Shown here piece by piece: positions 1 through 64,000 of a stretch of 64,000 nucleotides of DNA. The notes under the pieces are model-generated. The model did no database searches. It was not told the origin of the DNA and saw nothing but the letters and a program-made list of their open reading frames with translations. The translations under genes and the position numbers were made by a program. This stretch comes from Advenella sp. S44. GTDB lineage: Bacteria; Pseudomonadota; Gammaproteobacteria; Burkholderiales; Burkholderiaceae_B. Positions within the stretch are counted from its first letter, which is position 1; every line of letters starts with the position of its first letter. The stretch lies in the NCBI RefSeq assembly GCF_002810445.1, contig NZ_NEXS01000001.1, positions 186,001-250,000 on the forward strand, in the 5' to 3' direction.

Positions 1-159
1 AGCGCAGCCGGGCTCCTGATCTATATTGTCCATACACGCCGGTTGCGTGACGGCCGATTCTGTTTTTACACGTTTACCACTGCGGTCAGGTGGCTGCCAC
101 CCTTTGGCGGGTGGTCGGATGCCTGACCTCAACAACAACCTGAATTCCGCAAGGAGATT

Positions 160-195
160 CAGGATCAAACAAACGTGGCGCCTCCTTCGCGCCAC
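160..195 (-). terminator. Probable terminator after the FAH-type hydrolase gene
   Basis: A perfect 7-bp inverted repeat (175-181 GTGGCGC with 189-195 GCGCCAC, 7-nt loop) lies just past the hydrolase stop codon. On the minus strand it is followed by a loose T-rich stretch (GTTTGTTT). The T tract is interrupted, so termination may be incomplete. The bases from 1 to 159 hold nothing else I can support. Confidence 0.6.
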
Positions 196-207
196 GCCTT
201 GCCGGCT

Positions 208-1053
208 TTACGCCTGCACAACCTTTTGCGTCTGTTCGCCCAGACCTTCAATGCCCAGACGCATGGTCTGGCCAGCCTTCAGGTAAACAGGCTCGGGTTT
301 AACACCCATGCCCACGCCCGGTGGCGTGCCTGTGGAAATCACATCGCATGGCTGCAGGCTCATGAAGTTGCTCAGGTAAGAAACGATGGTTGCCACATCA
401 AAAATCATTTTGGCGGTGGTCCCGTCCTGATAGCGTTTGCCGTCCACTTCCAGCCATAGATTCAGGGCTTGCGGGTCAGGCACGTCATCGGCCGTGACCA
501 GCCAGGGTCCGATAGGGCCGAACGTGTCGCAGCCCTTGCCCTTGTCCCATGTGCCGCCTCTTTCGATCTGATATTCGCGTTCCGACACGTCGTTAATAAC
601 GCAATAGCCGGCCACATAGGACAGTGCGTCTTCCTTGCTGATATAACGGGCCTCTTTGCCGATAACCACGCCCAGCTCGACTTCCCAGTCTGTTTTCTTC
701 GACCCGCGAGGGATCGCCACGTCATCATTGGGACCCACAATGGCGCTGGTCCACTTGTTGAATACGACAGGCTCAGAGGGCTCAGGCAGGCCGGACTCGG
801 CCGCGTGGTCAGAATAATTCAGGCCGATGCAAACGAATTTGCCAATGTTGGCCACACATGGTCCGATTCGCGGATTGCCTTCAACAACGGGCAGCGTGGA
901 CAGATCCAGTTCGCGCAGGCGCGCCAGGCCTTCTGCGCTGATGGTGCTGCCGTCAATGTCGCCGATGACGCCAGACAGGTCTCGGATGCGGCCGTCGCTG
1001 TCGACGATGCCTGGTTTTTCTTGCTTGCTTTCCCCATAACGGATGAGTTTCAT
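208..1053 (-). CDS. Fumarylacetoacetate hydrolase family protein (2,4-diketo-3-deoxy sugar acid hydrolase-like)
   Basis: A 281-residue FAH-superfamily enzyme that hydrolyses a C-C bond in an acylpyruvate-type substrate using a divalent metal. Visible family marks are DWEVELGVVIG (about 122-132, metal-ligand glutamates), ND in CVINDVSERE (about 155), the KGKGCDTFGPIGPW loop (171-184) and TGTPPGVGMG (241-250). Close relatives in proteobacteria act on 2,4-diketo-3-deoxy-L-fuconate or -rhamnonate, and some were annotated ureidoglycolate lyase. Neighbouring sugar-acid kinases and aldolase favour a sugar-acid role. Its ATG overlaps the stop of the upstream GntR gene by ATGA, so the two are translationally coupled. 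The exact substrate is not decidable from sequence. Confidence 0.85.
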   Translation of the reverse strand: MKLIRYGESKQEKPGIVDSDGRIRDLSGVIGDIDGSTISAEGLARLRELDLSTLPVVEGNPRIGPCVANIGKFVCIGLNYSDHAAESGLPEPSEPVVFNKWTSAIVGPNDDVAIPRGSKKTDWEVELGVVIGKEARYISKEDALSYVAGYCVINDVSEREYQIERGGTWDKGKGCDTFGPIGPWLVTADDVPDPQALNLWLEVDGKRYQDGTTAKMIFDVATIVSYLSNFMSLQPCDVISTGTPPGVGMGVKPEPVYLKAGQTMRLGIEGLGEQTQKVVQA

Positions 1054-1796
1054 ACTGACTCCTGTTGGTTTGTGTATGCCGATGTCGCTGCGCCGGCTTG
1101 CTGATAGTCGTTGTAGTGCTTTTGCACATGATCCAGGTGCCGGTACATGGCTTCGGAAGCCTTGGCCGGGTTGCGTTCGGCCAGGGCTCGCACAATATGT
1201 TCGTGATCATCAAACGTCGATTGCAGAATCGACGGTATGACGGTTGTGATCGTACGGCTCTTGCGGCTGAGCAGACTGATGCTTTGCGCCACCCTTTGCA
1301 GGTAAACGTTGCCGCAGGCATTGATGATGGTCTGGTGCAGTTCTATATCCAGATGCCGAATGGCTTCGTGGTCATTGCGGGCCAGCGCGGCGCGCGCTTC
1401 CTCGACATTGACGCGCAGGCGCTCAATTTCCGCTTCGGTCAGCCGCTCGCAGGCCAGGCGCGTAATGCCGCCTTCGATAATTTTGCGCGCATCGAACAAC
1501 TCGTTGATCTGGTCAAAGTGTAGGTCGATCAGCAGGCTGAGCGGCTCGATCAGGTCTTCCACATTAAGCGAACTGATGAAGTTGCCTTCGCCCTGCTGAA
1601 TCTTGACCAGCCCCAGCAGCGACAGGCCCCGGATAGCTTCCCGAACCGCAGGCCTGCCCACATCAAACAATACCGCCAGCTCGCGCTCTGGCGGCAATTG
1701 CTGGCCAGCCACCAGTTGCCCCTTGCGGATCATATCGATCAATCGCTGGGCAACCAGTTCCGACACGGAGCGGGATTTGATGGCTTCGAACTTCAC
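1050..1796 (-). CDS. GntR family regulator, FadR/FCD subfamily
   Basis: A 248-residue transcription factor. The N-terminal winged helix (about 8-75) contains PPERELAVLFDVGRPAVREAI, the typical GntR recognition region, followed by an all-helical FCD ligand-binding domain with its spaced Asp/His residues. Members of this subfamily usually sense an organic acid and repress a nearby catabolic operon. The gene is coupled by ATGA overlap to the FAH-type hydrolase. A perfect FadR-type half-site pair, TGGT-AAG-ACCA, lies 87 bp upstream of its start at 1883-1893 and suggests autoregulation. The ligand is probably a sugar acid or keto-deoxy acid, judged from the neighbours only. Confidence 0.88.
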   Translation of the reverse strand: MKFEAIKSRSVSELVAQRLIDMIRKGQLVAGQQLPPERELAVLFDVGRPAVREAIRGLSLLGLVKIQQGEGNFISSLNVEDLIEPLSLLIDLHFDQINELFDARKIIEGGITRLACERLTEAEIERLRVNVEEARAALARNDHEAIRHLDIELHQTIINACGNVYLQRVAQSISLLSRKSRTITTVIPSILQSTFDDHEHIVRALAERNPAKASEAMYRHLDHVQKHYNDYQQAGAATSAYTNQQESV

Positions 1797-1882
1797 TTTT
1801 CTATTTTCACGCTTTCTGTTTCAGCTGGGCCGTTCGTCTGAAATCATCCAGACTACACGACGGATTTCGGGTTCGCGTTCAA

Positions 1883-1893
1883 TGGTAAGACCA
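1883..1893. promoter_or_regulatory. Predicted FadR/GntR operator
   Basis: TGGTAAGACCA is a perfect palindrome around a 3-nt centre and matches the general TGGTNNNACCA pattern of FadR-subfamily sites. It lies in the 142-bp gap between the sugar kinase stop and the GntR start, upstream of the GntR-hydrolase unit. Binding by the adjacent regulator is inferred. Confidence 0.5.
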
Positions 1894-1938
1894 CTGAATG
1901 CCATGCCGCAACTGTAGGAAACCCTAAGTTGGGTTACT

Positions 1939-2880
1939 TCAAACTGCGTCCAGTTCCGCCAGCCTGGCACGGTCGGGATAACCTTCAGTGTCGCCTGCAA
2001 CCTGTACTGCACACGCCCCGATGATGGTGGCACGGCGCACGCTGGCCTGCCAGTCCAGTCCTTCGAGTCGACCGCTGATCAGACCGGCGGCAAAGCCATC
2101 CCCGGCGCCCACAGTATCCACGACTTTCTCCACCGGATAGCCAGGAATCCGAAACGGATGGTCCCCAGCCTGTCCGAACGCGCCGCGGGCGCCCAGCTTG
2201 ACAACTACCGCCTGCGCGCCCAGGCCCCGATAAAATGCCGCAATCCCCTCTTCACTGTCGGCACCTGTGAGAATACGGCCCTCTTCCAGGCCGGGCAGCA
2301 CCCAGTCGGCCAGGCCGGCCAGCTCATTAAGGCGCGTCCGCATCAGTTCAACGGACCCCCACAAGGCAGGGCGCAGATTGGGATCAAAGGAAACCGTTCC
2401 ACCCGCGCGGCGCATGTGCTGCATGGCGGCGACGGTCAGCGCATAGGTGCCAGCATTCAGGGCCGGGAAAATACCGGTGACATGCAGATGCCGGGCCTGG
2501 CCCAGCCAGTCCGGGTCCAGATCATGTGCCGTCATGGCGCTGGCGGCAGAGCCCGAGCGATAATATTCAATTGGCGGGTCGCCCTCGGTGACTTTGCCCT
2601 TGAGCATAAAACCGGTGCGCTCACGCGGCACCATCAGCACGCGCGAGCAATCGATGGCTTCCTGCTCCATAACATTTTTCAAGTACTTGCCCATGGTATC
2701 CTCACCAAGCCGGCTGGCCCAGGCGACTTTTGCGTTCAGCCGCGCCAGGGCTATGCCCACATTGGTTTCGGCGCCTGCCGTCATTTTGTGAAAGGTATGC
2801 ACCGCTTCCAGCGGCCCCGGTTCGGCAGCCACCAGCAGTACCATCATTTCTCCAAACAGCGCCACATCAAATGTCGCCAT
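1939..2880 (-). CDS. kdgK: PfkB family sugar kinase, probable 2-keto-3-deoxygluconate kinase
   Basis: A 313-residue ribokinase/PfkB kinase. The N-terminal GEMMVLL and AGAETNVGIALARL are the usual substrate-binding start, and DTVGAGDGFAAG (255-266) is the PfkB signature with the catalytic Asp and anion hole. Overall length and the FDPNLRPALW segment fit 2-keto-3-deoxygluconate kinases, which phosphorylate KDG at C6. It follows dgoA after a 110-bp gap, with a good ribosome site (GGAGAG) before ATG. A separate family kinase (DgoK-like) is encoded upstream, so this one probably handles an epimeric or related keto-deoxy acid. The family is firm; the substrate is likely but not certain. Confidence 0.8.
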   Translation of the reverse strand: MATFDVALFGEMMVLLVAAEPGPLEAVHTFHKMTAGAETNVGIALARLNAKVAWASRLGEDTMGKYLKNVMEQEAIDCSRVLMVPRERTGFMLKGKVTEGDPPIEYYRSGSAASAMTAHDLDPDWLGQARHLHVTGIFPALNAGTYALTVAAMQHMRRAGGTVSFDPNLRPALWGSVELMRTRLNELAGLADWVLPGLEEGRILTGADSEEGIAAFYRGLGAQAVVVKLGARGAFGQAGDHPFRIPGYPVEKVVDTVGAGDGFAAGLISGRLEGLDWQASVRRATIIGACAVQVAGDTEGYPDRARLAELDAV

Positions 2881-2990
2881 ATCTTTACTCTCCAGTCATT
2901 ATCTGTGTTTTCTGATTCTGTACGTGCCCGTGCAGCAGTTGTTGCCGGGCGATATCAAAACGCTTGTTAGTCCAAGGGCAGGCACGCGAT

Positions 2991-3623
2991 CTAATGCGTC
3001 TGCGGGCACGCCGCCTGCCAAGCCTGTACAAACCGCTGTGCACGTTCACGTGTCACTGCCACCGGCTGCCCCGGCCGATACAGGTCGGACCCCAACCCGG
3101 CGCCGGCGCAACCCGCCCCGACATAGCTGCCCAGGTTTTCGGGATTGATGCCGCCGACCGCATACACCGGTACTTGCGCGGGCAAAACCGCCTTGAGTGC
3201 CTTGACGTAATCCGGCCCGAACACGCTGGACGGAAACAGTTTGAGAGCCTGGGCGCCCGCCTGCAAGGCGGCAAAGGCCTCACTGGCGGTGGCAAACCCG
3301 GCGCAGACCTGGAAACCGTAGGTGCTGACCGCCTCGGAGATCAGCGCCGGGCTGGTGTTGGGGGTAACCATCAGCCTGCCGCCAGCCGCAGACAGCTGCG
3401 TCAGGTGCTCTGGAGTCAGGACCGTTCCGGCCCCGATCATCAGGCTCTCGCCAAAGGCCTGGCTCACCCGCTGCACACTGACCTGCCAGTCTGGCGAGTT
3501 GGTGGGGATTTCAATGGCGTCAAAGCCCGCCTCATGCAACGCTTGCACGTGATCGAGCACTTCGTCGGGACCGATGCCGCGCAAAATGGCGATCAGCGGC
3601 AACTCAGGTGTCCAGGGATTCAT
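2991..3623 (-). CDS. dgoA: 2-dehydro-3-deoxy-6-phosphogalactonate aldolase
   Basis: A 210-residue class I KDPG/KDPGal aldolase that cleaves 2-keto-3-deoxy-6-phosphogalactonate to pyruvate and glyceraldehyde 3-phosphate. Seen are LIAILRG (10-16), the catalytic IEIP glutamate (E38), GAGTVL (64-69), VTPNT (86-90) and the Schiff-base lysine K128 in LKLFPSS. The LIAILRG start and the adjacent dgoK-like gene favour the DgoA branch over Eda. Its ATG overlaps the end of the dgoK-like gene by 20 bp and has a ribosome site (AAGGAA) inside it. Confidence 0.87.
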   Translation of the reverse strand: MNPWTPELPLIAILRGIGPDEVLDHVQALHEAGFDAIEIPTNSPDWQVSVQRVSQAFGESLMIGAGTVLTPEHLTQLSAAGGRLMVTPNTSPALISEAVSTYGFQVCAGFATASEAFAALQAGAQALKLFPSSVFGPDYVKALKAVLPAQVPVYAVGGINPENLGSYVGAGCAGAGLGSDLYRPGQPVAVTRERAQRFVQAWQAACPQTH

Positions 3624-4509
3624 GTATTTTCCTTATTCCGTTCAAAATGGCCGTATCGGCATCCTGGGTGGTAAACGCAATACCGGCCAGGTGCAGGGCG
3701 CGGTCATAGCGCGTAAAGAGCGAACCGCTGCCCACTAGCGTGACTGGCGTATCGGCCGAGACCGAAAAACGCTGGCGCATATCGCGCACTTCAGAGCCGA
3801 TCAGCAGCCCCGAGAGGTAATCATCAACCTGCTGGGCAGCCAGATGACCCAAAATATACCGCGCCCTGACGGTAAACAGCTCGCTCATGGTGTCGCTGGC
3901 GGCAAGTCCTGCCATCACGCCGCGATCAAAGGACTCGGGGTGTGGTTCGGTCGCCGGCAGGCCGCGGCCCAGCAGCGAATGATGGCGCAGTACGTCGAAC
4001 AGCTCCCCGGTCATGACCGTCGTAAAGCTGTGGATGACATCGTGGTGGACGCGCGCCCATTTGCTGTGCGTGCCAGGCAGTATAAACAGGGCAGATGCCG
4101 TCTCTTGCAGTGCGCCCAGCAACTGGGTTTCCTCGCCTCGCATTACATCGGCGCCATCCGGGCCGGGCACGCACACCCCCGGAATAATACCAGCCTGGGC
4201 AGGCCAGCCTGGATCGACCGACGTCAGGCTTGTGCCCAGCGTATTGAGCGATACCGGGCAGGGCAGATAGTTTGCCTGTTGCCAACCGACATTGCTGCCC
4301 GCCATGCCGGCAATGTAGATGCGTGAAATATCGGCCTGCACGATCTGCATTTGTTGCAGCAGGTCTTGCAGCACAGCGGGAAACGACTGGTTCTGCATCC
4401 GTGTAATGCCAAAAGGCGATACCGCACTTTTGACGGCAACGCCGTCTTCAACCAGCCACAATCGCAGATTGGTTGAACCCCAGTCTGCGGCAAGATAACG
4501 CGAAACCAT
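3604..4509 (-). CDS. dgoK: 2-dehydro-3-deoxygalactonokinase
   Basis: A 301-residue DgoK-family kinase, ASKHA fold. The start chosen at 4509 gives MVSRYLAADWGSTNLRLWL, with the phosphate-1 motif ADWGSTN at residues 8-14, and has a strong ribosome site (AGGAGAAG) just upstream. An upstream in-frame start at 4572 would add 21 unlike residues. The enzyme phosphorylates 2-keto-3-deoxygalactonate to the substrate of the overlapping DgoA aldolase. The galactonate dehydratase that would feed this pathway is not in the window. Confidence 0.85.
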   Translation of the reverse strand: MVSRYLAADWGSTNLRLWLVEDGVAVKSAVSPFGITRMQNQSFPAVLQDLLQQMQIVQADISRIYIAGMAGSNVGWQQANYLPCPVSLNTLGTSLTSVDPGWPAQAGIIPGVCVPGPDGADVMRGEETQLLGALQETASALFILPGTHSKWARVHHDVIHSFTTVMTGELFDVLRHHSLLGRGLPATEPHPESFDRGVMAGLAASDTMSELFTVRARYILGHLAAQQVDDYLSGLLIGSEVRDMRQRFSVSADTPVTLVGSGSLFTRYDRALHLAGIAFTTQDADTAILNGIRKIHESLDT

Positions 4510-4720
4510 GTTGTCTTCTTCTCCTGTTATAGCGCCCACGCATGCCGTGTTCGGTCCGACGCCTGCGGCCATTCAACGGCACAGGCGCCATGCAGTGGCG
4601 GCGATCAGCTTATCACAAATGAACAGACAACCCGACTGCGCAATACCTTTGTTTCATTACCGCAGCCACTGCGCCGGATCTTTTCGAGCTGCTCGTCAAT
4701 CACGTTCGTCATTAGTCGGT

Positions 4721-6145
4721 CTACGCCGACCAGCTGACGATTTTGCCCGGATTGAAGATATTGTCGGGGTCATAGGCATGCTTGATGCTGCGCATCAGTT
4801 GCAGGGCGACTTCGCCATGTTCTGCTTTCAGAAAACCCATCTTGTGGATGCCCACGCCGTGCTCTCCGGTGCAGGTGCCGTCCATTTGTATGGCGCGCTG
4901 CACCAGGCGGTTGTTGATCTCTTCTGCCTGATGCCATTCCTGTTCATCATCGGCATCAATCATCATGACCACATGGAAATTGCCATCGCCGACATGGCCG
5001 ACAATAGACCAGGGAAAGGCGACGCTTTGCAGATCGGTCGCGGTGTCGGTAACGCAATCGGCCAGGCGCGAAATGGGCACGCACACATCTGTGGTGATGG
5101 CGCGTCCACCAGGCCGTTGCTGCAGGCAGGCGAAATAGTAATTGTGGCGGGCCGTCCACAGCACGGTGCGCTGCTCGGGTTTTTCAGCCCACTGGAATGC
5201 CGTGCCCCCCTGCCCGGCGGTCAGTTCCTGCACGATCACGGCCTGTTCCGCAATGCCGGCGGGAGATCCGTGAAATTCGAATAGCAGCAGCGGCTGTTCG
5301 GCCAGCGCGGTTTTGCTGTAGGCATTGACAGCGCGCACGGCACGCTCATCCATGAACTCGACACGGGCAATGGGCACCCCGCTTTGCATAATGTCGGTCA
5401 CGGCCTGCACAGCATGGCGCAACGTCGGGAACGAACACACCGCGGCAGTCACCGCCTCGGGCAGCGGATACACACGCAGGGTGATCTCCACAATCACGCC
5501 CAGCGTGCCTTCGCTGCCCACATATAAATGCGTCAGATCATAGCCGGCCGATGATTTGCGAGCACGGCTGCTGGTACGGATGACTTCGCCAGTTGCCGTG
5601 ACCACTTTGAGCGACAGAACATTGTCGCGCATGGTCCCGTAGCGGACCGCGTTGGTCCCGGAAGCGCGGGTCGCCGTCATGCCGCCAATAGATGCGTGCG
5701 CGCCCGGGTCAATGGGAAAGAACAAACCAGTATGGCGAATCTCATCATTTAACTGTGTGCGAATGACTCCCGGCTGCACGGTTACGGTGAAATCTTCCGG
5801 CTGGACGGCCAGCACCTGATTCATGTCGCGAAAATCGATCGTGATGCCGCCTTCAATGGGTAGCACATGGCCTTCTATGGATGAACCAATGCCAAATGGA
5901 ATAAGCGGCACATTGTGTTCGGTGCACAGCTGGACCGCCGCGATCACATCGTCCGTGTCTTTGGGAAAGAGCACGGCGTCTGGCGGTACCGGTGGATAAG
6001 CCGATTCATCACGAGCGTGATGTTCGCGCACGGCATGGGTTGTGGTGAAGCGCTCGCCGAAACGAGCAGTAAACGCCGCCACGGCGGCCTCGGAAAATTC
6101 TCTGCGAGGCATGCCGGAAGCGGGAGTGGCGGGAGTGTATGCCAT
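4721..6145 (-). CDS. FAD-linked oxidase, GlcD / D-lactate dehydrogenase type
   Basis: A 474-residue member of the FAD_binding_4 plus FAD-oxidase_C family. The PCMH-type FAD domain shows PFGIGSSIEGH and GGMTATRASGTNAVRYGTM. The C-terminal domain has GHVGDGNFH (383-391), GEHGVG (427-432) and NPGKI (465-469), all typical of D-lactate dehydrogenases (cytochrome type) and glycolate oxidase GlcD. It oxidises a D-2-hydroxyacid and passes electrons to the chain. The substrate is not fixed by sequence. A second, different family member follows downstream, so the two may act on different acids. Transcription probably continues from the 455-residue oxidase gene after an A-rich 143-bp gap. Confidence 0.82.
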   Translation of the reverse strand: MAYTPATPASGMPRREFSEAAVAAFTARFGERFTTTHAVREHHARDESAYPPVPPDAVLFPKDTDDVIAAVQLCTEHNVPLIPFGIGSSIEGHVLPIEGGITIDFRDMNQVLAVQPEDFTVTVQPGVIRTQLNDEIRHTGLFFPIDPGAHASIGGMTATRASGTNAVRYGTMRDNVLSLKVVTATGEVIRTSSRARKSSAGYDLTHLYVGSEGTLGVIVEITLRVYPLPEAVTAAVCSFPTLRHAVQAVTDIMQSGVPIARVEFMDERAVRAVNAYSKTALAEQPLLLFEFHGSPAGIAEQAVIVQELTAGQGGTAFQWAEKPEQRTVLWTARHNYYFACLQQRPGGRAITTDVCVPISRLADCVTDTATDLQSVAFPWSIVGHVGDGNFHVVMMIDADDEQEWHQAEEINNRLVQRAIQMDGTCTGEHGVGIHKMGFLKAEHGEVALQLMRSIKHAYDPDNIFNPGKIVSWSA

Positions 6146-6288
6146 GAGTGTGCGACCTTATAAAACGGCAATAAAAAAGGCAAAAATAAACGAGATTAAA
6201 AACCGGAAGAAACAAGGCAATAAAAAATGGGATAAAAGCAGGATAACAACGGGATTAAAAAGGGCAATAGCAATGTCGATGAATAATA
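6146..6288. other. A-rich spacer with short direct repeats
   Basis: The gap between the two FAD oxidase genes is strongly A-rich on the plus strand. It carries the near-repeat GGCAATAAAAAA twice (about 6168 and 6216) plus several GGATAAAA/GGATTAAAA variants. No coding sequence or terminator is evident. Confidence 0.4.
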
Positions 6289-7656
6289 TCAGTCAAGGAT
6301 GCGTGCCGCGTTCAGTACCCCTTGCGGATTGAGTGCCTCACGGATGCGGCGCATCACCTGCTGCTGGGTATCATCACGACTGTAATGAAGAAATGGTTTC
6401 TTCAGTCGGCCGATACCATGCTCGGCCGAAATGCTGCCATTGAACCTGCCGGTAAGTGCGTACACCGCCTCTTCTACCGGAACAATGTCGTCCGGATGCA
6501 GATGGCCGGTCGTCAAGTGCAAATTCCCATCGCCAAGATGACCAAAAAGCAGGTTGGAGGCCTGTGGCCAGCGCTGGCTGATCTGGGCCATGGCCTGTTC
6601 TATGAAGGTGCCCATATCCTTTAGCGGAATGCCTATATCGAAGGCCACGAATGGCCGCAGCGACGTGAATAGTTCTCCGATGCCATCACGAATCGCCCAC
6701 AGATCTGCAGCGTGGTCCAGGCTTTGCGGCACGATGGCATCCTGGACGGCGCCGTTTTCAAGCATGGATTCCAGAAAAGCATCGAAACCGGCATGGAACA
6801 TGGGCGTATCGGCGCCTTCGGTTTCGAGCAGCACGGTCAGTGGCCATGCGCCATCAAAGGGAAGAGCCCTGCCAGTAACCCTCGCAGCCTGGGCCACATA
6901 GTCGGCCCACATCACTTCAAAACTGGACAACTCCGGCAGCGCGCTGCGCGCCGCTTTCAGCAAGGGCGCGATCTGCGCGAACGAAGCCAGTCCGACCAGC
7001 GCCGAGCGCCGTGCCTGCGGACGCGGGAACAGGCGCACAACCACACGCGTGATAATGCCCAGCGTGCCCTCGGTGCCGATAAAAAGCTGCTTCAAATCCA
7101 GGCCGGTATTGTTTTTGAGAGTACGATCCAGCATTGTCATGATGGTGCCATCGGGCAGCACGACCTCCAGACCCAGCACCAGTTGCCGGGTGGTGCCGTA
7201 ACGCAGGACCCGGTTGCCACCGGCATTGGTCGCCACGTTGCCCCCGAGCTGACAGGAGCCGCGCGCGCCAAGGTCCAGCGGAAAATACCAGCCTTTTTCT
7301 TCCACCGCAGCACACAGGGTCTCCAGCACAACGCCGGCCTGCACCAGCGCGGTACCACCCGCTTCATCGATATCTTCAATCTGGTTCAGCAGTTCGAGCG
7401 AAATGACCACATCGCCTTCATCAGGCGCTGCCCCGCCGGCCAGCCCGCTGCCGCCACCCGCGATGGTGATTTTCCGGTTATGCCTGGCGCACAGCCCAAC
7501 CAGCGCAGCCACCTGCTCGACCGTCGCAGGGCGGGCCACCAGTTGCGGGGCACCTGCCTGCAGACCACTGGCGTCACTGCCGTATCGGGCAAGCGAGGCC
7601 GGGTCCGTCAAAACGTTCAGTTCTGGCGGCAATTGGGAAGTAAAGGGGTCTGACAT
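6289..7656 (-). CDS. FAD-binding oxidase, D-2-hydroxyacid dehydrogenase type
   Basis: A 455-residue FAD_binding_4/FAD-oxidase_C protein. It shows ITIAGGGSGLAGGA in the FAD domain, GSCQLGGNVATNAGG, IGTEGTLGIITRV, and near the C terminus GHLGDGNLH and SAEHGIG. The pattern is closest to D-2-hydroxyglutarate dehydrogenase and related GlcD paralogues. It is only distantly similar to the oxidase gene that follows it. The ATG at 7656 lacks a good ribosome site, and a palindrome (ACGATCGT) sits 8 nt upstream of it. That suggests a regulator may block translation initiation or the nearby promoter. Confidence 0.8.
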   Translation of the reverse strand: MSDPFTSQLPPELNVLTDPASLARYGSDASGLQAGAPQLVARPATVEQVAALVGLCARHNRKITIAGGGSGLAGGAAPDEGDVVISLELLNQIEDIDEAGGTALVQAGVVLETLCAAVEEKGWYFPLDLGARGSCQLGGNVATNAGGNRVLRYGTTRQLVLGLEVVLPDGTIMTMLDRTLKNNTGLDLKQLFIGTEGTLGIITRVVVRLFPRPQARRSALVGLASFAQIAPLLKAARSALPELSSFEVMWADYVAQAARVTGRALPFDGAWPLTVLLETEGADTPMFHAGFDAFLESMLENGAVQDAIVPQSLDHAADLWAIRDGIGELFTSLRPFVAFDIGIPLKDMGTFIEQAMAQISQRWPQASNLLFGHLGDGNLHLTTGHLHPDDIVPVEEAVYALTGRFNGSISAEHGIGRLKKPFLHYSRDDTQQQVMRRIREALNPQGVLNAARILD

Positions 7657-7662
7657 GAAAAA

Positions 7663-7706
7663 GACGATCGTAAAAAATGAAGGAAGACTTATTCTATACG
7701 ATCGTC
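7663..7706. promoter_or_regulatory. Twin ACGATCGT palindromes, candidate operator pair
   Basis: The 8-bp palindrome ACGATCGT occurs at 7664-7671 and again at 7698-7705. With flanking bases it forms a perfect 9-bp inverted repeat (GACGATCGT / ACGATCGTC), centres 34 bp apart. It lies immediately upstream of the 455-residue oxidase gene on the minus strand and encloses a TATAGAAT-like -10 element. I infer an operator pair or looping site; the regulator is unknown. Confidence 0.45.
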
Positions 7707-7823
7707 AGGTACCTGATGGATATATCCGTGCCACGGCGAGCACCCGCACGGATTGATGCTTTCGCGCATGGCCGACAAACCATCATGCAGGGCATCTGCC
7801 GGAGAACGCTCGAAAACAACAGC

Positions 7824-8915
7824 TTAGCGCGGCCAGTTGCTCAACGATGTCCGCGGCGGATTCACCGCCCCTTTTTCGGATAGTTCCGGGTGCACCACAT
7901 CACCATCGCGAACAATCTCCACGCCATCCAGGGTGAGGCTGCAGCCGCGCATCGGAATGTCCATATGGCATGCCGTATCGTTATCTCCGCCCAGTTCCAC
8001 ATTTGGGCCCAGCGAAAATAGGACGTTGCCGTAAAATGACAAGGCGTTCATGACGTGCTCTTGATGCAAATGGCGCGTCGCTTCAAAGTGGTACCAGCGC
8101 GCCGCATCGTTCAAGCCCCAGCCAATATGCGAAATGGCGTAAGCGCGGTTGTCATCGAACCCGGCCATGTAGGTGCGCAGCAGGTCTGCATCCATGCCGC
8201 TCCCCTCAATCTTCGTGACTGAGCCACGCTCTACCGTCAGGACGACATCGCTTTGCAGGTAACGCTTGAACGCTGTCAGGATATCGCCTGCTCGTAAAAC
8301 GACGGTGCCGTTGACCGCGCCATCGGTGGCCTGGGTGAACACGAAACCGGAAGGAAAATTGTCCCAACGGCCGGGCTCGTCTGTAAATCCATATTCAGAC
8401 ATGACGGGATATTGGCCCAATTCATATGTGATATCGGTACCGTAGCGGGACGTAATGTGCATGTGACGGGCGGGGATCAGGATTTCACGGGCACGTTCGA
8501 CTCGTTTGGCCAATTCGGGAGTCGGGAACATGGCGCGCAATACATGAGGCGGTTCCATGATGCGCAGCACCCGCACGCCTGCCTTTTGCATCTCAAGCTG
8601 TTCACGCGAAAAAAGCAGGCCCACCAGGTCAATGACCATATCGCAGCGCTTGAGCATATCCAGAAGCAAATCGTGGCCCGTGAACGGGTGGCGCCCCTGC
8701 ACGCCAGTCTGTAGTGACTGGTCGCGCTGAACATTCACATTGAACGCCTGTGCGCCCAGGCGATGCGCTGCTTTCAATAGGGCCTGTACATAGTCGGTCC
8801 ATTCTGTTCCGGCGTTCAAGACGGCAATCCGTTCGCCCTCTTGCACCTTGCATAGCCGCAACTCTTCCAGAAACAACTCAACGAGGTCGAAATCCACTGC
8901 TGATGATGTCGTCAT
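7824..8915 (-). CDS. nicX: 2,5-dihydroxypyridine 5,6-dioxygenase
   Basis: A 363-residue Fe(II)-dependent ring-cleavage enzyme that opens 2,5-dihydroxypyridine to N-formylmaleamate. The family resembles leucine aminopeptidases rather than ordinary extradiol dioxygenases. The iron ligands known in Pseudomonas putida NicX (His265, His318, Asp320) correspond to H263 in ISHIGWGLN and H317/D319 in CHMDIP. Other shared stretches are GQYPVMSEYG and DEPGRWDNFPSGF. The start at 8915 is chosen because it overlaps the nicD stop as ATGA; an upstream in-frame start at 8966 would add 17 unlike residues. It is the last gene of the pyridine operon. Confidence 0.93.
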   Translation of the reverse strand: MTTSSAVDFDLVELFLEELRLCKVQEGERIAVLNAGTEWTDYVQALLKAAHRLGAQAFNVNVQRDQSLQTGVQGRHPFTGHDLLLDMLKRCDMVIDLVGLLFSREQLEMQKAGVRVLRIMEPPHVLRAMFPTPELAKRVERAREILIPARHMHITSRYGTDITYELGQYPVMSEYGFTDEPGRWDNFPSGFVFTQATDGAVNGTVVLRAGDILTAFKRYLQSDVVLTVERGSVTKIEGSGMDADLLRTYMAGFDDNRAYAISHIGWGLNDAARWYHFEATRHLHQEHVMNALSFYGNVLFSLGPNVELGGDNDTACHMDIPMRGCSLTLDGVEIVRDGDVVHPELSEKGAVNPPRTSLSNWPR

Positions 8916-9733
8916 ATTGTCTTTTGCGCTCCATATTGTAGAGCCTGTCTTAGTATCGACAGACATAGATCCGTATTTTCCGCCTGCAATTGGTGAGCGG
9001 CGCCTTCGGCCCGCAGCACCTTAAGGCTTGGGTGACTCTGCTGAAACCGGGCCACTTCGTCGCTGTTGATCACACCGCTGGCCATTGCTACGACCAGCGT
9101 GACGGGACAGTTGGTCGCCGCCACGTCCTGATAGATATCCTGTTCGTGAAAATCGCGATAAGCCACATCAATGACCCGCGGATCGCAAACCGCCATCCAC
9201 TGCGCGCGCTGGCGGCGCAGCGGTTCAGGCCACGGTGCGATCCCGGCCTGCTGCAAATACGCGTCGGCTTCACCCCGGCGGGCCGATTCGACCATTGCGT
9301 GGGTGCGTTCGCTGCCGATAGGATAGGGCCGGGTACCGGGCGCGCAGGCAGGAGGATCCAGCATCACCAGTTGCCCGATCCGGTGCGAACGCGCCGCCAG
9401 TCTTGCGCCAATGCGAGCGCCCATCGAATGGCCCACGACGATCGGCTCGTTCAGATCCATTGCGATCAGGAAAGCCTCCAGATCGTGTGCACATGCATCT
9501 AGCCCATAGTCCAGATGCGGCCCTTGCTCACTTAATCCGCGTCCCCTGACATCCAGGATCCAGACATCATAACCATCCTGCGCTATTGGTTCGGCAATGT
9601 GGCTCCATAACGCCGCAGGACTGACGATACCCGGCACAATCACCACCGGTCCCTTGGCTCCGACATAATGAAGGTAATGCTGCCGGATACTGTTGATCCG
9701 GACGTGTCCGCCGTCCTGGCGAGGTTCTGTCAT
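8912..9733 (-). CDS. nicD: N-formylmaleamate deformylase
   Basis: A 273-residue alpha/beta hydrolase that removes formate from N-formylmaleamate to give maleamate. The catalytic triad can be placed at S103 (GHSMGA), D126 (MLDPPA) and H247 (GAAH), against Ser101, Asp125 and His245 of P. putida NicD. The segments IRQHYLHY, VPGIVSPA and LDVRGRGLSEQGPHLDYG are also NicD-like. The start at 9733 has a ribosome site (GGAG, 8 nt before ATG). Starting at 9835 would add 34 unlike residues. It is coupled by ATGA to nicX and stands 149 bp after nicF. Confidence 0.92.
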   Translation of the reverse strand: MTEPRQDGGHVRINSIRQHYLHYVGAKGPVVIVPGIVSPAALWSHIAEPIAQDGYDVWILDVRGRGLSEQGPHLDYGLDACAHDLEAFLIAMDLNEPIVVGHSMGARIGARLAARSHRIGQLVMLDPPACAPGTRPYPIGSERTHAMVESARRGEADAYLQQAGIAPWPEPLRRQRAQWMAVCDPRVIDVAYRDFHEQDIYQDVAATNCPVTLVVAMASGVINSDEVARFQQSHPSLKVLRAEGAAHQLQAENTDLCLSILRQALQYGAQKTI

Positions 9734-9882
9734 GATGTCACTCCGTGAATGATACTCATCAAAAGGCATGCCACTGCGGCACCAAGAACATCTTGCGCTG
9801 ACCGGACGCGATGCCGCATCTGAAAGATGCTCCATCGTGTGCGGACCCGTCTCGAAAAGGCGCTAACATCTTGTGCCGGGAC

Positions 9883-10665
9883 TTATTCAGCAGGGAATGG
9901 ACCCTTTTGTACTGAAGTGAGCGGTATGAGGTTGATGACCTCTTCGGTGGACATGACGTCAGCATATTTGCTGTGCATATCAAACAAGTTGACGGCATGA
10001 GAGGTCTGAGACCGGTCAAAGACGGCATCATGCGGCACAATCACGTGGTAACCATAAGATGAGGCGTCCACGGTGGAGGCACGCACACAGCCACTGGTTG
10101 TCGTGCCTGTCACGACAACACAATTGACATCGAACGTGGTTAGATAGCTAACCAGGGGTGTTCCAAAAAATGCGCTGGCGTGATGTTTCGGTAACAGTAT
10201 ATCGCCTGCACCAGGTGCGCATTCCTTTACCATTTCGTAGCCTTTGGGCGGAATAGACATGATTGCAGGGGCTTTTTCTGCGAAGCGCTGTCCATCATGA
10301 TTTTTTTTGTAGGCCACATGGGGGAAAACTACCGGAAACCCACGAGCGCGAAAAGCATCGATCAGCCGAGAGATGTATGGGACTGCTCTCCAGCCATATT
10401 CACCGCAACTGGTCGGATATTCACGCTTGATGGATTCCAGGATCGGCAGGCGCGCATGTCCTACGGAACGGTATTGGACGTCAATGACCAGTAAAGCGGG
10501 CCGAATCTCGCCTTCGAACGGCTTGCCGAACCCCGCTGTTCGGTAAATTTCCTGCTCCTCCGGAGTGATAACGTGTTGCCACGGCGACGCTGAACGGTCC
10601 GGACCCCCGCTTTCTTCTTCGCGCAGATATATCTCTGGCGTCGAATCGATATTTGATGCTTTCAT
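9883..10665 (-). CDS. nicF: Maleamate amidohydrolase (isochorismatase family)
   Basis: A 260-residue cysteine hydrolase that converts maleamate to maleate and ammonia. The triad is visible as D62 (LLVIDVQ), K160 (LLPKHHASAFFGT) and C193 (TTTSGCVRAS). The protein has about 50 extra N-terminal residues before the fold begins, a little longer than usual. The ATG at 10665 follows AAGGAAGG; the frame is also open from a TTG at 10689. The gene sits between the monooxygenase and nicD in the order expected for 2,5-dihydroxypyridine catabolism. Confidence 0.88.
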   Translation of the reverse strand: MKASNIDSTPEIYLREEESGGPDRSASPWQHVITPEEQEIYRTAGFGKPFEGEIRPALLVIDVQYRSVGHARLPILESIKREYPTSCGEYGWRAVPYISRLIDAFRARGFPVVFPHVAYKKNHDGQRFAEKAPAIMSIPPKGYEMVKECAPGAGDILLPKHHASAFFGTPLVSYLTTFDVNCVVVTGTTTSGCVRASTVDASSYGYHVIVPHDAVFDRSQTSHAVNLFDMHSKYADVMSTEEVINLIPLTSVQKGPFPAE

Positions 10666-10685
10666 TTCCTTCCTTTCACTTTCAT

Positions 10686-11885
10686 TCAAACGCCGACGGT
10701 CAGCGCGTTGTAACTTACGATCCAGTCGTAGCGCTCTCGGACTTTTTCTTTACTCCACTGTTTTTCGATATAGCTGCGCGCCCTTTGCTCTTTGCCGAGG
10801 TCGGCATGGTGAAAGACGCGAAGCATATCCATAGAAGCGCGGGCCACCTTGTATCCGCGTTCCCGACGTAAGGCATCATATTGCTGCAGGGCAGATTCAA
10901 TGCCTTGGTCTCCAGTAAGTACATTAACCAGGACGCAACTATCCTCGAATGCCAGATTCACGCCTTGGCCCAGGTACGGCACCATGGAGTGACAAGCATC
11001 CCCTGCCAGCGCCACATGACCGCGCGCCCAGGTGGGCAATTCGTCGCGCACAAACAAGCCCCATTTGTAGAGCACGTCGGCGCCACTGATCATTTCTATG
11101 ACCTGTTCATGCCAGCCCTCGAAATCGCCTAAGCATGCTTCAAGTTCTCCAGGCTCTGACCAAGATTCCTGTTCCCATTGCTGACTATCCACCTGGCCGG
11201 AGAAACTGATAAATTGCCTGCCGTCATGCTGCACCGGGTAACTGGTGATGTGCGCCGTCGGGCCGACCCAAGTAGTCGCCATCGGGGTACGGTATTTTTC
11301 CGAAATGCGTTCGATCGGTACCAGTCCGCGCCAGGCGATAGCGTTCGTAAAGTTCTGCCGCACTTCACCAAACATCTGTTGACGCACTTTTGAGTGCACG
11401 CCGTCTGCACCGATCAGGACATCGGCTTTGACCGACGGTTTGCCCTCAAAATGCACCGTGACCCCGTCATTAGTCTCGTCATACCCAATACATTTGTGAT
11501 CCAGATGAATGCATCCTGGCTGCGCTTTCTCCAGCGCGCTCAGCAGAATACGATGCAACTCATAGCGCAGCACCATGTACAAGGTATGTTCCTTGCTGTT
11601 TTCAGCGCCTTTGTTATACACGGACCAAGCCTGGGCGGTATTCCACAGGCGTACCACCCGGTCAATGGGCGGCAGATTGATTTTCTCAAGATCTGGCCCC
11701 AGACCTAGATCGTTCAGGACCCGAGCGCCATTGATGGAAATCCACAAGCCTGCGCCTAATTCTCGATGAGCAGGAGCCTGCTCGTACACAGCTACCTGCA
11801 CCCCCTTGCGGGCCAGGCCCAGCGCCGTCGCCAATCCCCCCATTCCGGCGCCGGAAATCACCACTTTCTTTTCTGCATTTGCCAT
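10686..11885 (-). CDS. FAD-dependent aromatic-ring monooxygenase, NicC/HpaM-like
   Basis: A 399-residue single-component flavin hydroxylase. It shows the Rossmann motif GAGMGG (12-17), LIGADG (157-162) and the second FAD motif GDACHSM (295-301). In this operon it should convert a hydroxypyridine carboxylate to 2,5-dihydroxypyridine by decarboxylative hydroxylation, as NicC does on 6-hydroxynicotinate and HpaM on 5-hydroxypicolinate. From memory of P. putida NicC, its active-site His47 (GAGIH) is replaced here by W48 (GAGLW). NicC Cys202 also appears to be absent, while H212 may match His211. So the substrate may not be 6-hydroxynicotinate. The start at 11885 has AGGA upstream; an ATG at 11894 is less likely. 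Confidence 0.82.
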   Translation of the reverse strand: MANAEKKVVISGAGMGGLATALGLARKGVQVAVYEQAPAHRELGAGLWISINGARVLNDLGLGPDLEKINLPPIDRVVRLWNTAQAWSVYNKGAENSKEHTLYMVLRYELHRILLSALEKAQPGCIHLDHKCIGYDETNDGVTVHFEGKPSVKADVLIGADGVHSKVRQQMFGEVRQNFTNAIAWRGLVPIERISEKYRTPMATTWVGPTAHITSYPVQHDGRQFISFSGQVDSQQWEQESWSEPGELEACLGDFEGWHEQVIEMISGADVLYKWGLFVRDELPTWARGHVALAGDACHSMVPYLGQGVNLAFEDSCVLVNVLTGDQGIESALQQYDALRRERGYKVARASMDMLRVFHHADLGKEQRARSYIEKQWSKEKVRERYDWIVSYNALTVGV

Positions 11886-11920
11886 TTTGTTCATCCTATA
11901 TATCCACTTTCCATCACAAA

Positions 11921-12412
11921 TTAAGAATTTTCATTCAGTGTGCGCGCCGTATCCTGTACGGCCTCGATAATCTTCTGGTATCCCGTACAACGACAAATAT
12001 TTCCATGCAGATAATGCTTGATTTGCTCTACCGTAGGTGCAGAATGACGCGTCAGCAGGGCGCGGATCGCCACAATCATTCCTGGCGTACAGAAGCCGCA
12101 TTGCAAGGCACCATGCTTGACGAAAGCCGTCTGGATTGCGGACATCACCTCATCGTTCTTCGCCGATTCAATTGTCTGCACCGAAGCGCCTTCACATTCC
12201 ATGGCGAGCGTGCTGCAACTGGATACAGGCTTGCCATCCACCAAGACAGTGCAGGCGCCACAAACTTCTGCGTCACAGGACCGTTTGGTTCCCGTCAGGC
12301 CGAACTCATTGCGCAGAACGTCGATCAACAAATCTCGATGCGAAATTGTGGCGTTTTTACACTCGCCATTTACGACAATTGAAATATCCGACAACTGAGT
12401 ATTCACATTCAT
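11921..12412 (-). CDS. Molybdenum hydroxylase small subunit, two [2Fe-2S] clusters
   Basis: A 163-residue iron-sulfur subunit of the xanthine oxidase/CO dehydrogenase family. The plant-type ferredoxin cluster is bound by C46, C51, C54 (CDAEVCGAC) and C66. The second cluster is bound by C105, C108 (CGFCTPGM), C140 and C142 (NICRCTGY). It passes electrons from the molybdenum cofactor to the FAD subunit encoded just upstream. The start at 12412 overlaps the FAD subunit stop by ATGA and follows GGAG, so it is preferred over a start at 12421. Confidence 0.92.
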   Translation of the reverse strand: MNVNTQLSDISIVVNGECKNATISHRDLLIDVLRNEFGLTGTKRSCDAEVCGACTVLVDGKPVSSCSTLAMECEGASVQTIESAKNDEVMSAIQTAFVKHGALQCGFCTPGMIVAIRALLTRHSAPTVEQIKHYLHGNICRCTGYQKIIEAVQDTARTLNENS

Positions 12413-13257
12413 TTCACACACTCCATCGCACTGCGCACGGCCAGCACCGCGACCAGATGCTTCCGATAAGACTCGGAGCCGTACACTCCTTCGAGCACAT
12501 CCAGTCCGGCCATGTCTCGCGCCGCAGCCTGCATGACATCGAACTCACTCACCGCATCGCGTTCATTCAGGACAGCACAAACATTGTTGAGTCGCTCGGG
12601 CAGGCCAGTAATCGACCCGGCCCACGACTCCCACACAGGCGTTCCATCGACTAGATTACGTACACATGCAACGCCCGCCGAAGGCCGATTCAGGTACACG
12701 ACTTTCCGATAGGCGCAACGGCACTCCTCCGCTCCCAGGGGAACGACAATTTCCGTCATAAATTCAGCCTCTTCTCGTACGGTCGAATAAGGACCATCAA
12801 AAAATTCGCGCACTGGAACGTCGCGTTTACCCTGCCGTCCAATGAGGACAACGCGCGCGTTCAGAGCCGCCAATAGGGCAGGAGGATCCGCATTCGGTTC
12901 AGCAAAGCACAGATTTCCAGCCAGCGTGCCGGCACTGCGCACGCGAATATTGGCAATGTTGTGACTCAAATCGGCATAACCGGAAAGGACCCTTTTTACG
13001 ATCTCCGAATCTGCGATTTCCTGATGAGTCACCAGCGCGCCAATATGCAATGAACCGTCCTGCATCTGGATTTGATTGAGACGCGGAATTTTTTTCAGAT
13101 TGAGGACATGGCCGGCCTCGATCACCCGTTCCTTCATGCCGATGATCGCCTCTGTGCCGCCCGCGTAAAAGATGAAATCATCGTCGAAATCACTGGCCAG
13201 TTTCAATGCATCCTCTATGCTCTGTGGACTATGGAACTCAAACCGTCTTGGCTTCAT
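12409..13257 (-). CDS. Molybdenum hydroxylase medium subunit, FAD-binding (CoxM-like)
   Basis: A 282-residue FAD subunit. The two flavin-binding motifs of the CoxM/CutM family are present as AGGTE (32-36) and TLAGNLC (111-117), followed by the CO dehydrogenase flavoprotein C-terminal domain. A separate FAD subunit shows that electrons leave through flavin, unlike classical nicotinate dehydrogenase NicAB, which uses c-type cytochrome domains in its large subunit. Its 5' end overlaps the CoxG-like gene by 20 bp and its 3' end overlaps the small subunit by 4 bp. Confidence 0.9.
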   Translation of the reverse strand: MKPRRFEFHSPQSIEDALKLASDFDDDFIFYAGGTEAIIGMKERVIEAGHVLNLKKIPRLNQIQMQDGSLHIGALVTHQEIADSEIVKRVLSGYADLSHNIANIRVRSAGTLAGNLCFAEPNADPPALLAALNARVVLIGRQGKRDVPVREFFDGPYSTVREEAEFMTEIVVPLGAEECRCAYRKVVYLNRPSAGVACVRNLVDGTPVWESWAGSITGLPERLNNVCAVLNERDAVSEFDVMQAAARDMAGLDVLEGVYGSESYRKHLVAVLAVRSAMECVK

Positions 13258-13705
13258 CTATTTGCTCCAGCTCCTCATGTAAATTCACATCGAACTCGCG
13301 AAATATATCCGCGCATTTTTTCTTGACGACGGGATAACCCAACGTCGCAAGTTTTCCAGATATCTGGATATCCGCATCAATGTCGATAGTGACCAACTCC
13401 TCTTCTTGTCCAAGCATAAGGATCAGCTTGACCGAAACGCCGGTCGCAGTCTTCTTGTCCTTGCCGGAAGCGGTAATGCCAACCCGCTCATTCTCGACAT
13501 ATTCGTCCACGACAATCTCGCATGGCATTTCGAACTTGAAAGGTCCCACTTTTTGTCTGATCAGGGCCGTATAGTCTTTCAAGGGTTCGCGCTCTTCTAC
13601 ATCGCTGCAACCCGGTATCAATCCGGCGATTCGCGTCACGTCGAACAATAAGGCCCACAATGCCTCCCTGCTCGTGTCGACGCTCGTTTTTGTTTCAAAT
13701 TTCAT
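13238..13705 (-). CDS. CoxG-like SRPBCC protein
   Basis: A 155-residue protein of the CO dehydrogenase subunit G family (START/SRPBCC fold). It begins MKFETKTSVDTSREALWALL and continues with LIPGCSDVEE, a conserved CoxG signature. In CO oxidisers CoxG helps attach the enzyme to the membrane. Here it lies between the large and medium subunit genes with essentially no spacing, so it may anchor or mature this hydroxylase. It lacks the usual hydrophobic C-terminal anchor, ending about 15 residues after the SRPBCC core. The family is clear; the role is inferred. Confidence 0.85.
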   Translation of the reverse strand: MKFETKTSVDTSREALWALLFDVTRIAGLIPGCSDVEEREPLKDYTALIRQKVGPFKFEMPCEIVVDEYVENERVGITASGKDKKTATGVSVKLILMLGQEEELVTIDIDADIQISGKLATLGYPVVKKKCADIFREFDVNLHEELEQIDEAKTV

Positions 13706-13706
13706 T

Positions 13707-15980
13707 TCAATCTTCCTTTTGTAAGTGAATAGCGCGCCAGACTTTTTCTGGAGTCAGAGGTAAAGATCGTATGCGTACGCCATATTTTGTCCGGATTGCG
13801 TTAGCCACTGCAGGCGCGATAGGTAGAATCGAGCCTTCTCCCATTCCCCTGGAGCCAAAAGGACCAGGGCCGTCTTCGTTTTCAATGAAATGGGTATGCA
13901 TATTAGGCGCCTGCTCGATCGTGGGCACCTTGTAATCAAAGGCAGAGCCGTTGATTATCTGGCCGTCTTCGTATACATATTGTTCAGTTAACGTATGGCC
14001 AAGCCCCATCATCGCCGCGCCTTCGTCCTGACCTTCTGCGCTTTTCATATTCAGGACTTTACCGACATCGGCACAGAGCGTCAGATTATCAACTGTGATT
14101 TGGCCGGTATCTTCATCAACCGAAATTTCGCACACGCCCGCCGCCGTCTCCCAGAACAAGGGGGCCTGTTTCAAGGTACCGTTCTTGCTGTATGGCGTGA
14201 CACGGCCAATGGCCGAGAACTCGCCAGCAGTCAGCCCCTGGAAGCGGCGCAATAACTCCTTGAACGAAAGAAATTCCTTTGCGATTTGCACGCCGCCTTC
14301 AACGATCTGCACATCTTGGAGCTCTACACCCATCGCAAGGCTGCCCGCCTCCTGTAACTGCTCGCGGATTTGCCGCGTGGCGTCTTCGATCGCCAGTCCA
14401 ATAATGACAGTGGAACGACTCGCGCCGGTGCCCCAGTCATAGGGCGCCGATTGCGTGTCCGGTTCCAGTACCGTTACATTTTCCAGCGGCTGGTTCAGGT
14501 TACGCGCCGCGATGAGCCGCTGCACGCCGCGGGCGCCCTGGCCGATCTCTGCAGTAGTGGCTGCAACAGTGATATGTCCATCGGCCGATAGCCGCACAAT
14601 GGCTCCCCCAACGGGAAGGATGCCTGGGTCGGTTGCAGCAACTGCTACGCCGCGCAGCTTTGCCCCGTCGCTGGAATCGCTCATCGATTCCATCAGCGCG
14701 AGCGCATGCTTCAGTTCGTCACCTACGTCGACGTCGATGGGGCGCAGATCGGCCTTGATGACGCCATGTCGGGGCGCAAGATTGTGCCGGCGAAACTCAA
14801 TGGGATCCATTCCGATGGCATGTGCCATATCGTCAATTTGAGATTCACATGCCCAGACTGCCTGAGGTCCGCCGATTGAACGGAACGATGCTGCCGGCAC
14901 AGTATTTGTATAGACCGCACGAGAACGCAGGCGCAGGTTTTCGAAGACATACGGCCCGATCGCACGAATCGCCGCCTTGGTCGAGATGGCGGGGCCCGTA
15001 TCAGCATAAGCGCCACAGTTGGCCACGACGTCAATACTGCGCGCAGTCAACTTCCCATTGTGGTCCACTGCGGTTTTGATCGTAATCACCGTGTCGACGC
15101 GACGACAGGTTTGCATGGACTCCATGAGGCTTAACTGCAATTTGACCGGACGCTTGACGAATCGGGACAGTGCGGCGGCCAGCGGATCCAGCTTTACCGA
15201 TGCCTTGCCTCCAAAACCCCCGCCAACATACGGCGTATGCACACGCACCTTGGTAATGGGCAGGCCGAATACTTCCGAGCAGACTCGCTGGATAGCTGTC
15301 GGCGTCTGTCCGTTGCTCCAGAGTTCAAGTCCCTGATCGTGATAATTGGCAATAACGGCGTGCGGCTCCATGGCATAGTGATAAATACCAGGAAAAACGT
15401 AATCGTCTTCTAGCACTCTGCTGGCATTCTCAAATGCTTCATCGACCTTGCCCTGCTCATAGTCATACAAGTGGCAAATATTGGTGCCTTCGACCGGTTT
15501 GGGTCCACCACGAAAATAGAAGTCGTTCAGAACGTCGAAGTTTTCATGGACCAGCGGCGCATCGGCTTCTAGGGCCGCCTTGCCTTCCGTCACAAAGGGC
15601 AGCACCTCGTAGTCGATGTCGATAAGCTCAATCGCATCTTCCGCAATGGCCTCGGACTCAGCAATGACTACGGCCACGGGTTCGCCTGCATAACGGGCGA
15701 TTTCGGTGGCAATAACAGGACGGTCGTTGAAATACAGGCCCCAATGGATCGTCGCACATAGTTGCGGCGTCAGATCCTGACCGCTGAATACGCCCAACAC
15801 GCCAGTAAGGGCTTTGGCTTGGCCGCACTCAATGGAGAGAATCCGCGCATGTGGATGAGGACTCCTGATGATTCGGGCGTAGGCCATATCAGGCAAAACC
15901 ATGTCGGTTACATAGCGCGCTTCGCCCGATACTTTTTCCATGTAGTCGGGGCGAGTTTCAGTTCTGTTTTGTGCCTTCAT
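13707..15980 (-). CDS. Molybdenum hydroxylase large subunit, molybdopterin-binding
   Basis: A 757-residue catalytic subunit of the xanthine oxidase family. It has the aldehyde-oxidase a/b hammerhead domain at the N terminus (KVSGEARYVTDM), the GGFGGKASVKLDP molybdopterin motif (about 240) and the catalytic glutamate E715 in GMGEG near the C terminus. It should hydroxylate a pyridine ring next to nitrogen using water. Unlike NicB it has no fused cytochrome c domains. The start at 15980 has GGAA upstream; an ATG at 15998 has no ribosome site. The gene follows the Bug receptor directly in the operon. The precise substrate (nicotinate, picolinate, quinolinate or similar) is unresolved. Confidence 0.9.
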   Translation of the reverse strand: MKAQNRTETRPDYMEKVSGEARYVTDMVLPDMAYARIIRSPHPHARILSIECGQAKALTGVLGVFSGQDLTPQLCATIHWGLYFNDRPVIATEIARYAGEPVAVVIAESEAIAEDAIELIDIDYEVLPFVTEGKAALEADAPLVHENFDVLNDFYFRGGPKPVEGTNICHLYDYEQGKVDEAFENASRVLEDDYVFPGIYHYAMEPHAVIANYHDQGLELWSNGQTPTAIQRVCSEVFGLPITKVRVHTPYVGGGFGGKASVKLDPLAAALSRFVKRPVKLQLSLMESMQTCRRVDTVITIKTAVDHNGKLTARSIDVVANCGAYADTGPAISTKAAIRAIGPYVFENLRLRSRAVYTNTVPAASFRSIGGPQAVWACESQIDDMAHAIGMDPIEFRRHNLAPRHGVIKADLRPIDVDVGDELKHALALMESMSDSSDGAKLRGVAVAATDPGILPVGGAIVRLSADGHITVAATTAEIGQGARGVQRLIAARNLNQPLENVTVLEPDTQSAPYDWGTGASRSTVIIGLAIEDATRQIREQLQEAGSLAMGVELQDVQIVEGGVQIAKEFLSFKELLRRFQGLTAGEFSAIGRVTPYSKNGTLKQAPLFWETAAGVCEISVDEDTGQITVDNLTLCADVGKVLNMKSAEGQDEGAAMMGLGHTLTEQYVYEDGQIINGSAFDYKVPTIEQAPNMHTHFIENEDGPGPFGSRGMGEGSILPIAPAVANAIRTKYGVRIRSLPLTPEKVWRAIHLQKED

Positions 15981-16003
15981 TTGGGTTCCAACTTGCATAG
16001 CAT

Positions 16004-16987
16004 TTAATTAATTGTGATTCCGCCAGCCTTGATCACGGCCAACCACTTCGCGGTATCGGCTATCTCCAGTGCTTTCAGTTGTGCAACACTCTCATGCATG
16101 GGCACAGCGCCTTGCGCTCGCAACTTGGCGATGATCTCTGGATCTTTCAGCATCACGCCGACCTGTTTGTTCAGTTTTTCGATCACGGGTTCTGGCGTGC
16201 CCTTAGGCGCATAGATAGCGAACCAGGTATTGGCTTCAAAGCCAGGCAATGCACCCTCATCCAGCGTGGGTACGTCGGGCAGTTCTTCAGTCCGTTTTTT
16301 TGTTGTCGCAGCAAGCGCACGCAACTTGCCGTCTCGAATATGACTGAGCACTGCCGGACCCTGCTCTATGACCATGTCGATACGTCCGGCCAACAGATCC
16401 ACCACCATTCCGCCACTGCCCTTGTATGGGACGTGAAGAATATCAAGTTTGGCCTCTTGTTTGAACAACTCCGGGAAAACGTGCTGCGATGTACCGGGCC
16501 CTGCCGAACCATAGGTGTATTTTCCAGGCGCTTCGCGGATCATCTTGATCAGATCATCAATTGTTTTAGCCGGACTTGATGCAGGCACGACTACATAAGA
16601 AGGCAGGTTGGCCAGCGTAGAAACAGGCGTTAACCGCTCTTGCGCTTTATGCATGTTGTCTAGCAACGAGGGCAGGATAGTATGCAGCGATACCGCTCCG
16701 ACTAACAGTGTATGACCGTCGGGCGCCGCGCGTGCCACATTGTCGGCCCCTATCACTCCCGAGGCGCCCGGTTTGTTTTCCACTACAACGCTCTCGCCCC
16801 AAGTCTTCTGCAGGTTATAAGCAACTAATCGGGCGAACATATCCGTTGCCCCGCCGGGCGGATAGGGAGCTACTATTTTAATGAGTTTGTCTGGGTACGC
16901 CTCCACTGATTCGGCATGCGCCGGCAAACCCAAAAGCGCAGTACAGGTCGTAGCCAGCCAGATCAAGGCTATTTTCAAAGTCCGCAT
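16004..16987 (-). CDS. Bug family tripartite tricarboxylate receptor
   Basis: A 327-residue periplasmic solute-binding protein of the Bug/TctC family. It has a signal peptide ending at AHA (about 25), then PDKLIKIVAPYPPGGATD, the hallmark of the family, and GPGTSQHVF near the middle. No TctA/TctB membrane genes lie nearby, so it is an orphan receptor of the sort that is abundant in Bordetella-type genomes. As first gene of the pyridine operon it probably captures or senses the pyridine carboxylate. A ribosome site (AGGAGA) precedes the ATG. Confidence 0.9.
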   Translation of the reverse strand: MRTLKIALIWLATTCTALLGLPAHAESVEAYPDKLIKIVAPYPPGGATDMFARLVAYNLQKTWGESVVVENKPGASGVIGADNVARAAPDGHTLLVGAVSLHTILPSLLDNMHKAQERLTPVSTLANLPSYVVVPASSPAKTIDDLIKMIREAPGKYTYGSAGPGTSQHVFPELFKQEAKLDILHVPYKGSGGMVVDLLAGRIDMVIEQGPAVLSHIRDGKLRALAATTKKRTEELPDVPTLDEGALPGFEANTWFAIYAPKGTPEPVIEKLNKQVGVMLKDPEIIAKLRAQGAVPMHESVAQLKALEIADTAKWLAVIKAGGITIN

Positions 16988-17097
16988 TATCTCTCCTAAA
17001 TTTTTTATCTAAAATTCTGCTTGACAGAATGCACTTACGTCTAATAGAATTTATAACACGATATGAACCTAATTCAAAACTAGGGTATTTACCAACT
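16988..17097. promoter_or_regulatory. Divergent control region of the pyridine operon and IclR gene
   Basis: This 110-bp gap separates two divergent units. It holds a perfect inverted repeat, ATTCTG-N5-CAGAAT (17014-17030). On the plus strand a consensus -35, TTGACA (17021-17026), lies inside the repeat. A -10-like TAGAAT (17045-17050) follows at an 18-bp spacing and would drive the IclR gene. A regulator on the repeat would cover that -35 and also reach the start region of the catabolic operon on the other strand. Binding by the adjacent IclR protein is inferred. Confidence 0.6.
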
Positions 17098-17787
17098 ATG
17101 AATAAAAGCGAACCTGTATCGGCCGTTGAACGCGCACTGGCAATCCTTAACGCTTTCAGGCCCGATGAGCCTTATGTCTCCCTGCATGAACTGTCACTCC
17201 GCACCGGGCTATACAAAAGCACCTTATTGCGGCAACTGGTCACACTAACCCAGTATCATTGCGTCACTCGTCTGGATAACGGACAGTATCAACTGGGCGC
17301 CCGAGTGCTCAATTGGGCGCATGTCTACACGACTTCCCTGAACCTGGACCAGCATGTTCCTCCGGCGCTGGACCGACTGGTTTCCATCACAGGTGAAGGC
17401 GCGTCATTCTTCACCCAGGATGGTGACTTGCGCGTTTGCCTGTACCGCGCAGACTCGAACAAAGGCATTCGTGATCATGTCAGGCAAGGCGAACTGTTGC
17501 CGCTGGACAAGGGCGCGGCCGGGCGCATTTTGCTTGACTACAGGAAATCGTTGGATCAGATGCCCGCCCCCAAGGTGTTGTTTTCCATTGGCGAACGTGA
17601 GGAAGAAATCGCGGCGCTGGCGGCCCCTGTTTTCACCAAAGATGGCCTGAAGGGAGCATTGGCGATCTCCGGCCCGGCTACCCGTTTTCTTGAAGAGAAC
17701 GTTGCGCAGTGGAAACCTGTATTGCTGGAGGCCGCTCAAAGCCTGAGCCATACGCTCGGCGGTGGCCATTTTTTTACGTCGCGGTGA
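17098..17787 (+). CDS. IclR family transcriptional regulator
   Basis: A 229-residue regulator. The N-terminal winged helix includes VSAVERALAILNAF and LSLRTGLYKSTLLRQLVTL, followed by the IclR effector-binding domain with DKGAAGRILL and LAISGPATRF. It is divergent from the pyridine operon and shares its control region, so it is probably the pathway regulator, responding to a pyridine or a pathway acid. Nicotinate clusters of Pseudomonas use a MarR-type regulator instead. The ATG at 17098 starts the conserved sequence; an upstream ATG at 17029 lies inside the promoter palindrome and is unlikely. Confidence 0.87.
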   Translation: MNKSEPVSAVERALAILNAFRPDEPYVSLHELSLRTGLYKSTLLRQLVTLTQYHCVTRLDNGQYQLGARVLNWAHVYTTSLNLDQHVPPALDRLVSITGEGASFFTQDGDLRVCLYRADSNKGIRDHVRQGELLPLDKGAAGRILLDYRKSLDQMPAPKVLFSIGEREEEIAALAAPVFTKDGLKGALAISGPATRFLEENVAQWKPVLLEAAQSLSHTLGGGHFFTSR

Positions 17788-18073
17788 GCAGTGACATTGT
17801 GTTCATGTGAGCAAGTCGCTCGCTGATGGAAAATAGAGGCCGGTGTGACCTGTGACGTATCAGTCCGCAGGCAGTCCAGCTCAGCAGCCATGCGATGGGA
17901 CAGTCAGACTGGCGTCGGAATATTATTTGGATCAGCACGCTTTGGCCCGCATGATCGAGGGAACTGAGCAGGAAAAACCTGGATTACTCGGACGGCCAAC
18001 CTGACCTCTGACGAAGTAGTACTGATCGCCATCCGCCTTCCTACGATGGGGCAATTTTTGATAGCACGTGAGT

Positions 18074-18469
18074 TTAGCGCGGCTTGCAATCGCTGGCGAC
18101 GGTAGCCGCCCTGCCGTTGCGTCCCACTTTGAGCAGACGGCTGCCCTGATTGGTGTGGGCAGACTGTCGGATGACTTCGCCGCTGACAATCCAGGTGACC
18201 GTCCCGTTGGTAAACGCCGTAGCATCGCCATCGGTCTGGTCGGCACGCGTCAGTTCATACGTCCCCCGCTTGTCGCTCACGAACACTTTGCTTGCCTTGT
18301 CGTTGACGAACTCATAGGCCACGCCCAGTTGCCGCTTACTCTTGCAGGTATAAACGGACTTCTGCGCGTGACTGGGATCGCTGCCCGCTTTGTTGCCTTG
18401 CGCTGACCCGGTAGCACAACCGGCCAGAACGATGCTGGCCAGGGCCATCGGGATTAGTATCAGACGCAT
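18074..18469 (-). CDS. Lipoprotein with an MliC-like domain
   Basis: A 131-residue predicted outer-membrane or periplasmic lipoprotein. The signal peptide ends in the lipobox LAGC with C18 as the lipidated residue. The mature part (VYTCKSKRQLGVAYEF, TYELTRA, GTVTWIVSGE) resembles the MliC/PliC fold that inhibits C-type lysozyme, but the similarity is modest. The ATG at 18469 follows a strong ribosome site (AAAGGAGACGG). It stands alone between the IclR gene and the ribosomal operon terminator. The 286 bases between the IclR stop and this gene show nothing I can name. Confidence 0.65.
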   Translation of the reverse strand: MRLILIPMALASIVLAGCATGSAQGNKAGSDPSHAQKSVYTCKSKRQLGVAYEFVNDKASKVFVSDKRGTYELTRADQTDGDATAFTNGTVTWIVSGEVIRQSAHTNQGSRLLKVGRNGRAATVASDCKPR

Positions 18470-18620
18470 GCCGTCTCCTTTGATAAAAATAGTGTGATTG
18501 TAGTCAAACAATGCGAGCTGCAACACGATAAATCGACATGTGGGTCTGGCGTTCTGCGCGAGCCGTGGACTTACCCCAAAAAAGCACGCCGCCCTCGCAT
18601 GATTTGCTGGCGATGCCCAC

Positions 18621-18651
18621 AAAAAAAGCCACCCTTCAAAAGGGTGGCTTT
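18621..18651 (-). terminator. Strong terminator after rpsQ
   Basis: A perfect 12-bp stem (18625-18636 with 18640-18651, 3-nt loop) is followed on the minus strand by a run of seven T. It lies about 90 bp past the rpsQ stop and is a textbook intrinsic terminator. It shows that this ribosomal operon really ends after rpsQ and does not run on into the spc genes. Confidence 0.92.
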
Positions 18652-18739
18652 GGTACTTCTTCTTCGCATGCCGGCAGTCTGTGCCGTCGCAAACCTGCAA
18701 GATGCACAGGCTGTTGACTTGGCTAGCGCCGGTCAAGCA

Positions 18740-19021
18740 TCAGATGACGCGTGCTGCTTCAATAAGACGAACTACACTCCACGATTTGCTGCGTGAAATA
18801 GGACGGCCTTCAGCAATTTCTACTGTGTCGCCTTCGTTGATCTCATTGGATTCGTCATGCGCTTTGTACTTGTTTGAACGGACCACGATTTTGCCATAGA
18901 TGGGGTGCTTGACGCGACGTTCTACCAGAACGACCACGGACTTGTCCATCTTGTTGCTAACCACTTTACCGATCAGGGTACGCTGACGCTTTGCGGGTGT
19001 CGTTTGCGTTGTTTCGCTCAT
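18740..19021 (-). CDS. rpsQ: 30S ribosomal protein S17
   Basis: A 93-residue S17. Recognised from [20 protein letters not shown] and HPIYGKIV, the RNA-binding OB fold that contacts 16S helix 11 early in assembly. It starts one base past the rpmC stop and is the last gene of the S10-type operon, before a strong terminator. In most betaproteobacteria rplN would follow, but it does not here. Confidence 0.97.
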
Positions 19022-19022
19022 A

Positions 19023-19217
19023 TTACTTACCTGCAGCTTTTTCAGTCATGACGGTGCGAACACGCGCAATGTCGCGACGCACTTTCAATAACTGACTGGT
19101 GTTGGACAGCTGCTGAGTGGCGCGCTGCATACGCAGGCTAAATTGCGCCCTCAACAGGCTTTCGAGCTCTTTGGACAGCTCGGTCGTCTCTTTGGAACGG
19201 AGTTCACTTGCTTTCAT
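19023..19217 (-). CDS. rpmC: 50S ribosomal protein L29
   Basis: A 64-residue L29, a helical hairpin protein at the peptide exit site. It begins [18 protein letters not shown] and continues with [17 protein letters not shown], typical of the family. The start at 19217 is set by AAGGAGAGA just upstream; the open frame extends further but into the rplP coding region. It lies 10 bp after rplP. Confidence 0.96.
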
Positions 19218-19227
19218 GAATCTCTCC

Positions 19228-19644
19228 TTATGCGCCGAAGTGACGTGTGACAAACGTTGTCGCGATTGGCAGTTTTGCAGCTGCCAGACGGAACGCTTCA
19301 CGTGCCAGCTCTTCGCTGACGCCGTCCATTTCGTACAAAACTTTACCAGGCTGGATCTCGGCTACCCAATACTCCGGGTTACCTTTACCGTTACCCATAC
19401 GAACCTCTGCAGGTTTCTGAGAGATTGGTTTGTCTGGGAAAATTCGGATCCAGATACGACCGCCACGTTTAATGTGACGGGTCATGGCACGACGGGCTGC
19501 CTCAATCTGGCGCGCTGTCAGGCGACCGCGACCAGTAGCTTTCAGACCGAAGTCGCCAAAGTTTACATTGGTACCGCGAGTGGCCAGGCCGGTGTTGCGG
19601 CCTTTTTGCTCTTTACGGTATTTCCTGCGTGCTGGTGACAACAT
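19228..19644 (-). CDS. rplP: 50S ribosomal protein L16
   Basis: A 138-residue L16, which sits near the peptidyl transferase centre and organises the A-site tRNA. Recognised from [17 protein letters not shown] at the start and [14 protein letters not shown] in the middle, with [12 protein letters not shown] further on. It follows rpsC after 2 bp. Length is normal. Confidence 0.97.
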
Positions 19645-19646
19645 GA

Positions 19647-20453
19647 TTATTCTCCTTCTGTCGCAGTTGCTGCAGCTGGCGCAGCAGCATCGCCGGCTTT
19701 GCGGCCGCTGCTGCGACCACGACCGCCTGGACGACGCTGTCCATCAGGACGGTCACCGCGAGGACGACGTGGACGACGCTCATCTTCACGAGGAGCAGCA
19801 GCCACTTCAGCTGGCATTTCGCCGTTAGGCAGCAGATCGCCTTTGTAAACCCAGACTTTGATACCAATGATACCGTAGGTAGTCTGTGCTTCAGAGGTGC
19901 CGTAGTCGATGATGGCGCGCAGTGTATGCAGAGGCACACGACCTTCACGATACCATTCGGTACGCGCAATTTCGATACCATTCAGACGGCCGGCGGACAT
20001 GATCTTGATACCCTGCGCACCCAGGCGCATGGCGTTCTGCATCGCGCGTTTCATGGCGCGACGGAACATGATCCGTTTTTCCAGCTGCTGAGCGATAGAA
20101 TCAGCGATCAGCTGAGCATCGGTTTCAGGCTTGCGAATTTCTTCGATGTTAACGTGAACCGGCACGCCCATCAGGCGTTGCAGGTCTGACTTGAGGCTCT
20201 CGATATCTTCGCCGCGCTTGCCGATGACAACACCGGGACGCGCTGAATAAACAGTGATCCGTGCATTTTTTGCAGGACGCTCGATAAGGACGCGACCGAC
20301 GGATGCGTTTTTCAGTTTCCGTTTCAGGTACTCGCGAACGCGGACGTCTTCGGCCAGCATGGCGCCGTAGTCTTTATCGTCAGCGTACCAGCGTGAGCTC
20401 CAGTTACGGTTAACTGCGAGACGGAACCCGGTAGGGTGAATTTTCTGACCCAT
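19647..20453 (-). CDS. rpsC: 30S ribosomal protein S3
   Basis: A 268-residue S3 at the mRNA entry channel. It begins [18 protein letters not shown] and contains the KH domain ([15 protein letters not shown]) and the C-terminal S3 domain ([16 protein letters not shown]). After about residue 215 there is a 50-residue tail rich in Arg, Gly, Pro and Ala, ending AAATATEGE. Such tails are common in Alcaligenaceae S3 and make it longer than the 233-residue E. coli protein. Confidence 0.97.
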
Positions 20454-20462
20454 TGTGACTCC

Positions 20463-20792
20463 TTATGCGCCGACTTTGACCACAATGTGGCAAGTCTGCT
20501 TCTCGATACGGTTACCGCGGCCCTTGGCCCTTGCGGAGAATCGCTTCATTGACTGAGCTTTGTCGACATAAATCGTTGTGACTTTCAGTTCGTCAATATC
20601 GGCACCATCATTGTGCTCGGCATTCGCAATCGCGGATTCCAGGGCTTTTTTGACGATGCCAGCGGCTTTTTTAGGTGTGAATGTAAGGATATTCAACGCA
20701 TGTGCCACAGACTTGCCACGGATCATGTCCGCAACCAGACGGGTTTTTTGCGCAGAGATATGTACACCACGAATAATGGCTGTAGTTTCCAT
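20463..20792 (-). CDS. rplV: 50S ribosomal protein L22
   Basis: A 109-residue L22 that lines the exit tunnel. Seen are [19 protein letters not shown] at the start and the C-terminal hairpin sequence [20 protein letters not shown]. It is 3 bp after rpsS. No unusual insertions in the tunnel loop are visible. Confidence 0.97.
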
Positions 20793-20795
20793 CGC

Positions 20796-21071
20796 TTACC
20801 TCTTAGACTTTTTGTCTGCAGCATGGCCCTTGTACGTACGGGTATGAGCAAACTCGCCAAGCTTGTGACCAACCATATTTTCGTTCACATACACAGGCAC
20901 GTGCTGACGGCCATTGTGAACAGCAATTGTCAAGCCGATGAAATCAGGCAGGATGGTTGAACGACGCGACCAGGTTTTGATCGGTTTTTTCTCTTTCCCA
21001 TCGACGGCGGCATCCACTTTTTTCAGCAAGTGGGCGTCTACGAAAGGACCTTTTTTAATAGAACGTGACAT
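20796..21071 (-). CDS. rpsS: 30S ribosomal protein S19
   Basis: A 91-residue S19 of the 30S head, which binds 16S rRNA with S13. Recognised from [38 protein letters not shown] and [16 protein letters not shown]. It follows rplB after 12 bp. Confidence 0.97.
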
Positions 21072-21083
21072 TTAGTTCGCCCC

Positions 21084-21911
21084 TTATTTACGCTTGCGAC
21101 GTGACACAATCATTGAGTCAGTACGCTTGTTGCGGCGGGTTTTGAAGCCTTTGGACGGTGTACCCCATGGGCTGACCGGCTCACGAGCTTCGCCTGTACG
21201 GCCTTCACCACCACCGTGTGGGTGATCAACCGGGTTCATGGCAACACCACGAACGGTCGGACGAATACCACGCCAACGCATCGCACCGGCTTTACCGTAT
21301 TGACGCAGGCTGTGTTCTTCATTGCCGACTTCACCGATTGTCGCGCGGCAATCAATATGCACGCGGCGAACTTCACCGGAACGCAGACGGATCTGGGCGT
21401 AAATGCCTTCACGGGCCATCAGTACAGCGGATGCACCGGCGGAACGGGCGATTTGCGCGCCTTTGCCTGGCAGCATTTCGATGCAGTGGATGGTTGACCC
21501 GATAGGGATGTTGCGGATCGGCATGGTGTTACCCACGCGGATTGGCACTTCCTTGCCGGACAACAGCGAGGCGCCCACTTCCAGACCACGAGGAGCGATG
21601 ATGTAACGACGCTCACCATCTGCATAGCAAAGCAGGGCAATGTGTGCAGTACGGTTAGGATCGTATTCCAGGCGCTCTACTTTTGCAGGAATGCCATCTT
21701 TGTTGCGACGGAAATCGACCAGACGGTAATGGTTTTTATGACCACCGCCACGATGCCGCACCGTGATATGACCGTTGTGGTTACGGCCGGAACCACGTTT
21801 CTGGTGCTCTACCAGGGCTGCAAAAGGCGTGCCTTTATGCAAACCAGCGTGTACGACCTTGATCATGCCACGACGGCCGGCAGAAGTTGGTTTTGTTTTA
21901 ACTAAGGCCAT
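21084..21911 (-). CDS. rplB: 50S ribosomal protein L2
   Basis: A 275-residue L2, needed for subunit joining and peptidyl transferase function. It shows [17 protein letters not shown], the conserved [19 protein letters not shown] loop with its essential histidine, and a basic C terminus. It follows rplW almost directly. The length matches E. coli L2 (273). Confidence 0.98.
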
Positions 21912-21912
21912 C

Positions 21913-22215
21913 TCAGTTTACCTCCGTAAAGTCGAGTTCCTGACCTTTTTTCAGTGAAACGTAGGCAATACGGTTGGCTTTGCGGCGACCGGTAAAACGG
22001 CCTGAACGCTTGACCTTACCCTTACGGTTCAGTACAGAGACGGACTCAACTTCAACTTTGAACAGCATTTCAACAGCTGCTTTCACTTCGGGCTTGGTTG
22101 CATCGGGTGCAACACGCAGCGCGATTTGGGGTTTCTCACCAGATTCGGCGATGAATGTCGCTTTTTCAGTGATGACGGGAGCCAAAATCACTTGCAATAA
22201 ACGTTCTGCTTTCAT
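21913..22215 (-). CDS. rplW: 50S ribosomal protein L23
   Basis: A 100-residue L23 at the tunnel exit, docking site for trigger factor and SRP. Recognised from [35 protein letters not shown] and the loop [17 protein letters not shown]. Its start overlaps the rplD stop by 4 bp. Confidence 0.97.
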
Positions 22216-22832
22216 CCCAGCATCTCCTCGAATTGAGCGATAGCTGCTTTGGTGATCAGCACTTTTTTGTAGTGGACCAGAGACAGCGGATCAGCGTAAC
22301 GCGGTTCTACAACAGCTACGTTCGGCAGATTGCGAGTTGCCAGGTAGGTGTTTTCATCAACGGTGTCGGTGATGATCAGAACGGAATCCAGACCCATGGC
22401 TTTCAGTTTGGACGCAGCCAGTTTTGTCTTGGGCGTGTCGAAAGAGAAAGTGTCAACAACGGCGATGCGATCTTCGCGAGCCAATTGAGACAGGATCGAA
22501 CGGATACCCGCGCGATACATTTTTTTGTTGACTTTCTGGCTGAAATTTTCTTCAGGAGAGTTCGGGAATGCACGACCACCTCCACGCCAGATAGGGGAAG
22601 ACGTCATACCGGCACGAGCGCGCCCAGTGCCTTTCTGGCGCCATGGTTTTTTCGTGCTGTGCTTGACCTGTTCGCGATCTTTCTGGGCGCGATTACCGGA
22701 ACGTGCGTTTGCCTGATAGGCAATCACGACCTGGTGAACCAGCGCTTCGTTGAAATCACGACCGAAGATTGTGTCAGGTGCGCTGACGGTTGCGTCAGAC
22801 TGACCCTGATCGTTCAGGAGCTTAAGATCCAT
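22212..22832 (-). CDS. rplD: 50S ribosomal protein L4
   Basis: A 206-residue L4. The tunnel loop shows [19 protein letters not shown], and the C-terminal domain ends in [19 protein letters not shown]. In gammaproteobacteria L4 also represses the S10 operon by acting on its leader. Here the operon begins at rplC with a long separate leader, so whether that control exists is open. The gene overlaps the rplC stop by 1 bp. Confidence 0.97.
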
Positions 22833-23521
22833 TATTTGGCTCCTTTCGCAGACATTTTGATGGCCGGCAGAACCACGACATCGCCATTCTTGTGACCGGG
22901 CACAGCGCCACGGACCATCAGAAGACCACGTTCAGCGTCAACACGGATTACATCAAGATTTTGAACGGTACGGGTTACATCGCCCATATGACCGGACATA
23001 CGTTTACCAGGAAAGATACGACCTGGATCCTGCGCCTGACCGATAGAACCGGGTACGCGATGCGACCGCGAGTTACCATGAGAAGCGCGCTGGGAACCAA
23101 AGTTGTGACGCTTGATAGTACCTGCGAAACCTTTACCAATCGTCGTGCCTTGCACGTCGACTTTCTGGCCGGCTTCGAATACGCTTTCGACAGCAACAAC
23201 GGCGCCGGCTGAAAACTCAGCGGCTTTTGCAGGATCGAGACGGAATTCTTTAAGGATGGAACCGGCTTCTGTACCGGCTTTTGCGTAGTGACCTGCTTGT
23301 GCCTTGACAACACGGCTTGCACGGCGTTCGCCGTACGCGACCTGAACGGCAGCATAGCCGTCTGTGTCCAGAGACTTGACCTGGGTAACACGGTTGTTGG
23401 ATACGTCCAGCACGGTGACAGGGATTGACTCGCCTTCTTCCGTGAAGATACGCATCATGCCAACCTTGCGACCAACCAGTCCCAGCCGATAAGCGGCAGG
23501 CGTAGGTGTCGTATTCGACAT
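22832..23521 (-). CDS. rplC: 50S ribosomal protein L3
   Basis: A 229-residue L3, an early assembly protein of the 50S subunit. It shows [42 protein letters not shown] and [18 protein letters not shown]. Two adjacent ATG codons (23524 and 23521) follow GGAGAA; the second gives the better spacing and the usual MSNTTP start. This is the first gene of its operon. The normal upstream neighbour, rpsJ, lies about 27 kb away. Confidence 0.96.
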
Positions 23522-23873
23522 CATTTTCTCCAATTCCCAGCTACGATTGGCTGGGGCTAAATTTAATATGATTCATCCGGTTAAACTCAAGACTGCAACG
23601 CTTTGCCTTCCCGGACAACAATACCCATGCAGGTTCAATTCAAAGTGCTGTCAGCGGTGTTGCGACACCCAAAAAAAACGGCATTGCAAAACCAGCAACT
23701 GACCAAACAAGGCAAGGCGCATACAGGTATAAGAGCCATAAAGATGACGTTGCGCCGCACCCACGGTGCCCGCTTCATTAATCTTTAAAATCTTTCTTTG
23801 ATACCTGAGTAGCGCCTAAAACCAGTTCAAAAGCCGGTCAATCAGTGAACCCAACTACAGTGGTTAGCCTGCG
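23522..23873 (-). promoter_or_regulatory. Long 5' leader of the rplC operon
   Basis: About 345 nt separate the predicted transcription start near 23867 from the rplC ATG. No gene is evident here. A short GGTGT/ACACC hairpin beside an eight-base T run (about 23655-23680) can be seen, with the T run before the stem in the minus-strand direction, so it is not a standard terminator. A leader this long before a ribosomal operon suggests autoregulation by a ribosomal protein, which is inference. Confidence 0.45.
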
Positions 23874-23902
23874 ACTATAGCATTACGCGAGCCTTTTGGC
23901 AA
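23874..23902 (-). promoter_or_regulatory. Sigma-70 promoter of the rplC operon
   Basis: On the minus strand TTGCCA (23897-23902) and TATAGT (23874-23879) are separated by exactly 17 bp, a near-consensus sigma-70 promoter. It points to rplC and gives that operon a promoter of its own, as required if rpsJ is elsewhere. The remaining 330 bp up to the kinase remnant at 24234 show nothing recognisable. Confidence 0.75.
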
Positions 23903-24233
23903 GAAAACTTAGTCGCAATGCGCAAAAAAGCCACGCCGAATCAATCATTTATGTTAGAAATTTGCGACAGGGGCACGTGCTGTCTTGTTGTATGCGACTT
24001 TCCCAAATCCCAAAAGCGGGCGGTATGGTACGGGTTAACGGTCAACGGCGCGAACGCAAGGGCGCTATCCTAGCCAGCCGGGACTGTCGCTGTCGCGGCT
24101 ACGCCTTGGGTTAGGTGGCCTGTTCATTGTTGAAATCGAGTGCGACCCTGGAGGCAATCGTCATTGGAATGACTCAACAGCCTGCTTGGCGTCGCTGTCC
24201 GATGGCGACGTATTGCATAGCGTCAAATAGGTT

Positions 24234-25798
24234 TTAATTGCGCTGTTCAAGCTCCCTCACGCCCGCCAGCGCATGCATGGACGATTGCATGGCCGGATAC
24301 AGACCTTCGTATATGGCAAAAAGCCGCTGGTACGTCTCGCACGCATGCTCATTTGGCGTGGCGCGGCACACCACATGGGCCCAGCCTTGTTCTACTTGGG
24401 CTTCGCTGACCAGGCCAAGTCCGACAGCACCCAGTAGCGCCGCCCCCATGGCTGCTTCGACGGCCTCTTCAATGGTGTACACCGGATACCCGGTGACATC
24501 GGCAATTATCTGCATCCACAGGTCTGAGTTGACGGCACCGCCGACCACCACCAGGCGCTGATCCAGGGCCTGCCGGCGCTCGCCCACCGCCCGCATGTTG
24601 TGCCACAAGGCAAAGGCGATACCCTCAATGACCGCCCGATACAGATGAGCCCGGGTATGGGTCAGATTCAGCCCGGCAAAGGCGCCGCTGGCGCGGGCAT
24701 CCCATACCGGGCTGCGCTCACCCATGAGGTACGGCAGGAACACCAAGCCATGTGCACCGGGCGGTAGCGGCGCCGCCTGCTGCTCCAAAAGCGTATAGAC
24801 AGAGATGCCCTGCTGCGTGGCCTGGGCCAGTTCGGCCTGACAAAACTGTTCGACAAACCAGGTTACGGCGCCGCCGGCCGTTGCCGCCCCTCCAAACACA
24901 TAGCGCTGAGTCTGCCCCTTGTAGACGTAAGGCATGCAGACCAGGTCGCGGCCACTTTCCGTTTCGGTCTGCAAATAGCCCCAGCACATGCTGGTGCCAA
25001 GCATGGCCACGTGGTTTCCGGGCTTGCGTACGCCGCCTGCGAAAGTGGCAACGGCCGCGTCAATGCCGCCCAGCACAATGGGGATTGCGTGCGTCAGCCC
25101 CAGTTGCGCCGCCTTGTCGGCTGTCGTGGTGCCAACCACGTCGGTGCTCTCAAGCAGCACGGGCGGCATTTTTTCCGGATCAAGCCCGACCATGCGCATG
25201 GCCTCGTCGGACCAGACATGGCGCTGCATATCATAGACGCCGCCGATATTGCCAGCAGAACTGTGGTCTACCGCCAACTGGCCCGTCAGATAGTGGGCGA
25301 TCCAGCTATTGGGGGCAGGAACCACGCTGTTTTTTCCCAGACTTGCGGTTCGTGATTTTTAATCCACAGCATTTTGGTGAAGCCATAATAACTGTCCACG
25401 CCATTGCCGGTAATTTCAAACAGACGCTGCAGGTTGACCTGCTCTTGAATCGCATCGGTTTCTGCCGTTGCCCGCCGGTCCATCCAGATCAGGCATGGGT
25501 ACAAGGGCTGACAGTCGGCATCGACAGGAATCCCGGCGCCGCCATACAGGCTGCTGATGCACAGACCCGCGATCTGTTCCTGCAACACGCCCTTGTGCAG
25601 CGCATGCGCCACGCAGCTGCGCACACTGCGCAGGAACGCATCCAGCCAGACGCTCGCATCCTGTTGTGCCCACAGCGGCGCAGGCGTGTCCGGGTGGTAC
25701 GCGACACTGTCCTGGGCAAGGACCCTGCCGTCGGTTCCGACGACAAGCGCCTTTGTGCTCTGCGTGCCAATGTCCACGCCAATGATATATTTGTCCAT
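24234..25798 (-). pseudogene. Frameshifted FGGY family carbohydrate kinase
   Basis: Two overlapping frames together make one FGGY kinase of about 505 residues (xylulokinase/gluconokinase type). The first part (25798 down to 25286) holds MDKYIIGVDIGTQSTKAL, the phosphate-1 motif, and reads to WFLPP before shifting. The second part (from 25325) resumes with NSWIAHYLTG and carries FLPYLMGERSPVWD and VVVGGAVNSDLWMQI. The break lies in a C5 run on the coding strand (25311-25315); a sixth C would restore PPNSWIAH. It may be a true lesion, a slippage-prone tract or a sequencing error. The rest of the protein looks intact. Confidence 0.82.
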
Positions 25799-25920
25799 GG
25801 TTCCGTCTCTCTGGGATAAGCCAATATGATGTATCGTTCAAGAGCATGCCGCAAGCAGCGGAAAATATGGGTTGTTATAAAATTCACATTATTATTAAGC
25901 GTAAGCGGACATGACGGTTG

Positions 25921-25935
25921 ATGCACGCCGTGCAT
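25921..25935. repeat. 15-bp palindrome between kinase remnant and aadA-like gene
   Basis: ATGCACG-C-CGTGCAT is a perfect 7-bp inverted repeat about one central base. It lies in the 165-bp gap upstream of the FGGY kinase remnant and downstream of the nucleotidyltransferase gene. It could be an operator or a small hairpin; there is no T run to support termination. Confidence 0.35.
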
Positions 25936-25963
25936 GAACGCATCGTCGCGCAGGACGAGCTTT

Positions 25964-26740
25964 TCATAGATTCGCTAAGACATAATCGTGCAGGGATTTG
26001 ACCGTGTATTGGAGTTCTTGCTGGCGATTTCGCCAGTCGCTTTCACATCCGCTCAGGTAGGCCTCCCGTGCAGCGACTAAAACACCCGCTTGTTCAGCCG
26101 GGAGCGAAGCCGCTGCCCAATCGGCAGCAACATTCTTAGAGACAAACTCACCGGTAACTGATGTCCGCCACATACGCGCTAAAGTTAGCAGGACGTTGCG
26201 CTCATCCCCCTGTAGCGTCCCGACTAAAGCTGGCAGAACATCTCTGATTGCACGACGTATCTCTGATTTTGCAATAGCTGGTAAAAGCTCGTTTGCGTTC
26301 GGTCCGATTAGCGGTTTCGCTTCCTGCCGTGATTGGGCTAGCACCAGGGTAAGCTCTGGGTCACAGACAGGTTCGGGATTTTCACCGGCCTCGTACTCGT
26401 GACGCAGCCACTCGCCGTAAATGAACTCGCACCGCGCAGGATAGGGTGGATCAACAAGATCTGAGCGCAAAAAGACAATCACTTCAAGAGGATGGCGTCC
26501 ATCCGGATCAAAAGGGTATCGCCCCGACATCTCCATGAACTCCGAGACAAGACGTCTTCGAACCTCGGACGTCATCGGCTGGTCAATGACAACAAGCAAA
26601 TCTACGTCGCTGCGGGGACGAAGCTCACCAGCCACAGCCGAGCCATGGAGATAGACGGCCACGAGTGATCTTGCCAGCCGCTTCTGGACAATTGACAACG
26701 CTTTATTTGCTTCGGCAGGAACGATCACTAAACTGCCCAT
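25964..26740 (-). CDS. ANT(3'')/AadA family nucleotidyltransferase
   Basis: A 258-residue nucleotidyltransferase of the AadA family, which adenylylates streptomycin and spectinomycin. The nucleotidyltransferase core LHGSAVAGELRPRSDVDLLV has metal-binding D45 and D47, E86 in LEVIVF fits the catalytic base, and GDERNVLLTLARMW plus VAADWAAASLP are AadA-like in the C-terminal domain. No integron attC site or integrase is visible, so it looks chromosomal rather than a cassette. The start at 26740 is chosen because the frame upstream begins only with TTG. Whether it confers resistance is not known. Confidence 0.82.
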   Translation of the reverse strand: MGSLVIVPAEANKALSIVQKRLARSLVAVYLHGSAVAGELRPRSDVDLLVVIDQPMTSEVRRRLVSEFMEMSGRYPFDPDGRHPLEVIVFLRSDLVDPPYPARCEFIYGEWLRHEYEAGENPEPVCDPELTLVLAQSRQEAKPLIGPNANELLPAIAKSEIRRAIRDVLPALVGTLQGDERNVLLTLARMWRTSVTGEFVSKNVAADWAAASLPAEQAGVLVAAREAYLSGCESDWRNRQQELQYTVKSLHDYVLANL

Positions 26741-26756
26741 CTGAAAAATCAAGAGA

Positions 26757-27517
26757 ATGATGCTTTTGAGGATGTTACCCCCTCACGCGGCGGTGTCAAC
26801 CCTATTATCCGTTGTTGGCACGGATGTTAAAAGCTTACCACCTGTGGGTGCTGGCCCGTCCGCTCTCGGGCTTTGCCCAAACTTTCTCCCCATATATTGT
26901 CAAAGTCGGCCCCACTGGGGGCAGCAACCAACCAGAGCAAGACCCGCAGGCCGAAGCCGTACTATTTGTGGTCGAAGGCGAGCTTTCGCTGACGCTTGCA
27001 GGCCGCGAGCATGTGCTCACTCCCGGCGGCTATACCTTTATTCCGCCCGCTTCAGATTGGGCAGTACGTAATACCAGTGGCTAGACCGCGCGCTTTCATT
27101 GGATCCGCAAGCGCATCAGGCAGTCCAGGGCATTGCTGCGCCCGCTGCCTTTGTCACCAACGAGCAGCAGATTACGCCCACTCCCATGCCCGATACCGAA
27201 GGCCGCTGGGCCACAACCCGCTTCGTGGACCCGGCTGACATGAGCCACGACATGCACGTCAACATCGTGGCCTTCCTGCCCGATAGCGTGATTCCCTTTG
27301 CCGAGACGCACGCATGGAGCATGGCCTGTATGTGCTTGAAGGCAAGGCCGCTTATCGACTGAACCAGGACTGGATAGAAGTTGAGGCGGGTGACTTCATG
27401 TGGCTGCGCGCCTTCTGCCCGCAGGCCTGCTACGCTGGGGGATCGGGCAAGTTCCATTATCTGCTGTACAAGGATGTCAAACGTCATATGAACCTGACAC
27501 TGGCCGCGACCCGGTAA
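26757..27517 (+). pseudogene. allE: Decayed (S)-ureidoglycine aminohydrolase
   Basis: A bicupin gene of the allantoin pathway, broken at several places. Matching pieces appear in order in different frames: an N-terminal piece near 26780, then QDPQAEAVLFVVEGELSLTL (to an in-frame TAG at 27082-27084), FHWIRK, AAFVTNEQQITPTPMP with TTRFVDPADMSHDMHVNIV, and finally MEHGLYVLEGKAAYRLNQDW to the end. At least three shifts and one stop are needed to join them, including one at about 27310 within ETHA/MEHG. It cannot make a working enzyme. No other allantoin genes are present. Confidence 0.85.
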
Positions 27518-27623
27518 GCCTGGATGATCTCTCACGCCCTGTGGGGCCCTGTAGCCTGTAGCCTGGAGCTGGGACTGGACCTCGGGCTTGCGGCTTGCAT
27601 CTCGCCTATGACATCTTGCATTC

Positions 27624-27652
27624 CGATATGGCATATCGCCTATGCCATATCG
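27624..27652. repeat. 12-bp inverted repeat hairpin
   Basis: A perfect 12-bp inverted repeat (27624-27635 and 27641-27652, arms CGATATGGCATA / TATGCCATATCG, loop TCGCC) lies between the allE remnant and the cyclodeaminase gene, where transcripts converge. There is no T run on either side, so it is either a weak bidirectional terminator or a protein-binding site. Confidence 0.5.
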
Positions 27653-27697
27653 CCGCAATCACACCCGCAATAAGGTCAGGCCAGGACAGACGCGCTT

Positions 27698-28630
27698 TTA
27701 CAGGCCTGCTGCAGCTCGCGCGCAACGCGCTGCGGCCAGATCCCATGCAGCGCAGCCCACGGTTTTGAACATGATGGGGCGCGAGTAGTCGATGTCGCTT
27801 TCAATGGCCTGCGCCAGGGTAGTCACATCGCTCCAGTCCTTTTTCGCCCGAATGTAATCGCCGGCCTCGTGCTGCGCGCCGATCAGATCGTCCACATAAC
27901 ACACGCTGTTCATGACGGTCTCGGACGCAACTTCCACCATATGCGAGCGAAAGGCGCCCACGCCGATAATCAGGCGTCCGGCAAGCGGGGGCGCATGATA
28001 AACCGGTTCCACGGCTGTGGTCAGCGTGATGACCGCATCAAACTGTTCCGGCAATTGGTTCAGATCCGTCACGTGCAGCCCGATACCCAGGCCTGCGTGA
28101 CGCTCGCAAAACGCCTGTGCTTTTGCCCTGGACTGCTCGCGCGCAGCAATATATACGGTGGCGTCGGGATACAGCTCGGCAATGGCCTGCACGTGACCAT
28201 CGGCCTGGGTGCCAGCGCCAATGATGACGATGTGCTGGGGCTCACGCGCCAGGAAAAGCTGCAGCCCCGCCATGGACAGCGCAGCCGTACGTCTTGCGGT
28301 CACAGTGGGGCCATCCAGGACAAAAAGCGGCACGCCGGTGGCGCTATCGAGCACCGACACCATGCCTTGAATGGTCGGACGGTTCTGTGACGGATTATCG
28401 GGCAGCAGAGAAATCAATTTATGCGCGCAAATATCCCGTGCTGTGCAGGGCATAGAGAGCAAAACGCCATCTTTGCTTGCCGGCACGGTCAATACTTGGC
28501 GATCCGGGCTCTGGATCTGGCCGCTGGCATATTCGAGGGCTGCATCCAGAATGTGCTGGCGCAATGGCCCGAAAGGGGTCAACTGGCGTGTTTCTTCGGC
28601 GCTAAATACGCGTATGGCCGGACTACTCAT
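27698..28630 (-). CDS. Ornithine cyclodeaminase/mu-crystallin family protein
   Basis: A 310-residue NAD(P)-binding protein of the OCD/mu-crystallin family. It begins MSSPAIRVFSAEETRQLTPF and has the dinucleotide fold HIVIIGAGTQADGHVQAI. Members convert ornithine to proline or reduce cyclic imino acids such as piperideine-2-carboxylate. Next to an amino-acid ABC transporter, an FAD amine oxidase and a lysine-type module, a cyclic imine role is plausible. The ATG at 28630 has AGGAGA upstream and overlaps the end of the regulator gene by 8 bp. It is the last gene of this operon. Confidence 0.8.
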   Translation of the reverse strand: MSSPAIRVFSAEETRQLTPFGPLRQHILDAALEYASGQIQSPDRQVLTVPASKDGVLLSMPCTARDICAHKLISLLPDNPSQNRPTIQGMVSVLDSATGVPLFVLDGPTVTARRTAALSMAGLQLFLAREPQHIVIIGAGTQADGHVQAIAELYPDATVYIAAREQSRAKAQAFCERHAGLGIGLHVTDLNQLPEQFDAVITLTTAVEPVYHAPPLAGRLIIGVGAFRSHMVEVASETVMNSVCYVDDLIGAQHEAGDYIRAKKDWSDVTTLAQAIESDIDYSRPIMFKTVGCAAWDLAAARCARAAAGL

Positions 28631-29222
28631 TGGTGTCTCCTGTTTCTGCATCGGGGCGCTGGGTTGCCATCCACAGCACTTGCGCATCTTCTTCGCTGAT
28701 ACTGATACAGCGATGCCCCATGCGACTGTCAATATAGAAGCTGTCGCCCGGCCCAAGCGTTGCCTCGGCATAAAATTCCGTATGCAACTGGATCTTTCCA
28801 CTGATCACATACACGAATTCTTCGCCCTCATGGCGATTCCAGTCACTGAATGCGCTCAGATCCCTGGCGGTAATACGAGTCAGAAACGGCATCATCCGTT
28901 TATGCGAGAGCTGCGAGCACAGCAGTAAGTGCTCATAGTAACGTGTTTTGTGGACCTTGCCCTGTCCGCTGCGGTCTACCACGCAACGACCTGCCCCCAT
29001 GGGCTCGCGCGCCGGCGTAAATAGCTCGGACACATCCAGCGACAAGCCGCTGGCCAGCTTTTGCAACACATCATAGGTGGGCGACATCAGCCCGTTTTCG
29101 ATTTTCGACAGTGTGGAGGCGGCAATACCGCAGGCCCGGCCGGCCTGCTCTAGCGTCAGGTCATTGGCCAGTCGCACGGCGCGCAGACGCTGCATCAGCG
29201 GCGTTTCTTCACGAGCTGCCAT
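28623..29222 (-). CDS. XRE family regulator with C-terminal cupin
   Basis: A 199-residue regulator. An N-terminal XRE helix-turn-helix (about 10-65, LTLEQAGRACGIAASTLSKIENG) is joined to a cupin sensor domain (about 110-190, HEGEEFVYVISGKIQLHTEF). Such proteins control amino acid or polyamine catabolism and bind a small ligand in the cupin. It sits between the Liv transporter ATPase gene and the cyclodeaminase gene with almost no spacing, so it is likely the local regulator. Confidence 0.87.
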   Translation of the reverse strand: MAAREETPLMQRLRAVRLANDLTLEQAGRACGIAASTLSKIENGLMSPTYDVLQKLASGLSLDVSELFTPAREPMGAGRCVVDRSGQGKVHKTRYYEHLLLCSQLSHKRMMPFLTRITARDLSAFSDWNRHEGEEFVYVISGKIQLHTEFYAEATLGPGDSFYIDSRMGHRCISISEEDAQVLWMATQRPDAETGDTNE

Positions 29223-29223
29223 A

Positions 29224-29943
29224 CTAATGACTTCCCAGATAAGCGTCGCGGATTTCCGGGTTTGCCAGCAGTTCCGCGCCGGTACCGGTCATCCGGATCT
29301 CGCCGGTGACCATGACATAAGCCCTATCGGCCAGTTTCAGGGCATGGTTGGCGTTCTGTTCAACCAGGAAAATGGTCTTGCCATTCTTGCCCAGCTCACG
29401 CAGCACCGAGAAAATCTGCCGGACAATAAGCGGCGCCAGGCCCAGGCTGGGTTCATCCAGCAGGATCATGTCCGGCCGGCTCATGAGTGCGCGGGCGATG
29501 GCCAGCATTTGCTGCTCTCCGCCCGATAACGTGCCGGCGCGCTGATTGCGACGCTCTTTCAGGCGCGGGAACAGCTCAAACATGTGTTGCCGGTCTTCGT
29601 CCAGATGCGCATCGCCGATGGGCAGCGTACCGATCATAATATTTTCTTCCACCGTCATCTTGGCAAAGATGCGGCGGCCTTCGGGCACCTGGGCAATGCC
29701 CTGGCTGGCAATTTTGTGCGGTGGCAACCGCAACAGGTTACTGCCTTTATACAGAATCTCTCCCGTACGCGCACGGGGCGTGCCGAAGATGGTCATGAGC
29801 AGGGTACTCTTGCCTGCGCCATTGGCGCCGATCAGCGTCACGATTTCGCCCGGATTGATATGCAGGGAAACGTTTTTGAGCGCCTGAATTTGCCCGTAAT
29901 AAGAGCTCACATCCTTGATCTCGAGAATTGGGGTGTCTGTCAT
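29224..29943 (-). CDS. livF: Branched-chain amino acid type ABC transporter ATPase LivF
   Basis: A 239-residue ATPase. Walker A GANGAGKST, signature LSGGEQQMLAIARAL and Walker B ILLDEPSLG are all intact, and the C terminus fits LivF rather than LivG. It powers uptake through LivHM in the inner membrane. It stands 2 bp from livG and 1 bp from the regulator gene. The Liv family also imports other amino acids and amides, so the substrate is open. Confidence 0.9.
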   Translation of the reverse strand: MTDTPILEIKDVSSYYGQIQALKNVSLHINPGEIVTLIGANGAGKSTLLMTIFGTPRARTGEILYKGSNLLRLPPHKIASQGIAQVPEGRRIFAKMTVEENIMIGTLPIGDAHLDEDRQHMFELFPRLKERRNQRAGTLSGGEQQMLAIARALMSRPDMILLDEPSLGLAPLIVRQIFSVLRELGKNGKTIFLVEQNANHALKLADRAYVMVTGEIRMTGTGAELLANPEIRDAYLGSH

Positions 29944-29945
29944 GC

Positions 29946-30770
29946 TTAGTCCTCCACTTCAGTGCCCAGGTAGGCCGCAATCACGACCTCGGAATTGCGG
30001 ATGTGATCCGGCGTACCGGCATCAATCACCTTGCCCTGATCCATCACAATGATGTGCTCGGAAATCTCCATCACCAGCCCCATATCATGCTCGATCAGCA
30101 GCACCGTCACGCCATGCTCGCTGCGCAGCTTGCGAATGAGCGCCGAAAGCTCGCGCGTCTCGCGCGGGTTCAGGCCCGCGGCCGGCTCGTCCAAGCAAAC
30201 AATCACCGGATTGGTACACATGGCGCGCGCAATTTCCAGGCGACGCTGCCTGCCATAAGACAGCTCTCCGGCCAGCCGATTGGCGTCTTCGGACAGGTTC
30301 ACGATTTCTAGCCACTGGAACGCATTTGCCAGACTGGCTTCTTCTTTGTCTGAAAAATCGGCGGTAACCAGCAGCCCTGAAAACAGATTCCGGTTCTGCT
30401 TGCGATGTTGTGCAACCAGCAGATTTTCCAGCACGGTCATATCCTTGAACAGGCGGATATTCTGGAAAGTACGTGCGATTCCGGCCCTGGCGACCAGGTA
30501 CGAACCGCCGGTAATCTTGCGACGCAGCAGCTGTCCGACCTCTACCTGCCCGTCGTCCTGCGTCAGATAAACATGACCTTCAGAGGCGGCATAAAAGCCG
30601 GTGATGCAGTTGAACACCGTGGTCTTGCCTGCACCGTTGGGGCCGATAAGCGCCGTGATGGACCCCTTGCGGACATCGAAACTGACATCATTGTTGGCAA
30701 TAATGCCGCCGAATCGACGAGTCAGGTGCTGAACCGATAGCAATGCGTCCTGTGCCACTTGCTGAACCAT
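29946..30770 (-). CDS. livG: Branched-chain amino acid type ABC transporter ATPase LivG
   Basis: A 274-residue ATPase with Walker A GPNGAGKTT, signature LSYGRQRRLEIARAM, Walker B IVCLDEPAAGLNP and the family-specific C-terminal BCA_ABC_TP segment. An insertion around residues 65-85 (YLTQDDGQVEVGQLLRRK) is somewhat longer than usual. Its ATG overlaps the livM stop by one base (TAATG). Confidence 0.9.
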   Translation of the reverse strand: MVQQVAQDALLSVQHLTRRFGGIIANNDVSFDVRKGSITALIGPNGAGKTTVFNCITGFYAASEGHVYLTQDDGQVEVGQLLRRKITGGSYLVARAGIARTFQNIRLFKDMTVLENLLVAQHRKQNRNLFSGLLVTADFSDKEEASLANAFQWLEIVNLSEDANRLAGELSYGRQRRLEIARAMCTNPVIVCLDEPAAGLNPRETRELSALIRKLRSEHGVTVLLIEHDMGLVMEISEHIIVMDQGKVIDAGTPDHIRNSEVVIAAYLGTEVED

Positions 30771-32257
30771 TATGCCACCTCGCTTTTTCTGAATACGGAA
30801 CGCTTGGGCCGCAACAACCCGTTAGGGCGCCAGATCATCATCAAAATCATGAGCAGGCCGAAAAGCAATACGCGATAGCCGGCAAACTCACGCAGGAATT
30901 CAGGTAGGAGCGTGAGCGTAAAGGCGGCAATAATCACGCCGATGGAAGACCCCATCCCGCCCAGGACTACGATGGACAGGATCAGGACCGATTCGAAGAA
31001 GTTAAACGATTGCGGGCTGATAAACCCCTGGGCCGTCGCGAAGAACACACCGGCCAGGCCACCGATCATCGCGCCCAGCATGAAGGCCGACAACTTGACC
31101 GTCACATGGTTGATGCCCAGCGAGCGGCAGGCAATTTCATCTTCGCGCAGGGCTTCCCACGAGCGGCCGATAGGCATGACGCGCAACTGGGTGAAGAACC
31201 GCAACGCGATCATGCTAATGACGAACAGCAGCAAATAGACAAAAAGATAGCGATATTCACTACTATAGGGCAGGCCAAAAAATTCGTGGAACGGCACCGC
31301 ATCGCCGCGTGCCCGCCGCACGAATTCCAGGTTGAAAATCGTGGGAGCCGGGACCGATGCACCATTTGGCCCGCCGGTAAAACTGATCCAGTTAACCAAT
31401 ACCAGCCGAATGATTTCGCCAAAACCCAGTGTCACGATGGCCAGATAATCTCCGTGCATCTTAAGCACCGGGAAACCCAGCAGACCACCGCATAATGCGG
31501 CCAGCAGCGGCGCAAGAAACAGCGCGGTCCAAAAGCCAATGCCCAGGTACTCTGCGCCAAGCGCCAGGAAATAGGCGCCTACCGCATAAAACGCCACAAA
31601 ACCCAAGTCCAGCAAACCGGCTAACCCGACCACAATGTTCAGCCCCAGCCCCAGCAATACGTACACCATTGCCAGGGTCAGATTGTTCATCCAGCTCTTG
31701 CCAAACCAGCCGAAGTAAAAAAACAGCAATGGCAGAATGAGCCCCACCAGGAACAGCACCGGCAGCACGCCCTTCCAGGGGTGCTTTTTACCGCGACGCT
31801 TAGGGATACGCACTCCCATCGCAATCATGACAAACAGCACGACAAGCACCAGCGCGATCCCGGCGCCACGGTAAATGACACCAGTCAGGCCCAGCGTCAG
31901 GAACACGACTATCAGTGCGCCGCCCCAAAGCAGCACGCGCGTCAGCCGCTTGCCGCCGTCGGCATACTCGTCTTCGACCTCAACGCCATGTTCTGTCTTG
32001 ATGAAGTTCTGGATGAAATCCTGGCCGATGCGGGTTTGTGCGCCGACCGAGACGAAAAAGCGTACGAACGCGACGATCAGGCCGATAACCACGCCATTGA
32101 GAAAGAACGGGCTGCGAAACCAGTCCAGCGTAAAGGAATACTGCTTGAGTACAAAGTTGGTAATGGGACTAAATACCAGCATGGTCAGCACGCCGGCTAT
32201 CACGGCATCGCGCAGGGAATGTCCGAAATCGATCGTTGAAGTTTGCGTGGTACTCAT
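30770..32257 (-). CDS. livM: Branched-chain amino acid type ABC permease LivM
   Basis: A 495-residue inner-membrane permease. The LivM core ([27 protein letters not shown], about 205 on) is preceded by roughly 190 extra residues with several hydrophobic segments, as in the longer LivM forms of proteobacteria. The EAA-like loop near the C-terminal third ([18 protein letters not shown]) couples to the ATPases. It overlaps livH and livG by one base each. Confidence 0.9.
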
Positions 32258-33174
32258 TACACTTTCTCCACGGCAGGCCGACCCAGCAGGCCACTTGGCT
32301 TGAAGATCAGGACCAGCACCAGCACACTGAAGGAAAAGACATCCTTATAATCGCTGCTGACAAAGCCGGCAAACAGCGATTCGAGCACGCCCAGAATGAG
32401 CCCGCCCAGCATCGCGCCCGGCAGCGAACCGATTCCGCCAAGAACGGCCGCACTGAAGGCCTTGATCCCCAGGATGAAACCGATATAAAAATCAAAGGAT
32501 CCGTAGTTGAAGGTCACCAGCTCGCCGGCCACGGCCGCCATCACAGACCCAATCACAAACACGGTTGAAATAATCCTGGTGGTGTTGATACCCAGGATGG
32601 TTGCCATTTTCCGGTCCTGCTCTACCGCCCGGCATTGCCGGCCAAGACTGGTTTTCTGAATCACCCAGGTCAGGGTCATCATGGCGATAAAGCTCACAAA
32701 CACGATGAGCAAATCAAGGTAGCGGATCTGAAAGAAACCACCGTCGGAGCCGATGGTAAAACCGCCCTGGATGACAGACGGCACGCCCTGCACATATGGA
32801 CCCTGGCTGACCTGCACATAATTTTGCAGCAACAGGGAAACGCCGATAGCGGTAATCAGCGGCGCCAGGCGATTGGTTGTTCGCAATGGCCGATACACGG
32901 TGCGTTCAATATACCAGCCGTACAGCCCCGTGATAAACATGGTGACCATCAGAGTCAGCAGCAAAGATATCGCCAGCGAATCTATACCAAAAAATGTGAA
33001 TACGGCAAATGCGATCGCAGTGATATAGGCACTGATCATATAAATTTCGCCATGGGCGAAGTTGATCATGCCGATAATGCCATAAACCATGGTGTAGCCA
33101 ATTGCAATCAAGCCGTAAATGGCGCCCAGCGTGACGCCATTTACCAATTGCTGGCCCAGAATATACCAATCCAT
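32257..33174 (-). CDS. livH: Branched-chain amino acid type ABC permease LivH
   Basis: A 305-residue permease with the LivH start [29 protein letters not shown], eight or so hydrophobic segments and the cytoplasmic coupling loop [20 protein letters not shown]. It pairs with LivM. It follows livK after 128 bp that contain two hairpins, which is usual where the abundant binding protein must be made in excess of the permeases. Confidence 0.92.
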
Positions 33175-33210
33175 GTGTTATACCTTTTCAGGGTGAATAC
33201 AAGGGCCTGG

Positions 33211-33290
33211 CGTTTTGCAGGAAAACGGCCATCGCTTCCGGGAAATGTTAATGCGGCAAATGCGGACGGCACACTGTCAGGTGCGCCGTC
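33211..33290 (-). repeat. Hairpins between livK and livH
   Basis: Two stem-loops lie in this gap: GACGGC/GCCGTC (33265-33290), about 12 nt past the livK stop, and CGTTTT/AAAACG (33211-33227, 5-nt loop) extended by flanking GGCC bases. They are placed as expected for attenuating or mRNA-protecting hairpins after a binding-protein gene. The role is inferred. Confidence 0.45.
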
Positions 33291-33302
33291 ATGTTCGGGA
33301 AC

Positions 33303-34430
33303 TTATTGCTTGTACTCGACGTACTTGCCTTCTTTGTTCCATACATACAGGACGAAATCGTTGGAATTGAGATCACCCTTTTCGTCCCAGCCCTTATTGC
33401 CGGTTACCGTTTCAACCGGATTGTTCTTGAGCCAGTCGGCCAGCTTGGTGCCATCGATTTCATCCTGATTGGCTGCCAGCGCCGCTGCCACGGCTTGAAC
33501 CGCTGCATAGGAATACAGCGTAAAGCCTTCTGCATCACTGCCGGATTTTTTCAGCTCATCGACCACACCCTTGGAGGCCGGATCATTACGTGGATCTTTC
33601 AGAAAGCTCATATACACGCCTTCGGCATTCTGCATGCCGCCGGCTGCCGTGATAAAGGCCGGGTCGGCAATACCATCATCAGAAATGAAGGGAATTTTCA
33701 GGCCCTGCTGACGCATTTGCTTGACCAGTACACCAGCCTCGGCATACAGGCCGCCGAAGAAGACGGCATCTACGTTGGCGCCCTTGATCTTGGTGACCAG
33801 CGCGTTATAGTCGCGTTCGCCGCGTGTCACACCATCTTCAAGCACCACCTCGATATCGAGCTTCTTGGCCGCATCGCGCGTGGCATTGGCAAGGCCCACA
33901 CCGTAAGTGTCCTTGTCATTGATGATCGCAACGCGCTTGACCTTGAGTACCTCTTTCATGAACTGCGCATCCACTTCGCCCTGCTGATCATCGCGACCGC
34001 AGGTACGCAGGATGGTGGTCAATTCGCGCTCTGTAACGCGTGGGTTGGTAGAGGCCGGCGTCACATTCAGAATATTGGCTTCGTCATAGATTTCTGACGC
34101 AGGAATCGTGCTGGACGAGCAGAAGTGTCCTACCACGGCAGTCACTTTTTCCTGATCGACCAGGCGGTTGGCAGCCGCAACAGCCTGCTTGGGATCACAA
34201 GCGTCATCAACCGTCACCAGTTTGAGCTGCTTGCCGTTGACTCCACCCTTGGCATTGATTGCGTCTATGGCTGCTTGCGCGCCCGTCTGCAATTGCTTGC
34301 CGAATGCCGCGCTACCGCCGGTCATGGGCGCACCCAGGCCGATTTTGATTTCATCTGCGGCCAGCGCCGGCGTGCCGAAGGCAGCGGTAAGCGCGGAGGC
34401 CAGAATAATTCTGTTCAACATTTTATTCAT
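33303..34430 (-). CDS. livK: Branched-chain amino acid type ABC transporter binding protein LivK
   Basis: A 375-residue periplasmic binding protein. The signal peptide runs to ALAADE (about 22-24), followed by IKIGLGAPMTGGSAAFGKQ and a Leu/Ile/Val-type two-lobed fold with VVGHFCSSSTIPAS. The start at 34430 follows GGAGAAAAGC; upstream in-frame residues are not conserved. Its ligand could be a branched-chain or another amino acid, given the catabolic neighbours. Confidence 0.92.
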   Translation of the reverse strand: MNKMLNRIILASALTAAFGTPALAADEIKIGLGAPMTGGSAAFGKQLQTGAQAAIDAINAKGGVNGKQLKLVTVDDACDPKQAVAAANRLVDQEKVTAVVGHFCSSSTIPASEIYDEANILNVTPASTNPRVTERELTTILRTCGRDDQQGEVDAQFMKEVLKVKRVAIINDKDTYGVGLANATRDAAKKLDIEVVLEDGVTRGERDYNALVTKIKGANVDAVFFGGLYAEAGVLVKQMRQQGLKIPFISDDGIADPAFITAAGGMQNAEGVYMSFLKDPRNDPASKGVVDELKKSGSDAEGFTLYSYAAVQAVAAALAANQDEIDGTKLADWLKNNPVETVTGNKGWDEKGDLNSNDFVLYVWNKEGKYVEYKQ

Positions 34431-34524
34431 GCTTTTCTCCTGATCGACTAGCATGGGTCCTGCACGAAGCAAAACCAATTATGAATTTGCGACAGGCACA
34501 CGCCGGCCACACGACTTACCACCA

Positions 34525-35703
34525 CTACCAAACATTTTGTTCCACAATGGGCTGATTGTTTAAGACACGCTCCCATCCCATGCGTGAGAGATCCAGACTT
34601 CGATACTTTCCAAACTCGATAAGCTCGGCTAGCCCGCGACCAACAGCGGGTGATTGTTGCATACCATGTCCGCTGAAACCATTAGCGTAAACCATATTTT
34701 CAACATCGGGATGGTACCCAAGAATCACGTTCTGGTCGAAGGTGTTGTAATCGTAATGCCCCGCCCATGCGTGCTCGCAGCGCAGCGCCTCGAACGCAGG
34801 CACGCGCGCAGCCAGGGTCGGCCACAGCAGTTCATCGAACAGATTGTGCGTCACGTCGTAGTCGAAGCATTCGGGATCCTGTTCGGCAGGCGGCTGGATG
34901 CCACCGATAAAGCCGGCGCCTTCAGGATGAAAATAGGCGCCGCTCGGATCGATAACCATGGGGCAGTCGACGATTTTTTCGGGACAGGTGAAATAAAAGA
35001 CGCAGCGCTTGCGGCTCTCTTGCGGCAGCGTGACGCCCACTTGCGCCGAGAGCGCCGCCGCCCCCGTGCCGGCCGCATTGACCAGCGTGTCGCAAGCGAT
35101 TTGCCGGCCGCTTTTGAGCGAGACGCCGGCAATCTTGCTGCCGCTTTTATTGATGGCTACAACTTCATCTTCAAGATAAGTGACGCCCTGGGCGATGGCC
35201 TTGCGACGGAAGGCGCGCATCATGCCATAGGCATCAAGCCAGCCCTCGCCTGTCACGCCATACGAGCCAAGCGCCAGATCGCTGACGTTCAGCCAGGGCC
35301 ACCTGGCCGTGAGCTGCGCAGGCGTTTTCAAAACAATGTCGGACCCCAGACCGCGCTGCAGCGCATTGTTCTGCCGCATGACAGCTTCGCCGCCCGGCGT
35401 TGAGAGAAACAGATAGCCTTTTTCCTGAAAGCCCACGTCTGGTCGTTCCCCATCGACCGCCAATGTGTTGCCGATGTTGCGCAAAAATTGGGTACCAAAC
35501 TGTGATAGCTGGATATTTTCGGGCGTGGAAAACTGATGCCGAATGGAAGCGGCCGACAACGCCGTGGCACACTTCTGATAACTGGCGTCTTTTTCAATAA
35601 CCAGGATTGACCCGTCGAAAGAAGCCGATGCACTCAGGAAATAGGCGAGCGAGCTGCCTGTGGCTGCACCACCAACGATCACGACATCATATTGACTATT
35701 CAC
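34525..35703 (-). CDS. FAD-dependent amine/D-amino acid oxidoreductase (DAO family)
   Basis: A 392-residue flavoprotein with the N-terminal dinucleotide motif VVIVGGAATGSSLAYFL, a DAO-family middle, and the C-terminal FAD segment NGFSGHGMQQSPAVGRGLAELI. It resembles sarcosine/dimethylglycine oxidases and FOXRED1 proteins, which oxidise secondary or D-amines. It lies 94 bp upstream of livK with no terminator between, so it may share the transporter operon. With a cyclodeaminase-type enzyme at the other end, a cyclic amino acid such as pipecolate or proline derivatives is a possible substrate, but this is inference. Confidence 0.78.
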   Translation of the reverse strand: MNSQYDVVIVGGAATGSSLAYFLSASASFDGSILVIEKDASYQKCATALSAASIRHQFSTPENIQLSQFGTQFLRNIGNTLAVDGERPDVGFQEKGYLFLSTPGGEAVMRQNNALQRGLGSDIVLKTPAQLTARWPWLNVSDLALGSYGVTGEGWLDAYGMMRAFRRKAIAQGVTYLEDEVVAINKSGSKIAGVSLKSGRQIACDTLVNAAGTGAAALSAQVGVTLPQESRKRCVFYFTCPEKIVDCPMVIDPSGAYFHPEGAGFIGGIQPPAEQDPECFDYDVTHNLFDELLWPTLAARVPAFEALRCEHAWAGHYDYNTFDQNVILGYHPDVENMVYANGFSGHGMQQSPAVGRGLAELIEFGKYRSLDLSRMGWERVLNNQPIVEQNVW

Positions 35704-35874
35704 ACCAAATTTTCCACGAGAAATCCAGACATATATCTAAATTCTCATAAGAAAAAAAATTCGTCAATAAGTATTTTTACTTTAAACATGAAATTTTTGA
35801 GGTCTATTTTTTTATTTTTTAAATCAATAGCTTGCAGCGTAAAGCGCGCCACCTTTTTGCCTATGGAAAACCCT

Positions 35875-35890
35875 TAGTGCAATCATTCCG
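35875..35890 (+). repeat. 16-bp direct repeat, left copy
   Basis: TAGTGCAATCATTCCG occurs here and again at 42410-42425, the two copies flanking the ATP-grasp / alpha-E / transglutaminase gene cluster. One such match per window this size can occur by chance, so it is weak evidence of a mobile boundary. The surrounding gap (35704-35942) is very A+T-rich and probably holds the promoter of the FAD oxidoreductase gene. Confidence 0.35.
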
Positions 35891-35942
35891 ACAGGAAAAA
35901 CCTGATTACCACAATTGAAATAGCGCCGCCATCGCACAAGAA

Positions 35943-36845
35943 TTATCGCGGCATCTCGCTTTGGGGCATCACAGTCACGGAGGTTTGCAGATCGTGTGCA
36001 CTACTTCCGTACATCATGCCCCGAATGGGCGATACGTCAGAAAAGTCACGGCCCCAGCAAAGGGTGATGTGTTCCAGATTCGGAAATACGTTATTGGTTG
36101 GATCCGAATCAATCCAGCCATGACCCGGAATATAGACAGAGACCCAGGCGTGCGACGCATCGGCCCCGATCAGGCGCGGCTGACCGGCCGGCGGATGGGT
36201 CAGCAAGTATCCGCTCACGTACCGCGCCGCCAGGCCAATGGCGCGCAGGCAGGAAATCATAAAGTGCGCAAAATCCTGACAAACGCCGCGGCGCTTCTGG
36301 AATACCTCGGCAACCGGCGTGGAAATCGTTGTCGCTTGTGGGTCAAAAGCAAATTCGTTGAAGATGCGGGTTTGCAACGCCTGCACCGCGGCCAGCACCG
36401 GCATGCCTGGCGTGATAACCTGGCGCGCCCAATGAGCAATGTCCGGCAGCAGTCGGATGTGATTGGATTCAAAGCGAAACTGCGTGGCTTCGAAATCATA
36501 GGGCAGAAACGTCTTGCCGGGCACATAGCTCAAATGGCTGACCACCTCTTCCCAGGCAGGCGTATTGTCAGCATCCGGCAAGCGGCGGTGGCTCAGATTG
36601 ACCACCGAATGCGCGCGCACCGACAGCCTGTTGTGATCACTCATCAGCGTGAAATATTGCAGAGGATTGCCAAAGCAGTCCACCAGAAAATCGATCCTGT
36701 CCGGATACGGATCAATATCGATAACGTGCGACTCAGGCACCTGCCACGGCAGGATACGGGGCGACAGACGCAGGATCTGGCGTGACTGGGTCACCGACGA
36801 ATGGTAGTCGTATTTCGTATCATGCTGAATGTGATACGTCACCAT
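35943..36845 (-). CDS. Transglutaminase-like cysteine protease family protein
   Basis: A 300-residue protein with the bacterial transglutaminase N-terminal beta domain (YHIQHDTKYDY, about 4-14) and a transglutaminase core. The triad is C189 in RRGVCQDFAHF, H232 in ASHAWV and D248 in DSDPTN. These proteins usually act as peptidases or amide-forming enzymes. The ATG at 36845 overlaps the stop of the upstream ATP-grasp fusion gene (TGATG). It completes a four-gene set predicted to make and process a peptide-like compound. Confidence 0.87.
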   Translation of the reverse strand: MVTYHIQHDTKYDYHSSVTQSRQILRLSPRILPWQVPESHVIDIDPYPDRIDFLVDCFGNPLQYFTLMSDHNRLSVRAHSVVNLSHRRLPDADNTPAWEEVVSHLSYVPGKTFLPYDFEATQFRFESNHIRLLPDIAHWARQVITPGMPVLAAVQALQTRIFNEFAFDPQATTISTPVAEVFQKRRGVCQDFAHFMISCLRAIGLAARYVSGYLLTHPPAGQPRLIGADASHAWVSVYIPGHGWIDSDPTNNVFPNLEHITLCWGRDFSDVSPIRGMMYGSSAHDLQTSVTVMPQSEMPR

Positions 36846-39433
36846 CACAGGAAGTCCTTGTTCACCGTCTCAAGACCGGTATCGCTCGATATGGTGTCGG
36901 TAACAAGGAAATATTGATGGCTGATGCTGTTGGCATAGATCGACAGCCCGTAAGAAATATCCGCACACACCTGGGACAGCTGCGTGTAAATCTGCTCGGC
37001 TGCCGGCGTGCCGACGACAAATGGGGCAAGGTCAATCGCATCCATATCGCTCACAACCGTCTGCAGGATCTGTCTGCTTTGCGCTTCGTGGACATTGAAT
37101 GCTGCGCTGTTATCCAGCAGGCTCTGGCAAAGGTAACGAAGCGAATACGGATTGCTGCGATCGAACACCAGCAGATACAGTACCGCCAGCATTTCTTCTT
37201 CCCGATGATAGCGCGCGCGATAGGTGACAATGCTATATGCGATTTCCAGCAGCGATTCGAGCATAATGGTTTTGTCGTGTTCGCTTTGCCGCAAGAAAAA
37301 GCCAAGCGTATCGTTCATGCGACCCAGTTTTTCGATCAGGCGTCCAAGCAGCAAAAAGCTCCAGCCCTCATCTCGGGTCATTTGCTCGTGCGTGAAGCCG
37401 GACAGAATGGAACAGCTGGCAAACAGCTCCTGTATGCGTTGCTGCACCACAGTCAGATCCAGTTCAGTGGCCCCCAGATAGGCAGGCATGTTATTGACCA
37501 CCCACCAGACATCCAGGGAGAGCTTTTCCCGTATATTGAATGCGCACTGATGCAGATAGTTCACATTATTGCTCAGGGCGCCAGCGCGCGATGACGGCGC
37601 GAGGGATAGTCCAAGCTGACGACGAATGAAATTAAGATCGTAGGTGTCATCGGCGCCGATGTCTTGTTCCGAAGGCGCAGCCAGTATATGCAGATGTGCG
37701 CCAAGTTTGTATAGCAGCGTAATCAGCGTCTCTTTTTCGGTCATGCGCTCGGTCAGGTTGCGGATGATGGTGCGCAACAAGAGTACCGAATGCTCGGTGC
37801 GGATGCCATAGCGCCCCATCCAGAACAGATTTTCTCCGATGCGTGCCGGCGTGGTCGTATGCGCCGCCAGCAATTGCTCAAGTGTCAGCGGCCTCGCCTC
37901 TACGGCGCGTGGGGCAACCCGGGCCGTGCCACGCGCCGGCGGCACGGTCACGACCGAGGGCGCCGCAGCGCGGGCCACGCTACATACCCATAAATCCTTG
38001 TTGATCTGCCGGTTACGTGAAGACAGCACGGGTGTATTGCTTCTATCTTCCACTCGCACCACACCGCCGCGCATGACCTCGTACGAGCCATCAGGCGTGA
38101 GCGCAGCAAATACCCGCATGGTGAAGCGGCGCATCTGCAGTTGCCCGGATTCAAGATCTATTTCCGGGATACCCGCCAGCGGGATCACCTCGTGCGCAAC
38201 CAGCGATCGCGGGCTGATTTGCAATCGCTCCAGCAGGGCCTGGCGCTGCGCCGCATCCAGATCGGGCGCGTATTGCGGGCTAGCGCGCATCGAAGAAAAA
38301 CTGGATTTAAACATGAGTGAATCAAAGTGTTCGCGGGCATAGGACAGATTGGCCTCGTTGCCGCACCACCAGCTGCGTAGCGAATTCATGAGCAAAGGCT
38401 CGCCGCGCAGATGCTCACAAATGCCGGGAAGAAACTCCAGAATGCCCGCCGATTCCAGCACGCCGGAACCCAGTGCGTTGCATACGGCCACGTTGCCCGA
38501 GCGGATCGCCTGCAACAGCCCAGGGATACCCGGGTAATCGCAGCCGAAAAGCTCCATGGGATCACATTCGCTATCTTCCAGGCGACGCAATACCACATGC
38601 ACTCGCTGCAGCCCGCGCAGGGTTTTCAGGTAAAGGACATCGTTGCGTACCGTCAGGTCAAGACTCTCGGTAATCGGCACGCCCATCTGCCGGGCCAGAA
38701 ACACATGTTCAAAATACGCGGGATGCTTGGGGCCGGGCGAGAGCAGCACCGTGACGGTATCGTCGGCATCGACTGCCACACCGGTCAGCAGCGTCTGGCG
38801 CAGGACACGGAAATAATCGGCTTGCGGGCTGACCCGCAACTGGTTGAACAGCGCAGGTAGCGCCGTACTCATGATCTGGCGGTTCTGCAGCGCATAGCCG
38901 GCGCCTAGCGGACCCTGTGTCCGGTCCTTCAGCACCCGCCACTGTCCTGTCTCGTCGCGGGCAATGTCCACAGCATACATATGAAGATGGTGCTTGCCGG
39001 GGTCCTGGGCATTGATGCAGGGCCATAGAAAGCCGCGCTGGCCGAATATGAGCGAGGGCGGGACCAGCCCGTGGCGAATCAGTTTCTGGGGGCCATAAAT
39101 ATCGCGCAGCGTATCGTTGATCACGGTCGCGCGCTGCACCACCGCCTGCTCGATAAAGTCCCATTCCTGCGCTGATATCACATATGGAATAACACTAAGC
39201 GATTCCCAGGGCACGGCTGTACCGTCTTCGCTATAGGCATTGTAGATGCTGCCGCGGTTCTGAATATTTTCGGTGATGTACGCCAGAAAGCCCTTGAGGT
39301 CATCGGGGGCCAGGTTTTTGAGCGCCGAGAGCACATAATCCCACTCGGGCGCCAGGCGTGCAGACGAGTCGCGCAGTTCGGAAAAAGCGCCGTCCGGGGA
39401 GGGGCCTAGTAATTGATCAAGGGAAACGTCCAT
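36845..39433 (-). CDS. Circularly permuted ATP-grasp protein fused to an alpha-E domain
   Basis: An 862-residue two-domain protein. The first part (to about 520) is a circularly permuted ATP-grasp type 2 domain, with YALQNRQIM, DDTVTVLLSPGPKHPAYFEH and LGSGVLESAGILEFLP, comparable to the stand-alone protein encoded at 40634-42067. The second part (about 560 on) is an alpha-E helical domain beginning RIGENLFWMGRYGIRTEHSVLLLR. ATP-grasp proteins of this type are predicted amide ligases. The start at 39433 fits the conserved region but has a poor ribosome site, so other starts nearby are possible. Confidence 0.83.
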   Translation of the reverse strand: MDVSLDQLLGPSPDGAFSELRDSSARLAPEWDYVLSALKNLAPDDLKGFLAYITENIQNRGSIYNAYSEDGTAVPWESLSVIPYVISAQEWDFIEQAVVQRATVINDTLRDIYGPQKLIRHGLVPPSLIFGQRGFLWPCINAQDPGKHHLHMYAVDIARDETGQWRVLKDRTQGPLGAGYALQNRQIMSTALPALFNQLRVSPQADYFRVLRQTLLTGVAVDADDTVTVLLSPGPKHPAYFEHVFLARQMGVPITESLDLTVRNDVLYLKTLRGLQRVHVVLRRLEDSECDPMELFGCDYPGIPGLLQAIRSGNVAVCNALGSGVLESAGILEFLPGICEHLRGEPLLMNSLRSWWCGNEANLSYAREHFDSLMFKSSFSSMRASPQYAPDLDAAQRQALLERLQISPRSLVAHEVIPLAGIPEIDLESGQLQMRRFTMRVFAALTPDGSYEVMRGGVVRVEDRSNTPVLSSRNRQINKDLWVCSVARAAAPSVVTVPPARGTARVAPRAVEARPLTLEQLLAAHTTTPARIGENLFWMGRYGIRTEHSVLLLRTIIRNLTERMTEKETLITLLYKLGAHLHILAAPSEQDIGADDTYDLNFIRRQLGLSLAPSSRAGALSNNVNYLHQCAFNIREKLSLDVWWVVNNMPAYLGATELDLTVVQQRIQELFASCSILSGFTHEQMTRDEGWSFLLLGRLIEKLGRMNDTLGFFLRQSEHDKTIMLESLLEIAYSIVTYRARYHREEEMLAVLYLLVFDRSNPYSLRYLCQSLLDNSAAFNVHEAQSRQILQTVVSDMDAIDLAPFVVGTPAAEQIYTQLSQVCADISYGLSIYANSISHQYFLVTDTISSDTGLETVNKDFL

Positions 39434-39578
39434 GCAACCATTGTGGATGACTTTACAATAGGTCATTGTACGCAATTTCGATAGAACGCCTACGATTGCT
39501 TTCACTATACACCGGCAACGATGTACTTGCACCACACAGACCGGCGGCTGCTGGACTCGCTCCGGTTTTTCGCAGATC

Positions 39579-40526
39579 TTACTGCACCGGCTGCCACAGA
39601 AAGTCATCGGTGATGCCCTGCCCGATCACCTCCATTTTCTCCAGATACCGGGTCAGCCAGTCGTGCAGTCCGGCCTTGAAAATTTCATCGATGGTCGTAT
39701 AGCGCAGGTCCGCATCCAGACGCCCGGCAAGGCGCAAGGTTTCATTGGACTTGGCATTGCGCACGTGTTGCAAATGGGCCAGCAACTCGCGCGAGGAGTG
39801 AGCCAGGGAATGCGGCATGTCCGGGTGCAGCACGATCAGTTCAATCACGCGCTTGGGGTCGACGGTTTCGCGAAATACCTGGCGATAGATTTCCAGTCCC
39901 GAGAGCGAGCGCAGCACAGCAGTCCAGTGATAAAGCTGCGTGACCAGCTTGCGCTTATCGTCGGCCGCATTTTCCAGGTAAAAACGGATTTCCAGCATGC
40001 GCGCCGTATTGTCCGCGCGCTCCAGGTAGGTGCCCAGACGCATGAAATTGTACGTTTCATTGCGCAGCATGGTGCCTTCCTGCGCTCCCAGGGTTTGCAG
40101 GGAACGGGTCTTGATCCACTCAAAAAACCGGGTCGGATTGGTCGCCAACACCGGCGTTTTGAGCAACCTGTTCATCTCCAGCCAGGTGAAGTTGATTGTC
40201 TCCCAGAGTTCTGAAGTCACTGTGCCGCGGATCGCTCGCACGTTTTCGCGCGCCTGCCGGATGCACGAGGCGATGGACGATGTATAGCGCTTGCTGTTGA
40301 CCACAAAATCGATCACATGGCCGGCACTGATTGCGCCATATTCTTCTTCGTACTTGTCCAGCGTTTCCAGCGTCGCCAGCACACTGCGCCAGCTATAGTC
40401 CGAATGTTCTTCATCATTGGTCATCAGCGTGGTCTGGTAACACACTTCAAGTAGGCGCACGGTATTTTCCGCCCGTTCCAGATAACGGGACATCCAGTAA
40501 ATATGATCGGCAGTACGACTTAACAT
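39579..40526 (-). CDS. Alpha-E domain protein (DUF403)
   Basis: A 315-residue all-helical protein starting MLSRTADHIYWMSRYLERAENTVRLLEV, the family signature, with the later GTYLERADNTARMLEIR segment repeating the same ERA/NT pattern. Alpha-E proteins nearly always accompany circularly permuted ATP-grasp enzymes. Their biochemical role is unknown. A longer form of the same domain is fused to the second ATP-grasp protein downstream. Confidence 0.88.
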   Translation of the reverse strand: MLSRTADHIYWMSRYLERAENTVRLLEVCYQTTLMTNDEEHSDYSWRSVLATLETLDKYEEEYGAISAGHVIDFVVNSKRYTSSIASCIRQARENVRAIRGTVTSELWETINFTWLEMNRLLKTPVLATNPTRFFEWIKTRSLQTLGAQEGTMLRNETYNFMRLGTYLERADNTARMLEIRFYLENAADDKRKLVTQLYHWTAVLRSLSGLEIYRQVFRETVDPKRVIELIVLHPDMPHSLAHSSRELLAHLQHVRNAKSNETLRLAGRLDADLRYTTIDEIFKAGLHDWLTRYLEKMEVIGQGITDDFLWQPVQ

Positions 40527-40633
40527 GCGTGTTCCTTATTTTTCATTCAACGATATTGCCTGGCTGCACCGCGTCCTGGTATCATGGCATCAACCACGAC
40601 CACCGGTGCCCCCGGCTGGTCCGCCACATTCTT

Positions 40634-42067
40634 CTAGTCGCGCCGGTTGATCACCCAGGTATCCTTGGTGCCGCCCCCTTGCGACGAATTGACCACCAGT
40701 GAACCCTCCTTCAATGCCACACGGGTCAGCCCGCCCGCAGTCATGCGGATCGTCTTGCCCGAGAGCACAAACGGGCGCAGGTCCACATGGCGCGGAGCCA
40801 CTCCCGCGTCCACGAAGGTCTGGCAGGTCGACAACGCCAGGGTGGGCTGAGCAATATATTTGGCCGGGTCTTCCTTGATGAGTTGCTCGAACCTGGCCAG
40901 TTCCGCGCGGCTTGCCGCCGGCCCGATCAGCATGCCGTATCCGCCGGCGCCATGTGTTTCCTTGATAACCAGCTCTTTCATATTGGCAAGCACGTAAGCC
41001 TTGTCTTGCTCGTTGCGGCACATATAGGTGGGGACATTGTCCAGCAGCGGCTTCTCCCCAAGATAAAAGCGGATCATTTCGGTGACATACGGATAGACCG
41101 ACTTGTCATCGGCAATGCCGGTTCCTATGGCATTGCACAGTGTCAGATTACCCGCCTTATATGCCCGCATCAGTCCGGCCACGCCCAGCGACGAGTCCTT
41201 ACGGAAGACTTCGGGATCCAGAAAATCGTCATCCAGGCGTCGATACATCACGTCCACGCGCTGCGGGCCCTGTGTGGTTCGCATATAGACATAATCATCC
41301 TTGACGAACAAATCCTTGCCTTCGACCAGCTCTATCCCCATTTGCTGGGCAAGGAATGTATGTTCAAAATACGCCGAGTTGTACATGCCAGGCGTGAGCA
41401 CCACGATGGTGGGCTTATCTATGCCCTCGGGCGCAGACTCGATGAGCGTTTCCAGCAGCAGATCGGGATAGTGCGCGATGGGCGTCACCTTGATTTTGCT
41501 GAACAAATCCGGGAACAGCCGCATCATCATCTTGCGGTTTTCCAGCATATAACTCACACCGGAAGGCACCCGCAGATTGTCCTCAAGCACGTACAGTTCG
41601 CCCTCGCCGGCGCGTACGATATCGATGCCCGCGATGTGCGCATACGTGCGCTGCGGCACGTCTAGCCCGACCATTTCGGGACGGTACTGGGAATTGTTGA
41701 TAATCAGGTCGGCAGGAATAAGCCCTGCGCGAATCATGTCTTTGTCGTGATAGACGTCATGCAGAAACATGTTCAGGGCGCGTACGCGCTGCTCGACGCC
41801 GCGTTGCAGGTCATTCCACTCAGCAGCAGGAAACACGCGGGGAATGATATCGAACGGTATCGTCCGTTCCGTGGCATCGCCATCGCCGTATACCGAGAAC
41901 GTAATCCCCACCTGCTGAAACAGCGCCTCGGCCTCTTCGCGCTTGTTGGTCAGCAGATCTTCTTCCTGCTGGTCCAGCCACGCCAGGTATTCTTCATAAT
42001 GCTTGCGCGCAACTGGCTTGTTGTTTGCCTCTTGCAGCCATATCTCGTTATAAAACTTGGGAGCCAT
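40634..42067 (-). CDS. Circularly permuted ATP-grasp protein (DUF404/DUF407)
   Basis: A 477-residue stand-alone circularly permuted ATP-grasp type 2 protein. It shows VPSGVSYMLENRKMMMRLFP, VVLTPGMYNSAYFEHTFLA, LCNAIGTGIADDKSVYPYV and IKETHGAGGYGMLIGP, the last being the glycine-rich nucleotide loop. It is the first gene of the cluster. Related proteins are predicted to form peptide bonds on small molecules; no substrate is known. The upstream gap to the divergent dehydrogenase gene is about 570 bp. Confidence 0.88.
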   Translation of the reverse strand: MAPKFYNEIWLQEANNKPVARKHYEEYLAWLDQQEEDLLTNKREEAEALFQQVGITFSVYGDGDATERTIPFDIIPRVFPAAEWNDLQRGVEQRVRALNMFLHDVYHDKDMIRAGLIPADLIINNSQYRPEMVGLDVPQRTYAHIAGIDIVRAGEGELYVLEDNLRVPSGVSYMLENRKMMMRLFPDLFSKIKVTPIAHYPDLLLETLIESAPEGIDKPTIVVLTPGMYNSAYFEHTFLAQQMGIELVEGKDLFVKDDYVYMRTTQGPQRVDVMYRRLDDDFLDPEVFRKDSSLGVAGLMRAYKAGNLTLCNAIGTGIADDKSVYPYVTEMIRFYLGEKPLLDNVPTYMCRNEQDKAYVLANMKELVIKETHGAGGYGMLIGPAASRAELARFEQLIKEDPAKYIAQPTLALSTCQTFVDAGVAPRHVDLRPFVLSGKTIRMTAGGLTRVALKEGSLVVNSSQGGGTKDTWVINRRD

Positions 42068-42635
42068 AAAACTGTTTCCTTTGTTAACTGATTGTGCAGG
42101 GTTTCAGAGCAACATTTATGCCACTGTCGTGCTATCGCCTGCGGCGGCAACAGGGGGCCGGCGATTATCCGCGCAGATCAACAGGGAAAATACGAATGGG
42201 ACGGAGCCTCCTTTAGTGTTAAATTTCCTTTAAGAAATTTTTTGACTTTAAGAAAAGATAGCGGTACGCTACGCAAGTATAGCGAGCACAACAGGGTGTA
42301 TAACAGGCATTACTGTATGCATTGCAAGCATCGGGCGGGCGTGACTTTAAGCATTGCAGGCATTACCGCGGGCGTTACCGCAAGCACTATTACAGGCATA
42401 CTGCTGGCATAGTGCAATCATTCCGCACCCTTTTTCACACGTAATAGTGAACGGTGCTTGAAGTTTCATTTGCAATATTTTTTGTTGTGTTAACAATAGC
42501 ATATAAGACAGAATTTTCGCCAACACAGTCTGCTTGGCGTATGTTGGCAATTATTAACATTTTCGATTCTGCCATCAAGGTGTGAATCGTTACCATATCA
42601 CTACCCCGGTCCGGCCGGCAAAAAGGAAACTGAAA
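42068..42635. promoter_or_regulatory. Divergent intergenic region
   Basis: A 568-bp gap between divergent genes. It contains a possible plus-strand promoter, TTGACT (42242-42247) with TACGCT 17 bp later, a 10-bp direct repeat CTTTAAGAAA (42228 and 42246), and a stretch at 42305-42410 of loosely repeated GCATT/GCGTTACC words. A+T-rich sequence follows up to the dehydrogenase ribosome site. No gene is supported here. Confidence 0.4.
42410..42425 (+). repeat. 16-bp direct repeat, right copy
   Basis: Second copy of TAGTGCAATCATTCCG, identical to 35875-35890 and in the same orientation. The match stops exactly at 16 bp on both sides. Confidence 0.35.
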
Positions 42636-44141
42636 ATGGACTCAGTCAAGGAATTACTCAGCGCGTTGGGCATCGCCCAGGAATCGGTCACCGGTGGCTC
42701 ACTGCCGGTTCACTCGCCCATAGACGGTGCGCGCATCGCCGATGTCACGCAGCACACGGCACAGCAGACAACGCAAGCCATTGACCAGGCGGTGGCCGCC
42801 CAGAAGGCATGGCGCAATGTGCCGGCACCGCGACGCGGCGAGCTGATCCGGCTGCTGGGTCAAGAGCTGCGCGAGCACAAGGCGGCCCTGGGCCGTCTGG
42901 TGTCGGTGGAAGCGGGCAAAATCACTGCGGAAGGCGAAGGCGAAGTCCAGGAGATGATCGACATTTGTGATTTCGCAGTCGGTCTTTCACGTCAGTTGTA
43001 TGGCCTGACGATCGCCTCCGAACGGCCCGGACACCGCATGATGGAAACCTGGCATCCAGTCGGCGTGGTCGGCGTGATTACAGCCTTCAACTTTCCGGTC
43101 GCCGTTTGGTCCTGGAATACCGCTCTGGCACTGGTTTGCGGCAATGCGGTGATCTGGAAGCCTTCGGAAAAAACACCATTGACGGCGATGGCAACCCAGG
43201 CACTGTTCGAACGCGCCCTCAAACGCTTTGGTGACGCGCCGGCCCATCTGGCCCAGTTGGTTATCGGCCAACGCGATGTTGGCCAGGTGCTGGTAGACAG
43301 CCCCAAGGTCGCACTGGTATCGGCCACCGGTTCCACCCGCATGGGCCGCGAGGTCGGTCCGCGAGTCGCGGCACGCTTTGGGCGCAGCCTGCTGGAGCTG
43401 GGCGGCAACAATGCCATTATCGTCAGCCAGTCTGCCGACCTGGATCTGGCGGTGCGCGGCATTCTGTTCGGCGCTATTGGCACTTGCGGCCAGCGGTGCA
43501 CGTCTACCCGCCGCATCATCGCACATCGCGAGGTTGTACAGGAGCTGACCAATCGCCTGAAAAAAGCCTATGCGTCGGCCACCATCGGCAATCCGCTAGA
43601 TTCGGGCACGCTGGTCGGCCCTCTGATTGACAAAGCGGCCTTCGACGCCATGCAACAGGCGCTGGTCCAGGCTGCTGAACAGGGTGGCACGGTAACGGGC
43701 GGCACGCGCGCGCTTGACGACCGTTTCCCCGATGCGTTCTACGTGAATCCGGCCATCGTGCAAATGCCCAAGCAGACCGAGGTGGTACGCCATGAAACCT
43801 TTGCGCCTATCCTGTACATCATGAGCTACGACAAGTTCGAAGAGGCGATTGAGATGCAAAATGACGTACCCCAGGGTCTGTCTTCTGCCGTATTTACCAC
43901 CGACCTGCGCGAGGCGGAGCAGTTTATGTCTGCATCAGGTTCCGATTGCGGTATTGCAAATGTGAACATCGGCACCTCCGGTGCAGAGATCGGCGGCGCC
44001 TTCGGTGGCGAGAAAGAAACCGGGGGCGGCCGCGAGTCTGGCTCCGATGCATGGAAAGTATATATGCGGCGTGCCACTAACACTGTGAACTATTCACGCG
44101 AATTGCCGCTGGCACAGGGCATCCGCTTCGGCGAAGAGTGA
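42636..44141 (+). CDS. amaB: Aldehyde dehydrogenase, probable L-aminoadipate semialdehyde dehydrogenase
   Basis: A 501-residue aldehyde dehydrogenase of the ALDH7 type. The catalytic residues are E254 (LELGGNN) and C288 (GTCGQRCTSTRR); the GQRCT context is typical of ALDH7/antiquitin enzymes. It would oxidise L-2-aminoadipate 6-semialdehyde (piperideine-6-carboxylate) to L-2-aminoadipate in lysine or pipecolate breakdown. The ATG at 42636 follows AAAAGGAAAC; upstream residues from 42582 are not conserved. The next gene encodes a fitting aminoadipate transaminase. Confidence 0.8.
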   Translation: MDSVKELLSALGIAQESVTGGSLPVHSPIDGARIADVTQHTAQQTTQAIDQAVAAQKAWRNVPAPRRGELIRLLGQELREHKAALGRLVSVEAGKITAEGEGEVQEMIDICDFAVGLSRQLYGLTIASERPGHRMMETWHPVGVVGVITAFNFPVAVWSWNTALALVCGNAVIWKPSEKTPLTAMATQALFERALKRFGDAPAHLAQLVIGQRDVGQVLVDSPKVALVSATGSTRMGREVGPRVAARFGRSLLELGGNNAIIVSQSADLDLAVRGILFGAIGTCGQRCTSTRRIIAHREVVQELTNRLKKAYASATIGNPLDSGTLVGPLIDKAAFDAMQQALVQAAEQGGTVTGGTRALDDRFPDAFYVNPAIVQMPKQTEVVRHETFAPILYIMSYDKFEEAIEMQNDVPQGLSSAVFTTDLREAEQFMSASGSDCGIANVNIGTSGAEIGGAFGGEKETGGGRESGSDAWKVYMRRATNTVNYSRELPLAQGIRFGEE

Positions 44142-44162
44142 CGGCCAAGGCATTCTAATCTT

Positions 44163-45374
44163 ATGGCATTTACCTTCCGCTTTGCTGAACCCTTTGCGCA
44201 GGTCAAAGGCTCGCCCATCCGCGAACTGTTTCGCTATCTGTCGCAACCGGGCATGATTTCGTTTGCCGGCGGCTATCCCGCACCCGAGCTGTTCGATGTG
44301 GCCGGCCTGCAAAACTCACTGGAAGCTATCGCCCGCAATCCTGGCACGACGCTGTCATACGGCGCAACCGAAGGCTGGCCCGCGCTGCGTGAATCGTTTG
44401 CCAGGCTGAGTACCGAGCGTGAGATTGCGACCGATGCCGAACAGGTGATGGTGACCAGTGGTTCTCAACAAGGCTTTGACCTGCTGTTGCGCGCCTTCAT
44501 TGAGCCCGGCGATACGGTAGTCGTAGAGCGCCCCACTTACCCTGCGGCTTTGCAGGGGCTACGCCTGGCAGGCGCGCAGATTGTCACCGTTGCCAGCGGC
44601 ACCCAAGGTCCGGATCTGGCGGAACTGACTACCGTGTTAAAGCAACATCAGCCAAAACTGCTCTATCTGGTTCCGACCTTTGCCAATCCCACCGGCGCGA
44701 CCATCAATCTGCAAGGTAGACGCCAATTGCTGGATCTTCTTCTGGGCTCGTCCTGCGTACTGATAGAGGACGACCCTTATGGAGAGCTGCGCTTTGGCGG
44801 GACGCCCGTTCCCACGCTTGCCGGGCTGGCTCAGGATACCGCCGTGGCCGACCAGATCGTGTATCTGTCCAGCCTGTCAAAAATTATTGCGCCGGGCCTG
44901 CGTCTGGGCTGGATGCGGGCGCATGCCGATATTCTGCGACGTTGTGTGCTGGCCAAGCAGGTGGATGACCTGTGTTCCGCGCCCTATCTGCAGGCAGTGG
45001 CCGCCCATTACCTGGACTCTGGCCGGTACGGCGCCCATCTGCCAACCATTTCCTCGTCTTATGGCGAACGCGCACGGCTGATGATTGATTCGCTACGGCA
45101 ACACTTCGGCAGTCACCTGACGCTGCTCGAACCCGAAGGCGGCATGTTCCTTTGGGGACGCCTGCACGATGGCCTGGATGCCACTGCGCTTCTGCCGCTG
45201 GCCATCGAGGAGAACGTCATGTTTGTTCCGGGTAGCGCCTTTTATGCAGAACAGCCTGACCCCCAGGCGTTTCGCTTAAGCTTTACCATGAGCTCGCCAC
45301 AGCAGATTGTACAAGGGTGCGAGAGACTGTTTCGCGCCGTGCAGCGACTTGCACGGGAGCAAGCTGCCCGCTAG
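44163..45374 (+). CDS. PLP-dependent aminotransferase, probable 2-aminoadipate transaminase
   Basis: A 403-residue fold-type I class I/II aminotransferase. It shows FAGGYPAPELFD, SGSQQGFDLL, VPTFANPTGAT, EDDPYGELRFGG and the PLP lysine in LSSLSKIIAPGLRLGWM (about 240). The pattern matches LysN/2-aminoadipate transaminases and the aminotransferase part of MocR proteins, without their HTH domain. It lies 21 bp after the dehydrogenase gene, so the pair would take aminoadipate semialdehyde to 2-oxoadipate. Confidence 0.8.
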   Translation: MAFTFRFAEPFAQVKGSPIRELFRYLSQPGMISFAGGYPAPELFDVAGLQNSLEAIARNPGTTLSYGATEGWPALRESFARLSTEREIATDAEQVMVTSGSQQGFDLLLRAFIEPGDTVVVERPTYPAALQGLRLAGAQIVTVASGTQGPDLAELTTVLKQHQPKLLYLVPTFANPTGATINLQGRRQLLDLLLGSSCVLIEDDPYGELRFGGTPVPTLAGLAQDTAVADQIVYLSSLSKIIAPGLRLGWMRAHADILRRCVLAKQVDDLCSAPYLQAVAAHYLDSGRYGAHLPTISSSYGERARLMIDSLRQHFGSHLTLLEPEGGMFLWGRLHDGLDATALLPLAIEENVMFVPGSAFYAEQPDPQAFRLSFTMSSPQQIVQGCERLFRAVQRLAREQAAR

Positions 45375-45459
45375 GGCCCAGTTTTTGCCGGCCAGAATGA
45401 ACGCTTTTCCAGGCTCAGGCGTTTTATTCGCGGACCAGGCCTGCCGGCCCCCAAGCCAT

Positions 45460-47319
45460 TCAGTTGCGTGTGATTGGTGGCGTAGCGGTCGCCGGCTTAG
45501 CCGTTGCCGAAGCAGGCAATTCGTTTTCGGGTAACGCGGCAGACATCACGATCGCGCCCGGACCGTCGGTTTTGCTGCTGGTGCTGCTGCTGGTGCTGCT
45601 GGTATTGTCGGTGCTGTCGGTATTGCTGGGGTTGCTGGGGTTGCTGGGGTTGCTGGGGTTGCTAACGACGTTATCGATATTATCGGTGTGATCCGCGTTG
45701 CCGCTATTGCCATTGTTATCGCTGTTGTCGCCGTTGTCGCTGTGATCATCATTGCCCGATGCGTCAGACGGCATCCGGGGCTTTTGGGCAGCAGCAGCAT
45801 CAGCAGTTGCAGCTGACGCCTTTTCGGACATGCCGGAAAGGCGGTGCACGTCGACTTCGGTGTTGATCGGCTGCAATGCCGGCATTGTCTTGCTGGCCTT
45901 GGCCGATAGACTCTGGAAGCGATCCACCTTGCCCGTTAGTCCCTGGTTGCCTGCAAAACTGCGGACAACGGCGTTGTAATGCGTGCTTAGCGTGCCAATG
46001 GTGCCACCCAGTTTACTCAGGTGCTCGGCCACCCTGGCCACCTGGTTGTAGACATCGCTGGCCCGCTCCCCAATTGCCTGCGCCTGTTCATTACTATCGG
46101 CCATCATCCATAAGTAAGACACGGTACGCAAAATCGGCATCAATGTCGTATGTGATACCAGAATCACGCCGCGCTCGTACCCGTATTGGAAAATATTCTG
46201 GGCATGTCGCAGGGCCTCGATATAGGCGCCTTCAATCGGCATGAACATCAGTACAAAACCCGGACTCTTCATTCCTTCCAGCGCCGTATAATCCTTGGCG
46301 GCAAGCTGATCGATATGCGAGCGCACGGCGCGCAAATGCGCATCCAGGAACGTTTGCCGCGCCTGCTCTTCGGTGGCGTTGACGGCCTGTTCATAGGACA
46401 CCAGCGAGACTTTGCTGTCGAGCACGATTTTCTTGCCATCGGGCAACAAGACGATGAAATCCGGGTAGTTGGCGCGACCGTCCTCGCTGCGAAACAGCAC
46501 CTGGGTATCGAAATGGGCGCCCTTGTGCAGGCCGGCCGCCTCCAGCGCGCTTTCCAATTGCATCTCGCCCCAATTGCCAAGGGCCTTTTTATCGCCCTTG
46601 AGCGCACGCGCCAGCGCCTGCGCATCGTGGGTCATTTTCATGCCCATATCCATCAACTGGCCAATTTGCGAGCGTAACAGGCTATGCCCCTGCAGCGACT
46701 GGTCATGCACTTCATTGACGCGGGTCTGAAACCGGTCAATCTGCTCACGCAAAGGTTGCAGCAGCCCTTCGATAGACTGGCGGCTGTTACGCGAGAACGC
46801 CTGTTCCTTTTCCTCGAAGATGCGTGAAGCCAAATTGCGAAACTCGGTGCTCAGCTGTTCCCGGGACGCTTCAAACTGCGCGCGCATGGCATCCAGGCTT
46901 TGCGCCTTGTAGGCGTAATCTGCCTGTAGCGAAATATGCTGTTTTTCAAGCGCATTGCGGTCCGCCTCCAGATCACGCAATTGCGTTTCCAGCCGGGCCA
47001 GCTTGTCGGCCTGCACCGCATTGTGCTGTTGGGCGTGCATCGCATCGCTGCGCGTAGCCGCCAGCTGACTGGCCAGTTCGTCCTTCTGCGCATCCAGCCC
47101 TCGATATTGCGTTTGCAATTGTTCGTGACGCAGCTGCTCCTGCTCATGCAAGCGATCACGCTCGGCCAGCAACTCCTGCAGGCCGGCGGCACGAGCCCGT
47201 GCCGTGGCAAGTCGATAATTCATGAACAAGGCGCATAGCAAAACGCCCGCCAGCCCACCGGCCACGACAAGAAGCCACAGCAGGGGCAGGGCCTGTAATG
47301 CACTTACCATGTCATTCAT
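45460..47319 (-). CDS. rmuC: DNA recombination protein RmuC with repetitive C-terminal tail
   Basis: A 619-residue RmuC. It has an N-terminal membrane segment (LPLLWLLVVAGGLAGVLLCA), a long coiled coil (about 35-190) and the RmuC nuclease-like domain (KALGNWGEMQLESALEAAG to GTLSTHYNAVV). After about residue 490 comes an unusual tail of over 100 residues rich in Asp, Asn and Ser, including a run of SNP tripeptides. E. coli RmuC (about 475 residues) lacks such a tail. The protein limits inversions at inverted repeats. The start at 47319 has GGAG 7 nt upstream. It converges on the aminotransferase gene. Confidence 0.88.
   Translation of the reverse strand: MNDMVSALQALPLLWLLVVAGGLAGVLLCALFMNYRLATARARAAGLQELLAERDRLHEQEQLRHEQLQTQYRGLDAQKDELASQLAATRSDAMHAQQHNAVQADKLARLETQLRDLEADRNALEKQHISLQADYAYKAQSLDAMRAQFEASREQLSTEFRNLASRIFEEKEQAFSRNSRQSIEGLLQPLREQIDRFQTRVNEVHDQSLQGHSLLRSQIGQLMDMGMKMTHDAQALARALKGDKKALGNWGEMQLESALEAAGLHKGAHFDTQVLFRSEDGRANYPDFIVLLPDGKKIVLDSKVSLVSYEQAVNATEEQARQTFLDAHLRAVRSHIDQLAAKDYTALEGMKSPGFVLMFMPIEGAYIEALRHAQNIFQYGYERGVILVSHTTLMPILRTVSYLWMMADSNEQAQAIGERASDVYNQVARVAEHLSKLGGTIGTLSTHYNAVVRSFAGNQGLTGKVDRFQSLSAKASKTMPALQPINTEVDVHRLSGMSEKASAATADAAAAQKPRMPSDASGNDDHSDNGDNSDNNGNSGNADHTDNIDNVVSNPSNPSNPSNPSNTDSTDNTSSTSSSTSSKTDGPGAIVMSAALPENELPASATAKPATATPPITRN
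45622..45663 (+). repeat. 9-bp tandem repeat inside rmuC
   Basis: The unit GTTGCTGGG is repeated about 4.7 times in tandem with one base difference in the first copy. It encodes Ser-Asn-Pro repeats in the RmuC tail. As the unit is a multiple of three, gain or loss of copies would alter tail length without a frameshift. Adjacent GCTGCTGGT-type repeats continue the low complexity. Confidence 0.85.
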
Positions 47320-47795
47320 GCGCGCACTCCGGCATGGACCGATGGCAGACATGCCCCGGCATTATCAGCCGACGGATGGCACTCGTTGACATGACAATGG
47401 TGATGAAAAGACAGAACAGACAAACACATAACGGCAAGACCCTGGAAACCTGCCTGACAATCAGGCATGTCATGCATTCTAGCGCAAACGCACCACGGTG
47501 GCACGACCGGAAGAAAGGCCGTCATGCTGCCAAATCAAGACAGCGCAACATGATGTGTATGACTTTTGCCAAATCGTGGGTCTCCCTATAACCTTTGATA
47601 ACCCGAGGCTCGCGTCTGGCGGCCAAGCGGCCGTGGCCGCCGCCGTCGCGGTACGTCGATTATGCAACAAAGCGCTCCGGCAGGGGTAACAGCGGATTAC
47701 TACAGGCGTCTGGCCCGGCGCGAAAGACCGCGCACAAACGCATCGGGGCTGCATCGCTGCAGCCCCCCGTCCTTCAAACAGGTAGAGCGCGCTTA
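47320..47795. other. Intergenic region between metQ and rmuC
   Basis: A 476-bp gap with both flanking genes on the minus strand. Apart from the hairpin after metQ (47745-47766) I find no gene or convincing repeat. A promoter for rmuC is expected here but no near-consensus pair stands out. Confidence 0.4.
47745..47766 (-). terminator. Hairpin after metQ, probable terminator
   Basis: A perfect 9-bp stem, GGGGCTGCA / TGCAGCCCC with a 4-nt loop, lies about 30 nt past the metQ stop. On the minus strand it is followed by a poor T tract (GATGCGTTTGTG), so it may be a weak terminator or an mRNA 3'-protecting hairpin. Confidence 0.55.
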
Positions 47796-48584
47796 TCAGA
47801 ATGCAGGGACGATCGCACCCTTGTATTTTTCTTCAATGAATTTTTTCACATCTTCTGTCTGCAGCACCTGGATCAACTTCTGGATAGCCGGTGACTTGGC
47901 TTTGTCTTCTGTGGTGGCCACCAGGTTCGCATAAGGAGAATCAGCGCCTTCAATAAACAAGGCGTCTTTGGTCGGATTCAATCCCGCTTCCAGCGCGTAG
48001 TTAGTGTTGATCAGCGCCAGATCGACGTCGTCCAGTACGCGTGGCAATGTGGCCGCTTCCAGTTCCTTGAATTTCAGGTTCTTGGTGTTATCCGTTACAT
48101 CCCTTGCGGTTGCCAGCAAATTGGCGGGATCTTTCAGCTTGAGCAGACCCTGCTTTTGCAGCAGCAGCAATGCGCGAGCGCCATTGGAAGGATCGTTCGG
48201 GATGGCGACAGTCGCGCCGTCTTTGAGTTCGGAAATCGCCTTGATTTTTTTGGAGTACGCGCCAAAGGGCTCTACATGGATCAGGCCCACAGGAACCAGG
48301 TTTGTGCCCTTTTCCTTATTGAAGGTGTCCAGGTAAGGCTTATGCTGAAAAAAATTGGCGTCCAGCTGTTTATCTGCAACCTGCTGGTTGGGCTGAACAT
48401 AATCGGTAAACACCTTAACCGTCAGATCGACCCCTTCCTTGGCCAGTGCCGGCTTGATGTGCTCAAGCAGTTCGGCATGTGGCACCGGCGTGGCGGCAAT
48501 GCTCAGTTTTTCATTGGCCATGACTGACAAGCTGACCAGAGAACTGGCCACAAGCAGGCCGCCCAGAATGCGTTTTAAGTTCAT
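47796..48584 (-). CDS. metQ: Methionine-type ABC transporter binding protein MetQ
   Basis: A 262-residue NlpA/MetQ-family binding protein. A signal peptide ends near VMANE, followed by LSIAATPVPHAELLEHIKPAL, the family start, and LDANFFQHKPYLD. There is no lipobox cysteine, so it is a soluble periplasmic protein rather than a lipoprotein as in E. coli. AAGGAG precedes the ATG at 48584. It is the last gene of the metNIQ operon. Confidence 0.9.
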   Translation of the reverse strand: MNLKRILGGLLVASSLVSLSVMANEKLSIAATPVPHAELLEHIKPALAKEGVDLTVKVFTDYVQPNQQVADKQLDANFFQHKPYLDTFNKEKGTNLVPVGLIHVEPFGAYSKKIKAISELKDGATVAIPNDPSNGARALLLLQKQGLLKLKDPANLLATARDVTDNTKNLKFKELEAATLPRVLDDVDLALINTNYALEAGLNPTKDALFIEGADSPYANLVATTEDKAKSPAIQKLIQVLQTEDVKKFIEEKYKGAIVPAF

Positions 48585-48602
48585 TTGCAATACTCCTTAT
48601 TG

Positions 48603-49262
48603 CTATTTTCGGTTGAAATGTTGAACCAGATAATCCCCTACGGTCTGCACCAACTGGACCATGAGGATCAGAATTACCACAGTAATAATCATCACTTCAG
48701 TTTGATAGCGCTGATACCCGAAACGGATGGCCAGATCGCCCAGGCCGCCGCCGCCAATCACGCCTGACATCGCCGAATAACTGATGAGCATGATCGTGGT
48801 CACCACCACCGCACTGATGATGCCTGTGGTGGCCTCGGGCAACAACGCCCACAACACGGTTTGTCGCGAATCGGCGCCCATGGCACGGCACGCTTCGGAA
48901 ATGCCCGGGTCCAGCTCACGCAGCACGTTCTCAACCAGCCGCGCGAAAAAGGGGGCTGCGCCAACCACCAGCGGAGGTATCGCCCCGCCTACGCCGAGCG
49001 CACTGCCCATAATGAGCCGTGTAAACGGAATCAGCACGATCAGCAGAATCAGAAACGGCACCGAACGCAGTACATTTACAACCAGTGACACGGACTGGTA
49101 AATGGGTTTGTTAGCCAGCAGTTGCCGATCGCTGGTCAGAAACAGGTAAACGCCCAGTGGCAGGCCGATAGCAATGGTCCACAACAGCGACCAGCCGGTC
49201 ATCAAAAGTGTATCGATTGTGGCCTCGCCAATCAGGGGCCAGTCCAGCGTACTCCAGTTCAT
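48603..49262 (-). CDS. metI: Methionine-type ABC transporter permease MetI
   Basis: A 219-residue inner-membrane permease with about five hydrophobic segments and the binding-protein-dependent transport signature EACRAMGADSRQTVLWALLPEA. Its ATG overlaps the metN stop by ATGA. It works with MetN and MetQ to import methionine or related compounds. Confidence 0.92.
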   Translation of the reverse strand: MNWSTLDWPLIGEATIDTLLMTGWSLLWTIAIGLPLGVYLFLTSDRQLLANKPIYQSVSLVVNVLRSVPFLILLIVLIPFTRLIMGSALGVGGAIPPLVVGAAPFFARLVENVLRELDPGISEACRAMGADSRQTVLWALLPEATTGIISAVVVTTIMLISYSAMSGVIGGGGLGDLAIRFGYQRYQTEVMIITVVILILMVQLVQTVGDYLVQHFNRK

Positions 49263-50269
49263 ACTCTCAACACCTCATAATGGACCTGATTGGCCCGGAA
49301 AAAGGCTTCCAGCGGCGCATAGCTGGCTGGATCGGCATCGACGGCCAGCACCAATTGGCCGTAGGGCGTATCCTTGATTTTTCCGACCGCGCCCTGCAGG
49401 ATGCTCAGGTTCACGTTCAGGTCGCGGCTAGCCTGACTCAGCAAAGGCTGCGCCGTACTGTGGCCCCGGTATGTCAGGCGCACGATATGACCTGGCACGC
49501 CTTCGGTTAGCGCTTTCCAGCCATCGGCATCCACTCCGCTTTCGGAAAGCAGCGACAAAGTCGTCGCATGTTGCGGGTGCAAAAATACGTCCAGCACCTC
49601 GCCCGATTCCGCGATGCGGCCGTGGTCGATGATCGCTACGCGATCGCAGACGCTGCGGATCACATCCATGCTATGGGTAATCAATACCACCGTTATCCCA
49701 AAGCGCTGGTTGATATCCAGCAGCAGGTTCAATATGGATTGGGTCGTTTCCGGATCCAGGGCGCTGGTGGCTTCGTCACAAAGCAGCAGCTCTGGCTCGT
49801 TGGCCAGTGCCCGGGCGATGCCTACGCGCTGTTGTTGCCCGCCCGAAAGCTGTCTGGGGTACTTGTACGCATGTCCTTCCAAGCCGACCAGCTGCAACAA
49901 CGCCATGGCCCGCTTTGTTCTTTCCTTGCTGTCCATGCCTGCAAGACGCAGCGGAAAGGCCACATTCTGCAGAACAGTGCGGCTGGTAAGCAGATTGAAG
50001 TGCTGAAATACCATGCCGATTTTATGACGCAGGGTGCGCAGTGACGCTTCACTGATTTTGGTAATGTCCTGTCCGTGCAGCAGCACACTGCCGCTACTGG
50101 GACGCTCCAGCAGATTGAGCATGCGGATAAGGGTGCTTTTGCCTGCACCAGAGCGACCAATAATGCCGAAAATTTCACCCTGCGCGATGTCTAGGCTGAC
50201 GCCAGACAGCGCCTCGATGACTTTGTCGCCGGACGCGTAGGATTTATAAATATTTTTTAGCTCAATCAA
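49259..50269 (-). CDS. metN: Methionine-type ABC transporter ATPase MetN
   Basis: A 336-residue ATPase. Walker A GRSGAGKST, signature LSGGQQQRVGIARAL and Walker B LLCDEATSALDP are intact, and the C-terminal 90 residues form the NIL/ACT-like regulatory domain that binds methionine and inhibits transport. It is the first gene of metNIQ. The promoter should lie in the A+T-rich stretch just upstream (50285-50370), which includes a TAATATAAAA element. Confidence 0.93.
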   Translation of the reverse strand: MIELKNIYKSYASGDKVIEALSGVSLDIAQGEIFGIIGRSGAGKSTLIRMLNLLERPSSGSVLLHGQDITKISEASLRTLRHKIGMVFQHFNLLTSRTVLQNVAFPLRLAGMDSKERTKRAMALLQLVGLEGHAYKYPRQLSGGQQQRVGIARALANEPELLLCDEATSALDPETTQSILNLLLDINQRFGITVVLITHSMDVIRSVCDRVAIIDHGRIAESGEVLDVFLHPQHATTLSLLSESGVDADGWKALTEGVPGHIVRLTYRGHSTAQPLLSQASRDLNVNLSILQGAVGKIKDTPYGQLVLAVDADPASYAPLEAFFRANQVHYEVLRV

Positions 50270-50661
50270 CGTGCATACTCTGAAAGCGGTGTTGTTGTAA
50301 CGAATTTTATATTACCAGTACAAATTTGTTTTTATTTGAATATTTCTTATGGAAATATAGAATGGATAAAAAATCAAGTGCGGTAAATGCCCCAATCGAT
50401 CAACGCCCCTGCGGCCTTGTAAGCCCCGGACCGTCCGTCAGCATTCACGATGCCATCGTAAGCGCTGCGTACAGGATAGCTTGGCGCGCTTTCTGCGCAT
50501 GACCACATTAGCCACATTAGCCACATTAGCCACATTAGCCACATTAGCCACATTGACCGCATTAATCGCAGTGTCGTCTCTACCGTCTATTGCGCTATTC
50601 TGCCACAATCGTGCACGGCTGACGCTGCGGCATTATGTTTTGCCTTGCTTGCCCGCAAAAG
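50270..50661. promoter_or_regulatory. metN upstream region and rearrangement junction
   Basis: The first 100 bp are A+T-rich with TAATATAAAA and a palindrome ACAAATTTGT (50320-50329) upstream of metN. Beyond that lies the tandem repeat at 50503-50556. This stretch is where the gene order leaves the ribosomal str operon, so it is one edge of the segment that separates rpsJ from rplC. No gene is supported. Confidence 0.4.
50503..50556 (+). repeat. 9-bp tandem repeat array
   Basis: The unit CCACATTAG occurs five times exactly in tandem (50503-50547), followed by a sixth copy that differs in its last two bases. The array lies in non-coding DNA about 100 bp past the terminator behind rpsJ. Any open frame through it reads only MWL repeats. 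It may be a slippage-prone minisatellite or a multi-site binding array. Confidence 0.85.
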
Positions 50662-50689
50662 AAAATACCGTGCCAGGGCACGGTATTTT
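50662..50689 (-). terminator. Terminator after rpsJ
   Basis: A near-perfect 13-bp stem (50662-50674 with 50677-50689, arms starting AAAATACCGTGCC) lies about 60 nt past the rpsJ stop and is flanked by A and T runs on both sides. It should stop transcription of the str-type operon after rpsJ and may work in both directions. Confidence 0.85.
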
Positions 50690-50749
50690 ATGGCCAGCGA
50701 GCCATCGCCAGGGCGGCAGATCAGACCGGCCAATGAACAACCATTTGTC

Positions 50750-51061
50750 TTATTGCAGTGCGATTTCTACATCAACACCAGCAGGCAAATCCAGGCGCAT
50801 CAGCGCGTCAACGGTTTTATCTGTTGGATCAACGATGTCCATCAGACGTTGGTGCGTACGGATTTCGAACTGGTCACGTGATGTTTTGTTCACGTGAGGT
50901 GAACGCAGTACGTCGTAGCGTTTAATGCGGGTTGGCAGTGGTACGGGACCACGGACAACAGCACCGGTGCGCTTTGCAGTATCCACGATCTCGGCAGCTG
51001 ACTGGTCGATAAGTTTGTAGTCAAATGCTTTAAGGCGAATACGGATTTTCTGGTTTTTCAT
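50750..51061 (-). CDS. rpsJ: 30S ribosomal protein S10 / NusE
   Basis: A 103-residue S10, also the antitermination factor NusE. Recognised from [28 protein letters not shown] and [22 protein letters not shown]. It normally leads the S10 operon, with rplC next. Here it is the last gene of the str-type operon and is followed by a terminator. It stands 99 bp after tuf. Confidence 0.97.
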
Positions 51062-51160
51062 GGGAATTCCTAAAGAACAATTATAAAGAACGAACTACCT
51101 GATCGGGGCAGCGACAAAGATGACCGACAGTCCGAAGACTGCCGGTTGCATCTGTAAATA

Positions 51161-52351
51161 TTACTTCGTGATTTTGGCAACCACGCCGGCGCCAACGGTA
51201 CGGCCGCCTTCGCGAATCGCGAAACGCAGACCTTCTTCCATGGCGATCGGGGCAATCAGCTCAACGTCCATTGATACGTTATCGCCAGGCAGAACCATTT
51301 CTTTGTCCTCTGGCAGCTTGATCGTGCCAGTTACGTCCGTTGTACGGAAGTAAAACTGCGGACGATAGCCCTGGAAGAAGGGGGTGTGACGACCGCCTTC
51401 CTCTTTGGACAGAATATACACCTCGGCGGCAAAGCCGGTGTGCGGCTTGATCGAACCGGGCTTGGCCAGAACCTGACCACGCTCAACGTCTTCACGCTTC
51501 GTACCACGCAGCAAAATACCCACGTTATCGCCCGCCTGACCTTCGTCCAGCAGCTTGCGGAACATTTCCACGCCCGTGCAAGTGGTTTTGACGGTGTCCT
51601 TGATACCGACGATTTCAATCTCTTCGCCAACCTTAACAATACCGCGCTCAATACGGCCTGTGACCACCGTACCACGACCAGAGATCGAGAATACGTCTTC
51701 TACGGGCATCAGGAATGTACCGTCTACGGCACGCTCTGGCGTCGGGATGTAGCTATCGAGTGCTTCGGCCAGCTGCAGGATGGCTTGCTTGCCCAGTGGG
51801 CCTTCGTCGCCTTCCAGTGCCAGTTTGGCTGAACCCTTGATGACCGGTGTGTCGTCGCCGGGGAAGTCGTATTTGGACAGCAGCTCGCGCACTTCCATTT
51901 CGACCAGCTCCAGCAGCTCCTCATCGTCAACCATGTCCGCTTTGTTCAGGAACACAACAATGTACGGCACGCCAACCTGACGTGACAGCAGGATGTGCTC
52001 ACGCGTCTGGGGCATTGGGCCGTCAGCGGCCGAACATACCAGGATCGCGCCGTCCATCTGCGCAGCACCCGTGATCATGTTTTTAACATAGTCGGCGTGG
52101 CCCGGGCAGTCTACGTGGGCGTAGTGGCGGGTGTCGGTCTCGTACTCAACGTGAGACGTGTTGATCGTGATACCACGCGCTTTTTCTTCAGGCGCCGCGT
52201 CAATCTGGTCGTAGCCTTTGGCTTCGCCGCCAAAGTGCTTGGACAATACCGTTGTAATCGCCGCTGTCAGCGTTGTTTTGCCATGGTCAACGTGACCAAT
52301 CGTACCTACGTTTACGTGTGGTTTGGTACGTTCAAACTTACCTTTTGCCAT
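51161..52351 (-). CDS. tuf: Translation elongation factor Tu
   Basis: A 396-residue EF-Tu, which delivers aminoacyl-tRNA to the ribosome. It shows the G1 motif [17 protein letters not shown] (G3), NKADM (G4) and the family C terminus [10 protein letters not shown]. It lies 88 bp after fusA. Many betaproteobacteria carry a second copy elsewhere, which cannot be judged here. Confidence 0.98.
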
Positions 52352-52439
52352 AATATCTATCCAATACTTAATCTATCTGAATATGAAAACGTTGCGCCTG
52401 TCTGAATCTTTTGCAGAGCAGGCGCAACACCTGTTGTGT

Positions 52440-54545
52440 TTATTTGCTGCGGGCGCTGATGACTTCTTCGGCAACGTTCTTAGGCGCTTCAGCGTATTGC
52501 TTGAATTCCATCGTGTACGTTGCGCGACCCTGTGTCAGAGAACGCAGATTGGTTGCATAACCAAACATTTCTGCCAGCGGCACTTCGGCTTTAATCACTT
52601 TGCCGCCGCCAACCATGTCGTCCATGCCCTGAACCATACCTCGGCGTGAGGACAGATCGCCCATCACAGTACCGGCGTAATCTTCAGGTGTTTCCACTTC
52701 CACTGCCATCATCGGCTCCAGCAGAACCGCCTGGGCCTTGCGCATCCCTTCCTTGAAGGCCATGGATGCGGCCATGCGGAAGGCATTTTCGTTCGAGTCA
52801 ACGTCATGGTAAGAACCGAAGAACAGCGTTACCTTGATATCAACAACCGGGTATCCGGCGACGACACCGGCAGACAGGGTTTCCTGAATACCTTTGTCAA
52901 CAGCAGGGATGTATTCACGAGGAACCACACCGCCCTTGATCGCGTCAACGAATTCGTAACCGGCGCCACCAGGAGGCAGCGGCTCCAGTTTCAGTACAAC
53001 GTGACCATACTGACCACGACCACCGGACTGTTTAACGAACTTGCCTTCAACTTCTTCACATACCTTGCGAATGGTTTCACGGTAGGCCACTTGTGGTTTA
53101 CCCACGTTGGCGTCTACGTTAAACTCGCGCCTCATGCGATCTACCAGAATTTCCAGGTGCAGCTCGCCCATACCGGAAATAATGGTTTGGCCTGATTCTT
53201 CGTCACTGCGCACGCGGAAGGAAGGATCCTCTGCGGCCAGACGAGACAGGGCCATACCCATTCTTTCCTGGTCAGCCTTGGTTTTTGGCTCAACTGCCTG
53301 TGAAATCACGGGCTCTGGAAACTCCATGCGCTCGAGCATGATATGAGAATCCAGGTCACACAGCGTTTCGCCTGTTGTCACGTCTTTCAGACCGACCACA
53401 GCGGCGATGTCGCCAGCCAGAACTTCCTTGATTTCTTCGCGGTTATTCGCATGCATCTGCAGAATCCGGCCGATACGCTCTTTTTTGCCCTTGATGGGGT
53501 TATAGACCGTATCTCCAGAGCTCAGCACGCCGGAGTACACGCGCACGAAAGTCAGCTGACCAACGAAAGGATCGGTCATCAGCTTGAATGCCAGCGCTGA
53601 GAATTTTTCCTTGTCTTCGGCCTTGCGGGTAACAGGATTACCTGCATCGTCTTCGCCGGTAACAGGAGGAATATCGGCCGGAGACGGCAGATAGTCAATC
53701 ACTGCATCCAGCATGCGCTGCACGCCTTTGTTCTTGAAGGCAGTACCGCAAAGCATTGGCTGAATTTCACATGCAATGGTACGGTCGCGAATCGCCTTGT
53801 TGATTTCAGCTTCGGTCAGCTCGCCGCTCTCAAGGTATTTGTCCATGAGTTCTTCGGAAGCTTCGGCAGCCGTTTCAACCAGTTTTTCGCGCCATTCATT
53901 GGCTGTATCCACCAGTTCAGCAGGAATATCCAGGTATTCAAACTTGGTACCCTGGCTGGCGTCGTCCCAGACGATGGCTTTCATCTTGATCAGATCGACC
54001 ACGCCTTTGAAGCCGTCTTCTGCGCCGATAGGCAGAACGATAGGCACAGGATGGGCGCGCAAGCGGTTTTTCAGCTGGTCATAGACCTTGAAGAAATTGG
54101 CGCCGGTGCGGTCCATTTTGTTCACAAAGGCCAGACGAGGCACTTTGTACTTGTTAGCCTGACGCCATACAGTTTCAGATTGCGGCTGAACGCCGCCTAC
54201 TGCGCAGTAGACCATGCAGGCACCATCGAGCACACGCATGGAACGTTCAACTTCAATCGTGAAGTCAACGTGTCCCGGGGTGTCAATAATATTGATGCGG
54301 TGTTCCGGATAGTTACCCGCCATGCCCCGCCAGAAAGCGGTGGTCGCGGCTGAAGTAATGGTAATACCGCGTTCCTGTTCCTGCTCCATCCAGTCCATGG
54401 TGGCTGCACCATCGTGCACTTCACCAATTTTGTGGCTCACACCGGTATAAAACAGAATACGTTCTGTCGTTGTGGTTTTACCAGCGTCAATATGGGCAGA
54501 AATACCGATGTTGCGGTATCGTTCGAGCGGGGTTTTGCGGGCCAT
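52440..54545 (-). CDS. fusA: Translation elongation factor G
   Basis: A 701-residue EF-G that drives translocation and recycling. G1 [16 protein letters not shown]3 DTPGHVDF and G4 NKMDRTGA are intact, and domains II-V follow to [17 protein letters not shown]. It is 15 bp after rpsG. Length is normal for the family. Confidence 0.98.
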
Positions 54546-54560
54546 GGTTGTGTCCTTAAT

Positions 54561-55031
54561 TTACCAGCGGAAATGGGAGAAGGCTTTGTTAGCCTCTGCC
54601 ATTTTGTGTGTGTCTTCACGCTTTTTCATTGCAGAGCCACGGCCTTCGGCCGCATCCATCAGTTCCCCGGCAAGACGAAGGTCCATGGATTTTTCACCGC
54701 GTTTTTTAGCGGCTTCACGCAGCCAGCGCATTGCCAGCGCGAGGCGACGAACAGGACGGACTTCGACGGGTACCTGATAGTTGGCACCACCCACGCGACG
54801 GCTTTTTACCTCGACGATGGGTTTGATGTTGCTGATTGCCAGGTTGAACACTTCAATAGGTTCTTTACCTGTTTTGGCCTGAACATGATCAAGCGCGCCA
54901 TAAATGATACGTTCTGCGACGGCTTTTTTGCCTGCCAGCATGACAACGTTCATGAATTTTGCAAGATCAACACTGCCGAATTTTGGATCAGGCAGGATCT
55001 CGCGTTTTGGTACTTCGCGACGACGTGGCAT
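54561..55031 (-). CDS. rpsG: 30S ribosomal protein S7
   Basis: A 156-residue S7, organiser of the 30S head. Recognised from [35 protein letters not shown] and [16 protein letters not shown]. It follows rpsL after a relatively long 186-bp gap in which I see no gene. Confidence 0.97.
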
Positions 55032-55217
55032 TGTACTTCCTTAGAGTGTCTGTTTCAGTTGAACCACTTGCGTGGCCGTGGCTGCCTATATGAGAGGTCA
55101 GCCCCTTACGTACCGCAGATAATTTTTTCTCGCAGCTGCGGCTGCACGCTTACCAACCGGTGGGAAGGAAGCATTGTGTGCGTGGGCACCAATCCGGCTA
55201 AAACCGTTAAAAGCGGA

Positions 55218-55595
55218 TTACGCTTTCTTCGGACGTTTTGCACCGTATTTGGAACGCGACTGTTTACGGTCCTTGACACCTTGCAGGTCAAGAGAACCGC
55301 GCACGATGTGATAGCGCACACCCGGGAGGTCTTTTACACGACCGCCACGAACAAGAACCACAGAGTGTTCCTGCAGGTTGTGACCTTCACCACCGATATA
55401 CGAAATGACTTCGAAACCGTTGGTCAAGCGCACTTTGGCAACTTTACGCATCGCAGAGTTAGGTTTTTTAGGTGTGGTGGTATACACGCGAGTGCATACG
55501 CCACGACGCTGAGGGCAGTTTTCAAGTGCAGGACTTTTGCTGCTCTCATGGCTGCTTACGCGCGGTTTACGCACGAGCTGGCTGATGGTTGGCAT
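55218..55595 (-). CDS. rpsL: 30S ribosomal protein S12
   Basis: A 125-residue S12 at the decoding centre. It begins [12 protein letters not shown] and shows [18 protein letters not shown] and [14 protein letters not shown]. The two lysines that are commonly altered in streptomycin-resistant mutants (the positions equal to K43 and K88 in E. coli) are both wild type. First gene of the str-type operon. Confidence 0.98.
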
Positions 55596-55615
55596 GACCT
55601 TCTATCCTATTTCAT

Positions 55616-55632
55616 GTACAGAAAACCTGTAC
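55616..55632. repeat. Inverted repeat in the rpsL leader
   Basis: GTACAG-N5-CTGTAC is a perfect 6-bp inverted repeat with a 5-nt centre, 20 nt upstream of the rpsL ATG. It could form a hairpin in the leader mRNA or be a protein-binding site. No further support. Confidence 0.4.
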
Positions 55633-56148
55633 CGATTTATATTTGCGTCTGTTTTACGTACTGACGTTAATGTACGCCTGGTGAAAGAATGGACAGCAAA
55701 GTCGCGATAGTAGCGCCGGCATATGACCGGAACGTGTCGGGACTTGTTCGGACAGGATTCTTCTCTTGCTGAAAAAACCTGTACAGGCTTGTGCCCTGCA
55801 TGGAGGACCAACACGTTGTTGCATTTATGCATATTTGCGTATGCATGCTGTGTTGCCCGAGTGCATGTTGCTTTGACACGACATTCTGACCAGGATACTG
55901 CTTTTAAAATTGTGCTCCCGAAGATGCCTTCGCGCCGGACTGTGAAAGAAAATACCAGGAAAGTTTGCGTGAAACGTTCAGGGATATTGCTTTGCCACAA
56001 TTACCGGGGCCGGCCTGCCATATGTTCTGGTTCCGCTTGCCGGCTTGCGCTTTGCTGATACTGCTGCAAAGCACCACCGCCCGGAACCCGCGCCATTTCG
56101 CCAGATACAATAGCTGCGACTGCCTGTCAGGCTTGCAACTGAAGCGTC

Positions 56149-56162
56149 AAAAGGCGCCTTTT
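56149..56162. repeat. 14-bp perfect palindrome
   Basis: AAAAGGCGCCTTTT reads the same on both strands with no spacer. It lies in the empty region between the divergent rpsL operon and the response-regulator gene. A DNA-binding site is possible; as a hairpin it would need an internal loop. Confidence 0.35.
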
Positions 56163-56406
56163 ACAAAGCGCCAGCCGGCGAAACGACCATATAACAGAGA
56201 CCGTCAAACAACCAAAGAGCAACAAGTCTTACTGCTATTACCTACCGCTATTAACACTAGGTAGCCCGTCACATTAACACAATGACAACAAAACGTCAAG
56301 AAAACAGCACGTTGCAAATCACAGGGGGCGCTTTGCGGGCATCCCCCGGAAAAGACCAGCATGTGCGGCTCGCGGCGAAATAGTCCATAAAAAACAACGG
56401 TTTTGC

Positions 56407-56412
56407 TATAAT
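56407..56412 (+). promoter_or_regulatory. Extended -10 promoter of the signalling operon
   Basis: TGCTATAAT includes a consensus -10 (56407-56412) with the extended TGN element. It lies 79 bp upstream of the response-regulator ATG. There is no good -35 at 17 bp (TCCATA), which fits an extended -10 promoter. Confidence 0.6.
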
Positions 56413-56490
56413 TCGTGACACTCTTTCCCTTTTGCGGGGATCATGCGCCTGGTCAGTCATCCTGAGCCTCGCCATACTAGGAATAATCAC

Positions 56491-57240
56491 ATGAAGATTG
56501 CCATACTAGAAGATGATCTTGCCCAGGCGGCGCAAATGGTACAGGCCGTAGAAAAAATGGGGTATGGGTGTACGCACTATAGCTCTGGCAAGGAATTGAT
56601 GTCTGCCCTGCGCGATCCGGACATGTTCGACCTGCTCATTCTTGACTGGGAACTGCCCGAGATTACCGGCAAAGACGTGCTAACCTGGGTTCGCAACAAT
56701 ATCGGCTATTCCCTGCCGGTGCTGTTTCTGACCAGCCGTACCAGCGAAGAAGACCTGGTCGAAGCCATCGAGGCCGGCGCCGACGATTACCTTGTCAAAC
56801 CCTACACCGCGCAAGTCTTGCGCGTTCGCATGCTGTCGCTGCTGCGGCGCGCCAATCCGTCCGACATTGACAACACCATGATTGAAGTGGGTCCGTATGT
56901 GATCGATACCCGACTGCGATCGGTGCGCTTGCACAACGAGCCGGTGTCACTGGCACCCAAGGAATTTGACCTGGCTGTCCTGTTTTTTCGCAACATGGGG
57001 CGGCTATTTTCCCGGGACGCGCTCAGTGCGTCCATTTGGAATCGCGAGATTCCGGCAACCTCTCGCACGCTTGACACGCATTTGTCCAACGTCAGGCAAA
57101 AATTGCAAATCCGTCCCGAAAACGGCCTGCGTATTGTTTCATCATATGCACTGGGCTACCGACTGGAAACCGTTGCCGAACCCTCTGCCGCCGATGCGCA
57201 GGCACAACCTGGGCAAACCCGCGCCAACGGCACGACATGA
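56491..57240 (+). CDS. OmpR family response regulator
   Basis: A 249-residue two-component regulator. The receiver domain has the acidic pocket at E7/D8/D9, the phosphorylated D52 in LLILDWELPE, T81 and K103 (LVKPY). A winged-helix DNA-binding domain follows (VSLAPKEFDLAVLFFRNMGRLFSRDAL to LRIVSSYALGYRLE). A short Ala/Pro tail closes it. The ATG at 56491 has AGGA upstream. Its stop overlaps the LysM-FecR start by ATGA, and a CHASE2 kinase gene follows, so the three form one sensing unit. Confidence 0.9.
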   Translation: MKIAILEDDLAQAAQMVQAVEKMGYGCTHYSSGKELMSALRDPDMFDLLILDWELPEITGKDVLTWVRNNIGYSLPVLFLTSRTSEEDLVEAIEAGADDYLVKPYTAQVLRVRMLSLLRRANPSDIDNTMIEVGPYVIDTRLRSVRLHNEPVSLAPKEFDLAVLFFRNMGRLFSRDALSASIWNREIPATSRTLDTHLSNVRQKLQIRPENGLRIVSSYALGYRLETVAEPSAADAQAQPGQTRANGTT

Positions 57241-58349
57241 GAACACGCTGCTTCGCTGTTGTCTGTCTGGCGGTCCTGCTGGTCGCCGGTCCATTGGTTA
57301 GCGCCCCCGCGCTCGCCCAGGCAACCGGCGCTCGCGGCGAGTACTTCACCTATCGCTTGGTTCCCGGCGACATTCTTCTGACCCTGTCCCAGCGTTTTAC
57401 CCGTAATCCGGAAAACTGGAAAGCCATCCGCCAGATCAACGGCATTTCCGATCAGTACAAAATTCCCGTCGGATTCGAGCTTAAAATCCCGTTTTCCATG
57501 ATAGACGAGGTGCCCGCCAGCGCCACCATCTCGCATTTGCGCGGGCAGGCCTTTCTGAACGGGCGTCCGATCCGGCAAACCGGTGAGCAAATTGCCGAAG
57601 GCGCCGTCATTACCACGGTAGCCGACAGCAACGTCACGTTGACGCTGCCTGACCAGAGCAAAGTACTGGTGCCGGCTAATAGCACGGTGACCGCCAAGCG
57701 GCTGCAGCGCTTTTCGGGCACCGAATATATTGATGCCATATTCACCATCGACCAGGGCGAGATCCACAGTCATGTCAACCCGGGCGGCCAGGGCGTCGGT
57801 CGCTTTGAAATTCGCACGCCGATCAGCGTAACCGGGGTTCGCGGCACCGTTTTGCGCGCCGGAAGGCGCCAGGACCAGGGCGCATACAGCGTCATCGTCA
57901 AGGGACAGGCTGACTTCGCGCCCGCCAATGATGTCGCGCCCGCCACACTGACCAGCAACCAGGGGGTAGTCACCTCCGCAACCGGACAATCGGCAGGGCC
58001 GCATTCCTTGCTGCCGCCCCCGAAGCTGCACCCCATGGAGTCGCATTCGCAAAGTCATACGCTCAGTTTTGACCCGGTGCCCGGTGCGACAGCCTATGAA
58101 GTGATTCTTGCCGAGGACCGCGACGGCTACGACTTGCTGTGGCGCCAGCAAATGACCGAGACCACAACCGAACTGCCGGCGGTACGCGATGGGACGGTCT
58201 ATGTACTGGTTCGTTCTGTGGACCAGGCGATGCTCACCGGTAGCGACGCGATTCTGCAAATCCAGCAAACCCTCAATACCGTCAACGATGGTCAGGGCTT
58301 GCCGGTTCGCGTTGGCAACGGCAGCAATCTGCTGCGGCCGTTGTTTTAA
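57237..58349 (+). CDS. Exported LysM and FecR domain protein
   Basis: A 370-residue secreted protein. A signal peptide ends at ALA (about 27). A LysM peptidoglycan-binding domain (about 37-88, YRLVPGDILLTLSQRFTRNPENW) precedes a FecR domain (about 105-200, VTLTLPDQSKVLVPANSTVT and PISVTGVRGTVLR). The C-terminal third has a fibronectin-like stretch (DPVPGATAYEVILAED). Proteins of this make-up are often found beside CHASE2 sensors. It probably carries a cell-wall signal to the kinase, which is inference. Confidence 0.87.
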   Translation: MRTRCFAVVCLAVLLVAGPLVSAPALAQATGARGEYFTYRLVPGDILLTLSQRFTRNPENWKAIRQINGISDQYKIPVGFELKIPFSMIDEVPASATISHLRGQAFLNGRPIRQTGEQIAEGAVITTVADSNVTLTLPDQSKVLVPANSTVTAKRLQRFSGTEYIDAIFTIDQGEIHSHVNPGGQGVGRFEIRTPISVTGVRGTVLRAGRRQDQGAYSVIVKGQADFAPANDVAPATLTSNQGVVTSATGQSAGPHSLLPPPKLHPMESHSQSHTLSFDPVPGATAYEVILAEDRDGYDLLWRQQMTETTTELPAVRDGTVYVLVRSVDQAMLTGSDAILQIQQTLNTVNDGQGLPVRVGNGSNLLRPLF

Positions 58350-58363
58350 TCGGCGGCAGCGCG

Positions 58364-60727
58364 ATGCGAGGGGCACTTGGCCGGCGCTACAATCGGGAGT
58401 GGATCCTGGTGGCGCTGCTAATGCTCAGCGTGACTACGCTATGCAGCCAGTTCTCGGTTCTTTCGCGTGTCAGCTTCGGGCTGTACGATGTCGCGCTCAG
58501 CTACACGCATGCGCGTCAGCCGGACTCTGATATTGTCATTGTCGTGATCGACGACAAAAGTCTGGCTCAAATCGGTTTCTGGCCCTGGAGCCGCAGCGTT
58601 CACGCCGATTTGCTGGAGCGGCTGCGCCATGCGCGCGCCGTCGGATTCGATATTCTTTTTGCCGATGCCGATCCGCGCTTTCCGCTAGAGGACCAACAGT
58701 TCGCCGATGCCATCGGTCAAAACGGGCATACGGTGCTGGCCAACTTTCTCTCCGACCCGGGCCGACGGCTGTCTGTCAATCCCATTCCCAAACTGACAGA
58801 AGCCGCCCGCAGCCTGGGTTTTATCAATATTGTCCCCGATACCGACGGCATGGTCAGGCGTATCCATCTGACAGCGCCGCATGACAGTGCGCAGAAACAC
58901 TTTGCCCTTTCTATGCTCGCTGTTGGCGGCGTGAACGCATCGGTCAGACCGGCTGCCGCAGCAGACCGGCAACAGCCCTATCTGCTTCCATTTGTCGGCG
59001 CGCCAATGAGTTTCCCCATGATCTCGTACAGCGACATACTGTTTGGGCGCGTGCCGGCCAGTTATTTCGAGAACAAGTTTGTGCTGATCGGCGCATGGGG
59101 CACCGGCATGGGCGACCGCTTCCCGACACCGGTTTCCTCCGGTATTGTCGACAATATGTCGGGCGTGGAAGTGCTGGCCAATGTGCTGCAATCGGCACGC
59201 GAAGGAAACTGGATTGTGAGCCCGGCGCCCATGACCCACACCCTGGTGTCGTTGGTTCCCGTTTTGCTGCTGCTGGTCGCAGTGCGGCAACTGTCACCCC
59301 GGCGCGTTCTGCTGGCCACGCTGGTGGCGCTGCTGCTGACGTTAAGCGGATCATTGCTGATGCTCTGGCTGCACAACGACTGGATCTCCCCGGTTGCGGC
59401 CATGGTCGGCATCGCCCTGACTTATCCGGTGTGGAGCTGGCGCACGCAGGAGATCGCCCTGAATCAGATGAGCTGGGAAATGAGCGAACTGAATCGCGAA
59501 TATCCTTTGCTGCGCGCAGAAAAAGCGCTGGCAGAGGCGCCCCGCAATTTTCATTTGTCATTGAATGAACGAATCATGGAGTTGCGCTTCGCACTGGATC
59601 GCGTGCGTTCGCTGCGCCAGTTCATCAGCGACAGCTTCAATGCGATTCCGGACCCGGCCGTTGTATTCGATGCCAGCCATCAGTTGACGTTATGGACGCG
59701 CAGCGCCAGCCGTTATATGGCGGGCCTGGGCACGCAGACCCTTACCGAAGGACTGGGTATTCAGTCTTTGCTTCACGCCATCATCGACGACCCGCTAGTG
59801 TGCCGCGAGCTCGTGACGGCCATCGAGCACCCGGAGCGCGCAACTTGCAGCCAGCTGGCGCAAACCTATAACGCAGCAGCGGCGATCCACACCGAAGAGG
59901 GATTCGAAGTGCGCGACCGCGCCGGCAATGATCTGCTGCTCAAGTCCATGCCCACCTACACCGCAGGCCGTCGCCGCTCGGGATACATTCTGAACCTGAT
60001 CGACATTAGTGCGCTGCGCCAGGCCGAACGCAAGCGGGACGAGACTCTGCGATTCATCTCGCACGATATGCGGGCGCCCCAGAACTCCATTCTTGCCCTG
60101 ATCAACCTGCAATCCGATCCCGATCGCGCACTGCCCGCGTCTGAGCTGTTGCAACGCGTGGGACATCTGTCGGAAAGGACGATCGGCCTGGTGGAAGACT
60201 TCATCCAGTTCACGCGTGCCGAAAAAGCCGACATCGATTTTGTGCCGTTGAACCTGAGCGATTTGCTGCAGGATGCGATCAATGAGCTATGGGTCGACAG
60301 CCGCGCCCGTAATATTCCGATTGTGAGCAACATCGAGCCGCTATGCGCCTTCATCAAGGGAGATCAGTCACTGCTGATGCGCTGCCTGGGCAATCTGCTG
60401 GAAAATGCCTTCAAGTACAGCCCGGACAATACGACCGTCACATGCAGCGTGACAGCGGCAGGCGAGTTCTGGGAACTGAGCATTCAGGATGAAGGTTGCG
60501 GCATCAGCGCTGAAGACCAGCAGCATCTGTTCACGCCATTTACGCGCGTGGGCTCCGGCAACCAGCAAGACCCAGGCGGCCTGGGGCTTGGTCTGATTTT
60601 CGTCAAAACGGTTGTCACGCGCCATCACGGTGATATTCGCGTGCAGTCTGCTCCCGGACGCGGCACCACCTTTATTGTCCGTTTGCCTAAGGATGTGACT
60701 GAAGAATCCGTCGAGCTTTCTCTATAA
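58364..60727 (+). CDS. CHASE2 domain sensor histidine kinase
   Basis: A 787-residue membrane kinase. A transmembrane segment at about 14-33 precedes an extracytoplasmic CHASE2 domain (FGLYDVALSYTHARQPDSDIVIVVIDD to about 270), which is followed by three hydrophobic segments (about 285-370). A PAS-like stretch lies near 420-520. The kinase core has H567 in FISHDMRAPQNS, the N box NLLENAFKYSP (677-687), DEGCGIS (709-715) and GGLGLGL (738-744). It should phosphorylate the response regulator two genes upstream. Its last 41 bp overlap the 3' end of the convergent CitE-like gene. Confidence 0.9.
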   Translation: MRGALGRRYNREWILVALLMLSVTTLCSQFSVLSRVSFGLYDVALSYTHARQPDSDIVIVVIDDKSLAQIGFWPWSRSVHADLLERLRHARAVGFDILFADADPRFPLEDQQFADAIGQNGHTVLANFLSDPGRRLSVNPIPKLTEAARSLGFINIVPDTDGMVRRIHLTAPHDSAQKHFALSMLAVGGVNASVRPAAAADRQQPYLLPFVGAPMSFPMISYSDILFGRVPASYFENKFVLIGAWGTGMGDRFPTPVSSGIVDNMSGVEVLANVLQSAREGNWIVSPAPMTHTLVSLVPVLLLLVAVRQLSPRRVLLATLVALLLTLSGSLLMLWLHNDWISPVAAMVGIALTYPVWSWRTQEIALNQMSWEMSELNREYPLLRAEKALAEAPRNFHLSLNERIMELRFALDRVRSLRQFISDSFNAIPDPAVVFDASHQLTLWTRSASRYMAGLGTQTLTEGLGIQSLLHAIIDDPLVCRELVTAIEHPERATCSQLAQTYNAAAAIHTEEGFEVRDRAGNDLLLKSMPTYTAGRRRSGYILNLIDISALRQAERKRDETLRFISHDMRAPQNSILALINLQSDPDRALPASELLQRVGHLSERTIGLVEDFIQFTRAEKADIDFVPLNLSDLLQDAINELWVDSRARNIPIVSNIEPLCAFIKGDQSLLMRCLGNLLENAFKYSPDNTTVTCSVTAAGEFWELSIQDEGCGISAEDQQHLFTPFTRVGSGNQQDPGGLGLGLIFVKTVVTRHHGDIRVQSAPGRGTTFIVRLPKDVTEESVELSL

Positions 60728-61496
60728 CAGGCATGTCCACCATCTGGCCGTCCAGCTTGAACGCAGCACGACCACTTTTCTGATATTCATCCAGCACGCG
60801 TTGCGCCCAGTCTTTTTCCTGCGCAGTGGGCTCGAATACGGCGTGAATCACGGCCAGTTGCGACGGATGGATGCACAGCGCGCCTGCAAAACCCATACCC
60901 CTGGCCAAAGATACCGACTGCCTGAGCCCGTCGGTATCGGCAATGTCAGGAAAAACGCCATCCAGCGGCGCCTCAATACCAGCCGCACGGCTCTGGATCA
61001 CCAGTTGCGGGCGCACGCTAGCGAGCAACTGCTGCGCGCCTGGCGAGCCGCCATCCATGTTCAGGTCCAGCGCCAGGTCCAGCGCGCCAAACGAGAGCCG
61101 CGTCACCCCGGGGGCCTGGCATAGTTCCGGCATGCGCATGATGCCCATGGCGCTTTCAATAATCGGATATACCGGCTTTCTGGCCATGCCGGCGGCCTTG
61201 ATCTGTGATTCGCTCTCAGCCTTGGGCAACATCACGCCTGTAATGTTTGCCACTTTGGCGCAAAGCGCAATATCGTCGTTGAACCAGCGGCTGCCCGCAT
61301 CATTGACGCGCAACAGAAATTGCGACTCGGGACTGGCGTTGGCAAAGTCGCGCAACGCCTCGCGAGCGCTTTGCTTGGCGTCGTGTTCCACCGCATCTTC
61401 CAGGTCAACGATGACGATATCGGCGCCACTGGCCAGCGCCTTGGGAATTCTGTCAACCCGGGTGGCAGGGACAAACAGCGCGGATCGCATTTTCAT
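60687..61496 (-). CDS. CitE/HpcH family lyase, probable (S)-citramalyl-CoA lyase
   Basis: A 269-residue TIM-barrel lyase of the HpcH/HpaI-CitE family. It shows RSALFVPATRVDRIPKA, DIVIVDLEDAVEHD, MLPKAES and PIIESAMGI with the metal-binding glutamate and aspartate of the family. Together with the family III CoA-transferase and MaoC-like genes upstream it fits the citramalyl-CoA route: cleavage of (S)-citramalyl-CoA to acetyl-CoA and pyruvate. The ATG at 61496 has AAGGAG ahead of it; a TTG at 61505 is unlikely. It overlaps the histidine kinase gene at its 3' end. Confidence 0.82.
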   Translation of the reverse strand: MKMRSALFVPATRVDRIPKALASGADIVIVDLEDAVEHDAKQSAREALRDFANASPESQFLLRVNDAGSRWFNDDIALCAKVANITGVMLPKAESESQIKAAGMARKPVYPIIESAMGIMRMPELCQAPGVTRLSFGALDLALDLNMDGGSPGAQQLLASVRPQLVIQSRAAGIEAPLDGVFPDIADTDGLRQSVSLARGMGFAGALCIHPSQLAVIHAVFEPTAQEKDWAQRVLDEYQKSGRAAFKLDGQMVDMPVIEKARRILQSHP

Positions 61497-61575
61497 GACT
61501 GGCAAACTCCTTGATTATTGCAGTTGGTATTGCAGATGTCGGCGGGCTGGCGATTCCGCCTTTTGGGGCAACGCG

Positions 61576-62778
61576 TCAGACAATACCGGCAGACTGCCAC
61601 TGACCGATCGTGACCTCATCATATCCCAGTTCATCCAGAATCGCGGCCGAATGCTCTCCGAGATCGGGGACAGCATCGATGCGAAAGTCGTAGCTGTTGT
61701 TCACGCCCGGCGGCAAAATGGCCGGTAATGTGCCCACGGGGCTGTCCATTTGCGTCCAGCGGTTGCGCGCCTTTAACTGTGGATGGTCCCACACCGCCTT
61801 CATGTCGTTGACCCGCGCGTTGGCAATGGCGGCTTTCTCCAGGCGCTCGATGATCTGTTCATCGTCGTAGGCCGCAAAGGACTGGATGATCAGGTCACGC
61901 AAGGCATCGCGATTGGCAGTGCGCATCGTGTTGGAGGCAAAACGGGGGTCGGTGGCCAGTTCGGGCTTTTCCAGCACCTGTTCACAAAACACTTTCCATT
62001 CGCGTTCGTTCTGCAGCCCCAGCATAATCGTTTTGCCGTTGCCGGCCAGAAACGGCCCATAGGGGTAGATGGACGCATGCGCGGCGCCCGCTCTGACCGG
62101 TGGCGGCGCGCCCTCATAGGCGTAATACATCGGGAAACCCATCCACTCGACCATGCTTTCCAGCATGGTCAGGTCGATATGGCTGCCTTCGCCGGTCTTG
62201 CCCCGTTGCAGCAGCGCCGACAGAATATGGCTGTACGCGTACATGCCGGCTGCAATATCGGCGATGGAACAGCCTGCCTTGGCCGGCTCATTAGCGCTGC
62301 CGGTGACCGAAACAAAACCGCTCTCACTCTGGATCAGCAAATCATAGGCTTTCTTGTGCTCATACGGGCCGCCGGCGCCATAGCCGGAAATATCACAAAC
62401 AATCAGCCCCGGATATTGTTCGTGCAGTGCATCGAACGACAGCCCCAGGCGGGCTGCGGCCCCTGGCGCCAGGTTCTGCACCAGCACGTCTACCTGAGGC
62501 AGCAGCCGCGCCAGCACTTCTTTGGCCTGCGGACTTTTCAAATCCAGTGTGAGACTTTCCTTGGAGCGATTGGTCCAGACAAAATGAGACGCCATGCCGT
62601 TGACGCGTTCATCATAATTGCGTGCGAAATCGCCCACACGCGGACGCTCGACCTTGATGACGCGCGCGCCCAGGTCAGCCAGCTGGCGTGTGCAGAATGG
62701 CGCTGCAATCGCATGTTCCAGGCTCAGGACGGTGATGCCGTCAAGAGGGCGAACGCCCGTAGATTGTGTTTTTTTCAT
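61576..62778 (-). CDS. Family III (CaiB/BaiF) CoA-transferase
   Basis: A 400-residue CoA-transferase. It has the N-terminal LSLEHAIAAPFCTRQLADLGARVIKVE, the predicted catalytic Asp174 in SIADIAAGMYA and GKTGEGSHIDLTMLES. In this gene context it probably loads CoA on mesaconate or itaconate, as the P. aeruginosa family III itaconate CoA-transferase does, but other dicarboxylates cannot be excluded. The ATG at 62778 overlaps the MaoC-like gene stop by ATGA; starting at 62829 adds 17 unlike residues. Confidence 0.83.
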   Translation of the reverse strand: MKKTQSTGVRPLDGITVLSLEHAIAAPFCTRQLADLGARVIKVERPRVGDFARNYDERVNGMASHFVWTNRSKESLTLDLKSPQAKEVLARLLPQVDVLVQNLAPGAAARLGLSFDALHEQYPGLIVCDISGYGAGGPYEHKKAYDLLIQSESGFVSVTGSANEPAKAGCSIADIAAGMYAYSHILSALLQRGKTGEGSHIDLTMLESMVEWMGFPMYYAYEGAPPPVRAGAAHASIYPYGPFLAGNGKTIMLGLQNEREWKVFCEQVLEKPELATDPRFASNTMRTANRDALRDLIIQSFAAYDDEQIIERLEKAAIANARVNDMKAVWDHPQLKARNRWTQMDSPVGTLPAILPPGVNNSYDFRIDAVPDLGEHSAAILDELGYDEVTIGQWQSAGIV

Positions 62779-63614
62779 TTGAAATGTACCTCTCCAGTCT
62801 GGACAACGGTGCCCTGCTGCTCTGCCCATACACGGGCCCGGCCGGCTTCGACGATCGCGCCCTGAGCGCGGAACTCGTCCGGCGCAATCAGGGGCCGATG
62901 CCCGCGAAATGAAAACCCGGTCACGGTTTTAGCGGGGTTGGCCTGGCAAAACGCCTGCAGCAGACGCGTTGCGATCATCGGACCATGCACCACCAGGCCG
63001 GGATAGCCTTCGGCCTGCGTCACGTAGGGATGATCATAATGGATGCGATGACCATTGAAGGTGACCGCCGAATAGCGAAACAACATTGTACTGGTGGGGA
63101 TAATGCTTTCGGACCAGTCGCCGGCAGGCGCGGCCTCAGTCCCGCCCAGTTTGGGTGCAGACGGTTCGCGATAAACGATATCCTGCTCCTCGTGGATGCA
63201 GACTTGACCATCCTGCTTGTATTCATGCGTGACCGTCACGAAAAGCAGCTTGCCGGTGCTGCCCTGTTTTTCCCGGATGGCGGAAATGGTGGACACACAT
63301 TGGCCATCGCGCCCGACCAGTAAGGGCCTATGAAATTGCAGGCGTCCGCCGGCCCACATGCGATTACGATTATCGGCAGCGGGCAGAAATCCGCCGCGCT
63401 TGGGGTGGCCGTCAGTACCCAGCTCATCCTGCGCTGCGGGCTCAATGAACAGCGCCCACTGCCATAGCGGCGGGAGCGCCTGCCCGGCCTCGGGCGCCGC
63501 TGTCTGCAGCGTCGCGGCAATTTTTCTTACATGGGACGGATTGATAAAATCCTGTGCCATCTGCTGGCGACCGATCCAGTCGGAAAGGTCGGACTGCTGA
63601 GCATCCTGAGTCAT
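62775..63614 (-). CDS. MaoC-like hydratase, probable mesaconyl-C4-CoA (or itaconyl-CoA) hydratase
   Basis: A 279-residue two-hotdog protein of the FAS1-like/MaoC dehydratase family. The N-terminal half has a hotdog without the catalytic motif. The C-terminal half carries FNGHRIHYDHPYVTQAEGYPGLVVHGP (about 190-216, catalytic Asp and His), typical of mesaconyl-C4-CoA hydratases. It would add water to give citramalyl-CoA. It is the first gene of the operon. ATG 63614 and GTG 63620 are both possible starts; AGGAAACA lies just before. Confidence 0.82.
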   Translation of the reverse strand: MTQDAQQSDLSDWIGRQQMAQDFINPSHVRKIAATLQTAAPEAGQALPPLWQWALFIEPAAQDELGTDGHPKRGGFLPAADNRNRMWAGGRLQFHRPLLVGRDGQCVSTISAIREKQGSTGKLLFVTVTHEYKQDGQVCIHEEQDIVYREPSAPKLGGTEAAPAGDWSESIIPTSTMLFRYSAVTFNGHRIHYDHPYVTQAEGYPGLVVHGPMIATRLLQAFCQANPAKTVTGFSFRGHRPLIAPDEFRAQGAIVEAGRARVWAEQQGTVVQTGEVHFK

Positions 63615-63872
63615 TCGCACTGTTTCCTGGCAATAGATAAAGCATCAGCATAACCGCTAGGCCGCTGACAGGGGAATTCTTAATCCTGAAAGGCAGACTT
63701 TACCTGATCCTATGGCGTGCCGGATTGGCCGCAAGCGGCAAATGGACACGCGGGGCCCTGAGGCGTGGCCAGATGTCAGCGCTATGGACCCGTCGCGTGC
63801 CGTTATATGCGGTTGCACCGTCCCGACCGCCCAAGCGCAGATGCATCACAAAGGACCAGTTTACCGCCTCTT
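63615..63872. other. Upstream region of the CoA-transferase operon
   Basis: About 260 bp between the MaoC-like start and the 3' end of the edge gene. A short hairpin GCCGC-AA-GCGGC lies near 63730. No gene or clear promoter is supported; the promoter of the MaoC-CoA-transferase-CitE operon should be here. Confidence 0.35.
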
Positions 63873-64000
63873 AGCGCTTGTCGCGCTTACGATTGCGCAG
63901 GCTGCGGTCCTCTTGCGCAGAATCGGCTTGCGCGGTCAACCCGGCATCTGCCTGCATAAGCGCCACCAGTTCCTGCGCGAAAGGCGGAAGGTCGACCAGG
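63873..64000 (-). CDS. C-terminal end of an unidentified protein, cut by the window edge
   Basis: On the minus strand an open frame runs from the window end to a TAA at 63873-63875 and reads LVDLPPFAQELVALMQADAG, then a basic end RSLRNRKRDKR. Length and composition look protein-like, but only 42 codons are visible and I cannot assign a family. Confidence 0.45.

Follow-up and report, generated by a model that had tools for sequence, protein, structure and literature searches.

A probable pyridine carboxylic acid operon of Advenella sp. S44 with substitutions in its ring-opening dioxygenase

Described routes of pyridine-acid breakdown

In aerobic pyridine-acid breakdown, 2,5-dihydroxypyridine is treated as the common gate. 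The nic pathway of Pseudomonas putida (NicAB, NicC, NicX, NicD and NicF) comprises the same five kinds of reaction as would be expected of the operon described here, and shares with it homologues of NicX, NicD and NicF that keep their catalytic residues; unlike the nic pathway, the operon has no maleate isomerase. The pic cluster of Alcaligenes and Bordetella (PicA, PicB, PicC and PicD–G) has in common with the operon a three-subunit, flavin-containing Mo enzyme as well as NicX-, NicD- and NicF-type lower genes, and the hpa cluster – which we take to consist of HpaM, HpaX, HpaD and HpaF – shares a flavin monooxygenase (FMO) together with such lower genes. In nicotine breakdown, SpmABC and HspB/NdpD convert 3-succinoylpyridine into 2,5-dihydroxypyridine; NdpE, from the ndp nicotine cluster on plasmid pSH1 of Sphingobium xenophagum, is 47% identical to our dioxygenase, although that cluster differs in having the canonical NicX signature, a maleate isomerase and an HSP monooxygenase that finds no match in our FMO.

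A nine-gene operon with a recurrent core

The stretch of DNA analysed here (the window) covers 64,000 nt of Advenella sp. S44 and contains nine ORFs, running on the minus strand from 16987 down to 7824, in the order Bug receptor, Mo subunit, CoxG, FAD subunit, FeS subunit, FAD monooxygenase, and NicF-, NicD- and NicX-type proteins (Table 1). A sequence-only reading had proposed a nine-gene operon of these families at this place, and the ORFs bear it out: Pfam supports eight of the nine proteins, and the NicX-type protein, which belongs to no Pfam family, is assigned through its PDB match. Neighbouring genes lie −20 to +26 nt apart, except for 149 nt before nicD when the start taken in that reading is used. 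There is no TctA or TctB gene inside the operon, and the CoxG/SRPBCC protein is likely to serve hydroxylase maturation or membrane anchoring. As the GC content of the operon (bins of 0.53–0.57) is lower than that of the left flank (0.57–0.62) but like that of the right (0.52–0.54), it gives no clear sign of recent arrival.

Table 1. Features of the operon and its adjoining regulator, in positions of the window
Feature	Coordinates	Strand	Support
Bug/TctC-type periplasmic receptor (tripartite tricarboxylate transporter)	16004..16987	-	PF03401 9.3e-69
Mo-hydroxylase large subunit (Mo-cofactor), 763 aa	13707..15998	-	PF02738, PF20256, PF01315
CoxG/SRPBCC accessory protein	13238..13705	-	PF06240 2.9e-14
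Mo-hydroxylase FAD subunit, 282 aa	12409..13257	-	PF00941 5.4e-44
Mo-hydroxylase [2Fe-2S] subunit	11921..12421	-	PF01799 1.1e-29
FAD-dependent class A monooxygenase (FMO)	10686..11894	-	PF01494
NicF-type amidase (isochorismatase fold)	9883..10665 (longer ORF 9883-10689)	-	PF00857 4.5e-31
NicD-type alpha/beta hydrolase	8912..9733 (longer ORF 8912-9835)	-	PDB 4l0c 3.3e-48
NicX-superfamily Fe(II) ring-cleavage dioxygenase	7824..8915 (longer ORF 7824-8966)	-	PDB 7cn3 (NicX) 1.8e-79
Divergent IclR-family regulator	17029..17787	+	PF01614/PF09339

The core – IclR, Bug, Mo, CoxG, FAD, FeS, FMO and the NicF-type amidase – recurs in the same order at 12 further loci, so the operon is not a chance grouping. 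Counting the window, it is present in at least 13 places, among them Pusillimonas, Paenalcaligenes, Achromobacter, Bordetella and Variovorax plasmids, and in each of the 12 other complete copies the IclR regulator gene adjoins the core. Neither the window operon nor any of these copies contains a decarboxylase gene; in the flanks of eight of the 12, inspected by eye on rough gene calls, no extra enzyme recurs except a TctA-like gene near some.

Upper pathway: hydroxylase and monooxygenase

Unlike NicAB, the hydroxylase combines an FAD subunit with a Mo protein free of cytochrome c domains; Pfam confirms the three subunits, with flavin and without cytochrome domains, read earlier from the sequence. 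Its Mo, FAD and [2Fe-2S] subunits place it, together with E721, among the three-subunit Mo hydroxylases of the xanthine oxidase family; this residue, invariant in a four-row alignment, is the Glu of a G-x-G-E motif near the C-terminus, which we take to be a mark of Mo hydroxylases. The best PDB matches are 4-hydroxybenzoyl-CoA reductase for the Mo subunit and the CO dehydrogenase medium chain for the FAD subunit. The large subunit falls in a clade of 32 rows (SH-aLRT 100) and is only 25% identical to the Mo subunit of the genome's own pic-type cluster. The design itself has a precedent among nicotinate hydroxylases: a flavin-containing enzyme of three subunits is described from Bacillus sp. 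DSM2923 (PMC10331938).

The FMO is 31% identical to NicC and lies outside its clade: in the tree, the window protein's clade (n = 14, support 100/99) stands apart from both the known NicC (100/100) and the HpaM-like rows, these last being defined by their hpa-type cluster context rather than by a named HpaM. The FMO of the genome's own hpa-type cluster, which, unlike our operon, has no Mo enzyme, is 34% identical and belongs to another clade. Among PDB sequences, tropone 2-monooxygenase (2.2e-62) ranks ahead of NicC (1.3e-45), and the structure model (mean pLDDT 87) is likewise nearest to tropone monooxygenase (8rqh), albeit without separating NicC-like from 3-hydroxybenzoate-hydroxylase-like function. 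The six plasmid homologues at 37–41% identity give no substrate clue from their contexts, which are gentisate-like or CoA-type clusters and, in one record, unannotated DNA. The upper part thus differs from NicAB/NicC in both enzymes, as had been suggested, and its new look holds up insofar as the searchable data contained no close characterised relative with the same gene order.

Lower pathway: conserved catalytic residues, altered substrate side

The catalytic residues named in the sequence-only reading are present, at higher numbers in the longest ORFs since slightly later starts had been taken: H263/H317/D319 of the NicX-type protein become H280/H334/D336, S103/D126/H247 of the NicD type become S137/D160/H281, and D62/K160/C193 of the NicF type become D70/K168/C201. 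Where that reading went too far was in calling this lower pathway classical, since substrate-side residues, in contrast to the catalytic ones, deviate from those of NicD and of the NicX/HpaX/PicD/NdpE group.

In the dioxygenase, the Fe ligands of NicX (His265, Ser302, His318 and Asp320) are kept as H280, S318, H334 and D336 in three alignments, and the substrate contact Glu177 is Glu in all 11 rows of the operon clade, which represent 10 genes. Arg293, however, is replaced by Leu in every one of these rows; in P. putida NicX, the R293A variant loses both iron and activity (PMC7910607). Pro107 is Arg throughout the same rows, and Cys76 aligns with Gln in all 11, albeit in a gap-adjacent column left unaligned in one pairwise alignment; of the NicX variants at this position, C76Q and C76E are inactive and C76A is active. 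At the substrate contact His189, the window protein has Asn (N203) and the nine orthologous genes have His. The residue signature was set after inspection of the alignment, its canonical rows number 22 (19 distinct) with P. putida NicX the only one assayed in the literature consulted, and 23 further rows of unassigned function do not fit it either. The model of the dioxygenase (pLDDT 77; nearest 7cn3, NicX, E 5.4e-42) falls below pLDDT 50 at residues 82–92 and 291–309, where Q90 and L309 lie.

In three sister operons, a non-orthologous dioxygenase takes the place of the NicX-type protein. It deviates at other substrate-side positions and keeps Arg293. Both types have a smaller residue at Trp190, and both carry basic residues new to the comparison group, placed within or close to the ring-touching loop of NicX: Arg 107 and 121 in one, Arg 105 and Lys 123 in the other. 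As an alternative to an extra carboxylate on the substrate, the new Arg residues may stand in for the lost Arg293, though not in this second dioxygenase.

The NicD-type Ser–Asp–His residues are invariant in 17 of 17 rows, yet Arg–Thr (R177-T178) replaces the Trp–Tyr of the seven comparison rows in all ten operon rows, where the catalytic-His motif H-M-I-P-W-D of the comparison rows likewise reads H-Q-(L/M)-Q-(A/V)-E. Judged from the alignment, these positions may mark a changed activity. The arginine gained here would also be in line with a substrate ring that still bears its carboxylate. In the NicF-type amidase (PDB match 4l07, 1.4e-28), Asp–Lys–Cys is invariant in all 21 rows, and there is a clade-specific insertion.

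Proposed function and its alternatives

The genome has four NicX paralogues, since separate nic-, pic- and hpa-type clusters each contain their own: the first has a NicC orthologue (81% identical), the second a PicC-like amidohydrolase/decarboxylase (PF04909), a Rieske oxygenase, a Mo enzyme and a maleate isomerase, and the third an ABC transporter, an HpaM-like FMO, NicD, NicX and NicF. The operon would therefore be a fourth route, separate from the other three, and we consider it probable that it forms a self-contained unit for the catabolism of a pyridine carboxylic acid. Of the substrates proposed earlier, nicotinate, picolinate and 5-hydroxypicolinate are, given these clusters, unlikely as the main one in this host.

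The sequence data establish which genes are present, their recurrence as a set, the catalytic residues and the distinctness from the three other clusters. We infer each reaction and the sequence of steps, and likewise that none of these three acids is the natural substrate. The Bug receptor would capture the acid, and the three-subunit Mo enzyme would hydroxylate a ring carbon next to nitrogen to give a 2-pyridone acid; the FMO would then hydroxylate the position para to this first hydroxyl, whether or not a carboxylate is lost in doing so. The NicX-type Fe(II) dioxygenase would open the ring, the alpha/beta hydrolase would take the acyl group off the nitrogen and the NicF-type amidase would free ammonia. 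The divergent IclR-family regulator probably acts as the switch for expression.

With otherwise constant positions altered in the ring-opening enzyme and its partners, a different compound is probably handled. More tentatively, and with some doubt, the dioxygenase may cleave a dihydroxypyridine-carboxylate rather than 2,5-dihydroxypyridine; we hold this a little less firmly because its model has low confidence at two of the substituted sites. For example, 3,6-dihydroxypicolinate, derived from quinolinate or picolinate, would yield N-oxalyl-maleamate and then oxalate; another candidate would be 2,5-dihydroxyisonicotinate from isonicotinate. To our knowledge, no such cleavage has been described. 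The sister operons have an alternative hydrolase with kynurenine formamidase (4e11) as its third PDB match, behind a lipase and a putative esterase; this resemblance favours an N-formyl over an N-oxalyl intermediate.

Nicotinate might have seemed the obvious substrate, with 6-hydroxynicotinate made by the Mo enzyme, 2,5-dihydroxypyridine by the FMO in the manner of NicC, and NicX, NicD and NicF to follow. The enzyme classes correspond step by step, nicotinate hydroxylases with three subunits and a flavin are known from biochemistry, and a NicC match at 60% or more is absent from five of the eight operon-bearing genomes; yet the separate nic-type cluster sets this second, isofunctional route back, as do a dioxygenase and a deformylase devoid of residues conserved in the comparison group, and we regard it as unlikely.

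Less probable still is an alternative picolinate route, through 6-hydroxypicolinate to 3,6-dihydroxypicolinate, with the FMO replacing the four-component PicB. The nearest NCBIfam of the FMO is 3-hydroxybenzoate 6-monooxygenase (215 bits, under the cut-off of 459), and 6-hydroxypicolinate is, by chemical reasoning, the aza-analogue of 3-hydroxybenzoate. The genome, however, has its own pic-type cluster, from which the operon differs in its single-component FMO in place of a Rieske system; neither PicC nor PicB is present in the operon or was seen in its copies, and a match to residues 1–70 of the PicC-like protein occurs in two of the eight operon-bearing genomes (one of the eight being 75% complete), which counts against this route unless it is the carboxylated ring itself that the dioxygenase accepts.

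A side-chain route as in nicotine breakdown was considered for its similar logic of three-subunit Mo enzyme, FMO and NicX/NicD/NicF-type genes, but is very improbable, being largely refuted by sequence comparison: NdpD of the Sphingobium plasmid has no match to the FMO at E ≤ 1e-12, that plasmid's nicotine dehydrogenase L protein is 25% identical over 452 aa, and the neighbouring genes inspected included none that we recognised as belonging to nicotine breakdown.

Implications

The operon, present in at least 13 places, plasmids included, resembles the 2,5-dihydroxypyridine gate, yet its ring-opening enzyme is altered; automatic annotation may therefore mislabel a whole clade as '2,5-dihydroxypyridine dioxygenase'. 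The operon also provides a defined enzyme set for testing whether further pyridine acids, quinolinate or isonicotinate for instance, are broken down. A literature search returned nothing that we recognised as this operon, which is weak evidence of novelty. The Mo-hydroxylase clade is represented, in addition, in operons that contain luciferase-like oxidoreductases together with F420 biosynthesis genes, and so offers a way to study what F420 does in proteobacteria, a role of which little is known.

Genomic setting of the operon

The operon occupies the minus strand, and gene calls together with family and PDB matches bear out the order and families proposed in the sequence-only reading for its nine genes: Bug receptor, large (Mo) subunit of the Mo-hydroxylase, CoxG, FAD and FeS subunits, FAD-dependent monooxygenase (FMO), and NicF-, NicD- and NicX-type enzymes. 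The active-site residues quoted there are likewise present, albeit numbered from slightly later starts. Intergenic gaps range from -20 to +26 nt, except for 149 nt upstream of the nicD-type gene (a value that holds for the later nicD start). Within the neighbouring stretches considered (208-7656 and 19647-21911), one flank carries ribosomal protein genes (S3, L2) and the opposite one sugar-acid genes (DGOK, KDPG/KHG aldolase, PfkB, FAA hydrolase) and two FAD-linked oxidases.

Locations of the operon, its homologues and related loci (G, genomes, G000 being that of the window; L, loci with homologues)
Feature	Location	Remarks
Nine-gene operon	16987 down to 7824	window = G000:C16:186001-250000
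IclR gene	17029-17787	divergent, faces operon
NicX-type paralogues of G000	window, C12:105016, C16:566788, C16:626290	
Kynurenine-formamidase-like hydrolase + other NicX paralogue	L033:6464-8371	otherwise same operon
Kynurenine-formamidase-like hydrolase + other NicX paralogue	L051:16133-18036	otherwise same operon
Kynurenine-formamidase-like hydrolase + other NicX paralogue	L053:16031-17919	otherwise same operon
Second-type Mo-hydroxylase operons	L063:4566-22105; L061, L062, L064-L066, L068, L069, L071-L075, L114, L118, L124	
Split NicC homologue, Paenalcaligenes niemegkensis	G150:C4:2035859-2036898	two reading frames
Rhodospirillaceae MAG stretch	L064:963-14761	

The window's dioxygenase, P0001, has four matches in its own genome, itself included, each in a separate cluster. 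One adjoins a NicC orthologue (81% identity), Mo-cofactor proteins and a cytochrome c protein (nic-type); another lies with a PicC-like Amidohydro_2 protein, NicD, NicF, Rieske oxygenase alpha and beta subunits, a reductase, Mo/FAD/FeS subunits and a maleate-isomerase-like protein (pic-type); and the last with an ABC transporter, an FMO, NicD and NicF (hpa-type). The window operon therefore represents a fourth set. The genome's single Amdase-family protein lies inside the pic-type cluster. Among eight operon-bearing genomes searched, three contain a NicC homologue at 60% or higher (one split between frames), two match PicC residues 1-70 and seven have an Amdase-family match; the search of G061, which carries the operon, returned no match to that family, the candidate maleate isomerases.

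Distribution and sister operons

Near matches of the Mo subunit are found in three same-family genomes (78, 57 and 56%), the next best among 150 relatives reaching 38%, and the 9 congeners listed gave none at E<=1e-80. Scanning the contigs of named genomes with a four-row Mo-subunit alignment yielded 77 loci, ten of which (L050-L054, L056-L060) hold the core Mo–CoxG–FAD–FeS–FMO–NicF, with L050, L058 and L060 taken as the same contigs as the three near matches. At one further locus, L055, a contig end interrupts the core. Two Variovorax plasmids (L127, L128) also carry it, which with the window and the ten loci above gives 13 places. The NicD/NicX pair of V. boronicumulans is separated from the core by ~13 kb.

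The operons of Pusillimonas, Paenalcaligenes and a Paucimonas MAG lack the NicD/NicX pair and have in its place a different NicX paralogue, sharing 36-40% identity with the window dioxygenase, and a hydrolase whose relatives are HSL-type lipases and kynurenine formamidase. A Lacisediminimonas MAG has such a hydrolase at a contig end.

Divergence of the operon enzymes

In the monooxygenase tree, the window protein groups with those of the 12 copies and of the variant operon L067 in a clade of 14 with support of 100/99, separate from three NicC rows, three HpaM-like rows and gentisate-context rows; the program flags long branches where the NicC and HpaM-like rows join. The best NCBIfam model is 3-hydroxybenzoate 6-monooxygenase, below cut-off, and the closest solved relative, in both sequence and fold, is tropone 2-monooxygenase. 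Identity is 31% to P. putida NicC and 34% to the hpa-type FMO of the same genome; NdpD, annotated as a nicotine-pathway monooxygenase, gave no match at E<=1e-12.

According to published work on P. putida NicX (PMC7910607), its iron is held by H265, S302, H318 and D320, E177 and H189 bind substrate N1 and O1, and L104 and H105 contact the substrate; H105F, H105M and C76A remain active, C76Q and C76E are inactive, and the R293A variant lacks both iron and activity. Among 60 aligned dioxygenases (identical sequences and pieces <250 aa left out), the signature L104-[FH]105-S-P107, E177, H189, W190, R293 – picked after the alignment had been seen – is common to 22 rows (19 once those at 97% identity or more are merged), including NicX, NdpE and the three other paralogues from the window's genome (nic-, pic- and hpa-type). 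None of the 11 operon rows (from 10 different genes, as the window appears twice) matches it; they carry R107, R121, L293, F190 and Gln at 76 (NicX numbering). The four replacement-type rows (three sister operons and L067) also depart from it, with R105, K123, Q177 and no Trp190, while retaining R293. Such departure is common in the superfamily, since the remaining 23 rows, of no assigned function, fall outside as well. A second alignment setting reproduces these residues; position 76 borders a gap and is the least certain. The fold closest to the structural model of the dioxygenase (pLDDT 77; residues 82-92 and 291-309 modelled with low confidence) is NicX, AmpS/PepS-type aminopeptidases being far behind. 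Plasmid NicX homologues at L188, L189 and L191 (49-50% identity), also with a non-canonical signature, adjoin 4-hydroxyphenylacetate-3-hydroxylase-type genes.

The NicD-type hydrolases have Arg-Thr in all ten operon rows versus Trp-Tyr in all seven comparison rows (one of which ends at the edge of its stretch), and just past the catalytic His carry Gln, Gln, Glu rather than Met, Pro, Asp. The NicF-type amidases keep Asp-Lys-Cys in 21/21 rows; those of the operon have an insertion, and at 20 positions all 13 operon rows share a residue that none of the other 8 has.

Proposed pathway

Judged by sequence, the enzyme classes fit a pyridine-acid pathway in which the acid would be converted to a pyridone and then a dihydroxylated ring, which would be opened, deacylated and deamidated. 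The altered residues of the dioxygenase and the hydrolase would be compatible with a ring retaining an extra carboxylate, but some of them could be compensation for the loss of Arg293, and the formamidase-like replacement hydrolase speaks for an N-formyl intermediate.

A related operon type

A Mo-subunit tree built by a quick method from 76 rows (window and 75 of 79 loci, shorter matches dropped) contains a clade of 32 (SH-aLRT 100) that unites 14 rows of the window's operon type, including L055, whose contig stops before the FMO, with 16 of a second type, defined by two luciferase-like genes adjoining the Mo cassette; L067 and L070 belong to neither group. The second type is found mostly in alphaproteobacteria, and in two betaproteobacterial MAGs. 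Within the DNA examined, its 16 loci include flavin reductase in at least 13, CofGH in 8 and NADPH:F420 reductase in 6, often with M24 peptidase-like and threonine-synthase-like genes; L063 has CofE, CofD and CofC in addition to CofGH and NpdG. The second operon type looks like an F420-dependent catabolic pathway. In the Rhodospirillaceae MAG stretch, an alpha/beta hydrolase, a NicF-like amidase (33%) and a UbiD decarboxylase occur together with the Mo cassette and luciferase-like genes.
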